The position numbers were made by a program, and so were the translations under genes. Below, piece after piece: positions 1 through 46,802 of a stretch of 46,802 nucleotides of DNA (within the stretch, counting starts at the first letter, position 1; each line of letters starts with the position of its first letter). Below the pieces are notes generated by a model, which saw only the letters and a program-made list of their open reading frames with translations, made no database searches and was not told the origin of the DNA. The stretch comes from a virus: IMG/VR virus record IMGVR_UViG_3300028835_000205, positions 1 to 46,802 of that record. The stretch is one strand, 5' to 3'.

Positions 1-213
1 AATCCACCATCGATGTTGACAGTCGTCGAGATGGTTGCATTCTATGTCGTGGCGCAGGAGAACAAGTATGTCCTGGTAGCTGTTGGCGAAGTACCGAATG
101 GAACTCCGTGCGATCCAGATGAGACAGTGAATGGACATTATGTGGTGCCCAGGACTTCAGTGAACTGGTATGGCAGTGTGCAACCAGAAGCAGTCGTAGC
201 GAAGTGTGCCTGA
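1..213 (+). CDS. Hypothetical protein, possibly 5'-truncated by the window edge
   Basis: The reading frame is open from base 1; the first ATG in it is at 13, giving 66 residues. The gene may therefore start outside the window. The N-terminal part is hydrophobic and beta-like (VVEMVAFYVVAQENKYVLVA), followed by a Pro/Asp-rich turn. I do not recognise a family. Its end overlaps the next small frame by ten bases (GTG at 204), which fits the tight head-to-tail packing of the genes that follow. Real gene likely because of that packing; function unknown. Confidence 0.5.
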   Translation, partial: NPPSMLTVVEMVAFYVVAQENKYVLVAVGEVPNGTPCDPDETVNGHYVVPRTSVNWYGSVQPEAVVAKCA

Positions 214-323
214 AGCGCATCAAGCAGTGGTGGGATCGTTTGAGAAAGAAACCACCTGACGACAGACAAAATCCAAAACCGGCAACGAACTTGACCGTGA
301 CGGTCACCAGGAGCGAAACATGA
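204..323 (+). CDS. 39-residue ORF carrying an FN3-like first strand
   Basis: This frame starts at GTG 204 and ends in an ATGA junction with the next gene (ATG 320, TGA 321-323). The protein is basic and Trp-containing at its start (KRIKQWWDRLRKK), then has a Pro-rich linker and ends in PKPATNLTVTVTRSET. The piece PATNLTVTV looks like the first beta strand of a fibronectin type III domain, and the rest of such a domain is encoded in the next gene in another frame. It may be a separate micro-protein or the front of a frameshift product. Coding status is inferred from the junction and the domain continuity. Confidence 0.45.
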   Translation: MCLKRIKQWWDRLRKKPPDDRQNPKPATNLTVTVTRSET

Positions 324-631
324 CGATGAGTGCAACAGTAGGCTGGGTGCTTCCTACGGAAAGGGAGAGCGGGAATCCTTTACCAGTGACTGCGATCAAG
401 GAAAGTATTATCTCGATCAAAGTTGATGGCGCTCCCAGCTTCACAGAGCTGGATCGAGTGCCGGCACCAGGTATATCGCATCTGATTCCGGACCTGGCAG
501 ATGGAGCCTGGGTATGGCAAGTGGAAATTGTCGATGCGTCAGGGAGAGTATCCGCACCAGCGGAGCAATCGTTTCTCATAGATGATTCGCCGCCGATGCC
601 AGCGACAGGATTGACGGTTGATCTGTCATGA
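320..631 (+). CDS. Fibronectin type III-like small protein
   Basis: The 103 residues read as a beta-sandwich. VGWVLPTERESGNPLPVTAI resembles the second strand and loop of FN3 modules in phage fibre and virion proteins, and WVWQVEIVDASGRVSAPA resembles the final strands. The first strand is missing here but is present at the end of the preceding out-of-frame ORF. The C-terminus, MPATGLTVDLS, again looks like the first strand of another module cut off by the stop. A ribosome-binding site (AGGAG) precedes ATG 320. FN3 modules in phages usually help surface adhesion or virion display; that role is inferred here. The stop overlaps the next start (ATGA at 628). Confidence 0.6.
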   Translation: MTMSATVGWVLPTERESGNPLPVTAIKESIISIKVDGAPSFTELDRVPAPGISHLIPDLADGAWVWQVEIVDASGRVSAPAEQSFLIDDSPPMPATGLTVDLS

Positions 632-951
632 CGCAAGTAGTGTGGGCATGGATAGTCGCTGCTGTGGTGGCGGTGGCGGTGTTCGTGAATTACGTAACGC
701 CGGATCATCACTGGAGCATGGTGTACGAAGCAATTCAAACGCCGGAGGCACCAGGAGGTCAGAAGCGACTCGTATTGTTCAATGAAGACGGTCTCACGGA
801 GAGTGAATGCACTGCACTGTTCGATGAAAAGCTGCATGTGCTGAACAACAATGCCGCGGTGATGTCTTACGACATCTCGTGCGAATACCTGGAGACGACA
901 GGTCATGGCTATCTTTTCCAGGCCCAGAATAATTGGCTGCTTCCACCATGA
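628..951 (+). CDS. Small single-pass membrane protein
   Basis: The 107-residue product begins with a hydrophobic helix (roughly residues 4-22, VVWAWIVAAVVAVAVFVNYV) preceded by no positive charge, followed by a soluble domain with two cysteines (ECTALF and ISCEYL). The layout suggests an N-terminal anchor with the rest on the periplasmic side. The start overlaps the previous stop by four bases and the stop overlaps the next start in the same way. No family recognised. It could be a superinfection or envelope protein, but nothing in the sequence settles that. Confidence 0.6.
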   Translation: MTQVVWAWIVAAVVAVAVFVNYVTPDHHWSMVYEAIQTPEAPGGQKRLVLFNEDGLTESECTALFDEKLHVLNNNAAVMSYDISCEYLETTGHGYLFQAQNNWLLPP

Positions 952-1196
952 ACAGGCGTGATTTCATTGTCAGTGCGATCGGTGCTGCAACGATGGCAAC
1001 AGTGCCGGATGTTGATGATCCACTGCATAGCTTAGAGAATCCTTTCGGCATGGGCCTTGCCCCAATCAAGGCTGAAGGTGCGACAATCGCATACGACCAG
1101 GGAGACAGGATGGCTGTGGCCCTGGCCAGGTCGATGATGGAGACGAAAGAACAGGTGAGCGCGAGGATACTCGGTGAGCATTCGGAAGAAAGCTGA
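948..1196 (+). CDS. Small protein with a twin-arginine-like N-terminus
   Basis: I take ATG 948 (ATGA overlap with the previous stop) rather than an upstream in-frame ATG. The product has 82 residues and starts MNRRDFIVSAIGAATMATVP, which resembles a Tat leader: two arginines, Asp, Phe, a hydrophobic stretch and an Ala-rich end. The remainder is short and partly helical. Tat export would be unusual for so small a phage protein, and the hydrophobic stretch is brief, so this could be chance. The 3' end overlaps the next gene by 23 bases. Confidence 0.55.
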   Translation: MNRRDFIVSAIGAATMATVPDVDDPLHSLENPFGMGLAPIKAEGATIAYDQGDRMAVALARSMMETKEQVSARILGEHSEES

Positions 1197-1431
1197 TAAA
1201 GGTGACGCCAGGGAGATAGGAGACAGGCCGAAAGAAGCGGCTGGCTTCCGGGAGTGCAGTATCTGTGGCGGCCCATTCGACCTCGATGCGGAAGGTGGCT
1301 GCGAGGGCAGCATAGGAATCCTGCCGGTGGCATTCTGTCCCACCTGCAAGGCAGGGATCCTGGATTTCGCTGATTCTTATCAGCCAGGATTCGACTGCCC
1401 ACATTGCCAGGAGTACATCGAACGAGAATAG
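1174..1431 (+). CDS. Small zinc-binding candidate (three Cys pairs)
   Basis: GTG 1174 starts an 85-residue protein containing CSICGG (about residues 28-33), CPTC (about 55-58) and CPHC (about 74-77). The CxxC spacing is typical of zinc ribbons or rubredoxin-like knuckles. The N-terminus is highly charged. Such small Cys-knuckle proteins are common in phage accessory regions and can bind nucleic acid or protein, but no specific family is evident. Start choice is uncertain because the gene overlaps the preceding one. Confidence 0.6.
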   Translation: MSIRKKADKGDAREIGDRPKEAAGFRECSICGGPFDLDAEGGCEGSIGILPVAFCPTCKAGILDFADSYQPGFDCPHCQEYIERE

Positions 1432-1454
1432 GACTGGAGCTAAAGGGAGAGAGA

Positions 1455-1685
1455 ATGATTAGCGAACATGAGGTCCGCTTCGCGAAGAACGGTGCCATCG
1501 TAGGAATGGAAACGCTGCGAGGCATGTGGGCAGACATGACCGATGACTGGCGAGCATTCACTGGCGGCTGGTGCCTTGGGTATTCCCTCCAACTCGATCA
1601 GCACCTGGCCAGGTTCGGCGTGAGGCTGGAGGATGATCCTGAGCTTGAGCGTTACTTGAGGAAGCATTATGCCGCGACCGACTGA
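1455..1685 (+). CDS. Hypothetical protein, 76 residues
   Basis: I choose ATG 1455 because a purine-rich site (AAGGGAGAGAG) lies just upstream; an in-frame ATG at 1404 would overlap the previous gene more. The protein begins MISEHEVRFAKNGAIVGMET and contains a Trp-rich middle (WADMTDDWRAFTGGW). No family recognised. It overlaps the next gene, in another frame, by 17 bases. Confidence 0.55.
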   Translation: MISEHEVRFAKNGAIVGMETLRGMWADMTDDWRAFTGGWCLGYSLQLDQHLARFGVRLEDDPELERYLRKHYAATD

Positions 1686-1956
1686 AGGCAAAGTCCTTGA
1701 GCTGAGCATTCCATCGGACATCTGTGACGCAGCAGTCGAGGATGCCTGCACTCGTGTCCAGGAGGAAGGCACTATCCCCAGGATCCTCGCGTACAACATG
1801 GATGACTACACCAGGTATGGCACCACGATCGATGACATTGCCTGGAAGTACGGGATCGTCGCATTGATCGATACGACCTACATGGATGGCGAGTGGGCTG
1901 TTCACAACCTGGGTGAAGGTGATGAGCGAGTAACCTGCTGGAACGCTATGCCATGA
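1669..1956 (+). CDS. Hypothetical protein, 95 residues
   Basis: An acidic soluble protein with no signal sequence or membrane segment. Two cysteines occur in the first third (DICDAAVEDACTRV) and the rest is mixed alpha/beta. It overlaps its predecessor by 17 bases and its successor by four (ATGA at 1953), the usual pattern for this cluster. Not recognised. Confidence 0.55.
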   Translation: MPRPTEGKVLELSIPSDICDAAVEDACTRVQEEGTIPRILAYNMDDYTRYGTTIDDIAWKYGIVALIDTTYMDGEWAVHNLGEGDERVTCWNAMP

Positions 1957-2141
1957 CAAAGATGACGCTGGAACAGGCTGAAGCAATCCTGGAGAAAGGT
2001 GGTATCAATCATCGCAATCCAACCGCGGAGCAGCGCGAGGCGAAGAACGTGTACTTCGATGAGGTGATCGTGCCGAAGTACGGTGGGCTCGATAAAGTGC
2101 CAGCGTACATGGAGCCTGACTGGATGGAAGGATGGACCTGA
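1953..2141 (+). CDS. Hypothetical protein, 62 residues
   Basis: A small charged protein starting with a probable helix (TLEQAEAILEKGG) and ending in EPDWMEGWT. The start overlaps the previous stop (ATGA) and the end overlaps the next gene by ten bases. No motif recognised. Confidence 0.5.
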   Translation: MTKMTLEQAEAILEKGGINHRNPTAEQREAKNVYFDEVIVPKYGGLDKVPAYMEPDWMEGWT

Positions 2142-2338
2142 AGAAACGCCACCAGGAATTGCACCAGGGCCTCGATGAGCTGCTGGCCTGCTATCTCATC
2201 CAGACAAAGAAAACGATTTCACAGACGCCACTGATGGAGTTCCTGAAGTGGTCGTACCTGATGACTGAGAGCCCAACTTGCCAAGCGCATGGAGGTGGGG
2301 ATTCGGGAGTTGCGCCCCGGAGTACCGATGGCTCGTGA
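2132..2338 (+). CDS. Small helical phage protein
   Basis: The first 50 residues (LHQGLDELLACYLIQTKK, then LMEFLKWS) resemble a short helical protein I associate with many phage genomes, in which a 'helix, then ME-x-x-KWS' layout is typical. Its function is not known. The last 20 residues are low in complexity and lie over the start of the next gene, so the tail may be unconstrained. I keep it as a real gene because of its N-terminal pattern and junction. Confidence 0.55.
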   Translation: MDLKKRHQELHQGLDELLACYLIQTKKTISQTPLMEFLKWSYLMTESPTCQAHGGGDSGVAPRSTDGS

Positions 2339-2753
2339 TACCAGTGGTGCGGTGGTGGCTGATGTGCCGACAATCGGACTGCGGAAGTTCGTCAAGTGGC
2401 GACCAGGTAAGAATCCTTATTCGGGATTGCGCCGGCAGTACGGACAAGAAACGGTTCTGATCCAGGCTGAAGACCTGGAGGCTGGATGGTTTACTGATCC
2501 AGGGTATATCCCACCAGATCTGTCGAGCAAGACCATTGGCGATAAGATCGAACAGTTTGAAAAGTTCCTTGCTGAGAATGAAGTCATTGAGACTGCTAAC
2601 GCACTCGTCAAGTCAGGTGGACATATCTCATTCAGGGATGGCAAGCACAGGACTCGCATACTGCTGAACCTGGGAATGGAAGCCATACCAGTGACCATGA
2701 CAGAGGAATCCCTGGAGTTTTTCGAGCGATACTATCCATGCGACCGGGACTGA
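2289..2753 (+). CDS. ParB/sulfiredoxin-fold-like protein
   Basis: The C-terminal half contains HISFRDGKHRTRILLNLGM followed by a hydrophobic strand (AIPVTM). This resembles the phosphate-binding DG(R/K)HR motif and following helix of the ParB/Srx fold. Phage members of that fold include nucleases, kinase-like modifiers and DNA-binding proteins, so the activity is open. The start is uncertain: ATG 2289 gives 154 residues but overlaps the preceding gene by 50 bases; a later ATG in frame (MARDTSG) would shorten it by about 13 residues. The stop overlaps the next gene (TGATG). Confidence 0.6.
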   Translation: MEVGIRELRPGVPMARDTSGAVVADVPTIGLRKFVKWRPGKNPYSGLRRQYGQETVLIQAEDLEAGWFTDPGYIPPDLSSKTIGDKIEQFEKFLAENEVIETANALVKSGGHISFRDGKHRTRILLNLGMEAIPVTMTEESLEFFERYYPCDRD

Positions 2754-2893
2754 TGCAGTGCTGCCGGTGTCATGCGAAGTGGTACGATCGACCAGGGCAA
2801 TACGGAGAGCATTTTAATTGTCCGAAGTGCCTGAGCGTGTATTGGATCTGGGTAACCTGGGAGGGCCGGCGTGAAGCTAAGGTTCAGATATGA
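2753..2893 (+). CDS. 46-residue zinc-ribbon micro-protein
   Basis: The gene starts at ATG 2753, overlapping the previous stop as TGATG. The protein begins MQCCRCHAKWYDRPGQYGEH and contains CxxC twice: C3/C6 (with C4 as an extra) and C23/C26, followed by an aromatic strand (VYWIWVTWEG). Two CxxC pairs about 17 residues apart make a classic zinc ribbon. Its last seven codons overlap the next gene. Function unknown; nucleic-acid or protein binding is possible. Confidence 0.6.
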   Translation: MQCCRCHAKWYDRPGQYGEHFNCPKCLSVYWIWVTWEGRREAKVQI

Positions 2894-3164
2894 AGTGGGC
2901 CGATGGATCATGGGACGCTTCCGCGGGAAGGTCCTGTATCCATTCGTCCTGTTCAAGCAGCCCAGGGAGGATGTCACGGACGTATTATTCCGCCACGAGC
3001 TGGAGCATGTGTACCAGGTAAGGCGCATGGGATGGCTGGTCTTCTACCTGAAGTACCTGTGGCTGGGGATGCGCCATGGCTATGCTAACCATCCATTCGA
3101 GGACGAGGCCAATGAGCGTGAGAACGATCCCCTGACTGATGACGAGCAGGCCCTTAGAGGTTAG
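2871..3164 (+). CDS. HExxH protein, gluzincin-like
   Basis: GTG 2871 begins a 97-residue protein with FRHELEHVYQVRRMGW, a HExxH zinc motif, and about 30 residues later NHPFEDEANERE, which could supply the third glutamate ligand. The pattern HELxHxxQ, an aromatic helix, then FExEA is seen in small metallopeptidase-like proteins. The segment WLVFYLKYLWLG is hydrophobic and may contact membrane. A peptidase activity is plausible but unproven, since similar folds can be inactive. It overlaps the zinc-ribbon gene by 23 bases. Confidence 0.6.
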   Translation: MKLRFRYEVGRWIMGRFRGKVLYPFVLFKQPREDVTDVLFRHELEHVYQVRRMGWLVFYLKYLWLGMRHGYANHPFEDEANERENDPLTDDEQALRG

Positions 3165-3178
3165 CATCAGGTTAGCAT

Positions 3179-3376
3179 ATGAAGATGTGGGAGAAGGTTA
3201 AAATGGCTCTGTGGCTGGGTATTCCCCTGGCCATGACATCCTGTCACGCTTTTTTGAGTGCGCCCTGGTTGCTGACGCATCACAGCTCGGCAGCATTCGA
3301 GGCAATGGTGACGCTGTGGATCCTGAATTTGTTTGCCTGGTGGTTCTTCTGGCCTACCAGGGCCAGGAAAGAGTAG
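3179..3376 (+). CDS. Small membrane protein with two hydrophobic segments
   Basis: Of 65 residues, about 8-27 (MALWLGIPLAMTSCHAFL) and about 39-58 (AFEAMVTLWILNLFAWWFFW) are hydrophobic, with a basic start (MKMWEKVK) and a basic end (PTRARKE). The first segment could also be read as a lipoprotein-type leader (LAMTSC). A holin-like or envelope role is possible, but the lysis genes lie elsewhere (42505-44193), so I do not assign one. Confidence 0.5.
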   Translation: MKMWEKVKMALWLGIPLAMTSCHAFLSAPWLLTHHSSAAFEAMVTLWILNLFAWWFFWPTRARKE

Positions 3377-3405
3377 AATCCGCGGAGCCGCCTGGAGGAA
3401 AGACA
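3374..3405 (+). promoter_or_regulatory. Repeated intergenic element, copy A (with ribosome-binding site)
   Basis: TAGAATCCGCGGAGCCGCC is followed by GGAGGAAAGACA directly before ATG 3406. It matches copy B before ATG 3646 in layout: TAGAATC, a short GC-rich spacer, GCCGCCTGGAGGA, then an A-rich tract. TAGAAT resembles a -10 hexamer, but no convincing -35 sits upstream. It could be a phage promoter or a translation leader. Confidence 0.4.
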
Positions 3406-3612
3406 ATGCCCAGAACAATCACCGTGCCAGTATTCATTGGTGTCCTGAAACAGTCTGCCGATCAACCAGAGCCGGATATAGTTGTCGCTGAGAAGCCGAG
3501 GGGCAGCAGAGACTTTGATCGATACAGGTGGTTCAGATCTACAGTCGATGTCACCGTTCCAGACATAGCGGTCTCAGTGCCATCGACGCCAGCAACACCT
3601 GTGACACCATGA
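3406..3612 (+). CDS. Hypothetical protein, 68 residues
   Basis: I choose ATG 3406 because a strong GGAGGA site lies ten bases upstream; an earlier in-frame start at 3211 would run through the previous gene. The protein begins MPRTITVPVFIGVLKQSADQ and ends in a Pro/Thr-rich tail (STPATPVTP). No family recognised. It stands alone between two copies of the repeated intergenic element. Confidence 0.55.
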   Translation: MPRTITVPVFIGVLKQSADQPEPDIVVAEKPRGSRDFDRYRWFRSTVDVTVPDIAVSVPSTPATPVTP

Positions 3613-3645
3613 TAGAATCGCCTTCGCCGCCTGGAGGAATAGACT
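3613..3645 (+). promoter_or_regulatory. Repeated intergenic element, copy B (with ribosome-binding site)
   Basis: TAGAATCGCCTTCGCCGCC is followed by TGGAGGAATAGACT and ATG 3646. A TG two bases upstream of TAGAAT makes an extended -10-like TGnTAGAAT, without a good -35. Closely related to copy A (3374) and copy D (6186). Confidence 0.4.
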
Positions 3646-3876
3646 ATGCCGCTCAAGAAAGGCAGCAGCGATGAGACTGTAAGCTCCAACATCAGCGAGC
3701 TGGTCCATTCAGGTAGGCCACAGAAGCAGGCTGTCGCGATCGCGATGAGCGAGGCCGGCATCTCCAAGAAGAAGCACAAGCCAGGTAATCCGCACGGAAT
3801 GAAGCCAGGGCATCCCTACATCGGCTGCCCAGACAAAGCGCGACCAGCTCACCACCGCAACAAGCAAGATATGTGA
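3646..3876 (+). CDS. Small conserved phage protein (DUF6496-like)
   Basis: The first 40 residues ([20 protein letters not shown], then [15 protein letters not shown]) match a layout common in phage genomes: a basic MPxxKGSS start, a short helix, and a QAVAIAxSxAG motif. The C-terminal half is Lys/His/Pro-rich ([18 protein letters not shown]). The DUF6496 name is my best guess from memory. Function unknown. A strong ribosome-binding site precedes it and its stop overlaps the next start (TGATG at 3874-3878). Confidence 0.6.
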
Positions 3877-4235
3877 TGCCTGAGTTCAACGAAAAGAACC
3901 TGGAGAAGGCAGCCCAGGCGCTCCGGATCCGGCTGATGATCGGCAGAAGCAAACCGCATGCGCCGGCATTGCGTCCGCATACCTGGATATTCCTGCGTCA
4001 GCCTGGTAACGAGGAAGACCCAGCGATCTGCCTGGGCATTGTCTTTCATGTCTGGGCTATGCGGAAGTACAACATGGTCCGCTTCACGGCTCACACCCAC
4101 ACCGGCAAAGAAGTCAAAACATCAGGGCTGCTCACCAAGCTCGACAACGGTGAGGATGGCCTGGTCCTCGATGTGCGCTGGCCCTGGGAGACGTTGCTGA
4201 GGGAGTTCAAGGGGCTCAGCGCCGGAGATCTATGA
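3876..4235 (+). CDS. Hypothetical protein upstream of the large terminase
   Basis: ATG 3876 overlaps the preceding stop and gives 119 residues; a GTG three bases earlier is possible. It starts with a basic helix (NEKNLEKAAQALRIRLMIGR), then becomes beta-rich with several Trp and His. By position it could be a small-terminase equivalent, but I see no helix-turn-helix or coiled coil typical of small terminases, so the role is open. The next gene starts two bases after its stop. Confidence 0.55.
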   Translation: MPEFNEKNLEKAAQALRIRLMIGRSKPHAPALRPHTWIFLRQPGNEEDPAICLGIVFHVWAMRKYNMVRFTAHTHTGKEVKTSGLLTKLDNGEDGLVLDVRWPWETLLREFKGLSAGDL

Positions 4236-4236
4236 G

Positions 4237-5829
4237 GTGGTTGCGGATGCGCTAACTGTCCAGGAAGCAGTATCCAGGCAGCTCAACCAAGCCCAAGCGG
4301 AGTTCTATCGGAGAGATCTGAGAGAGTTCGTTGCGGCTGCCTGGGGCATCGTCGAGCCAAAGCCATTCAAGAATAATTGGCACCTGGATGCGATCTGCGA
4401 CCACCTCGCCTATGTCACGTTCGGTGACATTCGCAATCTCATGATCAACATCCCGCCGCGGCAGACCAAGAGTCTGACTGCGAGTGTGCTGTGGCCAGTG
4501 TGGGAGTGGCTGCTGGATCCTGGAGTACAGTTCCTGTTCGCTTCCTATGCCCAGGAGCTGGCAATCAGGGATGCCGTGAAGTCTCGCCGGCTGATCGAGT
4601 CAGCCTGGTTCAAGGAACGATACGCTGACACGTTCTACCTGGATCCCGCGGACAACAGGAAGAATCGATACGTCAACAATCACGGTGGCCACCGCATCTC
4701 CGGCTCGATCCTGGGTAAGGCGACCGGCGAAGGTGGCGACAAGATCTGCATCGATGACCCTCACAACATGAAGGACGTTTACTCGGACACGATCCGGTAC
4801 AACACGCTCTCAACCTGGGACAACAGCCTGCGATCCAGGCTCAACGATCCGACCACAGGCCAGAAGATCCTGATCGGACAGCGATCGCATGACGCTGATC
4901 TGTTTGGCCACATCCTCAGCAGCGAGGACGAGCGGTGGGAAGTCCTGATGCTGCCGATGGAGTACGACCCAGGCCGGCACTGCATCACATTCTTCAACAA
5001 GGGCAAGGGGCACCAGACCGATAAGCCTCCGGTCTTCGAGGATCCCAGGAGTAAGAAGGGCACACTGCTGAATCCGGAACGCTTCGGCCAGGAGGAGCGG
5101 AAGGCCGAGACCAAGGCCATGTCACCCAGGGACTACTCAGCCCAGTTCAACCAGGATCCGACATCCGGTGGCGGTCTGATCCTGAAGAAGAAGTGGTGGC
5201 AGCAGTGGTGCTTTCCCCAGGATCATCCCGAAGCCGGCAAGCCGATGCCGTACCCAGAGTTCACCGAGATCATCTCGGTGTATGACACTGCCTTCGAGGA
5301 GGACGAGGAGAATGACTGCTCTGCCAGGATCACCGTGGGGCTGTTCGAGTTCTCACCGACAGGCCGGGAAGCCGATACTGAGGTCAATGCGCTGCTCCTG
5401 GAGAGATTCAACGATCGAGTGGAGTTCCCAGATCTCAAGACTGAGGCGATCGGGCACAACACGGAATGGCATCCTGACTGGACGCTGATCGAGAAGAAGG
5501 CCAGCGGACATTCGCTGCTCCAGGAGCTGCGGAGAACCGGCATCTCAGTCAGAGGCGTGAAGCCTGGGACCAACGACAAAGTATTCAGGGCTCACATGGT
5601 CGCGCAGATCCTGAAGGATGGCCGGCTGTGGTACATCCCCAGGAACTGGGCCTACGAGGTCATCAATCAATGCGCGACATTCCCGGTCGGTGAGAACGAT
5701 GACCTGGTGGATTGCGTGGTCATGCTGCTCGGCTACATTCGACGCATGGGCCTGATTGCTCTGCCTGATGATGAGAAGGATGACGAGCTGGCATTGTTCT
5801 CGCAGCCGAAGAAATTCTATGGTGCATGA
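4237..5829 (+). CDS. terL: Terminase large subunit
   Basis: The DNA-packaging motor ATPase and nuclease. GTG 4237 gives 530 residues, a usual length; the nearby ATG 4232 leads to an immediate stop. The Walker A region is NIPPRQTKS (about residues 71-79), a variant of the common PPRxGKS that keeps the lysine. Walker B is ICIDDPH (about 170-176). The nuclease part begins SVYDTAFEE (about 347) with a catalytic Asp and ends with NDDLVDCVVMLLGY near the C-terminus, the last acidic site. It sits between small unknown genes and the portal region, the usual position. No small terminase is recognised beside it. Confidence 0.95.
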   Translation: MVADALTVQEAVSRQLNQAQAEFYRRDLREFVAAAWGIVEPKPFKNNWHLDAICDHLAYVTFGDIRNLMINIPPRQTKSLTASVLWPVWEWLLDPGVQFLFASYAQELAIRDAVKSRRLIESAWFKERYADTFYLDPADNRKNRYVNNHGGHRISGSILGKATGEGGDKICIDDPHNMKDVYSDTIRYNTLSTWDNSLRSRLNDPTTGQKILIGQRSHDADLFGHILSSEDERWEVLMLPMEYDPGRHCITFFNKGKGHQTDKPPVFEDPRSKKGTLLNPERFGQEERKAETKAMSPRDYSAQFNQDPTSGGGLILKKKWWQQWCFPQDHPEAGKPMPYPEFTEIISVYDTAFEEDEENDCSARITVGLFEFSPTGREADTEVNALLLERFNDRVEFPDLKTEAIGHNTEWHPDWTLIEKKASGHSLLQELRRTGISVRGVKPGTNDKVFRAHMVAQILKDGRLWYIPRNWAYEVINQCATFPVGENDDLVDCVVMLLGYIRRMGLIALPDDEKDDELALFSQPKKFYGA

Positions 5830-5864
5830 GGTAACATTCGATCGCCGCGCAACGGGAGAAGACT
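5830..5864 (+). promoter_or_regulatory. Repeated intergenic element, copy C (divergent)
   Basis: TAACATTCGATCGCCGCG lies between the terminase stop and ATG 5865, followed by GGGAGAAGACT. It shares the ATTCG/ATCGCCGC layout and the AGACTATG end with copy B but is the most divergent copy. The ribosome-binding site is GGGAG. Confidence 0.3.
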
Positions 5865-6020
5865 ATGTTCGATCTTCAACTATGGGACGTATCGGTCGGC
5901 TTCATGCTGGCCCTGGTGCTGAGTAACTTCTTTCCCAGGCTGAGCCTGGTTGGTGGATGGCTGATCAAGACAGGCAAGGCTGCCTATCAAGCTGTCAAGA
6001 GCAAGTTCGTTAAAGGCTGA
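5865..6020 (+). CDS. 51-residue membrane or amphipathic protein
   Basis: ATG 5865 follows a GGGAGAAG site. The protein begins MFDLQLWDVSVGFMLALVLS; residues about 9-31 are hydrophobic and the C-terminus is basic (AVKSKFVKG). One membrane span with a cytoplasmic basic tail is the simplest reading. The stop overlaps the next start (TGATGG). No family recognised. Confidence 0.55.
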   Translation: MFDLQLWDVSVGFMLALVLSNFFPRLSLVGGWLIKTGKAAYQAVKSKFVKG

Positions 6021-6166
6021 TGGCCAAGCAGGGAGGCAACAAGTCACGCAATCAACTCAGGGCAGGTGGCACGATCAACGCCACCTGGCTTGAGAAAAAT
6101 AAAGCGAAACGACGCCGGTCAAACAAGATCGCGAAGCAGTCGCGCAGGTTCAACAGGAAGAAGTGA
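6020..6166 (+). CDS. 48-residue very basic protein
   Basis: Starts at ATG 6020, overlapping the previous stop. Lys and Arg dominate (KNKAKRRRSNKIAKQSRRF), and there is little hydrophobic content. Such proteins may bind DNA or RNA or fill the capsid interior. The coding call rests on the junction and on the fact that the next 64 bases are non-coding with a regulatory-type repeat. Confidence 0.5.
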   Translation: MAKQGGNKSRNQLRAGGTINATWLEKNKAKRRRSNKIAKQSRRFNRKK

Positions 6167-6185
6167 CACCGAGCGAATGACCGGA

Positions 6186-6230
6186 TAGAATCGCTGCATC
6201 TTCGCCGCCAACGAAGCAGAGGGTACAGCT
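6186..6230 (+). promoter_or_regulatory. Repeated intergenic element, copy D
   Basis: TAGAATCGCTGCATCTTCGCCGCC is present as two blocks, TAGAATCGC and TTCGCCGCC, separated by six bases more than in copy B. ATG 6231 follows after AGAGGG. It sits in one of the few real gaps of this plus-strand region (6167-6230). Confidence 0.4.
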
Positions 6231-6818
6231 ATGGTTGGTGGATTAAGTGGCGGAGGTCTCCAAGGTCTCACAACTTCAGCGGTTCAGGCCGCAATCGATG
6301 AAGCAATCGCGGATGCGTTTGCTGAGATGGCTAAGTTCCAGTTCGGCCCATTGATGCTGGAGAACCCAGTCAATTCTGACTGGTTTGTTAATGCTTTAGC
6401 GCCTGCCGCTGTCGATAGCATTGACCCTGCTCTGACAGTAAGGCTGTTTGATGCCACGATTCAGGAGGGTGTCGGATGGCAGCTTGTAATACCAGACCAG
6501 GCAACCAGCATGACCATTTCCTTCATATCCAGGGCTGAAATAGCGCCACCTGGAACACGGCAGGTTGGCTTGCGACTGGTTCAGAGGGGCGTTACTGACA
6601 ATACAGGTATCGGTGCGTGGGATCCTTTGCCGGCATTGACCGACATAGACATTCCGAACAACGTACTGTTTCAGTACGATTCGCAAACCTTCACCATGGC
6701 GACAGTGAACGCCACCCCAGGAGAACTGACGCAGTTTGAATTGGTGAGGATACCGCCAGTCGGCACGAACCTTCCCGGCGATTGGGCATTAGCGCATCTC
6801 TCAGTTGCGTTCAGCTAA
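6231..6818 (+). CDS. Putative virion surface or fibre protein
   Basis: The 195 residues start with a Gly-rich stretch (MVGGLSGGGLQGL) and a helix (AAIDEAIADAFAEMAKF), then become beta-rich. A helix followed by a beta domain is common in trimeric fibre or head-fibre proteins. The gene lies between terminase and portal, overlaps the next gene as TAATG, and its partner has a lectin fold, so the pair may decorate the capsid. Not matched to a named family. Confidence 0.5.
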   Translation: MVGGLSGGGLQGLTTSAVQAAIDEAIADAFAEMAKFQFGPLMLENPVNSDWFVNALAPAAVDSIDPALTVRLFDATIQEGVGWQLVIPDQATSMTISFISRAEIAPPGTRQVGLRLVQRGVTDNTGIGAWDPLPALTDIDIPNNVLFQYDSQTFTMATVNATPGELTQFELVRIPPVGTNLPGDWALAHLSVAFS

Positions 6819-7522
6819 TGTCCACCGACTTTCCAGGCGTCAATACTCCTCCTGCCCAGGATGAAGCGATCGACCTGGGTACGTTGGCTCCGGCATTTAG
6901 CGGAGCGATGTCGATGACGTTCTGGATACACATCAACCAGCGTGGTCCTGAGCGGACGATATGTTTCGGTAAGGGTGACGGTCTGCTTGCTACCGATATG
7001 GAATGGTCAATAGGGTATGACGGAACCGGGCCAGCAGATATTGATTTCGTATTAGACACCGGGGCTGGTGGTGTTGTTTTGAATTACAGTCCAGGCCCGG
7101 TTGGAGCCCCTCAATGGTTTTTCCTGGCGGGAACCTACGATGGTGCGAACAAAAGGCATTACGAAAATGGAGTGTTGGTGGCCACTGGAGCGCAGACAGG
7201 AAATATCGTGGGTAGTGCGAAAGCGACACGCATTGCAGCGGTCGATGTAGCTGGCAGCCCAGAGCGTGAGGTCAATGCGTGGATGGCGGATTGCCGACTT
7301 TATGATCGTGCCCTGTCAGCAGCAGAGCTTCAAACCATGTACACGCTGCGTGGGATCGATGGCATCGTCTCTGGCTTGCTGCACAGGTGGGAACTTAGAG
7401 AATGGGTGCCAGGGCAGGTAGCAGGCGGATCTGGCGCGACAAAAGATTCTGGCCCAGGTCAGGTCAATGGCACCGCGATCAACAGTCCGCTCGGTGCTGA
7501 AAGCGGCCTGAGATTGCGATAG
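6818..7522 (+). CDS. LamG/concanavalin A-like lectin-domain protein
   Basis: I choose ATG 6818 (TAATG junction) over the in-frame 6782. The 234 residues have the marks of a Laminin_G_3-type jelly roll: an opening strand (MSMTFWIHINQRG), WFFLAGTYDGANKRHYENG, and the closing WMADCRLYDRALSAAE, whose 'DxRxYDRALSxxE' ending is diagnostic. These domains bind carbohydrates or proteins. Between terminase and portal it probably sits on the virion surface, as a head fibre or decoration, and may help hold the phage to host or environmental polysaccharide. A second LamG-like domain occurs in the tail hub (22384-25713). Confidence 0.75.
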   Translation: MSTDFPGVNTPPAQDEAIDLGTLAPAFSGAMSMTFWIHINQRGPERTICFGKGDGLLATDMEWSIGYDGTGPADIDFVLDTGAGGVVLNYSPGPVGAPQWFFLAGTYDGANKRHYENGVLVATGAQTGNIVGSAKATRIAAVDVAGSPEREVNAWMADCRLYDRALSAAELQTMYTLRGIDGIVSGLLHRWELREWVPGQVAGGSGATKDSGPGQVNGTAINSPLGAESGLRLR

Positions 7523-7535
7523 GAAGGAATAGACC

Positions 7536-10034
7536 ATGGCAGTAAGAGCAGATCTTTTATCGACCATGAAGCCGATGCCGACCTTCACGGAGACCGAACA
7601 GGCCACCGAGAAGAACATCATCCGGCACAACGAAGATGGCACCATCTCGGTGATCCCCAAGGGTGAGATCGCTGAGTACGCTGATGTCGATCACAACGAA
7701 GAATCACCTGAAGGCTGGAACGACAACCTGGCGGACGAGCTGTCTCCCCAGGAACGAATTGGTATCGCGGACGAGCTGATCGAATACTACGAGATCGATG
7801 AGCAGGTCCGCGAAGAACACTTCAACAGGCTGACCGATGGACTCAGGCTCATGGGCCTGACCGACGAGCCGGCTTCGGATGTGCCGTTCAAGGGAGCGGC
7901 CACCGTGCAACATCCCTTGATCGCTGAAGCGACGACGCAGTTCCAGGCGCGAGCGATCGAGGAGTTCTTCCCGCCGCAGGGCCCAGTCAAGCCCTACATC
8001 GTTGGTGAGGCGACCGAGGCGAAGGTACTTCAGGGCGAACGCTTGTCCGATTACATGAATTACCAGCTTACCGAGGCCGACGAGGAATACTTTTGGTCAA
8101 CGGACCAGATGCTGTTCTATCTCCCCCTTAGCGGCTCTGCGTTCAAAAAGGTGTACATCGATCCCATCACCGGCATGACGACCAGTCGGTTTGTGACCGC
8201 TGAGGATTTCGTCGTCCCGTATCATGCACGGACCCTGGCGAATGCTCCTCGGTACTGTCACAAGTACGAGATGCCGGAGAACGATGTGTTCAGGGCCCAG
8301 GCGGCGGGATCCTTCATCGAAGATGCCAGGCTGGAGCCGACTCCGCAGATCCTGGTGGACAAGAACACCAGCTTCTCCAGGTACGACATGGAGGACGTAG
8401 CAGACGATCGCAGTCCTCAGCAGCATTACGACGACACGATCTACACGATCCTGGAATACCACATCGATTACCACATGCCGTGGGATGAGGACGATGACAT
8501 CGCTCCTCCGTACATCATCACGGTCGAATCAGAGTCTCGTGAGGTCCTGGCAGTACGCAGGAACTGGAAGCATGACGACGAGCTGCGTAAGAAGCGCATC
8601 TGGTTCACCCACTACAAGTATCTCCCCGGTCTTGGCTTCTACGGCTTTGGACTTCTTCATATCATTGGCTCACTTGCGAAGGCAGTCAGTGGTGGCATCC
8701 GTGCCCTGCTCGACAGTGCCTCGGTGGCAAACCTACAAGGTGGTTTCAAGTCCAAGGAAGCGAAGATCGCCGGGGAGATACGTTTTACTCCTGGCGAGTG
8801 GATCGATGTCGATATGACCGCGGACGAGCTGTCGAACGCTTTCTTCAACCTGCCGGTGAAGGAGCCATCGACTGCCCTGGCCCAGTTGGTCAGCACACTC
8901 GTAGAGGAGGGCCGGCGATTCGCCACGACGACCGAGAACATGGTTGGCGAGGCATCGAATACTGGTCCAGTGGGCACGACCCTGGCGCTGATCGAGCAAG
9001 GCTCGAAGGTGTTCAGCGGGATCCACAAGCGCATGCACGTATCGTCCAGGCAAGAGTTCAAGATGATGGCCACACTGAACTACGAGTTCATGGATGTGGA
9101 GGAATATCCCTACGAGGTCCAGGGCGAGGAGCGCACGATTCTCAAGTCCGACTTCGATGGTCGAGTGGACATCATCCCGGTCTCGGATCCGAACATCTGG
9201 TCAGCGACTCAGCGCATCGCGCAGAGTCAGGCAGTGCTGGAACTGGTCATGGCGGATCCGGAGCTGTATCCGAAGAAGCAGCGCAAGATTATTCATCGAC
9301 GCATGCTGGAGGCGCTGCGGATCCCGGACCTGGACCAGGTTCTACCGGAGGACACGGACTCGGCCCTGGATCCGGTGAGCGAGAACATGAACTTCCTGGT
9401 TGGTAATCCTTCGACCGTGTATCCAAACCAGGACCACGAGTCGCATGTCGCAGTTCACATGAGTTTTGCTCAAGAGCAGGCCGCGGAGAATCCTGACCTG
9501 GTAGCGATGCTGGAGCCGGTGGTCCAGGCTCATGTCATGGAACACAAAGCCTACTTGTATCGGCAGCAGGTCGAGGCTGACCTGGGTACGCAACTCCCAT
9601 ACATCAACCTGGATGATCCAGCCGAGAACGAGGATCTGCCGCCTGAGCTGGAGCAACTGATCAGCCAGGCTGTGGCCAAGAAGCTCAGACCTCCGCCACC
9701 ACCTGCACCGACCGCTGAAGAACAGGCCGAGCAGGATGAGCGTCAGCGCGAGGAAGACGAGCGTGACCTGGAGGTCATCGGCAAGATCGAGCGTGGTCGA
9801 GCTGAGTCAGCAGCCGGCATTGAGCGCAAGGACGAGGAGTCCACTGCCGAGCAGAAGCGCCTGGATAAAGAATCTGATGCTGAGGGGAAACGCAAAGACA
9901 AGGAATCGAGAGCCGAAGTTCGCCGCCTGGACAAGAAAGCTCGCGCTCAGGCCACCTTTGGGAGAGGGCCAGTGAGCGCAGTACGGAGTACAACGAGGAA
10001 GAAGGCAAAGAAACGTGGCAGTCGCAAGTCCTAA
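7536..10034 (+). CDS. Portal protein
   Basis: An 832-residue portal, much longer than siphovirus portals and in the range of P22-type podovirus portals. The N-terminus is acidic; the core includes PLIAEATTQFQARAIEEFFP and MVGEASNTGPVGTTLALIEQ, segments I associate with portals of podovirus-type phages. The C-terminus (about 720-815) is a charged coiled coil with 11-residue repeats (pattern R-x-D-K-E-S-x-A-E-x-K). The protein would form the dodecameric DNA channel and, with a long helical crown, extend into the capsid. AGGAAGG lies upstream of ATG 7536. The next gene overlaps its end by 20 bases. Confidence 0.85.
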   Translation: MAVRADLLSTMKPMPTFTETEQATEKNIIRHNEDGTISVIPKGEIAEYADVDHNEESPEGWNDNLADELSPQERIGIADELIEYYEIDEQVREEHFNRLTDGLRLMGLTDEPASDVPFKGAATVQHPLIAEATTQFQARAIEEFFPPQGPVKPYIVGEATEAKVLQGERLSDYMNYQLTEADEEYFWSTDQMLFYLPLSGSAFKKVYIDPITGMTTSRFVTAEDFVVPYHARTLANAPRYCHKYEMPENDVFRAQAAGSFIEDARLEPTPQILVDKNTSFSRYDMEDVADDRSPQQHYDDTIYTILEYHIDYHMPWDEDDDIAPPYIITVESESREVLAVRRNWKHDDELRKKRIWFTHYKYLPGLGFYGFGLLHIIGSLAKAVSGGIRALLDSASVANLQGGFKSKEAKIAGEIRFTPGEWIDVDMTADELSNAFFNLPVKEPSTALAQLVSTLVEEGRRFATTTENMVGEASNTGPVGTTLALIEQGSKVFSGIHKRMHVSSRQEFKMMATLNYEFMDVEEYPYEVQGEERTILKSDFDGRVDIIPVSDPNIWSATQRIAQSQAVLELVMADPELYPKKQRKIIHRRMLEALRIPDLDQVLPEDTDSALDPVSENMNFLVGNPSTVYPNQDHESHVAVHMSFAQEQAAENPDLVAMLEPVVQAHVMEHKAYLYRQQVEADLGTQLPYINLDDPAENEDLPPELEQLISQAVAKKLRPPPPPAPTAEEQAEQDERQREEDERDLEVIGKIERGRAESAAGIERKDEESTAEQKRLDKESDAEGKRKDKESRAEVRRLDKKARAQATFGRGPVSAVRSTTRKKAKKRGSRKS

Positions 10035-10245
10035 AGAAGTCCGAGCAGCGAGAGCGTTCCTGCGGAACCAGGGTGCGCTGTCGTCGGATATTCCGCCACG
10101 TAAATTCGCCAACTCAGCCAAGGAACTCAACATGGGATTCCGAAAGTTGCTACGGCTAATCGCCAGGTTATACTCTGGCGGCCAAGCTCAGCAGCAGTTC
10201 CGCATGAGTGCGATTGCTGCGGCTGCTGAAGCAGAAAAAGGGTAA
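10015..10245 (+). CDS. Small hypothetical protein after portal
   Basis: GTG 10015 overlaps the portal end and gives 76 residues. The middle is basic and helical (FRKLLRLIARLYSGGQAQQQ) and the end Ala-rich. Not recognised. It closes the portal transcription segment just before a small hairpin (10246-10269). Confidence 0.45.
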   Translation: MAVASPKEVRAARAFLRNQGALSSDIPPRKFANSAKELNMGFRKLLRLIARLYSGGQAQQQFRMSAIAAAAEAEKG

Positions 10246-10269
10246 GCGTCGTGCCCTAATGTTCGACGC
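10246..10269 (+). other. Small intergenic hairpin
   Basis: GCGTCG and CGACGC form a perfect six-base-pair stem around a 12-base loop, starting right after the stop of the preceding gene. There is no T-run, so it is not a standard terminator; it may mark an mRNA processing or stability site. Confidence 0.3.
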
Positions 10270-10286
10270 AGGTGAGGAGATCTGTC

Positions 10287-10463
10287 ATGACAGATTATGA
10301 GAAATATCCAAAGCCGAAATCTGACAAGACCGCAGGTCGTAGTGCCAAACCAGCAGGCACAGCGAAAGGCGGAGGTCAGCACTCAGTTGCCGGGGCAATG
10401 GGTAAGCACCAAAAAACCGGAACTGGTAAAGAAGGTGGCGGCAACAAGGGCGGAAGCTACTAA
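10287..10463 (+). CDS. 58-residue basic Gly/Lys-rich protein
   Basis: ATG 10287 is preceded by GAGGAG at a good distance, better than the in-frame GTG 10272. The product is rich in Lys, Gly, Ser and ends in KGGSY. It contains VAGAMGKHQKTGTGK, which closely resembles KGAMGKYQSTGDGEG of the next gene. The pair looks like a duplication or fold-back of one small basic protein. Stop and next start overlap (TAATG). Confidence 0.55.
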   Translation: MTDYEKYPKPKSDKTAGRSAKPAGTAKGGGQHSVAGAMGKHQKTGTGKEGGGNKGGSY

Positions 10464-10630
10464 TGAAGATGCCCACTGGCAGCAAGCCACCGAACCAGGC
10501 TCATACCAGTGCCGAGAAAGCTAAGGCCAGGAAGTCAACAGCCAAAGGCACCATGGGCATGGGCAAGACCGGCATGAAGGCCAAGGGTGCGATGGGTAAA
10601 TACCAAAGCACTGGCGACGGAGAAGGCTAA
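10463..10630 (+). CDS. 55-residue basic protein, relative of the preceding gene
   Basis: Starts at ATG 10463, overlapping the previous stop. The sequence is Lys/Ala/Gly/Met-rich (AKGTMGMGKTGMKAKGAMGK) and ends in the GAMGK(Y)Q motif shared with its neighbour. No membrane segment. A capsid-interior or nucleic-acid-binding role would fit the composition but is only an inference. Confidence 0.5.
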   Translation: MKMPTGSKPPNQAHTSAEKAKARKSTAKGTMGMGKTGMKAKGAMGKYQSTGDGEG

Positions 10631-10643
10631 CCAGGAGAACGAG

Positions 10644-10847
10644 ATGTCTGCACTTAGGTTGGCAGAACTCGTCCTCAACCGCTCCAAGGAGCGCATGGCG
10701 GAAAATCATGCCCAGATGGATAAGGGCGGTGGTCACGATCAGTACATGAAGCTCGTCGGCAAGAACGTCGAGCTGAAGTGGATCCAGACCATCATCAGGG
10801 AGTTCCTGGAGAAAGTTGAAGGAGAGGAAGAATTGGATGAACTCTGA
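10644..10847 (+). CDS. Small helical protein, 67 residues
   Basis: I take ATG 10644, which has CAGGAGAACG upstream; an earlier in-frame ATG would overlap the previous gene. The protein is helical and charged (VLNRSKERMAENHAQM, then KWIQTIIREFLEKVEGEEEL). Small helical proteins of this type often lie between portal and scaffold in similar phages. Function unknown. It overlaps the following gene by 11 bases. Confidence 0.55.
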   Translation: MSALRLAELVLNRSKERMAENHAQMDKGGGHDQYMKLVGKNVELKWIQTIIREFLEKVEGEEELDEL

Positions 10848-11253
10848 AGCGGAAGTAGCAGAGCAGCAAGAAGCGACATTGTTGGACACGTTTGAGCCGA
10901 AAGATTATCCAGGGAAGATCGATCTGTGGCGCATTGCGGTGCAGATTGCGGAGCCACCTGAGACAAGTGCAGGTGGAATCATTACTCCGGAGGAGTATCG
11001 CGACAACAAGGAGTTCAGCAGTTACGTGGGCATGGTTAGATCCATGGGCCCGTTGTGTTACCAGGCAGTCACCAGGTCGCAACTCGATCTGAGCAAGGCA
11101 CATGGTTGCCAGGTTGGCGACTGGGTGCAGTTTGGCAAGCATGACGGTGAGAAATTTCGGACGCTGGATGGCACCCTCTGGGTGATCCTTTCCGACACCC
11201 AGGTTATCTGCAAGACAGATGAACCTGAAGCGTTCGATTGCATGTCTCTTTGA
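10837..11253 (+). CDS. GroES-like co-chaperonin (Cpn10 family)
   Basis: ATG 10837 follows GGAGAGGAAG. The product has 138 residues; bacterial GroES has about 97, so it carries an N-terminal extension. The matching parts are WRIAVQIAEPPETSAGGIIT, a strand followed by the mobile-loop region, then SSYVGMVRSMGP and a closing strand set (GDWVQFG, LWVILSDTQVICKTD). GroES-like proteins of phages, such as T4 gp31, replace host GroES to fold the major capsid protein. Its place just before scaffold and capsid supports that role here. A promoter candidate begins at its very end. Confidence 0.75.
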   Translation: MNSEAEVAEQQEATLLDTFEPKDYPGKIDLWRIAVQIAEPPETSAGGIITPEEYRDNKEFSSYVGMVRSMGPLCYQAVTRSQLDLSKAHGCQVGDWVQFGKHDGEKFRTLDGTLWVILSDTQVICKTDEPEAFDCMSL

Positions 11254-11277
11254 CTGGAGAATTGCGAGGAGTATTAT
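11250..11277 (+). promoter_or_regulatory. Sigma70-type promoter for the scaffold-capsid block
   Basis: TTGACT (11250-11255) and TATTAT (11272-11277) are separated by 16 bases; each differs from consensus at one position. Transcription would start near 11284, about 30 bases before the scaffold ATG at 11315. It begins over the last codons of the GroES-like gene. It pairs with the terminator after the capsid gene. Confidence 0.6.
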
Positions 11278-11314
11278 CAGCGACACATAGTCGTTGCGGA
11301 CTAGGAGAGCGAGG

Positions 11315-12382
11315 ATGGCTAATACGCAACGGGACAAGATCGAGTATGAATTTGAGGATCTGCGACGGAACACTGATCCGATACCAGAAAACGTACTCGG
11401 CCAGCTTGGACTCGAAGACGAGGATTTAGACGAGGACGAGCGTCATGACGACACAAAAGCCAAGGACGACGATGGAGAGGAGTTGGAGAATGAAGGTGAC
11501 CTGGACGACGAAGGAGAGTACAGTCCAGCGAAGATGACCAAGGCGATGCGGAAGCGTCTCGTCAAGGTCAAACGTGAAGCAACCAGGGATATTGCAGCCG
11601 CCAAAAAGGAAGCCGGCGAGACAATCTCCAAGCTGGAAGAACGGATCGCTTCACTTGAACAGTCAGGGAAGACTGATGAACTCGATAACGAGTTCGCTGG
11701 TAAGCTCGAAGATCTCGAATCGCAGATCGAGCAAGCCATGGAGGATGGCGACAGCAAGAAGGTCGCATCTCTCACCAGACAGATGTCTGAGCTAACTGCG
11801 GACCAGCGCGATAAAAAGCGCGAACTGGAAGTCGCTCAGGATGAGCCGGAAGACCTGGAGGATGAGGGCGATAAGCCCAAAGTTATTCCCAGGGCCATGG
11901 AATGGATCGGAGAGCAGGTTTGGTGGGATGACGAAGACCTCGGACACGTTCGAGCCTACGTTCGTAAGGCGGACCTCGCCTTGCAGAAAAAAGGATACGA
12001 TCCCCACGACGACGACTTTTACGAGCAGCTTGAAGCTCTCGTTGAGGAGAAGTATCCAGGTGTCGTGGAACACACGATGGACCTGGAGTTCGACGAGGAG
12101 GAGGAAGAAGATCCCGATCTCGAACTCGAAGACGAAGACGAGGGTGATGAGTTTGATAGCGTTCCCTCGAAGAAGGTTGCTCGTCGTCGAAAGAAGAAGC
12201 GGAGCCGGGTAAGGAGCCCGGTGTCAGCAGGAGATCCAGGAGGGGTTTCCAGGACGAAGAAGAAGTTCAGGAAGAAAAAGGGAAAGACATTGAGCCGCGC
12301 CAGGGTTGCCAACATGAGAGCCTTTGGCCTGGATCCGGAAGATCCGAAAGCGGTTGAAAACTACTTGGAGGGCTGTGACTGA
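11315..12382 (+). CDS. Head scaffolding protein candidate
   Basis: ATG 11315 follows AGGAGAGCGAGG. The 355 residues are strongly charged: an acidic N-terminus, a coiled coil (about 85-180, KKEAGETISKLEERIASLEQ), a folded middle containing AMEWIGEQVWWDDEDLGHV, an acidic run (about 255-285) and a very basic C-terminus (KKKFRKKKGKTLSRARV). Acidic coiled-coil proteins with basic C-termini located between portal and capsid genes are usually scaffolds; the basic tail would bind the capsid subunit, as in P22. No protease domain is seen. The stop overlaps the next start (TGATGG). Confidence 0.65.
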   Translation: MANTQRDKIEYEFEDLRRNTDPIPENVLGQLGLEDEDLDEDERHDDTKAKDDDGEELENEGDLDDEGEYSPAKMTKAMRKRLVKVKREATRDIAAAKKEAGETISKLEERIASLEQSGKTDELDNEFAGKLEDLESQIEQAMEDGDSKKVASLTRQMSELTADQRDKKRELEVAQDEPEDLEDEGDKPKVIPRAMEWIGEQVWWDDEDLGHVRAYVRKADLALQKKGYDPHDDDFYEQLEALVEEKYPGVVEHTMDLEFDEEEEEDPDLELEDEDEGDEFDSVPSKKVARRRKKKRSRVRSPVSAGDPGGVSRTKKKFRKKKGKTLSRARVANMRAFGLDPEDPKAVENYLEGCD

Positions 12383-13005
12383 TGGCTACGAATGCAAAAC
12401 AGCAAGCTCGCAATCAAACGGAGAAGCGGAGAACAGAATCAGCCCAGGGAAAGAAACAATCCGGCAAGCAGAAGAATGCTCCGGAAGCCGTGGTCCATGC
12501 GGATGAGAAGGTCCACGATGAAAATACCGACAGGGACATGGACGACTTGTACGATTCGGAAGGAGAAAATGAAGTAACAGAGTGGCGAAGGCATTCAGAC
12601 TTGGATGCGCCACCTGCCAGGGATGGATATGTAAATCGTTTCATTCGGATACGTCTGGGAACGGTTAAGGATACAGCCCGACTGAGAAATGCAATTCGAG
12701 AAGGATGGAGACCTGTCAAGGCGTCAAGCGTGTCAGATCGTTCACTGCCGACCATCTCGATCGACCAGTACGGTGATGTCATCGGCGTAGAGGACTTGAT
12801 CCTATGTGAGATGCGCGAGGAAGTTCACGCTCAGCGGAAGAAGTTTTTCCGCGACAAGCAGCGGAGACAGAACCAAGCCATCGAACGTCAACTCAAGGGA
12901 GTGTCCAGGGAAGATGTGTCAGGTTTCGGCCCGATCACAGCGACCAGGCACTCATCCGTTACGGTGGCTCCGTCACGACAAGTGAGGGTAGCCGATGATG
13001 ATTAA
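12382..13005 (+). CDS. Conserved structural-region protein upstream of capsid
   Basis: The 207 residues begin with a Gln/Lys-rich disordered region (about 1-70) and continue with a folded segment, DGYVNRFIRIRLGTVKDTAR and EGWRPV, followed by VIGVEDLILCEMREEVHAQR and a basic helix. The RFIR...GWRPV pattern is one I associate with proteins encoded near capsid genes in podovirus-type phages, without known function. It overlaps the scaffold gene by one base and is probably co-expressed with it from the promoter at 11250. Confidence 0.55.
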   Translation: MATNAKQQARNQTEKRRTESAQGKKQSGKQKNAPEAVVHADEKVHDENTDRDMDDLYDSEGENEVTEWRRHSDLDAPPARDGYVNRFIRIRLGTVKDTARLRNAIREGWRPVKASSVSDRSLPTISIDQYGDVIGVEDLILCEMREEVHAQRKKFFRDKQRRQNQAIERQLKGVSREDVSGFGPITATRHSSVTVAPSRQVRVADDD

Positions 13006-13019
13006 CCGGAGGTATCCGA

Positions 13020-13613
13020 ATGACAAACGTGGATCGACCGGCAGGTTTTCTGCCGACTCGCCACGGTGCAGGCGGAACTCCCCAAAGGCTAGGCTCGTAT
13101 GAGATAGCGAATGGTTTAGCACAAGACCTATTTTCGGGCGACCCTGTTGTCCTGGTAGGTTCTGGCCGAACCATTACTATCGCGACAGCCGGCAATGCAA
13201 ACCTGATCGTAGGTATCTTTGCTGGTTGCCGATACACCGATGCCAATGGGGATGTTCAGTTCAGACCGAACTGGGTAAGCGGCACCGTTGGCACAGGGTT
13301 ACAACGTGGAGACGATAACCCTGAAGCCCTCGTATATGACGACCCAAGGATGGAGTTCGTTATACAGGTCAGCTCAACTGGCCTGGTAGTAGCAGATGTT
13401 GGTCAGTTGGCCAACTTTGTACTAGGTGCGGGGAACGCATTTACAGGCCGATCAGGCTATCTATTAGACCAGGCGTCTCTGAATCCTACCGCAAGGCAGC
13501 TTCGGATCCTTGGTCTGTCGAGAGTCCCTGAGAATGACTATGGTGAGTTCGCGAAGGCTCGCGTACTGATCAACAATCATAGTTACGGCCAACTCGCTGC
13601 GGGAGGTGTTTAG
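13020..13613 (+). CDS. Capsid decoration or cement protein candidate
   Basis: GGAGGTATCCGA precedes ATG 13020. The 197 residues start NVDRPAGFLPTRHGAGGTPQ, then a beta-rich body (DLFSGDPVVLVGSGRTITIA, IVGIFAGCRYTDANGDVQF). An 'NxDRPxGFxPxRH' start followed by a GDPV strand is common in small structural proteins directly upstream of capsid genes that cement the head. Ends two bases before the capsid ATG. Confidence 0.65.
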   Translation: MTNVDRPAGFLPTRHGAGGTPQRLGSYEIANGLAQDLFSGDPVVLVGSGRTITIATAGNANLIVGIFAGCRYTDANGDVQFRPNWVSGTVGTGLQRGDDNPEALVYDDPRMEFVIQVSSTGLVVADVGQLANFVLGAGNAFTGRSGYLLDQASLNPTARQLRILGLSRVPENDYGEFAKARVLINNHSYGQLAAGGV

Positions 13614-13615
13614 TC

Positions 13616-14527
13616 ATGGCGATGAATCGAAGCGACTTCCGCAAGCAATTACAGGAAGGGCTGAACGCAGTCTTCGGCATGGAGTACAAGCGGTATCCAG
13701 AGGAGTGGCGCGACATCTTCGACATCGAGCGATCGATGAAAGCATTCGAGGAAGACGTACTGCTCGCTGGCTTCGCTGGTGCCCCAGTCAAGCCCGAAGG
13801 CGAAGGCGTGGCATACGACCAGGGCGCGGAGAGTTACGTTGCTCGGTACACTCATGAGACGATCGCTCTGGCGTTCGCCATCACTGAGGAAGCCGAGGAA
13901 GACGGTCTCTACGGCAGCCTGGGTAACAAGTACGCTCGTGCCCTTGCTCGCTCACATCAGCACACGAAAGAAGTCAAAGGTGCTGACATCATCAACAACG
14001 GATTCGACGCCGGCTTCCTTGGCGGTGACGGTGTTCCGTTGTTTTCCGCGCTCCATCCGCAGTTCGGCGGAGGTGTCCAGAGCAACACCCTGGCCACACC
14101 GGCTGACCTTGCAGAGGCATCACTGGAGCAGGCAGCGATCGACATCTCAGAGTTTGATGACGATCGGGGCATCCCGATTGCCGCGCAGATCACGAAGCTC
14201 GTCATTCCGACTGAGCTGCAATTCGTGGCTACGCGCATCTTGATGTCACCGTATCGCACGAACACTGGCGATAACGACATCAGTGCCATCTACACTCTCG
14301 GAACAGTTGGCGACGGTTTCTGCGTAAACCACCGCTTGACTGATCCCGATCAGTGGACACTGAAGACTGACTGCCCCGATGGGCTGAAACACATGCTGCG
14401 TAAGAAGATCAGCCGCGGTATCGAAGGCGACTTCGAGACTGGCAATCTTCGCTACAAGGCTCGCGAACGGTACAGCTTCGGCTGGTCCGATTGGCGTGGT
14501 GCATACGGCTCGCCAGGTGGCGCGTAA
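13616..14527 (+). CDS. Major capsid protein (HK97 fold, Mu gpT-like)
   Basis: The 303 residues align by eye with Mu-like head subunit gpT: an N-terminal helix region, THETIALAFAITEEAEEDGL, GVPLFSALHPQFGGG with following SNT, the helix DLAEASLEQAAIDISEF, then LVIPTELQFVATRIL and a C-terminal WTLKTD...YSFGWSDWRG strand set. Length fits a capsid subunit without a large delta domain; assembly then relies on the separate scaffold. A rho-independent terminator lies downstream, as often for this highly expressed gene. Confidence 0.88.
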   Translation: MAMNRSDFRKQLQEGLNAVFGMEYKRYPEEWRDIFDIERSMKAFEEDVLLAGFAGAPVKPEGEGVAYDQGAESYVARYTHETIALAFAITEEAEEDGLYGSLGNKYARALARSHQHTKEVKGADIINNGFDAGFLGGDGVPLFSALHPQFGGGVQSNTLATPADLAEASLEQAAIDISEFDDDRGIPIAAQITKLVIPTELQFVATRILMSPYRTNTGDNDISAIYTLGTVGDGFCVNHRLTDPDQWTLKTDCPDGLKHMLRKKISRGIEGDFETGNLRYKARERYSFGWSDWRGAYGSPGGA

Positions 14528-14564
14528 CAGATAAGGTCAGGGTAATCTCCAACTGACCTGAACC

Positions 14565-14611
14565 GGGATCCCGGCTGGAACATGGCTTTGCGCCAGCCGG
14601 GACTCCCTTTT
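14565..14611 (+). terminator. Rho-independent terminator after the capsid gene
   Basis: CCCGGCTGG pairs perfectly with CCAGCCGGG; outside these GGGA pairs with TCCC across a single bulge. The loop has 14 bases and a TTTT run follows. It starts 38 bases after the capsid stop and ends about 50 bases before the next gene. Confidence 0.8.
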
Positions 14612-14661
14612 GCAATAATTAACTGGCCAGGGACGGTCTTGCCCCTGTAAGGAGGGCTGTT

Positions 14662-15426
14662 ATGAGTAAACATACAATTTCACATGCGCCGGTAATACTG
14701 GCTGGTGATGGAAACGCACTGAACCTCGCTGATTCCTTTTTCGGGATGTCTGATGAATTAGGAAATACCCTTCGAGGAATACGGCTGGGTGTCCTGGTTC
14801 ACGAGTTTATCCAGGGAGGAGGCGACGATAACGCAATGCACTGCGCGTCACAGACACCAGCGGCTGGCACCGCAGACCAGGATCTGCTGATCAACGGCAC
14901 CAATGCTGTGGATGGTGTTAGTAGGAATCTTTTTTGCGGTCGTGTGTCGATCACATCATCTGGTGGTGATGGCGCTAGGACATTCACGATTCTCGGTGAT
15001 GATGCCAACGGCAGGCCGCAGGCCGAAGAAATCGCTGGCCCAGCTACGACTACGCTCGAAGGTCTCAAGCATTTCACCAAGATCAGGCGAGTCATCGTCG
15101 ATGCCGATACAATCGGTGCCATCCAGGTTGGACAACTGGAAACTGGTCCTCGTGGTCTCAGAAGAAAATGCGTAGATCCGTTGCAAACTTTCCTCCCGAA
15201 ATCTCAAATGCACCTTGCTGTCGAAGGCAGTACGGTCGTGATCACTGGCAGTTTCGACGGTGGCAACGATACGGCGCAAACTGCGTCGAATGCAGATCAA
15301 CGTGCGGACTATCAGCCGGTTTCCTTCACTCAAGACATGGAGGTAATTTACCTGGCGGATCTCAGCAAAGAGGGAATGGGAGTGAACTACACTGATTCGC
15401 GTCAGGATACGTTCTCTGCAATCTAA
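14662..15426 (+). CDS. Structural protein, paralogue 1 of a tandem pair
   Basis: AAGGAGG precedes ATG 14662. The 254-residue beta-rich product contains ASQTPAAGTADQDLLINGT, an RVSITSSGGDGARTFTILGD strand pair and a TTTLEG segment. The neighbouring gene has the same blocks in the same order (SQTPAAGGEQALTLTG, RQVSIVSAADETGRVF). The likely role is capsid-adjacent: minor head or connector decoration. It is the first gene after the capsid terminator and needs its own transcription start or readthrough. Confidence 0.6.
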   Translation: MSKHTISHAPVILAGDGNALNLADSFFGMSDELGNTLRGIRLGVLVHEFIQGGGDDNAMHCASQTPAAGTADQDLLINGTNAVDGVSRNLFCGRVSITSSGGDGARTFTILGDDANGRPQAEEIAGPATTTLEGLKHFTKIRRVIVDADTIGAIQVGQLETGPRGLRRKCVDPLQTFLPKSQMHLAVEGSTVVITGSFDGGNDTAQTASNADQRADYQPVSFTQDMEVIYLADLSKEGMGVNYTDSRQDTFSAI

Positions 15427-15445
15427 CGCATAGGAGTCTAGTGTC

Positions 15446-16144
15446 ATGAGACAAAATGTCTTACAAATTGACCCCTACGCAGTGACCGATGTGGATTTTG
15501 TGGCGGTTTCACAGACACCGGCAGCGGGAGGCGAACAAGCCCTCACGCTTACTGGTTCTCCAGTCACAATGGATACACCTCGCCAGGTGTCGATCGTTTC
15601 AGCAGCGGATGAAACAGGCCGCGTATTCCTGATCACCGGCACCAGGCGCGATGGCAAATTGCAGATCGAGGCAATCGTTGGCGGGAACACCACCACGGTT
15701 ACCACTGTCCAGGCATTCGCCACGGTTACTGAGATCCTGGTTGACGGTGACACGACTGGTGCGATCAGCGCCGGCATTGTCACCGTGGTTACGACCAACT
15801 GGTTTCCGCTCGACTACATCAGGAATCCAGTCAATGTTGGCCTGGTCATCACCGTCACTCCTACTGCTGTGGCTGATCTCACCGTCGAACTGACGCTATC
15901 GAATCTCCTGTCCAGGAGAGGCAACGACCCACTTCCAACGGTCGGCCATCACCTGGGCTCGAAATTCAAGTTGATTTATCCGGTGGTGAATCCTATCGAT
16001 CACGATAGTCTGGTGAACGAAACGGCTGATGTGTCAGGTAATATCGCTTTTCCGTGTACTGCTTTGCGGCTGAAATCGAATGCGGCATTGACCCTGGCTC
16101 CGGTATTCCTGGAGATCTTGCAGGCTGGACATAGGGGAGCGTAA
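15446..16144 (+). CDS. Structural protein, paralogue 2 of a tandem pair
   Basis: The 232 residues share with the preceding gene SQTPAAGG, a VSIVSAADETGRVF strand, a GR/DGKLQIEAI strand and TTTVTTV. The C-terminal part differs (WFPLDYIRNPVNVGLVITVT and a long beta tail), suggesting a common platform domain with different outer domains. It ends two bases before the gp4-like gene, consistent with a role near the portal or neck. No named family. Confidence 0.6.
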   Translation: MRQNVLQIDPYAVTDVDFVAVSQTPAAGGEQALTLTGSPVTMDTPRQVSIVSAADETGRVFLITGTRRDGKLQIEAIVGGNTTTVTTVQAFATVTEILVDGDTTGAISAGIVTVVTTNWFPLDYIRNPVNVGLVITVTPTAVADLTVELTLSNLLSRRGNDPLPTVGHHLGSKFKLIYPVVNPIDHDSLVNETADVSGNIAFPCTALRLKSNAALTLAPVFLEILQAGHRGA

Positions 16145-16146
16145 CA

Positions 16147-16845
16147 ATGGCCACAACGGGTACGTTTATCACGGATCCGAACCTGGCCGCTTACGCTGAC
16201 GAAGCGGTTGAGAGAGCTGGGCTCGATCTCCAGGAGATTGTGACCCAGCATCTCATCTCGATTCGGCGTTCGGTCGGATTCATCCTGTCACGGTGGTCCA
16301 ACAAGGGCTTCCGTCAATGGAAGTTCACGCAGGTTGTCCACAACACTGTGGTCGATGAGACTGTCTTCGATCTGCCGGAAGGTACGATCGATGTGCAGAC
16401 TGTCGTTCTCAGGCGTAATGGTGTGGATACGGAGATGTATCCGATCGGTAGGTCGGACTATCTGATCATCCATGACAAGCTGCTGACCGGCAGGCCGGAT
16501 CGGTATTTCATCGATCGTCGTCGAGATACACCTGGCGATGCGGTCCCTCCACAGATGTTCTATTGGCTGGCTGGTGAGAACACCACCGACCAGATCATCG
16601 CGAATGTCTATGGACAGATCGAGGACGCAGGAAACGCTCAAAATACCCTGGATATTCCGTTCCGATTTCAAGAGGCATTCGTGGCTGCCTTAGCTGCGAA
16701 GATCGCACAAAAGTACAATCCAGACAGGTTTGGCGAGCTTATAGCTGAATCTGAGGCGCTATTCAGAGAAGCCAAGGACGAAGACAATGAGAGCGCACCA
16801 ATGGTCATCTCGGTCAATTACGATCGATTCTATGGGAGACGATAA
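16147..16845 (+). CDS. Head-tail adaptor, P22 gp4-like
   Basis: The 232-residue protein is helical at both ends with a beta middle: DEAVERAGLDLQEIVTQHLI, HNTVVDETVFDLPEGTIDVQ and the closing helix AFVAALAAKIAQKY with a YDRFYGRR end. This fits the tail accessory factor family of P22 gp4, which binds the portal and extends the channel; P22 gp4 is shorter (about 166 residues). Position after the head genes supports it. The stop overlaps the next start (TAATG). Confidence 0.65.
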   Translation: MATTGTFITDPNLAAYADEAVERAGLDLQEIVTQHLISIRRSVGFILSRWSNKGFRQWKFTQVVHNTVVDETVFDLPEGTIDVQTVVLRRNGVDTEMYPIGRSDYLIIHDKLLTGRPDRYFIDRRRDTPGDAVPPQMFYWLAGENTTDQIIANVYGQIEDAGNAQNTLDIPFRFQEAFVAALAAKIAQKYNPDRFGELIAESEALFREAKDEDNESAPMVISVNYDRFYGRR

Positions 16846-17549
16846 TGGTTAGCAGAGCAAACCTGTCTGGTCGTCCGCGGCCCAGCGGCGTTCTCAAGAC
16901 AGTTCAGGATGGGCCAGATCCGAGTGATGACCTGGCTGTCGCCGCAGGAGATGTCGGTGGAGTAACAGGCCCAAGACGCCAACGAAATGTTCGTCGTCGT
17001 GAGCAGAACGGTGGTGGTGGTGCTAGGTATATCGGGCCTGACCCAGATGCACCAGTCGTTGGAATCGACGATCCCAATCCAGATGTAATTCCGGATTTTC
17101 CAGACGGAAAGGGACCAGATGTTCAGGTTCCACCGAGCCCACCACGACGAGTTCATGGTCCCGGTCGTCGTGGAGGTGGCGCAGGCTATCGGGCTCGCAC
17201 AGGCAACATAGCCAGGGAAACGACAGAAGCACAGGAATCGGCAGGTCGAGGAGGTCGGTTTGGCGAGCAACATATTGCGGAATATGGCAGAACTCGTCCT
17301 CTGCCATCTTCCGCTCATCCGATGGGGGTCGCTCGATACGGTGGCGGAGCAGGAGTTATTCCGAGATGGGAAACCGGCGTAGGAGGTGGTGGATATGGAA
17401 CTGATCCAGGTCCACTGCCAGAACCTGAGCCGCCACCAGAGGAGACGCCACCGGATGAGCCGCCACCAACGAGGCCGCCTCGTGATGGTCGTCGTGGTGG
17501 TCGTCGAGGTGGTGGCGGTCGTGGTGGCAGAAAGTTTTCATTTTACTAA
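16845..17549 (+). CDS. Disordered Gly/Arg/Pro-rich protein
   Basis: The 234 residues are almost entirely low complexity. Arg-Gly runs (RRGGRRGGGGRGG near the end), a Pro-rich block (PEPEPPPEETPPDEPPP) and Asp/Pro repeats (PDPSDD, GPDPDAP) dominate. There is no hydrophobic core. The start overlaps the gp4-like stop, and the next gene follows after three bases, so it belongs to the structural operon. RGG-type regions often bind nucleic acids or phase-separate; in a phage neck region this could be an internal linker. Function unknown. Confidence 0.6.
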   Translation: MVSRANLSGRPRPSGVLKTVQDGPDPSDDLAVAAGDVGGVTGPRRQRNVRRREQNGGGGARYIGPDPDAPVVGIDDPNPDVIPDFPDGKGPDVQVPPSPPRRVHGPGRRGGGAGYRARTGNIARETTEAQESAGRGGRFGEQHIAEYGRTRPLPSSAHPMGVARYGGGAGVIPRWETGVGGGGYGTDPGPLPEPEPPPEETPPDEPPPTRPPRDGRRGGRRGGGGRGGRKFSFY

Positions 17550-17552
17550 GCG

Positions 17553-18746
17553 ATGGCTATCGGGGCTGCATGGGCGAAAGGCAAATGGGCTGTCGGAGAA
17601 TGTGCCCGTTCCGGACGCAAGATGTTGCTCCGAAATATGGTTGCGGATGGATACTATCCGAATCTGATCGTCGATCCTGAGTGGTACGAACCTAAGCATC
17701 CCCAAGAATCTCTACCCAGTGTCAGGGATCCAACTTCGTTATTCAGGCCAGCTCCTGAACGAGATCAGATCGGTGCCTCGATTTTACTTGGTGGCGCTCC
17801 TGCGGTAGATACCGTTCCTGGCGGAGGATTCGGTGTGACCCTGGGCCTGGGCTCTGGAAGTGCAGCCCTGCCATTCGGTTACTCCCTGGGTCAGGTGACG
17901 AGTGACTTTACGCCGATACCTCCTCCACCGGCAGGAACTAAAGCAAGCGACTATGGCTCAACTGAAGCTGAACTCTGCAACAATGCAGAACCTGGTGGCG
18001 CTCCTTTCAGGCTGGATGCTTTCTGGAAGCCCGATGGCACCAGATGTTACACGACCATGCAAAATTCAGTGGCAGCACAAAACGATGTGTCTCCGGCCTG
18101 GTCATGTACACCTGGTTGGACGAATCGAGTTACCACTGGTGCAATAACAAATAATCGCAGCATCTGGTGGTCACCAGATGGAACGAAAATGTCGATATGT
18201 ACGCGAGTTCCATCGACAGCATTCAGGATCATCGTCTGGGATCAATCAGCCACTCCATGGGATCTGACGGTTCTTGGGGCATCGACCTTCAAAAATTTCG
18301 GTCCAGGTGGAGCTGGTGGTCCGTTAGATCATATCTGGAGCGCAGACGGTCTAACGTGTTGGGTGCATTACACAGGCGCGATACCTGCTGGAACTTCGAC
18401 CATTCTTAAATACGTTGCCACGATACCCTTTGATCCCGTATCGCTTGGTTCAGGGTTTGTCGCGTCTTTTGATATGTTCCCTGATGCCAATAATGTACGC
18501 ACCATTGCCTTTTCGACAGATGGTACTGTGATGTACGCAATGCAGGGTCAGAACTTGGTCTCGTGGAATCTCACCGTCGCGTTCGACATTACGACAATGA
18601 CGAACTACACGATTGGGCCAGCCATAGCAGCAGCATCGTTATCGATTCCAAGAGGAATCAATGTGCGGCCAAGTAATCAGGACATCTTTATTGAAGGTGA
18701 TCAAAATCTACGGAGAATGGCATGGTTCCGATTAGGAACTCCGTGA
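17553..18746 (+). CDS. Beta-propeller-like structural protein with degenerate zinc-ribbon start
   Basis: The N-terminal 50 residues (ECARSGRKMLLRN, then PEWYEPKHPQE) follow the layout of a phage neck-region protein that normally starts with a CxxC zinc ribbon and the EPxHPQE motif; here three of the expected cysteines are gone. Residues about 110-397 contain repeated blade motifs such as SIWWSPDGTKMSICTR, HIWSADGLTCWV and IAFSTDGTVMYAMQGQNLVS, which resemble PD40/WD-type propellers. Probably a fusion of a neck anchor and a propeller displayed at the neck, where it could bind a receptor or partner. No strong ribosome site is visible. Confidence 0.6.
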   Translation: MAIGAAWAKGKWAVGECARSGRKMLLRNMVADGYYPNLIVDPEWYEPKHPQESLPSVRDPTSLFRPAPERDQIGASILLGGAPAVDTVPGGGFGVTLGLGSGSAALPFGYSLGQVTSDFTPIPPPPAGTKASDYGSTEAELCNNAEPGGAPFRLDAFWKPDGTRCYTTMQNSVAAQNDVSPAWSCTPGWTNRVTTGAITNNRSIWWSPDGTKMSICTRVPSTAFRIIVWDQSATPWDLTVLGASTFKNFGPGGAGGPLDHIWSADGLTCWVHYTGAIPAGTSTILKYVATIPFDPVSLGSGFVASFDMFPDANNVRTIAFSTDGTVMYAMQGQNLVSWNLTVAFDITTMTNYTIGPAIAAASLSIPRGINVRPSNQDIFIEGDQNLRRMAWFRLGTP

Positions 18747-18755
18747 GGATTTAAT

Positions 18756-19427
18756 ATGGCTACATCGGTATCATTCACATACGACCAGCTCATTGCTGCA
18801 CTCGGAACCTGGTTGGAGGAAGGTGCTGCTGAGTTCACTGGCGATCTTCCGACCCTGGTAAAGATGGGTGAAAGTCGCCTTGCCACAGATCTCAACTTCG
18901 AGATCTTTGACGTAGTGGTCACAGGGGCGCTCACGAGCGGCCAGTTCGTCCAGGCAATCAAACCATTGAACTGGCAAGGCACCAGGTCCCTTCACCTACG
19001 AGACTCCGGTGGCGGCGGTCTCAGGCGCTACCTGGAACGCAGGAGCTACGAGTGGTGCCTGGACTTCGAGCCTGATGAGAGCGCCACGGCAGAGCCTCAG
19101 TATTACGCTGAGTTCACCGATACTGAGTTCTTCATGGTGCCAGCCGCGGATGCGACTTATGCCTTCGAGCTGCGCCAGATCCAGAGCCCTGAGTCATTGG
19201 CACCAGCGAATCAGGACACCTGGCTGGGCACGAATGCCGGCGACATATTGCTGTACGCATGCCTGGTCGCCAGTGAGGAGTGGTTGAAGTCTGACCAGGG
19301 CGAGATCGCAACATGGAAGTCGAGCTACGGTGAAATACTAACATCCAGGAGGCTCGAACTGAGAAGGCAATGGAGAGCTGATTACAGTCCAGTCCTTGAA
19401 GCAGCCAGAACGATAGGTGTCGTATGA
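18756..19427 (+). CDS. Neck/tail adaptor-type structural protein
   Basis: GAGGATTT precedes ATG 18756. The 223 residues begin SFTYDQLIAALGTWLEEG and DLPTLVKMGESRLATDLNFE; a 'DLPTLVxxxExRLxxDL' segment is typical of phage neck proteins that attach to the portal or adaptor. The C-terminus is helical (EEWLKSDQGEIATW and on), fitting subunits that build a ring. Which ring it forms cannot be told. The stop overlaps the next ATG. Confidence 0.6.
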   Translation: MATSVSFTYDQLIAALGTWLEEGAAEFTGDLPTLVKMGESRLATDLNFEIFDVVVTGALTSGQFVQAIKPLNWQGTRSLHLRDSGGGGLRRYLERRSYEWCLDFEPDESATAEPQYYAEFTDTEFFMVPAADATYAFELRQIQSPESLAPANQDTWLGTNAGDILLYACLVASEEWLKSDQGEIATWKSSYGEILTSRRLELRRQWRADYSPVLEAARTIGVV

Positions 19428-19894
19428 CCATCGTTGCAGGCACCAACTTCCAGTTTCTACGGGATCAGCTATTCAACGGGCTGCATGATCCGGAGAACGA
19501 TGCGCTGTTCTTCGCTATGTACACGACCCTGGCCGACATCGATGTCAAGACAGCAGATCTCCAGTCTGCGCTGACTAACGAGCTGGTTGGGACCGGATAC
19601 GCCGCAGGTGGCTTCGCGCTCACTACGAATGTCATCTATACGCCAGGCGGAGCTGATCGTCCGGTCATGGACATCGATGACATCTTTATTGCGAACGCTA
19701 CCTGGGGAAACGTCAATCCGAATGAAGGAGCCCAGGGAGCAGTCATTTACAACACCACAGCCGGCCCACAGGTCGGAAAGATCCTGTGGATCATCAACTT
19801 CGGAACGCCGATCGTGATAGATAACGGTCCTCTGACAATCATCTTTCCTGATCCAACGAATCCAGCTTTGGCCATGGTGAGATCCGTTGGCTAA
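19424..19894 (+). CDS. Phage structural protein, 156 residues
   Basis: A small beta-rich protein with NELVGTGYAAGGFALTTNVI, a dAxWGNVNPNEGAQGAVIYNT segment and a final strand set. This order, with GYAAGG and AVIYN, matches a conserved but uncharacterised phage protein that accompanies fibre genes. It starts at an ATGA junction and overlaps the TTG start of the next gene. Confidence 0.6.
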   Translation: MTIVAGTNFQFLRDQLFNGLHDPENDALFFAMYTTLADIDVKTADLQSALTNELVGTGYAAGGFALTTNVIYTPGGADRPVMDIDDIFIANATWGNVNPNEGAQGAVIYNTTAGPQVGKILWIINFGTPIVIDNGPLTIIFPDPTNPALAMVRSVG

Positions 19895-20738
19895 TCTTGC
19901 GACACCTCTACTGCAACTGGTCTTGCAACAGACCGGCGAGAATCCTAATGGAGTCTGGGGCGATACGCTCAACACCGGATTCATGGATCTGGTGGATGAT
20001 GCAATCTCTGGGCGAGCAGATATTGACGTAACTTCGATGGGTCAAACTCTGACAGATTTTCCTGGTGCGCCGAATGAATCCAGGGCCATGATGTTGGTGA
20101 TCATTGGCACACCTGGCGTATCGAGGGAAGTTATTGTTCCTGCCAGGCAGAAGCTCTACCTGGTTAAAAATCAATCAACAGGACCGGCAGTGATCAAGAC
20201 GCTGAACAGTACCGGCGTGACAGTTGCGATCGGAGACAAAGTTGCTCTGTATGTTGATCAGGCTCTCGATGCTGTCATTCAGATCGGCTCGGTAGGAGGA
20301 GCCTTTGAACAGGGTGATCCTTTCAATTCGCCAGCACAACCAGGAACAATCATCGGCGCAAGTGCCGGCGCTCAGTTTCCAGGGCTCATTACCGCAACGC
20401 AGGGCAATGTTGTCTCTGCTCAGCTCCCTCTTGACGCAGGTCCTTTAGGTGTCACGGTGAATGACACAAGCTATCGATGGGTCAAAACCAACTTCCCTGG
20501 TGGCACAGCGGATGGCTCGCAGTATTCTCCATCACCGTCTGCCGATCACTGCACGACAGTCACGATCGCAGAAGACGATGGTTTCGTTACGTTTTTCCAC
20601 GATTGTTACGTCTGTTTTTTTGCTGATGGCCTGAGCATCGAGTTCTTCAAGTGCAGTGGAGCGCCCTGGATCAGCGGGACGATTCGATTTATCTCGCAAA
20701 ACCACAAGCCACTTTTTACGAATTACCCAAGAGTCTGA
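19887..20738 (+). CDS. Tail-fibre-like protein, first of three tandem paralogues
   Basis: TTG 19887 is the only start compatible with the conserved N-terminus (MANLATPLLQLVLQQTGENP). Residues about 1-125 form the shared domain: TGENPNGVWGDTLNTGFMDL, a GRADIDV strand, an IGTPGVSREVIVPARQKLYL segment and VALYVDQALDAV. The C-terminal 150 residues are unlike those of the two neighbours and contain several Cys and aromatic residues. The shared part would anchor to the tail; the variable part would meet the host surface. Confidence 0.65.
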   Translation: MANLATPLLQLVLQQTGENPNGVWGDTLNTGFMDLVDDAISGRADIDVTSMGQTLTDFPGAPNESRAMMLVIIGTPGVSREVIVPARQKLYLVKNQSTGPAVIKTLNSTGVTVAIGDKVALYVDQALDAVIQIGSVGGAFEQGDPFNSPAQPGTIIGASAGAQFPGLITATQGNVVSAQLPLDAGPLGVTVNDTSYRWVKTNFPGGTADGSQYSPSPSADHCTTVTIAEDDGFVTFFHDCYVCFFADGLSIEFFKCSGAPWISGTIRFISQNHKPLFTNYPRV

Positions 20739-20741
20739 TCA

Positions 20742-21578
20742 ATGATCGATGCCTTTACCTCAAGACTGAGATTCCGCAAACCAGAGGTCGGAGCAAAGCT
20801 CGATGAATGGGCACCACCGATCAGTGCCGGGCTGAACGATGGTGTTGCCGATCTGATTGATCAGGCTATGGCCCAGATCTTCGACATCGATGTGGGCCCT
20901 GGCGATGTCATCTTGAGCGCAAATAATGGGTTTCCTGATAGCCATCGACCAATGTTCCTTCGCGCCAGTGGCACACCTGGAGTGCCGCGGAGTATTTCAG
21001 TGCCGGATCCACCGACTCAGAAGATGTACGTGGTGGAAAATGTCGCTGACGATGATGTGACCTTCAAGACGATCTCTGGCTCAGGTGTGATTCTGAAGCC
21101 AGAGATCCGCGCAGTGGTTTTCGTCGATGAAGTATTGGACGAGGTTTTCTCGATCAGGTTTTTGGAAAATGCTGTGGAAGCTCCATCGGTCTGGATTACT
21201 GGTACGTTCGATCTGGAAGGATCAACACCATTACATACAGTGACTTATCGGTATGCGATCCAGGGTGAGAGAATCATGTTTCAAATAGAGGACTTCATTA
21301 ACATCACGATGTCTCCAGATCCAGGCAATCCATTCTCGGAGTTCGAGCTGATCCCGAATACGCCGGCTTTATTTCCTGCGGAAGCTCTGCCTTCGTTTGA
21401 ACAATCCTGGCCAACGTATCTGCGGATCAGTCCATCGATCGTCGAGAAGTGGAGCCTCACCATTTCGGCTGGCGTATGGAAGTATTCTAAGGACGATTTC
21501 CTGATACCAATACCAGATAACTCGGTCATGACGCTACCGCGCACCGAGACCAGAACCTACTACAAGTCGGGCTTCTGA
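20742..21578 (+). CDS. Tail-fibre-like protein, second paralogue
   Basis: 278 residues with the same N-terminal domain: RLRFRKPEVGAKLDEWAPPI, SAGLNDGVADLIDQAM, ASGTPGVPRSISV and VFVDEVLDEV. The motif TGxNPNxWG of the first copy is changed here to VGAKLDEWA, so it is the most divergent. The C-terminal domain (about 145-278) starts VWITGTFDLEGSTPLH and is unique. The stop overlaps the next start (TGATGG). Confidence 0.65.
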   Translation: MIDAFTSRLRFRKPEVGAKLDEWAPPISAGLNDGVADLIDQAMAQIFDIDVGPGDVILSANNGFPDSHRPMFLRASGTPGVPRSISVPDPPTQKMYVVENVADDDVTFKTISGSGVILKPEIRAVVFVDEVLDEVFSIRFLENAVEAPSVWITGTFDLEGSTPLHTVTYRYAIQGERIMFQIEDFINITMSPDPGNPFSEFELIPNTPALFPAEALPSFEQSWPTYLRISPSIVEKWSLTISAGVWKYSKDDFLIPIPDNSVMTLPRTETRTYYKSGF

Positions 21579-22384
21579 TGGCTGATACATTCACTAACCA
21601 ACTGCGCCTGACCAAGCAGAGCGACCAGGAAAACGTCAACATCTGGGGCAACAATTACAACGATGGTGTAATTACCCTGGGTGAGGCTGCGATTGCTGGT
21701 CGAGTCGATCTTGAGGTCACGTTTGGGAGTGTTGAGCTGAGCCTGGCGAATGGATCTTCGGATACTGCCAGGCCCATGTTCTTGCATGTGATCGGCAATC
21801 CAGGTGAGCCCAGGGTCATCACGGTTCCTCCGCTGCAAAAGTTGTACGTTGTCTCGAACGAGACCGATCCACCGTTTGATGTAGAGGTCAGGACCTCGGT
21901 TAATCCAGGACGACTCGTTCCTCCTGGTGAGAAATCATTCGTGTACGTTGATCAGGCCGGTAGCATTGTTCGTGCGCCAACTGATGCAGCCGGCGACACG
22001 GCACTGGTGATGGAGGCTCCGTTTGAGGGTCAGCTTTTCAATATCAGCAATGCGACTGCCGGGCAGACGCAGGTCCTGATTACATTTTCGGCTCAAGGTG
22101 GTTTGACAGTTGTCAGGATCCCACTGATCGATTCGACCATCAGCACCAATCTTTTCACTTTTGTTCCAGTAGGTCCGGTCAATCCTGGCCTGGTGCCGAG
22201 TGGGCCAAACTTCAACGAATACGATCTGTGCATAAAGGAGAATGGTGTCCTGGTCGAGTGCTGGTTCCGCATAGCCGGATCCGGCCCGGTTCAGATTAAC
22301 CCCTCTGCCGGAGGGCAATTCACACCAGGGTCTCAGCGGGTAACTCAGTATCCGCTTGAGTTCATTATTCATCGAGGGCTGTAA
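21578..22384 (+). CDS. Tail-fibre-like protein, third paralogue
   Basis: 268 residues. N-terminal domain: NQLRLTKQSDQENVNIWGNN, AAIAGRVDLEV, VIGNPGEPRVITVPPLQKLY, SFVYVDQAGSIV. The C-terminus (about 140-268) is again different from both neighbours, with a beta sandwich and a GGQFTPGSQRV segment. Overlaps the hub gene by one base (TAATGG), so all three are made from one message. Confidence 0.65.
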   Translation: MADTFTNQLRLTKQSDQENVNIWGNNYNDGVITLGEAAIAGRVDLEVTFGSVELSLANGSSDTARPMFLHVIGNPGEPRVITVPPLQKLYVVSNETDPPFDVEVRTSVNPGRLVPPGEKSFVYVDQAGSIVRAPTDAAGDTALVMEAPFEGQLFNISNATAGQTQVLITFSAQGGLTVVRIPLIDSTISTNLFTFVPVGPVNPGLVPSGPNFNEYDLCIKENGVLVECWFRIAGSGPVQINPSAGGQFTPGSQRVTQYPLEFIIHRGL

Positions 22385-25300
22385 TGGCGCGAGGAAATTT
22401 AGTAGAGCTTGAGATCGGCCCTGGTGTCCTTACCGAGGAGACTGCTCGTGGTGCCTTCGGTCGATACAAGGATGGTGACAGGATTCGCTTTCGCCAGCTC
22501 CTGCCTGAAAAGCTGGGCGGCTGGATCCTTGCTCCTATCGGTACTGCGCCTGGCAACGTAGATAATGCGAACAGCCAGTTCACTGGCCTGAGTGCGACGT
22601 ACATCATCGGCGCATCGTCGATCCCGCTTGAGGGCACGTTTAGCGTTCTCGATGGAGATCCGATATGGCTCTTTGGTACATCTCTGACTGGAGTCTGGGG
22701 CACCAGGACGATCAATGATGTAGCAGCAGTCGAAGGAGCTTTCATCTTTGACCTCGATGCCGCGGTCACAGCCTCCCTGGGAGATGCGTGTGTCATCGAA
22801 TATCCGGCTGAATTTGGTGGTGCTGGTGATGCTTCGTTCGCCAGTGTCGCACTGCTCGCTGATCAAGACGGTCCTAATGGCGCTACCGTTTACACGGAGA
22901 AATCGAATAATGCCCTCAGTGCGAACTTCATCGGTAGTGCCCAACTTGATACCTCACAGAAGAAGTGGGGCTCAGCATCATGCTTCTTTTTAGCCGCTGG
23001 CAGCTACCAGGAATATCCTGATGATCCTGCTTTCTCTTTAGGATCCGGAGATTTCACGATAGAAGGATGGGCATTTTTCAATTCGTTCCCTGCTGTTGGC
23101 GATGAAATGACGCTGGTGTCGCAGTGGTCCATTGGCACTTCGTCTGATCGAGCATTTGCGGTAAGCGTTATCCAGGATGGAGGCGCAATCAGATTCAGAG
23201 GTGAAGCTACCAGCGTCTTTGAGCAAGGCTCATTGCCAGCCGGTTCGACGAATACAGGTCAGTGGTATCACTTTGTCATGCAGGCATCGGCAGGCGGCGT
23301 ATTGAGCCTGTGGTTCGATGGCCTGCTGGAGTTCGAGGCTCCGGTAATCTTTGGGCCGATGAATGATTCTACTGAAACCGTCAAACTTGGTGTTTATGAT
23401 CCTGGCGGTGGGGCCAATGCAGGCTGGTTCGATGGCTACCTTGATGACGTTCGCATCACGGTAGGTGTTGCTCGGTATCCGACAGGCGGCAACATCACGC
23501 CTCCCACCGCAGCATTCCCCACTTCCGGTGGAGCTGGTGGAGCATCGATCATCGGTGGCGGCACAGTGGGCTCTGAGGTCCTGGTGCTGGATCAGCCAAT
23601 CAACACCTACATTACGGCCCAGACGATCGTCAGGATCGACCTCGATGGTGGCGGAGTCCATTGGACCAAGACTGTCACGAACATCATCGCTGGCACATCG
23701 ACGATCCAGATACAGAATGGATTGCCTGCTGTTCCTGCTCTCGGCAACAACATCAATTTGTACTGCGCCACATCGGACATTGTGGATGACGTTAATGAGC
23801 TGAGCTACGTGGTTCGCTTCCTGTCAGCGCCGATCGCAGCCGCGACGACAGTCAGGCTCACTGAATCCCTGCCATGCGATGCCGATGGCAATAACGTCAA
23901 CATCTTCCCCTTTCAGCAGGTCACGGCGAATGGCGACCAGGCGGCGACAAGCAGCCTGTCGATCACGCCAGTCACGACGATTGCTAATGCGGATGGCAGC
24001 GGCTTCGCTGAATCAATCGTGGTGGCTCCGAAATTTGAAACAGAACAAACCTGCTTCCTGGGATTTGCCAGGGCCCTGCATGACTGGGTAGATCTCGATG
24101 GTGAGCGATGGCTTGCTATTGGCACAGACGTAAAGCTCTACCTGGTAAACCAGGGAACACTGTTCGACATTACTCCGCTCCGCCAAACAGGCATTCTCAC
24201 GGATCCATTCGACACCGTTTTGGGTGATCAGACGGTGACCGTGAATGATGTGGCTCATGGTGGTGCGGTAGGAAACTTTGTTCGATTTTCTGGCGCGTCA
24301 ATCGTTGGTGGTCTGGATCTCAACGGTGAATTTCAGATTGGAGCCGTGATCGATGCCAACAGCTACACCATCGAGGCAGACTTCCCAGCCACCGCTACCG
24401 CTTCAGGCGGCGGCACCGTGCTGTTCGAGTACGACATCGATGTCGGTGCATCCGGCAATGTCACTGTGCAGGGCTGGGGCACCGGGCCCTATGGTGCAGG
24501 TCTGTACGGCTTTGGATCAACTGTCACCGGCATTGCTGTCGCACTCAGGATCTGGAGCCTGGATAACTTTGGTGAAGACCTGCTGGCCGCGCCGAGTGCT
24601 GGAGCCTTATTCCACTGGGATCTGAGTCTCGGCACGACATCTCGTGCTGTCCTGGTAGAGGAAGCTCCGGCCACCATTCAGTGGATGCTGGTATCTCCGG
24701 AAGCCAGGCATGTCATTGCCTTCGGGGCAGGAACAGGAAACGCAGTAGCTCCTGGTGAACCAGACAAGCTGCTGATCAGATGGTCCAGCTCGGAGAACTT
24801 CCAGGACTGGGTGCCGACTTCAATCAATACTGCCGGCGACCTGCGCCTGGATAAGGGCTCAGCGATCGTCACAGCAGTCGAGTCTCGTGGTGACATCATC
24901 ATCATGACCGATGAGTCGCTTCATGCTATGCAGTTTATCGGTGGCGCTTTGGTTTTCAGCCTCAGACACCTGGGCCAGAGCGTGGCAATTATCGGCCCGA
25001 ATGCCGGCGTCGATGTGAATGGCATCGTGTTCTTCATGGGCGAAGATGACTTCCTGATCTATGACGGTGTGCTGCGAGTGCTGGATTGTGATGTTCGTAA
25101 CCAGGTATTCGACGACCTCAATGGAGCCCAGGGCTTCAAGGTATTCGCCTCGGTCAATAAGCTGTTCACCGAAGTCTGGTGGCTCTATCCGGATGAGTCG
25201 TCCGAGACCAATACTCGATACGTGAAGTTCAACTATAAGGATCTGGTCTGGGATTATGGGACGATCGAACGTACCGCTTTCCACGATTCCAGTGCTTTCC

Positions 25301-25713
25301 TGTTGGCTCCATACGCTACCCAGGGCGGCAAGTTATTCCTGCACGAAACAGGCGTGGATGACTCTGACGAAGATGGTGTCCTGCATCCGATGAACTCGTT
25401 CATCGAAACCTACGATGCTGAGATTGAGCCAGGCGGCCAACACATAATGCACATTGCCTCGATGATCCCGGACTTCAAGAATCTGGTCGGCTCGATTGAT
25501 TTGATCCTGACTGGCCGGCAGTATCCCCAGGATCCAAGTGATGAGGTGACCAAGGGACCATTCACGATTCTACCGACTACCAAGCGCATCGATATGCGGA
25601 TGAGAGCCAGGCAGATCTCGTATCGGATTCAATCCGATGCACTAGGCGACGATTGGCGCATGGGCACCTGGCGAGCAAACGTCAGGCCACATGGGAGACG
25701 CGGCGGTGGGTAG
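22384..25713 (+). CDS. Tail hub / packaged-DNA stabilization protein (P22 gp10-like) with LamG insertion
   Basis: 1109 residues. The start (LVELEIGPGVLTEETARGAF, then DRIRFRQLLPEKLGGW) and the C-terminal two-thirds (FLGFARALHDWVDLDGERWL, LRIWSLDNFGEDLLAAPSAG, ENFQDWVPT, VFFMGEDDFLIYDG) match the layout of the P22 gp10/T7 gp12 nozzle family, which closes the tail channel. P22 gp10 has about 470 residues. Much of the excess is a lectin-like insert at about 140-385, with YTEKSNNALSANFIG, FTIEGWAFFNSF, WYHFVMQASAGGVLSLWFDG and LDDVRITVGVARY, typical of LamG jelly rolls. The hub would hold fibres; the insert would project and bind ligand. Confidence 0.75.
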   Translation: MARGNLVELEIGPGVLTEETARGAFGRYKDGDRIRFRQLLPEKLGGWILAPIGTAPGNVDNANSQFTGLSATYIIGASSIPLEGTFSVLDGDPIWLFGTSLTGVWGTRTINDVAAVEGAFIFDLDAAVTASLGDACVIEYPAEFGGAGDASFASVALLADQDGPNGATVYTEKSNNALSANFIGSAQLDTSQKKWGSASCFFLAAGSYQEYPDDPAFSLGSGDFTIEGWAFFNSFPAVGDEMTLVSQWSIGTSSDRAFAVSVIQDGGAIRFRGEATSVFEQGSLPAGSTNTGQWYHFVMQASAGGVLSLWFDGLLEFEAPVIFGPMNDSTETVKLGVYDPGGGANAGWFDGYLDDVRITVGVARYPTGGNITPPTAAFPTSGGAGGASIIGGGTVGSEVLVLDQPINTYITAQTIVRIDLDGGGVHWTKTVTNIIAGTSTIQIQNGLPAVPALGNNINLYCATSDIVDDVNELSYVVRFLSAPIAAATTVRLTESLPCDADGNNVNIFPFQQVTANGDQAATSSLSITPVTTIANADGSGFAESIVVAPKFETEQTCFLGFARALHDWVDLDGERWLAIGTDVKLYLVNQGTLFDITPLRQTGILTDPFDTVLGDQTVTVNDVAHGGAVGNFVRFSGASIVGGLDLNGEFQIGAVIDANSYTIEADFPATATASGGGTVLFEYDIDVGASGNVTVQGWGTGPYGAGLYGFGSTVTGIAVALRIWSLDNFGEDLLAAPSAGALFHWDLSLGTTSRAVLVEEAPATIQWMLVSPEARHVIAFGAGTGNAVAPGEPDKLLIRWSSSENFQDWVPTSINTAGDLRLDKGSAIVTAVESRGDIIIMTDESLHAMQFIGGALVFSLRHLGQSVAIIGPNAGVDVNGIVFFMGEDDFLIYDGVLRVLDCDVRNQVFDDLNGAQGFKVFASVNKLFTEVWWLYPDESSETNTRYVKFNYKDLVWDYGTIERTAFHDSSAFLLAPYATQGGKLFLHETGVDDSDEDGVLHPMNSFIETYDAEIEPGGQHIMHIASMIPDFKNLVGSIDLILTGRQYPQDPSDEVTKGPFTILPTTKRIDMRMRARQISYRIQSDALGDDWRMGTWRANVRPHGRRGGG

Positions 25714-26044
25714 GCCATCATTTCCACAATTTGACGCGACATACGACCAGTACAAGATGCGTCAGCTCGTCGATGAGTTGGTTCGATGGATCAATACAGT
25801 CGAGGCTACGACAGGAAGTAGTGGTGGTGGTGTTGCTCCTATTGAGACAGTGCATAACGCATTGACTGGTCGAGATGCTGCGAACGCTCATCCACAGACT
25901 GCGATTACCGGACTGGTCTCTGCCCTGGCATCGATCAACAGCCAGGTATTGATCAACACTATCGGAATCTCGCAGCTTACAGCCAGGGTTGTTGTGCTTG
26001 AGAACCAGGATGAATCTGATTCCTTCCTTGAGTGGGCAATGTAA
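25691..26044 (+). CDS. Short trimerising tail-attachment protein
   Basis: ATG 25691 overlaps the hub gene by 23 bases. Of 117 residues the middle contains HNALTGRDAANAHPQTAITG, a segment widespread in phage fibre proteins ('HNxLxGRDAxxAHP...AITGL'), followed by a helix (LASINSQVLINTIGISQLTA) that looks like a trimeric coiled coil. A Gly-Ser linker (TGSSGGGVAP) lies before it. It likely links small tail proteins. Stop overlaps the next ATG (TAATG). Confidence 0.6.
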   Translation: MGDAAVGRPSFPQFDATYDQYKMRQLVDELVRWINTVEATTGSSGGGVAPIETVHNALTGRDAANAHPQTAITGLVSALASINSQVLINTIGISQLTARVVVLENQDESDSFLEWAM

Positions 26045-26364
26045 TGCCGTATGTTGGAGCGTCACTTGCAGATGGTCAGCTTCCGAATGCGCCTGGTACG
26101 CTATTCACCGCATCGGTATCGACGATCGTCAGGTCCTTCGATGTCTATAATGATGGTGTTTCAGAGCAGGATGTCATTTTCTATATTCTTCGCGACGGAT
26201 CGACACGCAGAAAGGTTGGCAGGGCCGAACTCTTGGAGAATGAATTTGCAGAGGTTCTATCGGATGGCAAGGTATGGGTATTGGCACAATTTGACCGAAT
26301 CCAGGCGGAGACTACTGATCCCAACCAGGTCGATTTCACGATCACCGGGGCGGTGTTGACATGA
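26044..26364 (+). CDS. Small beta-rich tail protein
   Basis: I take ATG 26044 (TAATG) over an in-frame ATG 12 bases earlier. 106 residues with strands such as TLFTASVSTIVRSFDVYNDG and RKVGRAELLENEFAEV. The layout resembles small virion proteins that cap or decorate. Function unknown. ATGA overlap with the next gene. Confidence 0.5.
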   Translation: MPYVGASLADGQLPNAPGTLFTASVSTIVRSFDVYNDGVSEQDVIFYILRDGSTRRKVGRAELLENEFAEVLSDGKVWVLAQFDRIQAETTDPNQVDFTITGAVLT

Positions 26365-26609
26365 AGGTTTTTAATGCCCAGGGCATCGAGAAAGATGATA
26401 ATGCCGATGTATTGGTTGAGCTTGCTGCTCTCAATGCCAGCAACGTAGCTATCAGCAATACGCTCGATGACATTGAAGACATCAATACGGATGTGCGAAC
26501 GAGCTTACAGAAATCTCGTACTTTGCAGGAGCTTACGACCAGGGAATTGCAGATCGCCAATCTACATTTTACGATCATGAACGACATGGAAATTGAGGAG
26601 CCACCATAA
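26361..26609 (+). CDS. Small helical coiled-coil protein
   Basis: 82 residues: a short strand, then an alpha-helical region (DDNADVLVELAALNASNVAI, SLQKSRTLQELTTRELQIAN) that reads as a coiled coil. Such small coils often trimerise fibre parts. It overlaps both neighbours (ATGA at 26361, TAATG at 26607-26611). Confidence 0.5.
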   Translation: MKVFNAQGIEKDDNADVLVELAALNASNVAISNTLDDIEDINTDVRTSLQKSRTLQELTTRELQIANLHFTIMNDMEIEEPP

Positions 26610-27160
26610 TGGGCATAGAAATTGAAAGTGCAGCAGATGGCAATAAGCTGCTTATAGACAGTACGGGCAGGGCGCTTGTTGACGCGCAATCCCGCGCACG
26701 AAGTTTTTACGTGTCGCGAGATGACCAGCGGGTTTTCAACACGATCTTTGAGGATGCTACTGCGGTAGCCGGAGAGTTCGTAGGGTATTTCAGAAATACC
26801 TCACAGAGCAGAATCTTCGTCGTCGAACTCGCTCGTCTTGGAGGCGATGTGGCATCAGTCTGGAAGATCCACAAGGTCACTGGCGCTGCGCCAGTATCTG
26901 ATGGTGGGGCTGTGATTCCGGTTAATTTGAATTTCGGCTCAGGTATCCTGGCCGAAACCGAAGCCTTAGAGGAAAACGTGACCGGAATAACGTCAACAGG
27001 TGAAACTGCGATAGCCAGTCATGGTGCTGGTGGTGGAGTGCTTGTCGTCCTGGACGATGCAGTAATCTTGCCGCCTGATACCGCCATCGCTTTCCAGAAA
27101 GTGACCGGCGCAACGGACGTAGCAAACGTGGGAATGCGGGGCTACTACGAGGAGCTGTAA
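26609..27160 (+). CDS. Beta-rich tail or decoration protein
   Basis: 183 residues, nearly all beta. The start (MGIEIESAADGNKLLIDSTG) is like a short shaft, followed by SFYVSRDDQRVFNTIFEDAT and a sandwich domain with Gly-rich turns (SHGAGGGVLVVLDDAVILPP). The next gene is of the same style and follows without a gap. Unassigned family. Confidence 0.5.
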   Translation: MGIEIESAADGNKLLIDSTGRALVDAQSRARSFYVSRDDQRVFNTIFEDATAVAGEFVGYFRNTSQSRIFVVELARLGGDVASVWKIHKVTGAAPVSDGGAVIPVNLNFGSGILAETEALEENVTGITSTGETAIASHGAGGGVLVVLDDAVILPPDTAIAFQKVTGATDVANVGMRGYYEEL

Positions 27161-27820
27161 TTGCTCAAAACCAAGTTAATCGGCGCAGGACCTGAGCGAA
27201 CTGAAGCGCGAGTTGAAAGATCGGGCGCGATAAGCACCGTCGAGCGGCCATTTCCTCCGTTCGGCGTGAGGCAGAATGTCCGTCCGTTTCGTCAGTTCCT
27301 GACTCTCGATGGAACACCAGGCGGATCATCCGACATGCTGGTTGATGGTAGCGTGACGCCAGTCGATTTTTTTGTGACAGCACCACAGGAAGCGGATCTC
27401 TACATCATCAGGTTGTCGTTCATCATCGTCGATCAGAACATGACGTTGAATCAGTTCGGAAATATAGCTGCGCTGACCAATGGAGTGCGGCTGTTTTATA
27501 CGGACGAGCTGGGAGAAGTAGATATTGCGGAGTCTTTGCAAACCAACTTCGATTTCATTCGCTTATGCTCCGGATTGCCAGGCGTGGGTGATGGAACCAG
27601 TGCATTCATCGCTTTCAACGTGTCTGGTAATTCTGAAGGCATCATTCCAGTTCTGGATCTCAAGGATACTTTCGGATTCAGGTGGGGCCTGGAATTACGG
27701 AACGGATCGATGCAAAAGGTCGTATTGACGATTAGGGACGACATTACCGGCATCGATGCGATGAATGTTATTGTGTATGGATTCTTGAGGTTGGAGGACC
27801 AATCGCTACCGAAGGTATAG
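27161..27820 (+). CDS. Beta-rich tail or decoration protein, 219 residues
   Basis: TTG 27161 starts directly after the previous stop. The N-terminus is basic (MLKTKLIGAGPERTEARVER); the rest is a beta sandwich (FFVTAPQEADLYIIRLSFII, GVRLFYTDELGEVDIAE, FGFRWGLELRNGSMQKVVLT). It ends the tail-gene run. A T-rich stretch follows its stop, then an AGGAGA site for the next gene. Function not recognised. Confidence 0.5.
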   Translation: MLKTKLIGAGPERTEARVERSGAISTVERPFPPFGVRQNVRPFRQFLTLDGTPGGSSDMLVDGSVTPVDFFVTAPQEADLYIIRLSFIIVDQNMTLNQFGNIAALTNGVRLFYTDELGEVDIAESLQTNFDFIRLCSGLPGVGDGTSAFIAFNVSGNSEGIIPVLDLKDTFGFRWGLELRNGSMQKVVLTIRDDITGIDAMNVIVYGFLRLEDQSLPKV

Positions 27821-27855
27821 TTTTTTTGGAGTCGGAATCATAGGAGACAGCCATC

Positions 27856-28401
27856 ATGAAGAAGGTGAAGATTCGCAGGGCAACACCCTGGGATGTGATT
27901 AAGGTCGCGCATTTACTGAAGCGAGCGGCTAAGGAACAACGAGAGGATATTTGGTATTCGACGATCAGCATCAATGAAACGAAGCAGATCTTCCACATAC
28001 TGAGCCTGATTGATCAGGGTTTTGTCGTTGTCGCTGAGACGCACGACCAGAAACAGATCGTAGCAGCGATGGGCATGTCGATCGCGAGAGATGACTGGAG
28101 CGACGACTGGGTAATGCAGAACGATTGGACATACGTTTTGAGAACTTGGAGAGACACGGATGTTGCCGACCAGCTTATGAAAGCGGTCGAGAGATTTGCG
28201 GATAAAAGTGGAGATCCGGCGACAGGGAAAGGGTTGCCAATCATTATCGGAATGATGACTGGCCGCGACACCGACTTGAAAGACAAGTTGATGGAGCGCA
28301 AAGGCTACCAATATGGTGGCGGCAACTTTGTGAGGGCACCAAGAGATGTCCAAAAAGAAAAAGACAACGACTCAAGAACGGAAGATCCCGCAGTGGCTTG
28401 A
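27856..28401 (+). CDS. GNAT-like acetyltransferase
   Basis: 181 residues following AGGAGACAGCC. N-terminal strand-helix KKVKIRRATPWDVIKVAHLL, a central VVVAETHDQKQIVAAMGMSI strand pair, a WRDTDVADQLMKAVERFA helix in the place of the acetyl-CoA loop, and RKGYQYGGGNFVR at the end give the GNAT order. The pyrophosphate-binding loop is degenerate (RxxxVAxxL instead of Q/RxxGxG/A). Related phage GNATs sit between tail and internal-protein genes, with unknown substrates. The C-terminal tail (about 163-181) overlaps the next gene in another frame by 56 bases. Confidence 0.6.
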   Translation: MKKVKIRRATPWDVIKVAHLLKRAAKEQREDIWYSTISINETKQIFHILSLIDQGFVVVAETHDQKQIVAAMGMSIARDDWSDDWVMQNDWTYVLRTWRDTDVADQLMKAVERFADKSGDPATGKGLPIIIGMMTGRDTDLKDKLMERKGYQYGGGNFVRAPRDVQKEKDNDSRTEDPAVA

Positions 28402-29443
28402 GGCAGGTAGTCAGCAAGCGGTAGCGATGGGTCGGCGTATTGCCGATCGTCCCTACCAGGAATATGAAGGCCAACGATTCGCTGAACTCGATCCGAATGA
28501 GCAGGCAGCGATGGAGATGGCAGCTACCGAAGGTGGCGCGTACCGAGCTGATGTAGAACGGTCGCGAGAATTTGCTGAACGGGGAGGGCAGTCTTTCCTC
28601 GACGCCGATATTCAGGCGTACATGAATCCCTATATCCAGAGCGCATTAGAGCCTGCGGCTCGTGAGATGCGTGAGGAAGGAATGCGCCGGCAGGTCGCGG
28701 CAGGTCAGGAGGCTGCCATGGCTTCGGCCTTTGGTGGATCCAGGGCTGCCATCATGACATCCGAGGCCAGCGGCAAGAGCCTGGAAGCAATCTCAGATCT
28801 GTATGAGCGCGGCTATGCTTCGGCATTCGAGTCCGCGGCGAATCGATTCGAGCAAGATCGTGTAGCGGCACGAGCCGCTTCAGATCAGTTCCGAGCAATC
28901 GGAGCAGAGGGCCAACAGATGCTCTCCAACGAGATGAACAATCTCCTGGTCACAGGCGGACTGCGCCGGCAGTTGGAACAGGTGAATCTCGACTTCGATT
29001 ACATGGAGTTCGTTGAAGCCAGGGACTGGGACATCACCAATCTGCAACCGCTCCTGGCTGCACTCAGCACCGTACCCTACAGCGAGACCCAGACCACCAC
29101 CGAACAGACCAGTGGTGGCACATTCCAGGCAGTCCTGGGTGCGGCGACCACGGTGGCCGCGGCCTACTTCACTGGCGGCCTGAGTACGATGATTAAGGCT
29201 GGAGCCGATAAGGGCGGAGACGAATCCGACATCCGGTTGAAGGATAACGTCGAACTGATTGGAAAGTATGGTGAGTTCAACTGGTACAGGTGGGATTGGA
29301 ACGATGCAGCCAAAGCAATCGGCTGTGACGAAAACATATCTGAAGGCGTGATGGCTGATGAGGTGATCGTTACCAGGCCAGATCTCGTGGGGCGCAGGAA
29401 TGGCTACTTAACCGTTGATTACGGGAGGATCAGTCATGGGTAG
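28346..29443 (+). CDS. Internal virion (ejection) protein candidate with S74-like C-terminus
   Basis: 365 residues. A basic start (MSKKKKTTTQERKIPQWLEA), then Ala/Glu/Arg-rich helices (about 30-240, e.g. NPYIQSALEPAAREMREEGM and MASAFGGSRAAIM), a short hydrophobic stretch (ATTVAAAYFTGGLSTMI, about 265-282) and a C-terminal domain from SDIRLKDNVELIGKYGEF (about 294) to YLTVDYGRISHG. 'SDxRLKxN' opens the intramolecular chaperone of S74 fibres. Helical rods before the giant gene are typical of ejection proteins; the helical part and the chaperone end make an odd mix. It overlaps the GNAT gene by 56 bases. Confidence 0.55.
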   Translation: MSKKKKTTTQERKIPQWLEAGSQQAVAMGRRIADRPYQEYEGQRFAELDPNEQAAMEMAATEGGAYRADVERSREFAERGGQSFLDADIQAYMNPYIQSALEPAAREMREEGMRRQVAAGQEAAMASAFGGSRAAIMTSEASGKSLEAISDLYERGYASAFESAANRFEQDRVAARAASDQFRAIGAEGQQMLSNEMNNLLVTGGLRRQLEQVNLDFDYMEFVEARDWDITNLQPLLAALSTVPYSETQTTTEQTSGGTFQAVLGAATTVAAAYFTGGLSTMIKAGADKGGDESDIRLKDNVELIGKYGEFNWYRWDWNDAAKAIGCDENISEGVMADEVIVTRPDLVGRRNGYLTVDYGRISHG

Positions 29444-30770
29444 ATTGCTTGAAGAATATATCGCCACAAACGTCCCAGCATTAGAGGACATCGTTCGTGG
29501 CGGCATCCAGCAACCTGAAGGAGCGATGACCTTTCCAGGGCCACAGGAGCCAGAGGCACCCTTACAGGGCCAACCTATCGGCCCAGGTGGTGCGCCAACA
29601 GGGCCTATGGCGGCATTGCCAGGACCAGGTGGCATCAATCCAGCAGCAGCAGCAACTCCTACCTTTGCAGGCGCACCAGATCCAGGAGGTACGCAACCAG
29701 CGATTCCACCTGTGCAAGCTCAGCAACAGCCAGATAGAAGTGGTGAGTTCGAGCCTGGGCCTGACAGCTTTGCCGGTATGTCTGAGACCGCTAATCCAGA
29801 GGACATAAATAGCGCGACCGCCGCGCTGGAAAAAGCCCTCAATGAGAAGGGCTCGTCAATCGATGAGGAGCATGCCAAGACCACAGGCGGCGAGGTCGAG
29901 GAATCTGAGGACGATCCGGAAGGCAAGTCCAAAGGCGAGGGCCTGACCAGGCAGGAGAAGGGCCTGATTCTGATGGAGTTCGGCTTGAACCTGATGGCTC
30001 AGTCCGGTACGGGAGAAGGCACCCTGGGCGGCGACATCGGCATTGCTGGTGGAGCTGCACTCAAGGGTCACGTAGGTCGCAAGCAAGCTGCAAAACAGGC
30101 CGCGATCGACGCTCAGGAGCGTGAGCAAAAGCGGCGTCTCACAGAGGCGCAGATCAAGAAAGCCGAAACTCCAACCGCAACGATCAAGACCGACAAAAGC
30201 GGAAACTACATAAGCATCTCGGAGGGTGTATCGACTCCGATCCTGGATGCAAGTGGTGAACCAGTTAGTGCGGAAAACGCCGAGAAATTTGCTTCTGAGG
30301 TTGATCGTCAGGCTTACGAAGAATTGGAGTGCGAAGGTCTATCAGGATCTGCATTGAAGGCATGTAAGCGTCGTGCGCTTGCCTATGGGACAGGCGGAGG
30401 AGCGAAGGTTGCATTCCCAGAATTAGAAGCGGCTGACCAGGTTGATCGAGTCAGAAAGGATCTTGACGATCCTGATCGTAAGAGTCAGAAACATCATGTG
30501 CCAAGCGCCAACAGAAAGATTAAATGGAAGGATATGACTCCTGAGCAGCAGGATGAAGTGGCGAATACTCGTGTCGATAAGAGAATGGAAATCGTCCGTC
30601 GCTATGCCACTCAAGGTGGTGAAGGTGCTGGTGCCGCGAAGGATACAACCGGAATCCTGGAGAAACTGTCTCCTGACGATCGTGCCAGGATCAAACCAGG
30701 CAAGGTCTATACGTTAGAAGATGGCAGGAAATTCAAGATGGTCAATGGTGTGCCTCAGATTGTAGAGTAA
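29436..30770 (+). CDS. Internal virion (ejection) protein candidate, low-complexity
   Basis: I choose ATG 29436, preceded by GGGAGG and overlapping the previous gene by eight bases. 444 residues: a short helix (MGRLLEEYIATNVPALEDIV), a Pro/Gly/Ala-rich disordered region (about 30-105), an acidic patch, a Gly-rich membrane-active-looking helix (LILMEFGLNLMAQSGTGEG), a charged helix (KQAAKQAAIDAQEREQKRRL) and a basic C-terminus. Such proteins are packaged with DNA and help its passage. It ends in a TAATGG junction with the giant gene. Confidence 0.55.
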   Translation: MGRLLEEYIATNVPALEDIVRGGIQQPEGAMTFPGPQEPEAPLQGQPIGPGGAPTGPMAALPGPGGINPAAAATPTFAGAPDPGGTQPAIPPVQAQQQPDRSGEFEPGPDSFAGMSETANPEDINSATAALEKALNEKGSSIDEEHAKTTGGEVEESEDDPEGKSKGEGLTRQEKGLILMEFGLNLMAQSGTGEGTLGGDIGIAGGAALKGHVGRKQAAKQAAIDAQEREQKRRLTEAQIKKAETPTATIKTDKSGNYISISEGVSTPILDASGEPVSAENAEKFASEVDRQAYEELECEGLSGSALKACKRRALAYGTGGGAKVAFPELEAADQVDRVRKDLDDPDRKSQKHHVPSANRKIKWKDMTPEQQDEVANTRVDKRMEIVRRYATQGGEGAGAAKDTTGILEKLSPDDRARIKPGKVYTLEDGRKFKMVNGVPQIVE

Positions 30771-33700
30771 TGGCAGAGCTTTCAATCATATCCGAAGAAG
30801 ACGAGGAGGAGCAGGAGCCTTTAGCGGCAGCTCCGAAGCCAGGGCTTTTATCGATTGTTGATGAAGCCGACGAACCAGAGATTCAGGCTCCACCTCCGGC
30901 TGCAATTCCAAAGCCAGAGCCCTTGTCGATTGTTGCGGAAACCGAAGATATAGCGTCTCCGGTGAGTCGTATTGATATTGGATCAGACGAGGAGCCTGGT
31001 TTCCTGACTCGTGCATTCGATTCGTTCCAGGCGTGGCGTGATGAAACGAAAGCCGAGATGAAGCGAAACGCTCCTACTCGTGAAGAACGCCAGCAGATCA
31101 CCAAGGACAACATCAAGCTCAATCGTGAGCTGTTCAGCAACAAAGGTGGTGGTCAGTTTAGCTTTGGCAGTTCCAGGCCGGCACCGCATTCTGCCCTGGT
31201 ACGCGCCGGCTTGGAGGAGCCACCAGAAAATGAAGTAGAGAACGCACTGAATGATTATCTGCGCCCGAATGCAGATACTCCAGGCAGGCCATCTCCCGAA
31301 GGCCGGCTGAAGAAAGAGCGAGAGCAATGGGCCAGGTATCCAAAGGATCAAGCAGGTTTCCTGATCGATCCAACCAGGCCGATTGTTCAAAATCCAGATG
31401 GCAGTTCGTCCAGCGAACTCAGCATAACGATCGACGCTGATGGCCGCTGGTTCAATATCCCATCCATGGTAAATGGCAAGCAGGTTTCCCAGGAGGAGGC
31501 GATCGAGAGCGCCCGTAGCTGGGCGAAGAAAGGTTGGATCCATCCGAATTTTGCTACCCAGGAAGAAGCGGTGGCGGCGGCTGGGGCCCGTTCAGATTAC
31601 CTTCCGACAGCCAGGGAGGAGTGGGCAAACCGCAAGCCTGACGAGCCGAAAGAACCGAGGGAAGAAAAGCCGGAAGATCCATGGGGTTTGGTGCTATGGG
31701 ACACACTGACCAACGTACCAGCGGGATTCAAGCGGCAATATGGTGGCGCGAAGATGTTCCTGAATGCGCCACGAGATCTGGCATACATTTTGGAGGCTGC
31801 TTCAGACCAAGGTGTTGCCCCGGAGGATAGCTTTGCCCTTGAGGTAGAGGCTTACGTCCAGGGCAAGGAGCCGGCTGAGTATTACGGTGAGATGCTGAAA
31901 GAAGCGGAGAACAACGCCGACCTTCAGGAAGGTCTGCGGATCCACCAGGAAGCGACTCAATACCTACAGAACTATCAACCGAATGTCCGGGAGGATTCGG
32001 CCAAGTATTACGCTGGAGCCATCATCGAAGGCGCGATCAATATGTCTCCGATGCTGATCACGACTGCTGTAACCAGGAGCCCAACTCTTGGCCTTGCCGT
32101 TATGGGCGGCCAGGTATTCGCTGATCAGTACGCTGAGTCAATAAGCCGAGGTCGATCGCACAGTGAAGCAACGCTGGATGGCACCGTGTTTGCTGCTGCG
32201 GAGATGCTGACTGAGAAAATACCGCTTGGGATTCTGACCAAAGGAGGTGGCACCTTACTGAAGCGATTCTTCAAGGCTGGAGGCGCTGAGGCGATTCAGG
32301 AGCCTGTGACCCAACTTATTCAGGAAGCCTACACCATGGGCATCATCGAGGATGAGATGACCTTCGGTGAAGCCCTTGTTGAGATTGTCACAACCGAAGA
32401 AGGCAGGGCCATGCTGAGGCGATCAGCCATCATCGGTTTCGGTGTTGGTGGCACCCTGGCTACTGCGGTGCATCCACTCTACAAGGATGTGGTCGATGAA
32501 GGGGATGTTGATCCAGATGGTGGTCCTGGTTGGATTGATCTTCCTGAGACAGGGCCTGGTGGTAAACCACTGAAGAAAATGCCATCCGAGATGGACCGAG
32601 AAATCTCGAAGGAGGAGGCCGACGAGCTTGGTCTGTCTGAGGTGGATGTTGATGTGGATCTGTTGGAGCGTGTTGCTGCCGGCGACCCCCTGACAATCGA
32701 TGAGCAATACACCCTGACCAACGGGAAATACGGCATGTTTGTTGGTGCCGAGGAACGGGTGATGCTGCTGCCGAAGGGCCTCAAGGAACTCAAGAATCTG
32801 CGAGAACGGGCTGCCGGCGAAGAAATCATCATGGAAGGTGAGGAGATCACCATCAGGAGAACCGGCGAAGCGATCGACATTGCTGAGCCAGTTGAGCCAG
32901 GCGTGGTTCGACGAGCGCAGCGAGTGATGGAGGAATACGCCAAGGTCCAGGAAGCTCATCCAAAGGCCATGACAGCGATGACTCCGGCGCTGAAAACGAA
33001 GATCGATAATCGCTGGAGTACCTTAACTCCTGAGCAGATGGACGAGATCATGACGGTCTTCGAGGAGTTTGAAAAGCTGCCAGCAGGAGACGAAGCAAAA
33101 CTTAGGAAAGACCTCGAAATCTTGTTGAAGCAATTCCAGGAGGCAGCGAAGGGCGAGCCAGACGAGGACGAGGAGTTGGTTCGATTCAAGAGACGAACCA
33201 GGCGCTTGTTTGCCGGCGAGCAAGTAACGAAAACGGAGCATGACACTGACAGGGTGACAGTCCCTGAGCGATTGAAAGATCTCGTGGGCCCGTTACCTGA
33301 ACTACAAACGCATCCATTGGCCAAGGAACCAACAGCTCCGAAGCGAATGGTCAGTAATGAGTGGGGATCTGGTGTGCGGCAGCGACTCAGGATGGCCTAT
33401 CCAGGCGTCACCGATATGGCAATCGAGACCGCTTTCCAGGAAGGTCAGGGCATTGAGGGCCTGCTTGTCAATTTACGCAACAAGCCTGCCTCTGTGACAG
33501 CCGTGCAGAATATCAATGCGATGCTGGGAGCGATCGACAAGCTCGTCGAAAAGTACGACATGCTCAGGTCAGAGATCGTGGCAGAAGAAGACGAGATCAG
33601 CCCGATGGAAGTCTTCAGATCTGATGTCGTTGAATCTCGCAGTTCCGTCAGGGCTCGCCTGGATGCCGTTCAGCGTCGAGTAGAGGAACCAAAGAGCCCA

Positions 33701-36700
33701 GAGCAGGCCGAGGCCGGCAACTATCCGAAGGGGCATCTGCGAGTCGATTCAATTCCTGGAACGATTGAGACCAAGAAAGGCGGAACCAGGAAGGGTATTG
33801 ATCGAAAGGGTAAGCCATGGCAATTCAAGATGAAGGATGCCTACGGCTACCTGAAGGGCACTGAGAGCAGGGAGCCTGATGGTCGAGGTGGCTTCGATCA
33901 GATCGATGCGTTCTTTGGTCCATACCTGGATTCAGGCCATGCGGTGATCATCAACCAGAAGAAGGATCCAGCGAAACCGATGTCCCTGGAGAACTTCGAC
34001 GAGCATAAGATCATGCTCGGTTACCGGGACACCGAGGAGGCACAGGAGGCGTACCGTCGCAACTACACCGATGGTGGCGCACAGATGGGCTCAGTGGTCG
34101 CGATGACGACTGAGGAGCTGCGTGAGTGGCTGGAGACTGCCAATACGAAGACACCTGCCGTTCTATCGGAGGTGGTATTCGTGCCTGGCAGAGGTGAGGT
34201 GGACTTCCGTCCATTCCAGCCGGCCATTGACGCAGCTCAGGCGTATGCCGATGCCAATGACATCGAGTACGAACCAGCAAAAGAGCGAGCCAAGATCGAC
34301 GTTCGCCGGGCTTCGATGATTGCCAGAGAGTTCACCAGGATGGAGCATGATCCGAGTGATCCGGCTGTCGCGGCAGCTTACCAGGCAATGATCGATGAGA
34401 CCCTGGCACAGTATGAGTATGTCCTGGAGAGCGGCCTGGAGGTCGAGTTCGTCAAGGGCAAGGATCCGTACAGGAGCCCCAGAGATGCCATCCTGGACAT
34501 CCGTGAGAACAATCACCTGTGGGTCTTGCCAACACGAGAAGCCTTTGGCACTAGGGCTGAGTTCGAGGCGATCGATAATCCCCTGCTGAACGAGACCAAG
34601 TACAAGATCTCTGGCAAGGTAGCTCTGGCGAACGACATATTTCGAGTGGTCCACGATTACTTCGGCCACCTGGCGAATGGCTTTGGCTTCCGCGCCAGGG
34701 GCGAGGAGAACGCTTGGCAGCACCACGCAGCAATGTATTCACCGCTTGCCAGGCGAGCCATGACCGTAGAGACCAGGGGCCAGAATAGCTGGGTCAATTA
34801 CGGGCCTCATGGTGAGACGAACCGCACAGCATCAGCCGCGGATACCGTGTATGCTGACCAGAAGATCGGACTCCTGCCTGTTTGGGTGTCCGAGGAGGGT
34901 AGATTAAGTGCCAAACGACCAACTCCTGAAAGCCGCCCAACAGAGGGCGGAGAGCTTGTTGCTCCGCCAGTCTCAGCAGAAGGGCGCATCACCCTCACGC
35001 ACTACAGCCGGCGAGCCGACATCGACCGGATCGATCCCAGCTTCTATGGCCAAGGGATCCGCGGAGCCGAAGGGCAAAGGGCGCAAGCGTTCCCGGAAAC
35101 CTGGATCGACCGCACGTACTATGGTATCTCACCGGAACTTCCGGGTGGGTATCGGAAGGAATCGGGACTAGGGCCTGAGACCTATGAGACGAGCATCGAC
35201 GCTCGTCTGTTGTATGACCTCCAGGTTGATCCTGAAAACCTGGCAGCAACTCCAGATCTGAATGAATCCGAGGCAGCCATCCGTGACGCCGGCTATTCCG
35301 GCTATTGGCTGAAGCACCCAAGTCTCGGCCTGGTGTCGGCTGTCTTTGATCCACTCGAAGTCGAGACGAAGAAAGGCCCATCAGCGAGAGCCAGGCGTAA
35401 GACGAATGCCGGCAGAGGTCAGTCCGTTGATGATGTGCAACAGATCCTACAAAAGATCTATCGGATGTTCCGCACTGTGCCTCCGGTACGAGTGGTCGAG
35501 TCCATCGAGGACCTGCCGCGGCATCTCCAGGTGTCTATGGAGGACGAGCATTCCAAGAAAAACACCACCGGGATGTATGACCAGGGTGCCTTCAACGATG
35601 ACATTTACATCATTGCCAATAACGTCAGCTCCATGGCGGAAGCGGTCGAGACCCTACTGCATGAAGTGGTTGGTCACTTCGGCCTCCGGCAAGTCATTCC
35701 GCCATGGCGATTCGATGAGTTCATGGACATGGTGGCCAAGTCGTTCCCGAAGCAGGTCAGAGAAGCAGCGCGGAGTTACGAGCTGGACTGGAATGATGTT
35801 GAGGAGCGCCGGATTGCTGCGGAGGAATACATAGCTCACATCGCACAACGAATCTTGGCTGGACAGACCGTATCGCAGAGAGCCAGGGAGATCTTGGATA
35901 GGATCGTCGAGGCTCTACAGAATGTAGTTCGCTGGATGACTGGCCAGGAGCAGATGTTCACCACTGGGCAGATCATGTCGGTCATTGCTCAGTCGAGCGA
36001 CTTCGTGCAACGACCAGGTGGTTATCAGAGATCCAAGCGGCGAGGCCGGCTGCGTCATGTCAGTGCCCCATACTTCTTCTCCCAGGTGTGGACTGCATTC
36101 AACGAGACCGATACTAAAGCCACCTCTGTCGATGGCTGGTATCAGTTTATGAAGGGCCAACTCAAAAATGGAAAGATAAAGCAGGCCGAACTCGATTGGC
36201 TGGGCCTGGGTGATGCAAAGAATCCTGGTTGGCTGGCCGAGGCTACCTGGGGCCAGATGTATCAGCTCACATCAGACCACAGCTATGGACGACGCACCAA
36301 CTTCGAGGATGTTGAGAAGCTGTTCCCACCACCAATGTTTGCGGTCTTCAAGGAGCAGCGTGAACTGGGCGCTGAGATTCAAGGGATTGCAGAGAAGGCC
36401 AAGGCTGCTCAGCAGCAAGCATGGGAGGAAGCCTTTCCGACCACGGAAAAACAGGCCAAGAAATATAACCGCGAAGCTCAACAGTTCAAGGATGACTGGA
36501 AGAAAAATCCTGAAAACGATCCGATGCAATTCCTTTCTGTCAATGAGCAGCGCGATGCTGCTTTGATGGATGAGCGGCACGAGGAGTTGACCAACCAGCT
36601 CCAAGAGTTTGGTCGCACAAAACCGAAGAAGATCCCAAGGCATATCATTCAATCGTATATCGAGCGCAATGGTGTGGACATCGAGGTCAAGGAACCTGGT

Positions 36701-39700
36701 AATCCAGAAGAAGACTACGGCCCACCTGACTGGAGCGAAGACTATCCGGATGAGGAGGATTCACCGGAGGAGGATACGTGGTACGACCATTGGGAGCCCA
36801 TCGAATCAGAGAACTGGGGATCCTATTTCGATACTCAGCAAAGAGAGGTCTGGGCAGAGCATAACTGGAATCCAGATCTTGAAGCTGATCCGGACATTCC
36901 GGAAGAAGCAGACATGGACACCGAGGAGCTGAACGAAGCTCTCGGTGCCTGGGATGGGACCAGCGAAGAAGACATGGAGGAGGAAGCCAACGATAAAACC
37001 AGAGAGGCAATCGAACTAGATTTCTACGACGAGGCGCGAGAGGAGTGGGAGAAAAAGAATACCAAGAGACGATGGTACTCCGGCAACTATCAGATGATGA
37101 CGGATGACGATGGCGACTTCCGAATCTATGACGATCAGGGCGGTGACCTCGGTTATTACAGCACCTGGGAGGAAGCAGCGGACGCTGCCGAGGAGCATTA
37201 CAACGAACAGACTCATGCCTGGGCAAGCTACATGCTCAAGCCTGCCGGCAAGGATTACGGGGTGCTGCTATTCCGTTGGGAAAATCCAGACAAGCAGTTG
37301 TTCACAGAGACCGCTCACTGGGAGGAGGACGACAATTTCGTAGCTCATGTTCGCTTCGATATTCGCAAAGATCCTGATGGCAACGAGGTTTTCTACATCG
37401 ATGAGATGCAGTCCGATTGGCATCAGGAGATTCGAGATACGATCAAGGCCAAACTGAAAGAGATTCACGCTGAGCATGGTTTCGATAAGGATTACGACAA
37501 CAGAGATGGCACCTTTGGTGGTGGCGAGGAATACGATGGCACACCTCCAGAGGTCATGTACGAGAAGGCCAGGGCTGAATCACTTGATAATCCAAGACTG
37601 AAGCAACTGCACAAAGATCTAGCTCAACAGGATTTTAAGGCCCTCGCTAAGTCGAGAGAGACGATCGTCGAAGAACTGAAATCCTGGCCAATGACGAAGG
37701 ATATGTCAAAGCGTCTCCAGGCTGTCCTTACTGGCGAATACTCAAATAACTCAATCGATCTACTTGCTGGCTATAGAGCGGATCTGGCCTCAAGACAAGC
37801 GTCCGCTGACACTGCTTTGGAACAACAGGAAGGAGAGATTCAAGCCAAAGTATTTGAGGACCATGGCTTCTACCATTCTCTCGGTGAGGCGAGCAACAAA
37901 CTGTTCGCGGCCTATCGAAAGATGCGAAAAAGTGAGCGCGGTGAACAGTATAACGCTGAGCTGATTTCCAGAGAGGAGTTCGATCAGTATGTGAATCAAC
38001 AAGCCAGGGAATACGGTTTAACCACTCGTTTGATCTATGCGACCAGAAATACAGGCGTGACTGCTGGTGTCGATTTTTCTGAATGGATGGAGAGACAGTG
38101 GGCAGCAGGCAACGCTCAAACGATTGACCGTAAAGCTATTAACTCACCACGAGTTATATCTGAATGGGACGGAACGCCGCAGAAGGAAATCGAGGCCGAG
38201 CGGGAAGAAACGGCTATTGCCCAGCTCATGGATGAGACGCGAGATGAGACTGATCTGCCGGCAGGAACGAGGAGGCAAGGCAAGATATACAGGACCGCTC
38301 AAGCGAGAGATTTTAGTCAAGCGACCTGGACGAAACTAATCGAAGATGCAAGCGGCGATTCGTCTAACTGGGATCGACACAACGCATCTGAGTTGTGGAA
38401 GGTCTGGTCGAGTTTGGCTGATGCGATGCACAAGATTTCGGCTGCTGACCGTCAGCCATTGCCTGGGCGTGGACCAGTGCCAGGCTTCTTTGATTACGAT
38501 GCGCCGAGAGGTTTGCAAACTACTGTCCGCGCTCAAATTCTGAGCTTTGATGAGAACATCGGGAAGTATCAAAGATATGCAGATGGCCAGAGCTTCGCGC
38601 CATTCGAGAAGGATTGGCAGCTACTGGTCATCAAACACATGATCGCTGAAGCGGCCAGGCGTGGCATGCCACGGATCTACTTTTCCAAGGGCGAGGTTCA
38701 TGGGGTTCGCTGGTCAGGGGCTGAGTCGGTTGAATCACTTGAGTTTGTTAAGCATCCAATCCCTGAAGTTGAGCAAGATCCAACACCAGATCTTTTCACC
38801 GGAGAGATCACGCCGGTCAAACGTGGAGATGCTTTCACGATCGATCTGTTAGTACCTGGAGCGAATCAACTCGACATGAAGACGACCAACAAGCAGCTTC
38901 GGAAGAATGTTGGTGATCGTGTAGCCAGGCTCATCCTGGGATCTGAAAAAGATAGAGGAACCATTCGAGCGGAAGACGCCGGTCTAAGGGGCATCCTGGT
39001 TCCACGAGGTAGTAGCAGGACGTTGAGTGGATCCAGGACCACGTACAACGAGGTCGCAGTCAACAGCATCAACAAGTTCCTGAAGAAATTCAAAGGCAAG
39101 GTGAAGGATGTCTGGGTGCCTGGTGATAACAGTCAATCGTCCAGGGATGAGGCGGAACGGTTAGGTGTTGCCACTCTTGGTCAGCCTGGCAACGAATACG
39201 AAAAGTGGGATAACGCACGGCTCAGGCGACTGACGACTCCTGAAATCCATCGGTTTATCGAAGGTGGTCTCGACTCTGATCTAGTGAAACAAGGCCGGGA
39301 GATGTTTGACCTGGAAGATAGAGGCGTCTGGGGAATCGAAACACGAGCCGAAGATGGCTTTTACGAATTTAATACTCATGCCGGCTTCTTGCCAGGAAAA
39401 CCAAGAGCGGTTGAGCGCCTGCACAATCTCATGCGACAAGAAGGCGAGAAGGACTGGGGTTACGAAGCCTGGGAGATTGAGATCACGCCGAAGCTGGAGG
39501 AGACCGCGAAGAAAGGATTCCCGCTATTCCACAAACGAGGCAAGCCGAAGACTGGCGACACTGGTCTGGACAATGCGCTCGAATGGGCGAGGAAGAATAT
39601 CGGTCCATCAGGACCACGATCGCTTGAGCGACTGCAAAGACAGATCAGCGAAATCATCAACATCGAACGTAAACAGATGAAGTTGGAGCAAGCTCTGATC

Positions 39701-42505
39701 GATCAGTTCGCCGGCCTGAAGTGGGCAATCAGACAAACGCATGGTCACGAGCTGCCGGCACAGATGTCAGCGTACAAGCAGGCTCACTTCACCACCAGCA
39801 TGGATTCGCAAATGTACGTGTTCCTGACCCACGGCATTCCGGTGTGGGAGACGGTAACGACTGCCGAAGGTGAGGGCACGATCACTGGCATCAAGCCAGG
39901 CAGCAAGGGTCTCCTGGAGGTCCTGGAGCCGGTTGCTGACAAGATCACGTACTGGGGCTATTGGATGGCTGCCAGGCGAGCCGATCGTCTGCTGAAGGAA
40001 GGTAGGGAAGCTCTGTTCACCCAGGAGCGTGTGGACGAGCTGCTGAAGTTAGGCGAGCGATTTCCTGAGTTCCAGGATGTGGCTGACGCATACAACGACT
40101 GGAAGACGCAATTCCTGGACTGGGCATCAGAGGCAGGTGTCATCAACGAAGACACCAGGCCGCTGTGGGATCAGGCAGATTACGTGCCGTTCTACCGCAT
40201 CAAGTCCGACGAGTTGGGCGGATCCTTTGCCAAGCGAGCCGGCATGGGCGGCCCAGGAATTGCGAACGTAGCACAACCGATCAAGCGTCTCCGTGGAGCC
40301 AAGCATCCGCTCGGTGACATCCTGGAGAACATCATCGTCAACTTCCAGCACATCGCGACGACGACGATGAAGAACAAAGCTGCTCAGCTTGCAGTCGAAA
40401 ATCTCAAAGATTCTGGGCTGCTCGTGCCGGCACCACCAACTGCTTTCCTGAAGGAGGAGTTCATCCCTATGGATGAGCTGAAGCGTAAGCTCAAGCAAGC
40501 TGGTGTTGACTGGGAAGCTATGCCCACCGAAGCACTGGAGAGCATGCAGAAGATGTGGACCTTGCAGCGACCTGTTGGAGATGACTACATCTCGGTGCTG
40601 TACAACGGAAAGAAAAAATGGTTTGAGGTCCGAGAAGAAACGCTGCTGAGATCTCTCACAGCGATCAATGAGAAGAAATTTTCAAGCGTGATGGGCCGAT
40701 TTTTCATGTGGCCATTGCGAAAGGTTAAGCGCCTCGGCACCACCTTGATCACGCTCGCTCCAGATTTCATGGCGGCGAACTGGTTCCGAGACATCTTTTT
40801 GGCATTCGCGAACTCGCGTCATGCGAAGTTTCCCAAGCCATGGTCGGCAGCGACCGGAGCCTGGAAAGCGTTCACGAAGTCGCCTGAGATGGTGGCCATG
40901 ATGGCTGCCGGTGGCGCTTTTTATTCTGGCTACATCAACGCCAACGATCCGGTATCAACGGTCAAGGCGATGAAGCGAGCCTTGCGTCAGACAGGATTCA
41001 AAAACCGAATCCTGGATGCACCATGGAAGCTGTTCCACCTGTACAACGACATCGGTGCAGCATCCGAGAATGCCAATCGAATTGGTTCTGGCTACATCCC
41101 TGCGATGAAAGCTGGTGCCGGCAAGGCCGAGGCAATCTGGGAAGCCAAGGACTTGATGAACTTTGCCAAGCATGGTGATCATGCCGCGGTGCAATTCTTC
41201 GTTCAGTCCGTGATGTTCCTCAATGCCAGGGTCCAGGGCCTGGTTAGATACGGACAGCGATTCACGGAAGCCCCAGGACTGACGTTTGCCAAGTCAATGA
41301 TGTATGCCATGGCTGTACTGATGATCTGGCTGAAGAACAAAGACGATGATAGATACAAGGCACTACCTCCAGACGACAAGGATATGTACGTCCATTTCTG
41401 GACCAATGGCAAGCACTGGCGTCTCCCGAAATCCTTCGAGCTGGGCATGATCTTTGGTGTCGGCATCGAGCGCACGTTTGAGTATTACTACTCCAATGAA
41501 GATGACGCCGGCAAGGTAGCGATCGATCGAATGTGGTGGGTCATGGGTGAAGTTTTCAATATCCTGGGTCCGCGGTTCCCGTTTGTTCCTTTACCGCAGG
41601 CCATCACTCCGTTGTATGAAGCGACGAACAACTGGAACGCTTTCTTCCAATCACCGATCGTTCCTGAGTACATGCAGGACATAGCCGAAGTGAAGCCGGA
41701 GATCGTCTTTCGTCCTACCACCAGTCCGACAGCTCGCGAGCTTGCCAGGGGATTACCGAAGTGGGCCCCAGCGACGTTAAGGAATCCAATACTTCTTGAA
41801 CATCTGGTTCGTGGATATTTTGGGACCTTGGGCGCTTACGTGATGATGATGAGCGACGACTTGGTTCGGAAGTCGTTCGATTATCCAGCCAGGCCAGACC
41901 TCAGATGGGACAAGATGCCTGTAGCAAGGCGCTTCTATACTGGCGATGATCCGCCATCGAGGACTTCGTTCGAGGAGGTCATTTATCAGGTACGCCAGAA
42001 TGCCAGGGAGATCGAGCGAGCTGTCAGCCAGATGGAGAAGCTGGAGATGGAGGACGAGATCGATGCGTTCATGGAGCAGCCATCAAAATACGATTCAACC
42101 TTCACCAACGAGCAGGTCGTCGAAGCATCCAAGGCAATGAAGCCCAGCTACAACGAGATGAAGCGTATTCGCAAGGAGATCACGGAGCTGTGGGAAGACG
42201 AGGAGATGAGCGGCGAGGAGAAGGGCATAGAGCTGAATAATCTTCTGCGGGATAAGTTGGAGGAAGCCAAGGAAGGTTGGTTGGAGCGACCAGGATCTTC
42301 GGAAAATAAAGAGGATGAGCCACCGAATGCTGGAGCTGTTATCCAGTTCGAGGCATTGCAGGACACCCTCATAGATCTATCGCCAGAAGACCGGGTTGAT
42401 TATTTGGCTGAGCAAGGTCTGGATAAAACTGCGGATCTGTTGGTCTCATTGCCGACGAAGCCGAGCAGCAGGCTTCGCAATATCATGCGGGAGAACTCAG
42501 TCTGA
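30770..42505 (+). CDS. Giant polyvalent protein (3911 residues), probably ejected with the DNA
   Basis: Domains in order by eye: 1-60 acidic with repeats of PKPxxLSIV; about 200-280 a small domain (LSITIDADGRWFNIPSM); about 410-570 hydrophobic helices; about 980-1125 an inorganic-pyrophosphatase-like domain of the polyvalent type (NYPKGHLRV, AYGYLKGTESR, DQIDAFFG with D1043 and D1046, FDEHKIMLGY); about 1180-1380 a His-rich domain (H1295-DYFG-H1300, H1318/H1319, ETRGQNSWVNYGP); about 1405-1535 an ART-like domain (H1411-Y1412-S, GIRGAEGQRA, YYGIS); about 1570-1700 a metallopeptidase (H1631-EVVG-H1636, later AEEYIAHIA); about 1980-2090 very acidic; about 2140-2660 an unnamed domain (AHW, DEMQSD2216WHQ, then IKHMIAEAARRGMPRIYFSK); about 3320-3800 an LPD38-like region (LITLAPDFMAANWFRDIFLA) and a final coiled coil. 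Position after the internal proteins and the one-gene architecture match the DarB/polyvalent class known to be carried into the host. Confidence 0.8.
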   Translation: MAELSIISEEDEEEQEPLAAAPKPGLLSIVDEADEPEIQAPPPAAIPKPEPLSIVAETEDIASPVSRIDIGSDEEPGFLTRAFDSFQAWRDETKAEMKRNAPTREERQQITKDNIKLNRELFSNKGGGQFSFGSSRPAPHSALVRAGLEEPPENEVENALNDYLRPNADTPGRPSPEGRLKKEREQWARYPKDQAGFLIDPTRPIVQNPDGSSSSELSITIDADGRWFNIPSMVNGKQVSQEEAIESARSWAKKGWIHPNFATQEEAVAAAGARSDYLPTAREEWANRKPDEPKEPREEKPEDPWGLVLWDTLTNVPAGFKRQYGGAKMFLNAPRDLAYILEAASDQGVAPEDSFALEVEAYVQGKEPAEYYGEMLKEAENNADLQEGLRIHQEATQYLQNYQPNVREDSAKYYAGAIIEGAINMSPMLITTAVTRSPTLGLAVMGGQVFADQYAESISRGRSHSEATLDGTVFAAAEMLTEKIPLGILTKGGGTLLKRFFKAGGAEAIQEPVTQLIQEAYTMGIIEDEMTFGEALVEIVTTEEGRAMLRRSAIIGFGVGGTLATAVHPLYKDVVDEGDVDPDGGPGWIDLPETGPGGKPLKKMPSEMDREISKEEADELGLSEVDVDVDLLERVAAGDPLTIDEQYTLTNGKYGMFVGAEERVMLLPKGLKELKNLRERAAGEEIIMEGEEITIRRTGEAIDIAEPVEPGVVRRAQRVMEEYAKVQEAHPKAMTAMTPALKTKIDNRWSTLTPEQMDEIMTVFEEFEKLPAGDEAKLRKDLEILLKQFQEAAKGEPDEDEELVRFKRRTRRLFAGEQVTKTEHDTDRVTVPERLKDLVGPLPELQTHPLAKEPTAPKRMVSNEWGSGVRQRLRMAYPGVTDMAIETAFQEGQGIEGLLVNLRNKPASVTAVQNINAMLGAIDKLVEKYDMLRSEIVAEEDEISPMEVFRSDVVESRSSVRARLDAVQRRVEEPKSPEQAEAGNYPKGHLRVDSIPGTIETKKGGTRKGIDRKGKPWQFKMKDAYGYLKGTESREPDGRGGFDQIDAFFGPYLDSGHAVIINQKKDPAKPMSLENFDEHKIMLGYRDTEEAQEAYRRNYTDGGAQMGSVVAMTTEELREWLETANTKTPAVLSEVVFVPGRGEVDFRPFQPAIDAAQAYADANDIEYEPAKERAKIDVRRASMIAREFTRMEHDPSDPAVAAAYQAMIDETLAQYEYVLESGLEVEFVKGKDPYRSPRDAILDIRENNHLWVLPTREAFGTRAEFEAIDNPLLNETKYKISGKVALANDIFRVVHDYFGHLANGFGFRARGEENAWQHHAAMYSPLARRAMTVETRGQNSWVNYGPHGETNRTASAADTVYADQKIGLLPVWVSEEGRLSAKRPTPESRPTEGGELVAPPVSAEGRITLTHYSRRADIDRIDPSFYGQGIRGAEGQRAQAFPETWIDRTYYGISPELPGGYRKESGLGPETYETSIDARLLYDLQVDPENLAATPDLNESEAAIRDAGYSGYWLKHPSLGLVSAVFDPLEVETKKGPSARARRKTNAGRGQSVDDVQQILQKIYRMFRTVPPVRVVESIEDLPRHLQVSMEDEHSKKNTTGMYDQGAFNDDIYIIANNVSSMAEAVETLLHEVVGHFGLRQVIPPWRFDEFMDMVAKSFPKQVREAARSYELDWNDVEERRIAAEEYIAHIAQRILAGQTVSQRAREILDRIVEALQNVVRWMTGQEQMFTTGQIMSVIAQSSDFVQRPGGYQRSKRRGRLRHVSAPYFFSQVWTAFNETDTKATSVDGWYQFMKGQLKNGKIKQAELDWLGLGDAKNPGWLAEATWGQMYQLTSDHSYGRRTNFEDVEKLFPPPMFAVFKEQRELGAEIQGIAEKAKAAQQQAWEEAFPTTEKQAKKYNREAQQFKDDWKKNPENDPMQFLSVNEQRDAALMDERHEELTNQLQEFGRTKPKKIPRHIIQSYIERNGVDIEVKEPGNPEEDYGPPDWSEDYPDEEDSPEEDTWYDHWEPIESENWGSYFDTQQREVWAEHNWNPDLEADPDIPEEADMDTEELNEALGAWDGTSEEDMEEEANDKTREAIELDFYDEAREEWEKKNTKRRWYSGNYQMMTDDDGDFRIYDDQGGDLGYYSTWEEAADAAEEHYNEQTHAWASYMLKPAGKDYGVLLFRWENPDKQLFTETAHWEEDDNFVAHVRFDIRKDPDGNEVFYIDEMQSDWHQEIRDTIKAKLKEIHAEHGFDKDYDNRDGTFGGGEEYDGTPPEVMYEKARAESLDNPRLKQLHKDLAQQDFKALAKSRETIVEELKSWPMTKDMSKRLQAVLTGEYSNNSIDLLAGYRADLASRQASADTALEQQEGEIQAKVFEDHGFYHSLGEASNKLFAAYRKMRKSERGEQYNAELISREEFDQYVNQQAREYGLTTRLIYATRNTGVTAGVDFSEWMERQWAAGNAQTIDRKAINSPRVISEWDGTPQKEIEAEREETAIAQLMDETRDETDLPAGTRRQGKIYRTAQARDFSQATWTKLIEDASGDSSNWDRHNASELWKVWSSLADAMHKISAADRQPLPGRGPVPGFFDYDAPRGLQTTVRAQILSFDENIGKYQRYADGQSFAPFEKDWQLLVIKHMIAEAARRGMPRIYFSKGEVHGVRWSGAESVESLEFVKHPIPEVEQDPTPDLFTGEITPVKRGDAFTIDLLVPGANQLDMKTTNKQLRKNVGDRVARLILGSEKDRGTIRAEDAGLRGILVPRGSSRTLSGSRTTYNEVAVNSINKFLKKFKGKVKDVWVPGDNSQSSRDEAERLGVATLGQPGNEYEKWDNARLRRLTTPEIHRFIEGGLDSDLVKQGREMFDLEDRGVWGIETRAEDGFYEFNTHAGFLPGKPRAVERLHNLMRQEGEKDWGYEAWEIEITPKLEETAKKGFPLFHKRGKPKTGDTGLDNALEWARKNIGPSGPRSLERLQRQISEIINIERKQMKLEQALIDQFAGLKWAIRQTHGHELPAQMSAYKQAHFTTSMDSQMYVFLTHGIPVWETVTTAEGEGTITGIKPGSKGLLEVLEPVADKITYWGYWMAARRADRLLKEGREALFTQERVDELLKLGERFPEFQDVADAYNDWKTQFLDWASEAGVINEDTRPLWDQADYVPFYRIKSDELGGSFAKRAGMGGPGIANVAQPIKRLRGAKHPLGDILENIIVNFQHIATTTMKNKAAQLAVENLKDSGLLVPAPPTAFLKEEFIPMDELKRKLKQAGVDWEAMPTEALESMQKMWTLQRPVGDDYISVLYNGKKKWFEVREETLLRSLTAINEKKFSSVMGRFFMWPLRKVKRLGTTLITLAPDFMAANWFRDIFLAFANSRHAKFPKPWSAATGAWKAFTKSPEMVAMMAAGGAFYSGYINANDPVSTVKAMKRALRQTGFKNRILDAPWKLFHLYNDIGAASENANRIGSGYIPAMKAGAGKAEAIWEAKDLMNFAKHGDHAAVQFFVQSVMFLNARVQGLVRYGQRFTEAPGLTFAKSMMYAMAVLMIWLKNKDDDRYKALPPDDKDMYVHFWTNGKHWRLPKSFELGMIFGVGIERTFEYYYSNEDDAGKVAIDRMWWVMGEVFNILGPRFPFVPLPQAITPLYEATNNWNAFFQSPIVPEYMQDIAEVKPEIVFRPTTSPTARELARGLPKWAPATLRNPILLEHLVRGYFGTLGAYVMMMSDDLVRKSFDYPARPDLRWDKMPVARRFYTGDDPPSRTSFEEVIYQVRQNAREIERAVSQMEKLEMEDEIDAFMEQPSKYDSTFTNEQVVEASKAMKPSYNEMKRIRKEITELWEDEEMSGEEKGIELNNLLRDKLEEAKEGWLERPGSSENKEDEPPNAGAVIQFEALQDTLIDLSPEDRVDYLAEQGLDKTADLLVSLPTKPSSRLRNIMRENSV

Positions 42506-42963
42506 TGGAACTACTTAATCGACGCATCTCATCTGGAGATGAAGCTACCCTGGGTACGATGTTCGAGGTGAGCAATCAGCCTGCGTTCATCTGCTACGTG
42601 CTAGAAGATCAGTTCAACGAACCAAAGATCAAAGGCGAGACTCGAATCCCACCTGGTAGATACCAGATCAAGCTGCGAACTGAGGGCGGCATGACCGTGA
42701 GATACGGCAATCGATTTGATTTCCACAAGGGAATGCTATGGCTCCAGGACGTACCTGATTTCCAGTTCATTTATATCCATGTCGGCAACAAGGACGACGA
42801 CTCCGAAGGCTGTCTCCTGGTTGGCGACGGTCAAGTATCGAATGTGATTGAGCGCGGCCAGGTGACCAGCTCAGTGGTCGCGTACACACGTTTGTACAAG
42901 ACGATCGTCGATGCCCTGGATGCCGAGGAACAGGTCTGGATCACAGTGGAGGATTACGCATGA
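42505..42963 (+). CDS. DUF5675-type protein in the lysis region
   Basis: 152 residues with the family marks: CYVLEDQFNEPKIKGETRIP and PGRYQIKLR, a GMLWLQDVPDFQFIYIHVGN block, and SEGCLLVG followed by AYTRLYK. Conserved His and Cys suggest an enzyme-like site, but the activity of the family is not known to me. It is encoded between the giant gene and the holin candidate, so it might be a cell-wall or lysis factor; no other endolysin is recognised in this window. Starts in a TGATGG junction, ends in an ATGA overlap. Confidence 0.7.
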   Translation: MELLNRRISSGDEATLGTMFEVSNQPAFICYVLEDQFNEPKIKGETRIPPGRYQIKLRTEGGMTVRYGNRFDFHKGMLWLQDVPDFQFIYIHVGNKDDDSEGCLLVGDGQVSNVIERGQVTSSVVAYTRLYKTIVDALDAEEQVWITVEDYA

Positions 42964-43148
42964 ACGGCAAGTATCAAGGCAAGAGATTCCTGAGTTTCCT
43001 GGTGGCTACTGGCGCATTGTGCATGGGCTTTTTCTTTGGCAATCCAATCGTTTTCGGAGCATTCGCAACGTCGCTCGGTGTTCTGTATGGAGCGTATTTA
43101 ACAGGCCAGTCAGCGACGGACTGGCAGAAAGCAAAAAACGGGGGCTAA
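42960..43148 (+). CDS. Holin candidate (two membrane spans)
   Basis: 62 residues with a positively charged start (MNGKYQGKRF), two hydrophobic spans (about 10-28 and 30-50; FLSFLVATGALCMGFFFG and VFGAFATSLGVLYGAYLTG) and a polar end. Small two-span proteins next to spanins are usual class II holins. Overlaps the preceding gene by four bases. The alternative is a second membrane protein of unknown role. Confidence 0.65.
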   Translation: MNGKYQGKRFLSFLVATGALCMGFFFGNPIVFGAFATSLGVLYGAYLTGQSATDWQKAKNGG

Positions 43149-43150
43149 TT

Positions 43151-43558
43151 ATGGCCATGAATTTATCGAAGTTAGGCGAGACCAAGGTCACTGTGCCAGT
43201 GATCCTGATTGTTGCCGTGGCAGTGATCGGCTTTCGGGCTCAGAGCTTCACGGTAAAAGTCTTGGATGAGTTTTTCTTCAGCGAAGCACAAGGCCAGGAG
43301 CTGGCCGAAGCGGTGCAGGAGAATACCGAGGTGCTTTACAAGTTCATCTCGAAGTCAGAGATCCGGGATCTCAACAATGAAATCCAGGCAGTGACTGAAC
43401 AGATCACCGAGACCCAGTTGTGGATCGCTGCCAACGGCTCGAACGACATTGCGACTGCCAGGTTGCAGGACCTGGTAAGCCGGCGTGATGATCTCACGGA
43501 GACGAAAGCCTGTCTCCTGGATGATGACATCGACGACAAGGACTTTTGCTATGAGTAA
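43151..43558 (+). CDS. Membrane-anchored coiled-coil protein in lysis cassette
   Basis: ATG 43151 (another in-frame ATG two codons later) gives 135 residues. One membrane helix (about 14-31, VPVILIVAVAVIGFRAQS) is followed by a helix or coiled coil (EVLYKFISKSEIRDLNNEIQ and on) and an acidic end with two Cys (KACLLDDDIDDKDFCYE). The topology resembles a spanin or a regulator of holin. It overlaps the i-spanin by eight bases. I cannot decide between these roles. Confidence 0.55.
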   Translation: MAMNLSKLGETKVTVPVILIVAVAVIGFRAQSFTVKVLDEFFFSEAQGQELAEAVQENTEVLYKFISKSEIRDLNNEIQAVTEQITETQLWIAANGSNDIATARLQDLVSRRDDLTETKACLLDDDIDDKDFCYE

Positions 43559-44000
43559 AGGATTGATGATTGCCGCAGGGATCATGGCTGTCATTGCTCT
43601 ACTGCTGTGGCGAGAGAACTCAAGCCTGCATGACAAGCTGGGCCAGGCGAAAGCCGCGGTGACTCAGGCCAAACAAACCAATGACAACAACCTGGTGGCA
43701 ATTACTGACCTGGGAGACCGGCTGGATAAGTGCGTAGCCGATCGCCTGGTTGATGAAGCAGCGAACGTCGCTGTGGTATCAGAACTGAAAGCGGACATCC
43801 TGGAACTGGAAGAAGAAGGAATCGGTATCCGGATTGAGCGAGAGGAGATATTCCGTGAACCATCGTGCGAGGAGTTGGGGAATTTGGACATCAATGCTAT
43901 TTGCCCTGCTTTGGCTACAGGGCTGCGAGACAGCGCCGACAGTCTTAACCGAAGTGGAGATCCGGGAAGTGCCAGTCCCGGTGCGGACACCTCTCCCTGA
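43551..44000 (+). CDS. Rz: i-spanin (Rz-like inner-membrane subunit)
   Basis: I choose ATG 43551. 149 residues: one membrane span at the start (about 3-19, KGLMIAAGIMAVIALLLW), then a long coiled coil (SSLHDKLGQAKAAVTQAKQT, ELKADILELEEEG) and a Cys-containing end ([20 protein letters not shown]) typical of Rz C-termini. Rz spans the periplasm and with its lipoprotein partner fuses the two membranes at lysis. The partner gene lies inside its 3' half in the +1 frame. Confidence 0.8.
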   Translation: MSKGLMIAAGIMAVIALLLWRENSSLHDKLGQAKAAVTQAKQTNDNNLVAITDLGDRLDKCVADRLVDEAANVAVVSELKADILELEEEGIGIRIEREEIFREPSCEELGNLDINAICPALATGLRDSADSLNRSGDPGSASPGADTSP

Positions 44001-44193
44001 CGATTGCTTTGAGCAGCACGAGGTTAGCCCACAGGCAGAGATGTCTGCGGAAGGTTCATTGACTGTTGAAGATTACGTGACCTGGGCTGATGGCCTGGTC
44101 GTCGTCACTCGTCGCTATCAGGCTCAGGCTGATCGGTGCGGGATTCTGAATCAGAAGGAGCCCGATCCAACAGCTCCGAGCGAAGAACCTTGA
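43855..44193 (+). CDS. Rz1: o-spanin (Rz1-like outer-membrane lipoprotein)
   Basis: GTG 43855 has AGGAG seven bases upstream, better than the in-frame TTG 43834. The 112-residue product starts [20 protein letters not shown] and ends its signal in LQGC, a lipobox; the mature part is Pro-rich (VREV and [11 protein letters not shown]). Encoded out of frame within the i-spanin gene, then extending beyond it, as for nested Rz/Rz1 pairs. Its last 89 bases overlap csrA on the other strand. Confidence 0.82.
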
Positions 44194-44311
44194 TCTGTTT
44201 AGGTGCCTGGATCCCCAGTCTCACCTGGCCTCCCTTCGTGCCCAGTACCGTCACCGTCACCGCTTCCCCGATGTTTATCGACTCGCCCTGGTTCCTCGTC
44301 AGAATCAGCAT
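44105..44311 (-). CDS. csrA: CsrA/RsmA family RNA-binding regulator
   Basis: 68 residues on the minus strand, starting at 44311 after GGAGAAAAGGG. The first 50 residues match bacterial CsrA closely: [44 protein letters not shown]. Residues known to contact RNA are kept (L4, R6, V42, R44); position 7 is Asn instead of Arg. The tail ([16 protein letters not shown]) is longer and acidic. CsrA dimers bind GGA motifs in mRNA leaders and change translation or stability, so this copy may retune host metabolism or time phage messages. The start lies inside the upstream gene and the end lies under the o-spanin gene. Confidence 0.9.
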
Positions 44312-44546
44312 CCCTTTTCTCCGTTTTCCGTAAGTCATCGATGGCGGCGATAACGGTGGCAAGTGTATCTGCTTTTTTCTGGTCGAGTGGAAGTTTTTTT
44401 GATGAGGCAAGCATGACCAAAAGATCTTCCAACTCATTCCATGCAGCGGGAAGATCTTTGCTCTCAGCCTCACCGATCGGCCTGGTGAGATGTTTCAACC
44501 GATCGATGAGGTCTTGGGCCCTGGCGATAGGATGCGTGTGACTCAT
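44199..44546 (-). CDS. Hypothetical protein overlapping csrA
   Basis: 115 residues from ATG at 44546 to the stop at 44199. The first 80 are helical ([35 protein letters not shown]). The last 37 (from about [13 protein letters not shown]) are encoded by the same DNA as the CsrA N-terminus in another frame, are Gly/Asp-rich and probably shaped by that overlap. Translational coupling to csrA is likely. No family recognised. Confidence 0.6.
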
Positions 44547-44568
44547 GGTTGAGCGGATCCTGGTAGAA

Positions 44569-45090
44569 CTACTCCTCGGAGCCCTCGTCCTGCTCCTCGG
44601 ATTCAGCCTCTGGATCCTCGAATAGATCTGTCTGCTCGATGTGGATGGCCAGGTCGAATGACTTGTTCATCAGCGCATTGATGCGGACGAGTTCGTTGTC
44701 GTTGTACTGCGAGTATTGAATCAGCCCGGTCAGGACAACATGGTTGGGAGTTTGCAGCTCAGCCTTCAGTGACTTCAGGTTGCACGGTTTTAGTTGCAGC
44801 GGATCCCCGAAGTCTTCCTGATCCCAGATGTTGACAACCGCGCCTTCTGGTTTTCGATTGATGACGATGGGATTGATCGATGGCCTGGCAACGTGACCCT
44901 CCTGGGTAAACATTACGCTGGCCAGGGCCTCGTCTTTTTGATCGACATCGTTGGTGGGTGCGAGCATGGCCAGGACCTCAGATCCCAGGGTTACTGAGAA
45001 CGGGAGGTCGAAGGCATTGCCTTTGTTCTTTTCTTCTCGTGGATTGAATACGCCGAACTTGGCGGTCGTGCGAGTCAGCTCGAATTGCAT
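44569..45090 (-). CDS. Hypothetical phage protein with acidic tail
   Basis: 173 residues, starting at 45090 with GGAG upstream. The N-terminus (QFELTRTTAKFGVFNPREEK) opens a beta-rich body (NAFDLPFSVTLGSEVLAMLA, PSINPIVINRKPEGAVVNIW) and the last 20 residues are acidic (DPEAESEEQDEGSEE). An acidic C-terminal tail after a beta fold is a feature of single-stranded-DNA-binding proteins, and its place in a replication-type operon would fit, but I see no OB-fold signature that proves it. It lies downstream of the structured RNA at 45118-45277. Confidence 0.6.
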   Translation of the reverse strand: MQFELTRTTAKFGVFNPREEKNKGNAFDLPFSVTLGSEVLAMLAPTNDVDQKDEALASVMFTQEGHVARPSINPIVINRKPEGAVVNIWDQEDFGDPLQLKPCNLKSLKAELQTPNHVVLTGLIQYSQYNDNELVRINALMNKSFDLAIHIEQTDLFEDPEAESEEQDEGSEE

Positions 45091-45117
45091 GATGGACTTC
45101 TCCGGTTATTGTTGTAA

Positions 45118-45277
45118 TGGGAGCGTCCCAGGAGTCGAACCTGGGCGTGAGCCTAAAATCTAACGGGGTCCGTCGATTCAGCCAGGCTCACTGGTCGCTG
45201 GGAGTTGGTACGTCTTTCCACAACAGAGGTTGTGTCTAATCTCCCTACCAGCACGGCTGCCGCTTCGTCACCGCTCC
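45118..45277 (-). ncRNA. Structured RNA with tRNA-like T-arm and acceptor (tRNA-like element or tRNA 3'-end remnant)
   Basis: On the minus strand, 45145-45127 reads as a perfect T-arm (CCCAGG, loop TTCGACT, CCTGGG), followed by ACGCTCCCA at the 3' end. Upstream, GTGAGCC (45191-45185) pairs with GGCTCAC (45153-45147) around an inner hairpin, and CACAAC/GTTGTG (45234-45229/45224-45219) forms another. GGAGCG at 45277 can pair with CGCTCC at the 3' end to close the whole element. I find no normal anticodon arm or D-arm. It fills the 192-base gap between two genes. Alternatives: degenerate class II tRNA, tRNA-derived attachment site, or tmRNA-like RNA. Confidence 0.5.
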
Positions 45278-45282
45278 ACTGT

Positions 45283-45537
45283 TTACTTCTTGCGCCAGAT
45301 CCTGACGAACTCACCAGTCTTGCCATCCGGCTTCTTGGGGTCCACAGGTTCCTTTACCTTGTTGACCACGAACCGCTTCTCGGTTCGCTTATTCATATTG
45401 CTGGCTGCATTGCGGAGTGAAGTCCAGTATTCCGGATCGACACGAAACGAGTCTCCGACTTCCATCGTATCGATGTAGCTTTTGAAGTTCGGTCGTTCCT
45501 TTGGGACTGGGATTCCCTTGTCGATTGTGATGTCCAT
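45283..45537 (-). CDS. Small conserved phage protein
   Basis: I choose ATG at 45537, preceded by GGAGAGGAATAAT; an in-frame ATG 39 bases upstream lacks such a site. 84 residues: MDITIDKGIPVPKERPNFKS, MEVGDSFRV, then a helix (WTSLRNAASNMNKRTEKRFV) and a final strand (FVRIWRKK). The order 'IDKGIPxP, MxVGDSF, RxWR' is common in small phage proteins of early and middle operons; the function is unknown. One base separates it from the stop of the upstream gene. Confidence 0.65.
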   Translation of the reverse strand: MDITIDKGIPVPKERPNFKSYIDTMEVGDSFRVDPEYWTSLRNAASNMNKRTEKRFVVNKVKEPVDPKKPDGKTGEFVRIWRKK

Positions 45538-45538
45538 A

Positions 45539-46021
45539 TTATTCCTCTCCGCTCCTGTAGTAGTAATGGACCTCATGACGGTCGTCTTCTACGTCCAGGT
45601 TGTGAACTATCTGAGCATTGGTCCCTCTCGGCCACATCTCGGCCTCGATCCAGTCGTCGCCTTTGACTGTCATCTCGACGTTGGTGCTGTACGTGTTCTG
45701 AAGGAACTCACTCACCTGCCAATACGATTCATAATCTACGTCATCGAAGATCCAGATACCACTGGTGAGCATCCCATCCTCGAATAAGTAAACGAGCCTG
45801 AGCTTTTCGTTCAGGAGCTTGCCGCGATACCAGAGATCCTTGCAGCTTGCGCTGATCAGATCGTAGTCTTCGCCTTCCATGTGATTGGTGACGAACTCGA
45901 TGCCGGCTCCCCAAGCGTATCCGCTGAAGCCAGACAGATCTTTCGGCGGCTGTGCCGAGTCCTGGCCGTATGCCAGGGCAGCCATGACCAGCATGGCTAT
46001 TGGAAAGAAGAACTTTTTCAT
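45539..46021 (-). CDS. Secreted protein with signal peptide
   Basis: 160 residues starting at 46021. The leader MKKFFFPIAMLVMAALAYG is a clear Sec signal with probable cleavage before QDSAQ. The mature part is acidic and aromatic (YAWGAGIEFVTNHMEGEDYD, RLVYLFEDGMLTSGIWIFDD, VHYYYRSG) and resembles small periplasmic proteins of bacteria with an 'FxWGxxxxxV' start. Export from an early-type operon points to an effect on the cell envelope, such as blocking superinfection, but this is inference. A host-derived gene is possible. Confidence 0.65.
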   Translation of the reverse strand: MKKFFFPIAMLVMAALAYGQDSAQPPKDLSGFSGYAWGAGIEFVTNHMEGEDYDLISASCKDLWYRGKLLNEKLRLVYLFEDGMLTSGIWIFDDVDYESYWQVSEFLQNTYSTNVEMTVKGDDWIEAEMWPRGTNAQIVHNLDVEDDRHEVHYYYRSGEE

Positions 46022-46077
46022 GACTGTACCCTTTATGCTATTTACACATAATCAATTAGACCACAGGATTGCACCGA

Positions 46078-46653
46078 TTACAAGGTCGTCTGTGGCTTTT
46101 TGACGAATATCCTGGTGCCAGTATTGCCTGGATCTATGATGGGCTGCTTCATGCACAGCTCCAGGAGCTTCATTTCCAGCATGATGTCACGCAGCGCATA
46201 GTCCACGACCGCTCCAATGCGGCCCAGTTGCCATAGCTTGGGAGCCAGGGCACCATCTCCGGACTTCTGATAGCCCAGGTTCACCAGGCAGCAGTTGTCC
46301 AGGTTGTATCCCTTGGCGAATTTGTGGGCCCCGGCAGCCTCTTTAATCTCCAAAAAGAGATCGAATGTCTTCTCGTCCGGGACCGTGTATCCGTGTGCAG
46401 CGATGAGCTTGTTGTCGAAGTGCTTGCTGTTGAAGCCGGCAATGACATCGGTCTTCTCCATCATCTCGAACAGCTCGTCCAGGTTGTCTTCCATGAAGAT
46501 CCTGGGGAAGCCCTCCTCGAAGTCATAGGCCGAGACCACAGAGATGCCCATGCCCAGGTGATCTCCCCAGCCTTCGCAATACTCGAAGCCTTCTTCCCTG
46601 GGCTCGTCTTTCGGCGGGATCAGCTTGGCAATTTCGCAGTCATAGATCAGCAT
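46078..46653 (-). CDS. DEDD-family 3'-5' exonuclease
   Basis: 191 residues starting at 46653. Exo I: MLIYDCEIAKL with D5 and E7; Exo II: AGFNSKHFDNKLIAAHG with the FD pair; Exo III: VVDYALRDIMLEMKLL with Tyr/Asp. These three sites in order mark a DnaQ/PolB-type exonuclease. Length suggests a single exonuclease domain, so it would act as a separate proofreading or DNA-degrading enzyme. Its start overlaps the end of the partial gene upstream. The gap 46022-46077 shows only AT-rich sequence with no convincing promoter. Confidence 0.75.
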   Translation of the reverse strand: MLIYDCEIAKLIPPKDEPREEGFEYCEGWGDHLGMGISVVSAYDFEEGFPRIFMEDNLDELFEMMEKTDVIAGFNSKHFDNKLIAAHGYTVPDEKTFDLFLEIKEAAGAHKFAKGYNLDNCCLVNLGYQKSGDGALAPKLWQLGRIGAVVDYALRDIMLEMKLLELCMKQPIIDPGNTGTRIFVKKPQTTL

Positions 46654-46802
46654 TGCGTAGCTCCTGTAATGTTTCCAAAACGGCTTCCATCAGTTTGATT
46701 TGTTGGTCAGCGAATATCTCGCTCATGCGTCCCTGGGAAACGCGCCTGGCATAGACTCGACGCCGGAACGTGATCTCACGCTCGACGCATTTGATCTGGG
46801 CT
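46640..46802 (-). CDS. Partial gene, C-terminal part of small phage protein
   Basis: The frame enters from the right window edge and stops at 46640; 53 residues are visible (KCVEREITFRRRVYARRVSQ, then FADQQIKLMEAVLETLQELR). The 'EREixxRRRVYxRxVxxGRM...A...I.lMEAVLETL' order is typical of a widespread small helical phage protein in replication operons. It overlaps the exonuclease start by 14 bases. The N-terminus lies outside the window. Confidence 0.65.
   Translation of the reverse strand, partial: AQIKCVEREITFRRRVYARRVSQGRMSEIFADQQIKLMEAVLETLQELRNADL

Follow-up and report, generated by a model that had tools for sequence, protein, structure and literature searches.

What kind of protein is encoded by an uninterrupted viral reading frame of 11.7 kb, and how might so long a chain act? 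We have studied this question for the window, by which we mean the whole 46,802-nt stretch of viral DNA analyzed here (IMG/VR record IMGVR_UViG_3300028835_000205), with coordinates counted from its first letter.

The giant reading frame and its domains

The frame at 30770-42505 on the + strand begins with ATG and encodes 3911 amino acids, and the longest other open reading frame within the same interval has 187. Intact copies are present in two more IMG/VR contigs, L001 (100% identical) and L003 (99.9%), and partial relatives in L002 (69% identity) and L004 (73-74%). The likelihood that we are dealing with a chance frame or an assembly artefact is negligible, being ruled out by these relatives, and the protein also contains curated domain matches. 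The single frame described in an earlier note on this DNA therefore stands. The features of the protein are the following.

30770..42505, + strand: giant open reading frame, 3911 aa, ATG start, intact copies in L001 and L003
31673..32479, + strand: N-terminal helical module N2, residues 302-570, common to giants of PTXU04, Vibrio phages and others
33701..34135, + strand: inorganic pyrophosphatase domain InPase (PF18823), residues 978-1122, Pfam E 2.8e-34
34217..34924, + strand: HDY domain, residues 1150-1385, between InPase and ART, phrog_3170 (function unknown), no Pfam match
34982..35359, + strand: probable ADP-ribosyltransferase (ART)-fold domain, residues 1405-1530, structure-model match
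35468..35920, + strand: zincin-like metallopeptidase MPTase, residues 1567-1717, HEVVGH at 1631-1636, distal E at 1686
37217..37549, + strand: conserved segment B1, unnamed, residues 2150-2260, recurring in other giants (at least 17 proteins)
38447..38749, + strand: conserved segment B2, downstream of B1, residues 2560-2660 (at least 24 proteins)
39680..42277, + strand: helical C-terminal carrier core (the proposed role is discussed below), residues 2971-3836, includes LPD38, conserved in relatives
41345..41923, + strand: LPD38 (PF18857), residues 3526-3718, Pfam E 2.7e-32

In a Pfam scan of the complete protein only InPase (118.3 bits, gathering cut-off 26.8) and LPD38 (112.9 bits, cut-off 27) scored above the cut-offs, and both confirm assignments made in the earlier note. 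The scan gave no match to a DNA methylase-helicase dyad, an RNA polymerase domain or a transglycosylase, and an NCBIfam scan at E 0.1 gave no matches. The same note had described hydrophobic stretches in the helical region. A single 19-residue window exceeds a Kyte-Doolittle value of 1.3, at residues 3503-3521 inside the C-terminal core; the helical region near the N-terminus has none.

Besides its Pfam match, the InPase region is similar to a chain of the solved portal protein 9b41 (E 5.2e-12 against PDB sequences). The match is to the C-terminal domain of chain L, a phage portal protein of 765 aa. Since this chain ends in an InPase-like domain, a solved phage protein carrying such a domain exists in the PDB.

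The metallopeptidase has the HEXX(X)H motif and downstream Glu that characterize the zincin MPTase of polyvalent proteins. Both motif His residues, the motif Glu and the distal Glu are invariant in all 72 aligned stretches of LPD38 relatives (among the matches listed); in the wider alignment A7 (44 rows, L089 set aside) the first motif His is merely nearly invariant. Comparison of the MPTase profile with the zincin C1 of N4 vRNAP gave an hhalign score of 48.5 (probability 78%, 31 columns), where 60 column shuffles reached at most 22.2. The metallopeptidase proposed earlier is upheld by this conservation and by the profile relation to N4.

The evidence for the ART domain is structural. The region gave no sequence match in Pfam, NCBIfam or the PDB, and none of 20 ART-region members matched ART-PolyVal (PF18760) or any other Pfam family; the alignment (A5) was made with L186 and eight ART-only stretches set aside. 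An AlphaFold model of residues 1137-1536, covering HDY and ART, has pLDDT 92.9 and pTM 0.91. Its ART part aligns best with MbcT (Z 6.2, 120 residues), and further matches include ParT, an anti-CRISPR protein, diphtheria toxin and tankyrases. By title, 18 of the best 30 structural matches are ADP-ribosylating toxins, PARPs or tankyrases, and the remaining ones that we take to be ART-fold members were assigned by us and not by title. Each single Z is middling, below 8 and not beyond doubt; the fold is assigned, as probable, because the match list is consistent. The ADP-ribosyltransferase of the earlier note is thus retained as a likeness of the modelled fold and not as a match in sequence. We infer that the InPase, MPTase and ART domains may have the corresponding enzyme activities.

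The region between InPase and ART was absent from the earlier list of domains. This HDY domain has the motifs HDxxGH...GEENAW...ETRGQNSW, and 22 columns are invariant over 68 sequences, including N152, D153, R156, H159, D160, H164, E176, H183, E198, R200, Q202 and N203 (model numbering; alignment A6, with L121 set aside). The pattern occurs in at least 599 stretches of viral sequence, 579 of them confirmed relatives, of which 80 were kept, and 21 of 50 occurrences in bacterial genome contigs were confirmed as relatives. HDY is widespread in giant phage proteins. We regard it as a putative metal-dependent enzyme domain, metal binding being a guess from the motif, and it could be one of the LPD domains of Iyer et al. 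under a model that does not match. Against PDB sequences the best match had E 0.022, to a short stretch of a designed protein, and there was no match to the MPTase profile. Among the best 30 structural matches one row covers the HDY part, the zincin selecase (Z 2.3, model residues 76-203). A literature search on the motif strings found no paper, a weak result as such strings are rarely printed.

Might HDY be a relative of the biopterin-type aromatic hydroxylases? Many of the weak Foldseek matches in the PDB (best E 0.11) are tryptophan, phenylalanine or tyrosine hydroxylases, and HDxxGH is similar to what we take to be their iron-ligand motif. The HDY profile scored 28.8 against 13 bacterial Biopterin_H proteins, above 60 shuffles (at most 21.9), but over just 10 columns, all within the HDxxGH motif. 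The MPTase profile, as a control, scored 30.5 against the same hydroxylases, and no aromatic amino acid hydroxylase is among the 30 structural matches shown for the HDY and ART model. With the similarity limited to the metal motif and the control scoring higher, the identification is not supported, and we consider such a relationship very improbable.

HDY is also found in short proteins (~293-303 aa) of phage-like contigs (L166:7766-8644, L180:7812-8693 and L184:4287-5195), and therefore exists without a giant. Judged from size and order, these genes adjoin terminase-, portal- or capsid-like genes. Stand-alone genes were seen at L196:5836-6717 (294 aa, Enterovibrio) and L198:5926-7215 (430 aa, BD1-7 clade genome), each directly 3' of a 351-aa gene, the two having similar starts; no phage genes are obvious there from the ORF starts. 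The HDY-bearing giants (phage records H1-H8 and L099) carry misleading public labels such as lysin, RelA/SpoT and crystallin beta/gamma motif.

A conserved C-terminal core and a variable upstream region

Which part of the giant is shared with its relatives? A tblastn search of phages with residues 2278-3911 gave 51 records, with the listed matches mainly within ~2965-3840. We compared 93 proteins, comprising that of the window, 12 annotated phage giants and 80 of at least 80 IMG/VR relatives; L001-L004 (near copies or partial) and L098 were set aside. Alignment A2 was limited to the window and IMG/VR relatives, with one sequence for each 85% core cluster, 46 in all. Among the matches listed, the core is present in 92 of the 93 proteins, L005 being the one without it, and in all 92 it forms the C-terminal end, followed by 1-75 residues. 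These proteins are 794-4214 aa in length, some being cut by contig ends. LPD38 ends each of the 11 annotated phage giants L006-L016, and their middles differ: some have helicase and methylase domains, others ddrB-ParB or InPase with LPD3, and in some no domain was recognised. The core also dominates short forms of the protein, making up about two thirds of those of HTVC034P (1229 aa) and ct8d5349 (1280 aa).

The core was modelled (972 residues) as a helical structure with pLDDT 82.4 and pTM 0.79. It gave no profile match worth noting against PDB sequences, and a search of the PDB with the whole model gave a best Foldseek E of 1.3, whereby single subdomains are hardly tested. VIA gave no Z above 6.1, that value covering 61 residues in the last helices. 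Against BFVD there were 60 matches at E<=1e-3, PTXU04 among them; those with names among the 50 listed are mostly called 'large polyvalent protein', and others are labelled RelA/SpoT, methylase or LT_GEWL.

Two contigs, L091 and L093, encode cores 92-99% identical to those of long giants, with 151 and 97 residues upstream of the core; these genes may have been broken in a prophage or may be genuinely short variants. The HDY giants L005:8374-20412 (Nostoc phage Nsp-JY18) and L099:1000-10629 (podovirus ctQRb9) share a C-terminus that is not LPD38, 24% identical over ~1250 aa, which is perhaps a second carrier.

Upstream of the core, the N2 module was found in at least 11 of the 93 proteins, and residues 305-568 used as a tblastn query matched some of the same phage proteins as residues 2278-3911. 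B1, which contains the stretch DEMQSDWH, recurs jointly with B2 in other giants. In the window the two are ~300 residues apart, and they are possibly one enzyme domain with an insertion.

We also examined pairs of proteins with cores at least 90% identical and more than 800 aa upstream in both. Among the matches listed, 91 of 211 such pairs share less than 60% of the upstream region and 68 share less than half; the pairs are drawn from 42 proteins and are not independent. L049 and L052, for example, have cores 99% identical and share 41-42% of the upstream region. The former carries LPD5 and LPD1 and the latter RadC, with LPD3 and ART-PolyVal kept in both. L009 and L092 (cores 98% identical) have a common C-terminal block that starts ~36 residues ahead of the MPTase, and they also share two short stretches nearer the N-terminus.

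Where are the joints? We took one cluster of 29 proteins and recorded the starts of its 405 C-terminal aligned blocks. Most fall into two zones: 109 lie at -320 to -281 relative to the core, and 203 at -120 to -41, which is between MPTase and core. In 19 of these proteins the MPTase itself begins at -248 to -251, and in the other 10 further up. These positions are BLAST block starts from a single cluster, and weak similarity can blur them. In this cluster the joints concentrate around the protease.

Of the 92 core proteins, 70 have a detected MPTase, as do 23 of the 35 clusters formed at 60%; a refined profile raises these numbers to 72 and 24. The domain was undetected in 22 core proteins (20 with the refined profile), some of them cut by contig ends. 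The gap from MPTase to core is 91-129 aa in 33 of the 70 (these counts being among the matches listed), and 1254-1648 residues in the window protein and eight near relatives. In the window protein it is 1254 aa and holds further cargo, and a single cut would therefore free no lone carrier. The simple layout of cargo, protease and carrier does not hold for the window protein itself.

The order of the domains was surveyed with L122 (same contig as L003) set aside, as was the occurrence of B1 and B2. By hand count in L101-L201, HDY lies before ART in at least 14 ORFs and after it in at least 4, before InPase in at least 3 and after in at least 4, and before MPTase in at least 5 and after in at least 3. 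Among the matches listed, all 28 core proteins with both InPase and MPTase, which come from 8 core clusters, have InPase first. HDY being permuted relative to all three, domain order is mostly free. The earlier idea that the order of domains could match their order of exposure in the host is thus rejected, only that of InPase before MPTase being constant.

Gene slot and proposed function

The giant is encoded among virion genes, as polyvalent proteins are. The order upstream is terminase, portal, major head protein and virion structural genes, followed by acetyltransferase, DNA-ejection-family protein, a 451-aa protein and the giant.

22384..25713, + strand: virion structural protein in tail-tubular-B position, tail/ejection module, phrog_3287, E 9.7e-61
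27856..28401, + strand: acetyltransferase-family gene before the ejection genes, phrog_1249, E 7.6e-9
28346..29443, + strand: DNA-ejection-family protein, 365 aa, phrog_4287, E 8.9e-29
29415..30770, + strand: 451-aa protein directly upstream of the giant, in the position of T7 gp15, no PHROG match

The positional counterparts of this slot are T7 gp13-gp16 and N4 gp52-gp50. Homologs of the 451-aa protein were found in L019, L021, L022-L024, L026 and L027, plus L001 and L003. In the product of 28346-29443, the C-terminal ~70-80 residues match proteins annotated as intramolecular chaperone or DNA injection protein, and the N-terminal two thirds match a peptidase S74 protein, unusual for an ejection protein.

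Similar arrangements are found elsewhere. In Pelagibacter phage HTVC034P and Podoviridae ct8d5349 the annotated order is tail tubular/stabilization, acetyltransferase, internal virion protein B-like, a protein of 498-580 aa and the LPD38 protein. L028 has homologs of the window genes at 22384, 27856 and 28346, then a 395-aa gene and a giant, and in Planktothrix phage Pag-Yong1 a 28346 homolog (26% identical, over 67%) is followed by a 533-aa gene and a giant with HDY and LPD38. Evidently the gp16-like slot is not universal among LPD38 giants. That of phiARM81mr lies outside it, with a tail tip fibre gene among the upstream genes; BFVD contains a Siphoviridae-labelled LPD38 protein; and the giants of L065 and L084, judged from lengths and tallies, probably adjoin terminase/portal genes. 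A PHROG scan of 77 of 101 listed genes upstream of IMG/VR giants gave two DNA-ejection and two acetyltransferase matches, and PHROGs therefore do not show the slot as general.

The reading that we favor, and consider probable, is that the giant is a polyvalent internal virion (ejection) protein of a short-tailed phage, with an LPD38-core carrier, a release protease acting in cis and exchangeable enzyme cargo. The frame, its domains, the conserved C-terminal core, the differences in cargo on near-identical cores and the gene slot are all observed; packaging, ejection, release by the protease, and the activities and targets of the enzymes are proposed for the giant. The protein would be packed in the head and leave with the DNA, in place of T7 gp16 or N4 vRNAP. 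The core, the C-terminal ~870 residues, would serve as conserved carrier: it would position the protein in the head and participate in ejection, joining the products of 28346 and 29415 in delivery, while the cargo enters the cytoplasm. The upstream region would be exchangeable cargo, here InPase, HDY and the ART fold. The zincin MPTase, at the border of cargo and carrier in many relatives, would cut in cis after delivery and free the enzymes. Within the first minutes these might change nucleotides as well as host proteins, whether to counter defence or to assist take-over.

Profile comparison found no sequence homology of the core to T7 gp16, N4 C2 or A4 gp27, and the ejection role is therefore proposed from position and relatives. 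The earlier note had seen an ejected multi-effector. Its several enzyme domains are present, and a role in the virion and ejection is suggested by an ejection gene two genes upstream, the gp16-like slot, an LPD38 giant in the virions of phage JC1 and a likeness of the ART model to a chain of the A4 pre-ejectosome; its order of exposure is the part that fell.

Does the protease act after delivery? It might instead process the giant during head assembly, as in prohead-type maturation. MPTases have been proposed as processors of polyvalent proteins, and P1 DdrB, which has one, is cleaved before encapsidation, likely by itself, according to Iyer et al. (2017; PMC5512222). From the same source, N4 vRNAP, with its profile-related zincin, is packaged unprocessed, which argues against processing in assembly. 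In Burkholderia phage JC1, 51 unique peptides of gp69 (15.6% coverage) were reported from CsCl-purified virions (PMC9144972), compatible with full length or fragments alike. We consider processing during assembly somewhat unlikely, and retain cleavage after delivery as the preferred reading.

A second alternative is that the giant is purely a counter-defence polyvalent protein, with LPD38 as another accessory effector domain, traveling as a passive passenger in the head like P1 DarB and having no part in DNA ejection. The P1 Dar proteins are indeed described as packaged, co-ejected and protecting DNA, and LPD38 is also found in long-tailed-looking phages and, probably, beside terminase/portal genes. 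The authors of the work on PTXU04_00025 of Escherichia phage PTXU04 regard it as a putative polyvalent protein that, by prediction, subverts the defence of the host, and its expression was among those toxic or interfering (PMC11879866). The accessible part of the same report describes a large loss of EOP on its knockdown and names no matched host defence, which goes against a purely defensive role, as do the constancy of the core as C-terminal element and the short, mainly core forms of HTVC034P and ct8d5349 in the gp16 slot. Essentiality of PTXU04_00025 does not in itself separate a role in ejection from one in defence. On balance the purely defensive alternative appears to us improbable, and an ejection protein with a carrier core remains our preferred reading.

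We put forward a broader proposal more tentatively, as possible rather than probable. The LPD38 core and adjacent zincin may be a general protein-delivery chassis of tailed phages, in which the carrier stays with the ejection machinery, a release protease is built in and cargo is spliced at recurrent joints around it; HDY would be a widespread metal-dependent enzyme cargo.

The polyvalent-protein family as such is already known, and its members have so far mainly been read as collections of enzymes for counter-defence and take-over. In the literature searched on polyvalent, ejection and LPD38 terms, as far as its accessible text extends, we found no account of LPD38 as a carrier, of joints at the protease or of HDY. 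A constant carrier with exchangeable cargo and a protease at the joint amounts to a delivery mechanism that can be tested. LPD38, a domain with no known function, would gain a possible role, and for the essential PTXU04_00025 the mechanism offers carriage and ejection instead of, or besides, defence. HDY is conserved, lacks a Pfam match and has a chemistry that can be assayed. The architecture of the giant suggests how short-tailed phages might deliver changing tool kits into bacteria and, if the carrier works alone, would explain how these change without rebuilding the ejection machine.

Comparison with known systems

T7 gp16 corresponds to the giant in its slot after gp13-gp14-gp15. It differs in having 1318 aa, and its transglycosylase has no match in the giant; gp16-like proteins have 609-1337 residues according to a review (PMC8954989). 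The core profile found no match in T7 gp13-gp16, with an hhalign score of 15.8 to gp16.

A chain of a pre-ejectosome, gp27 of Cyanophage A4 / Anabaena phage A-4L (9k3a_B; 1717 aa), is encoded in the corresponding gene slot and has a region that aligns to the ART model with Z 5.3. It gave no match to the LPD38-core, HDY, MPTase or ART profiles, and the likeness to ART is therefore by structure only.

N4 vRNAP (gp50) is closer in plan, a giant chain in the same slot in which an enzyme is followed by a zincin and a helical C-terminus. It is described in a preprint (PMC12633501) as the third ejection protein, in place of gp16, with an N-terminal domain, the polymerase, the zincin C1 and, lastly, a helical C2 of ~110 kDa that lacks structural homology. 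Its zincin is related by profile to the MPTase of the giant but has HExxH rather than HExxxH, and its enzyme is an RNA polymerase. The core scored 22.9 against the N4 C2 profile, where 25 shuffles reach 35.8.

P1 DarB, the comparison drawn in the earlier note, is not the closest system, as its methylase-helicase has no match in the giant. The phage polyvalent proteins described in the part of Iyer et al. (PMC5512222) at hand have InPase, MPTase (also with HEXXXH), ART and LPD domains in one chain, near virion genes. Several disparate enzymatic domains, typical of such proteins, are found in the giant as InPase, zincin MPTase and the probable ART fold. LPD38 is listed there merely as a phage-type domain, that part of the paper giving it no carrier role.

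JC1 gp69, a DarB-like protein of 4515 aa, has an LT-like N-terminus, methylase-helicase and LPD3 in place of InPase, HDY and ART. Like the giant it has LPD38 near the C-terminus (4195-4401). Its gene is similarly placed, immediately behind that of a 510-aa virion protein, and an acetyltransferase gene is found further up.

PTXU04_00025 (2197 aa) is shorter than the giant, and InPase, HDY and ART were not detected in it. It resembles many relatives in having the MPTase ~106 aa before the core, and the giant itself in both its N-terminal module (33% identity) and its LPD38 core (28% identity), the latter with a fold match of TM 0.72.
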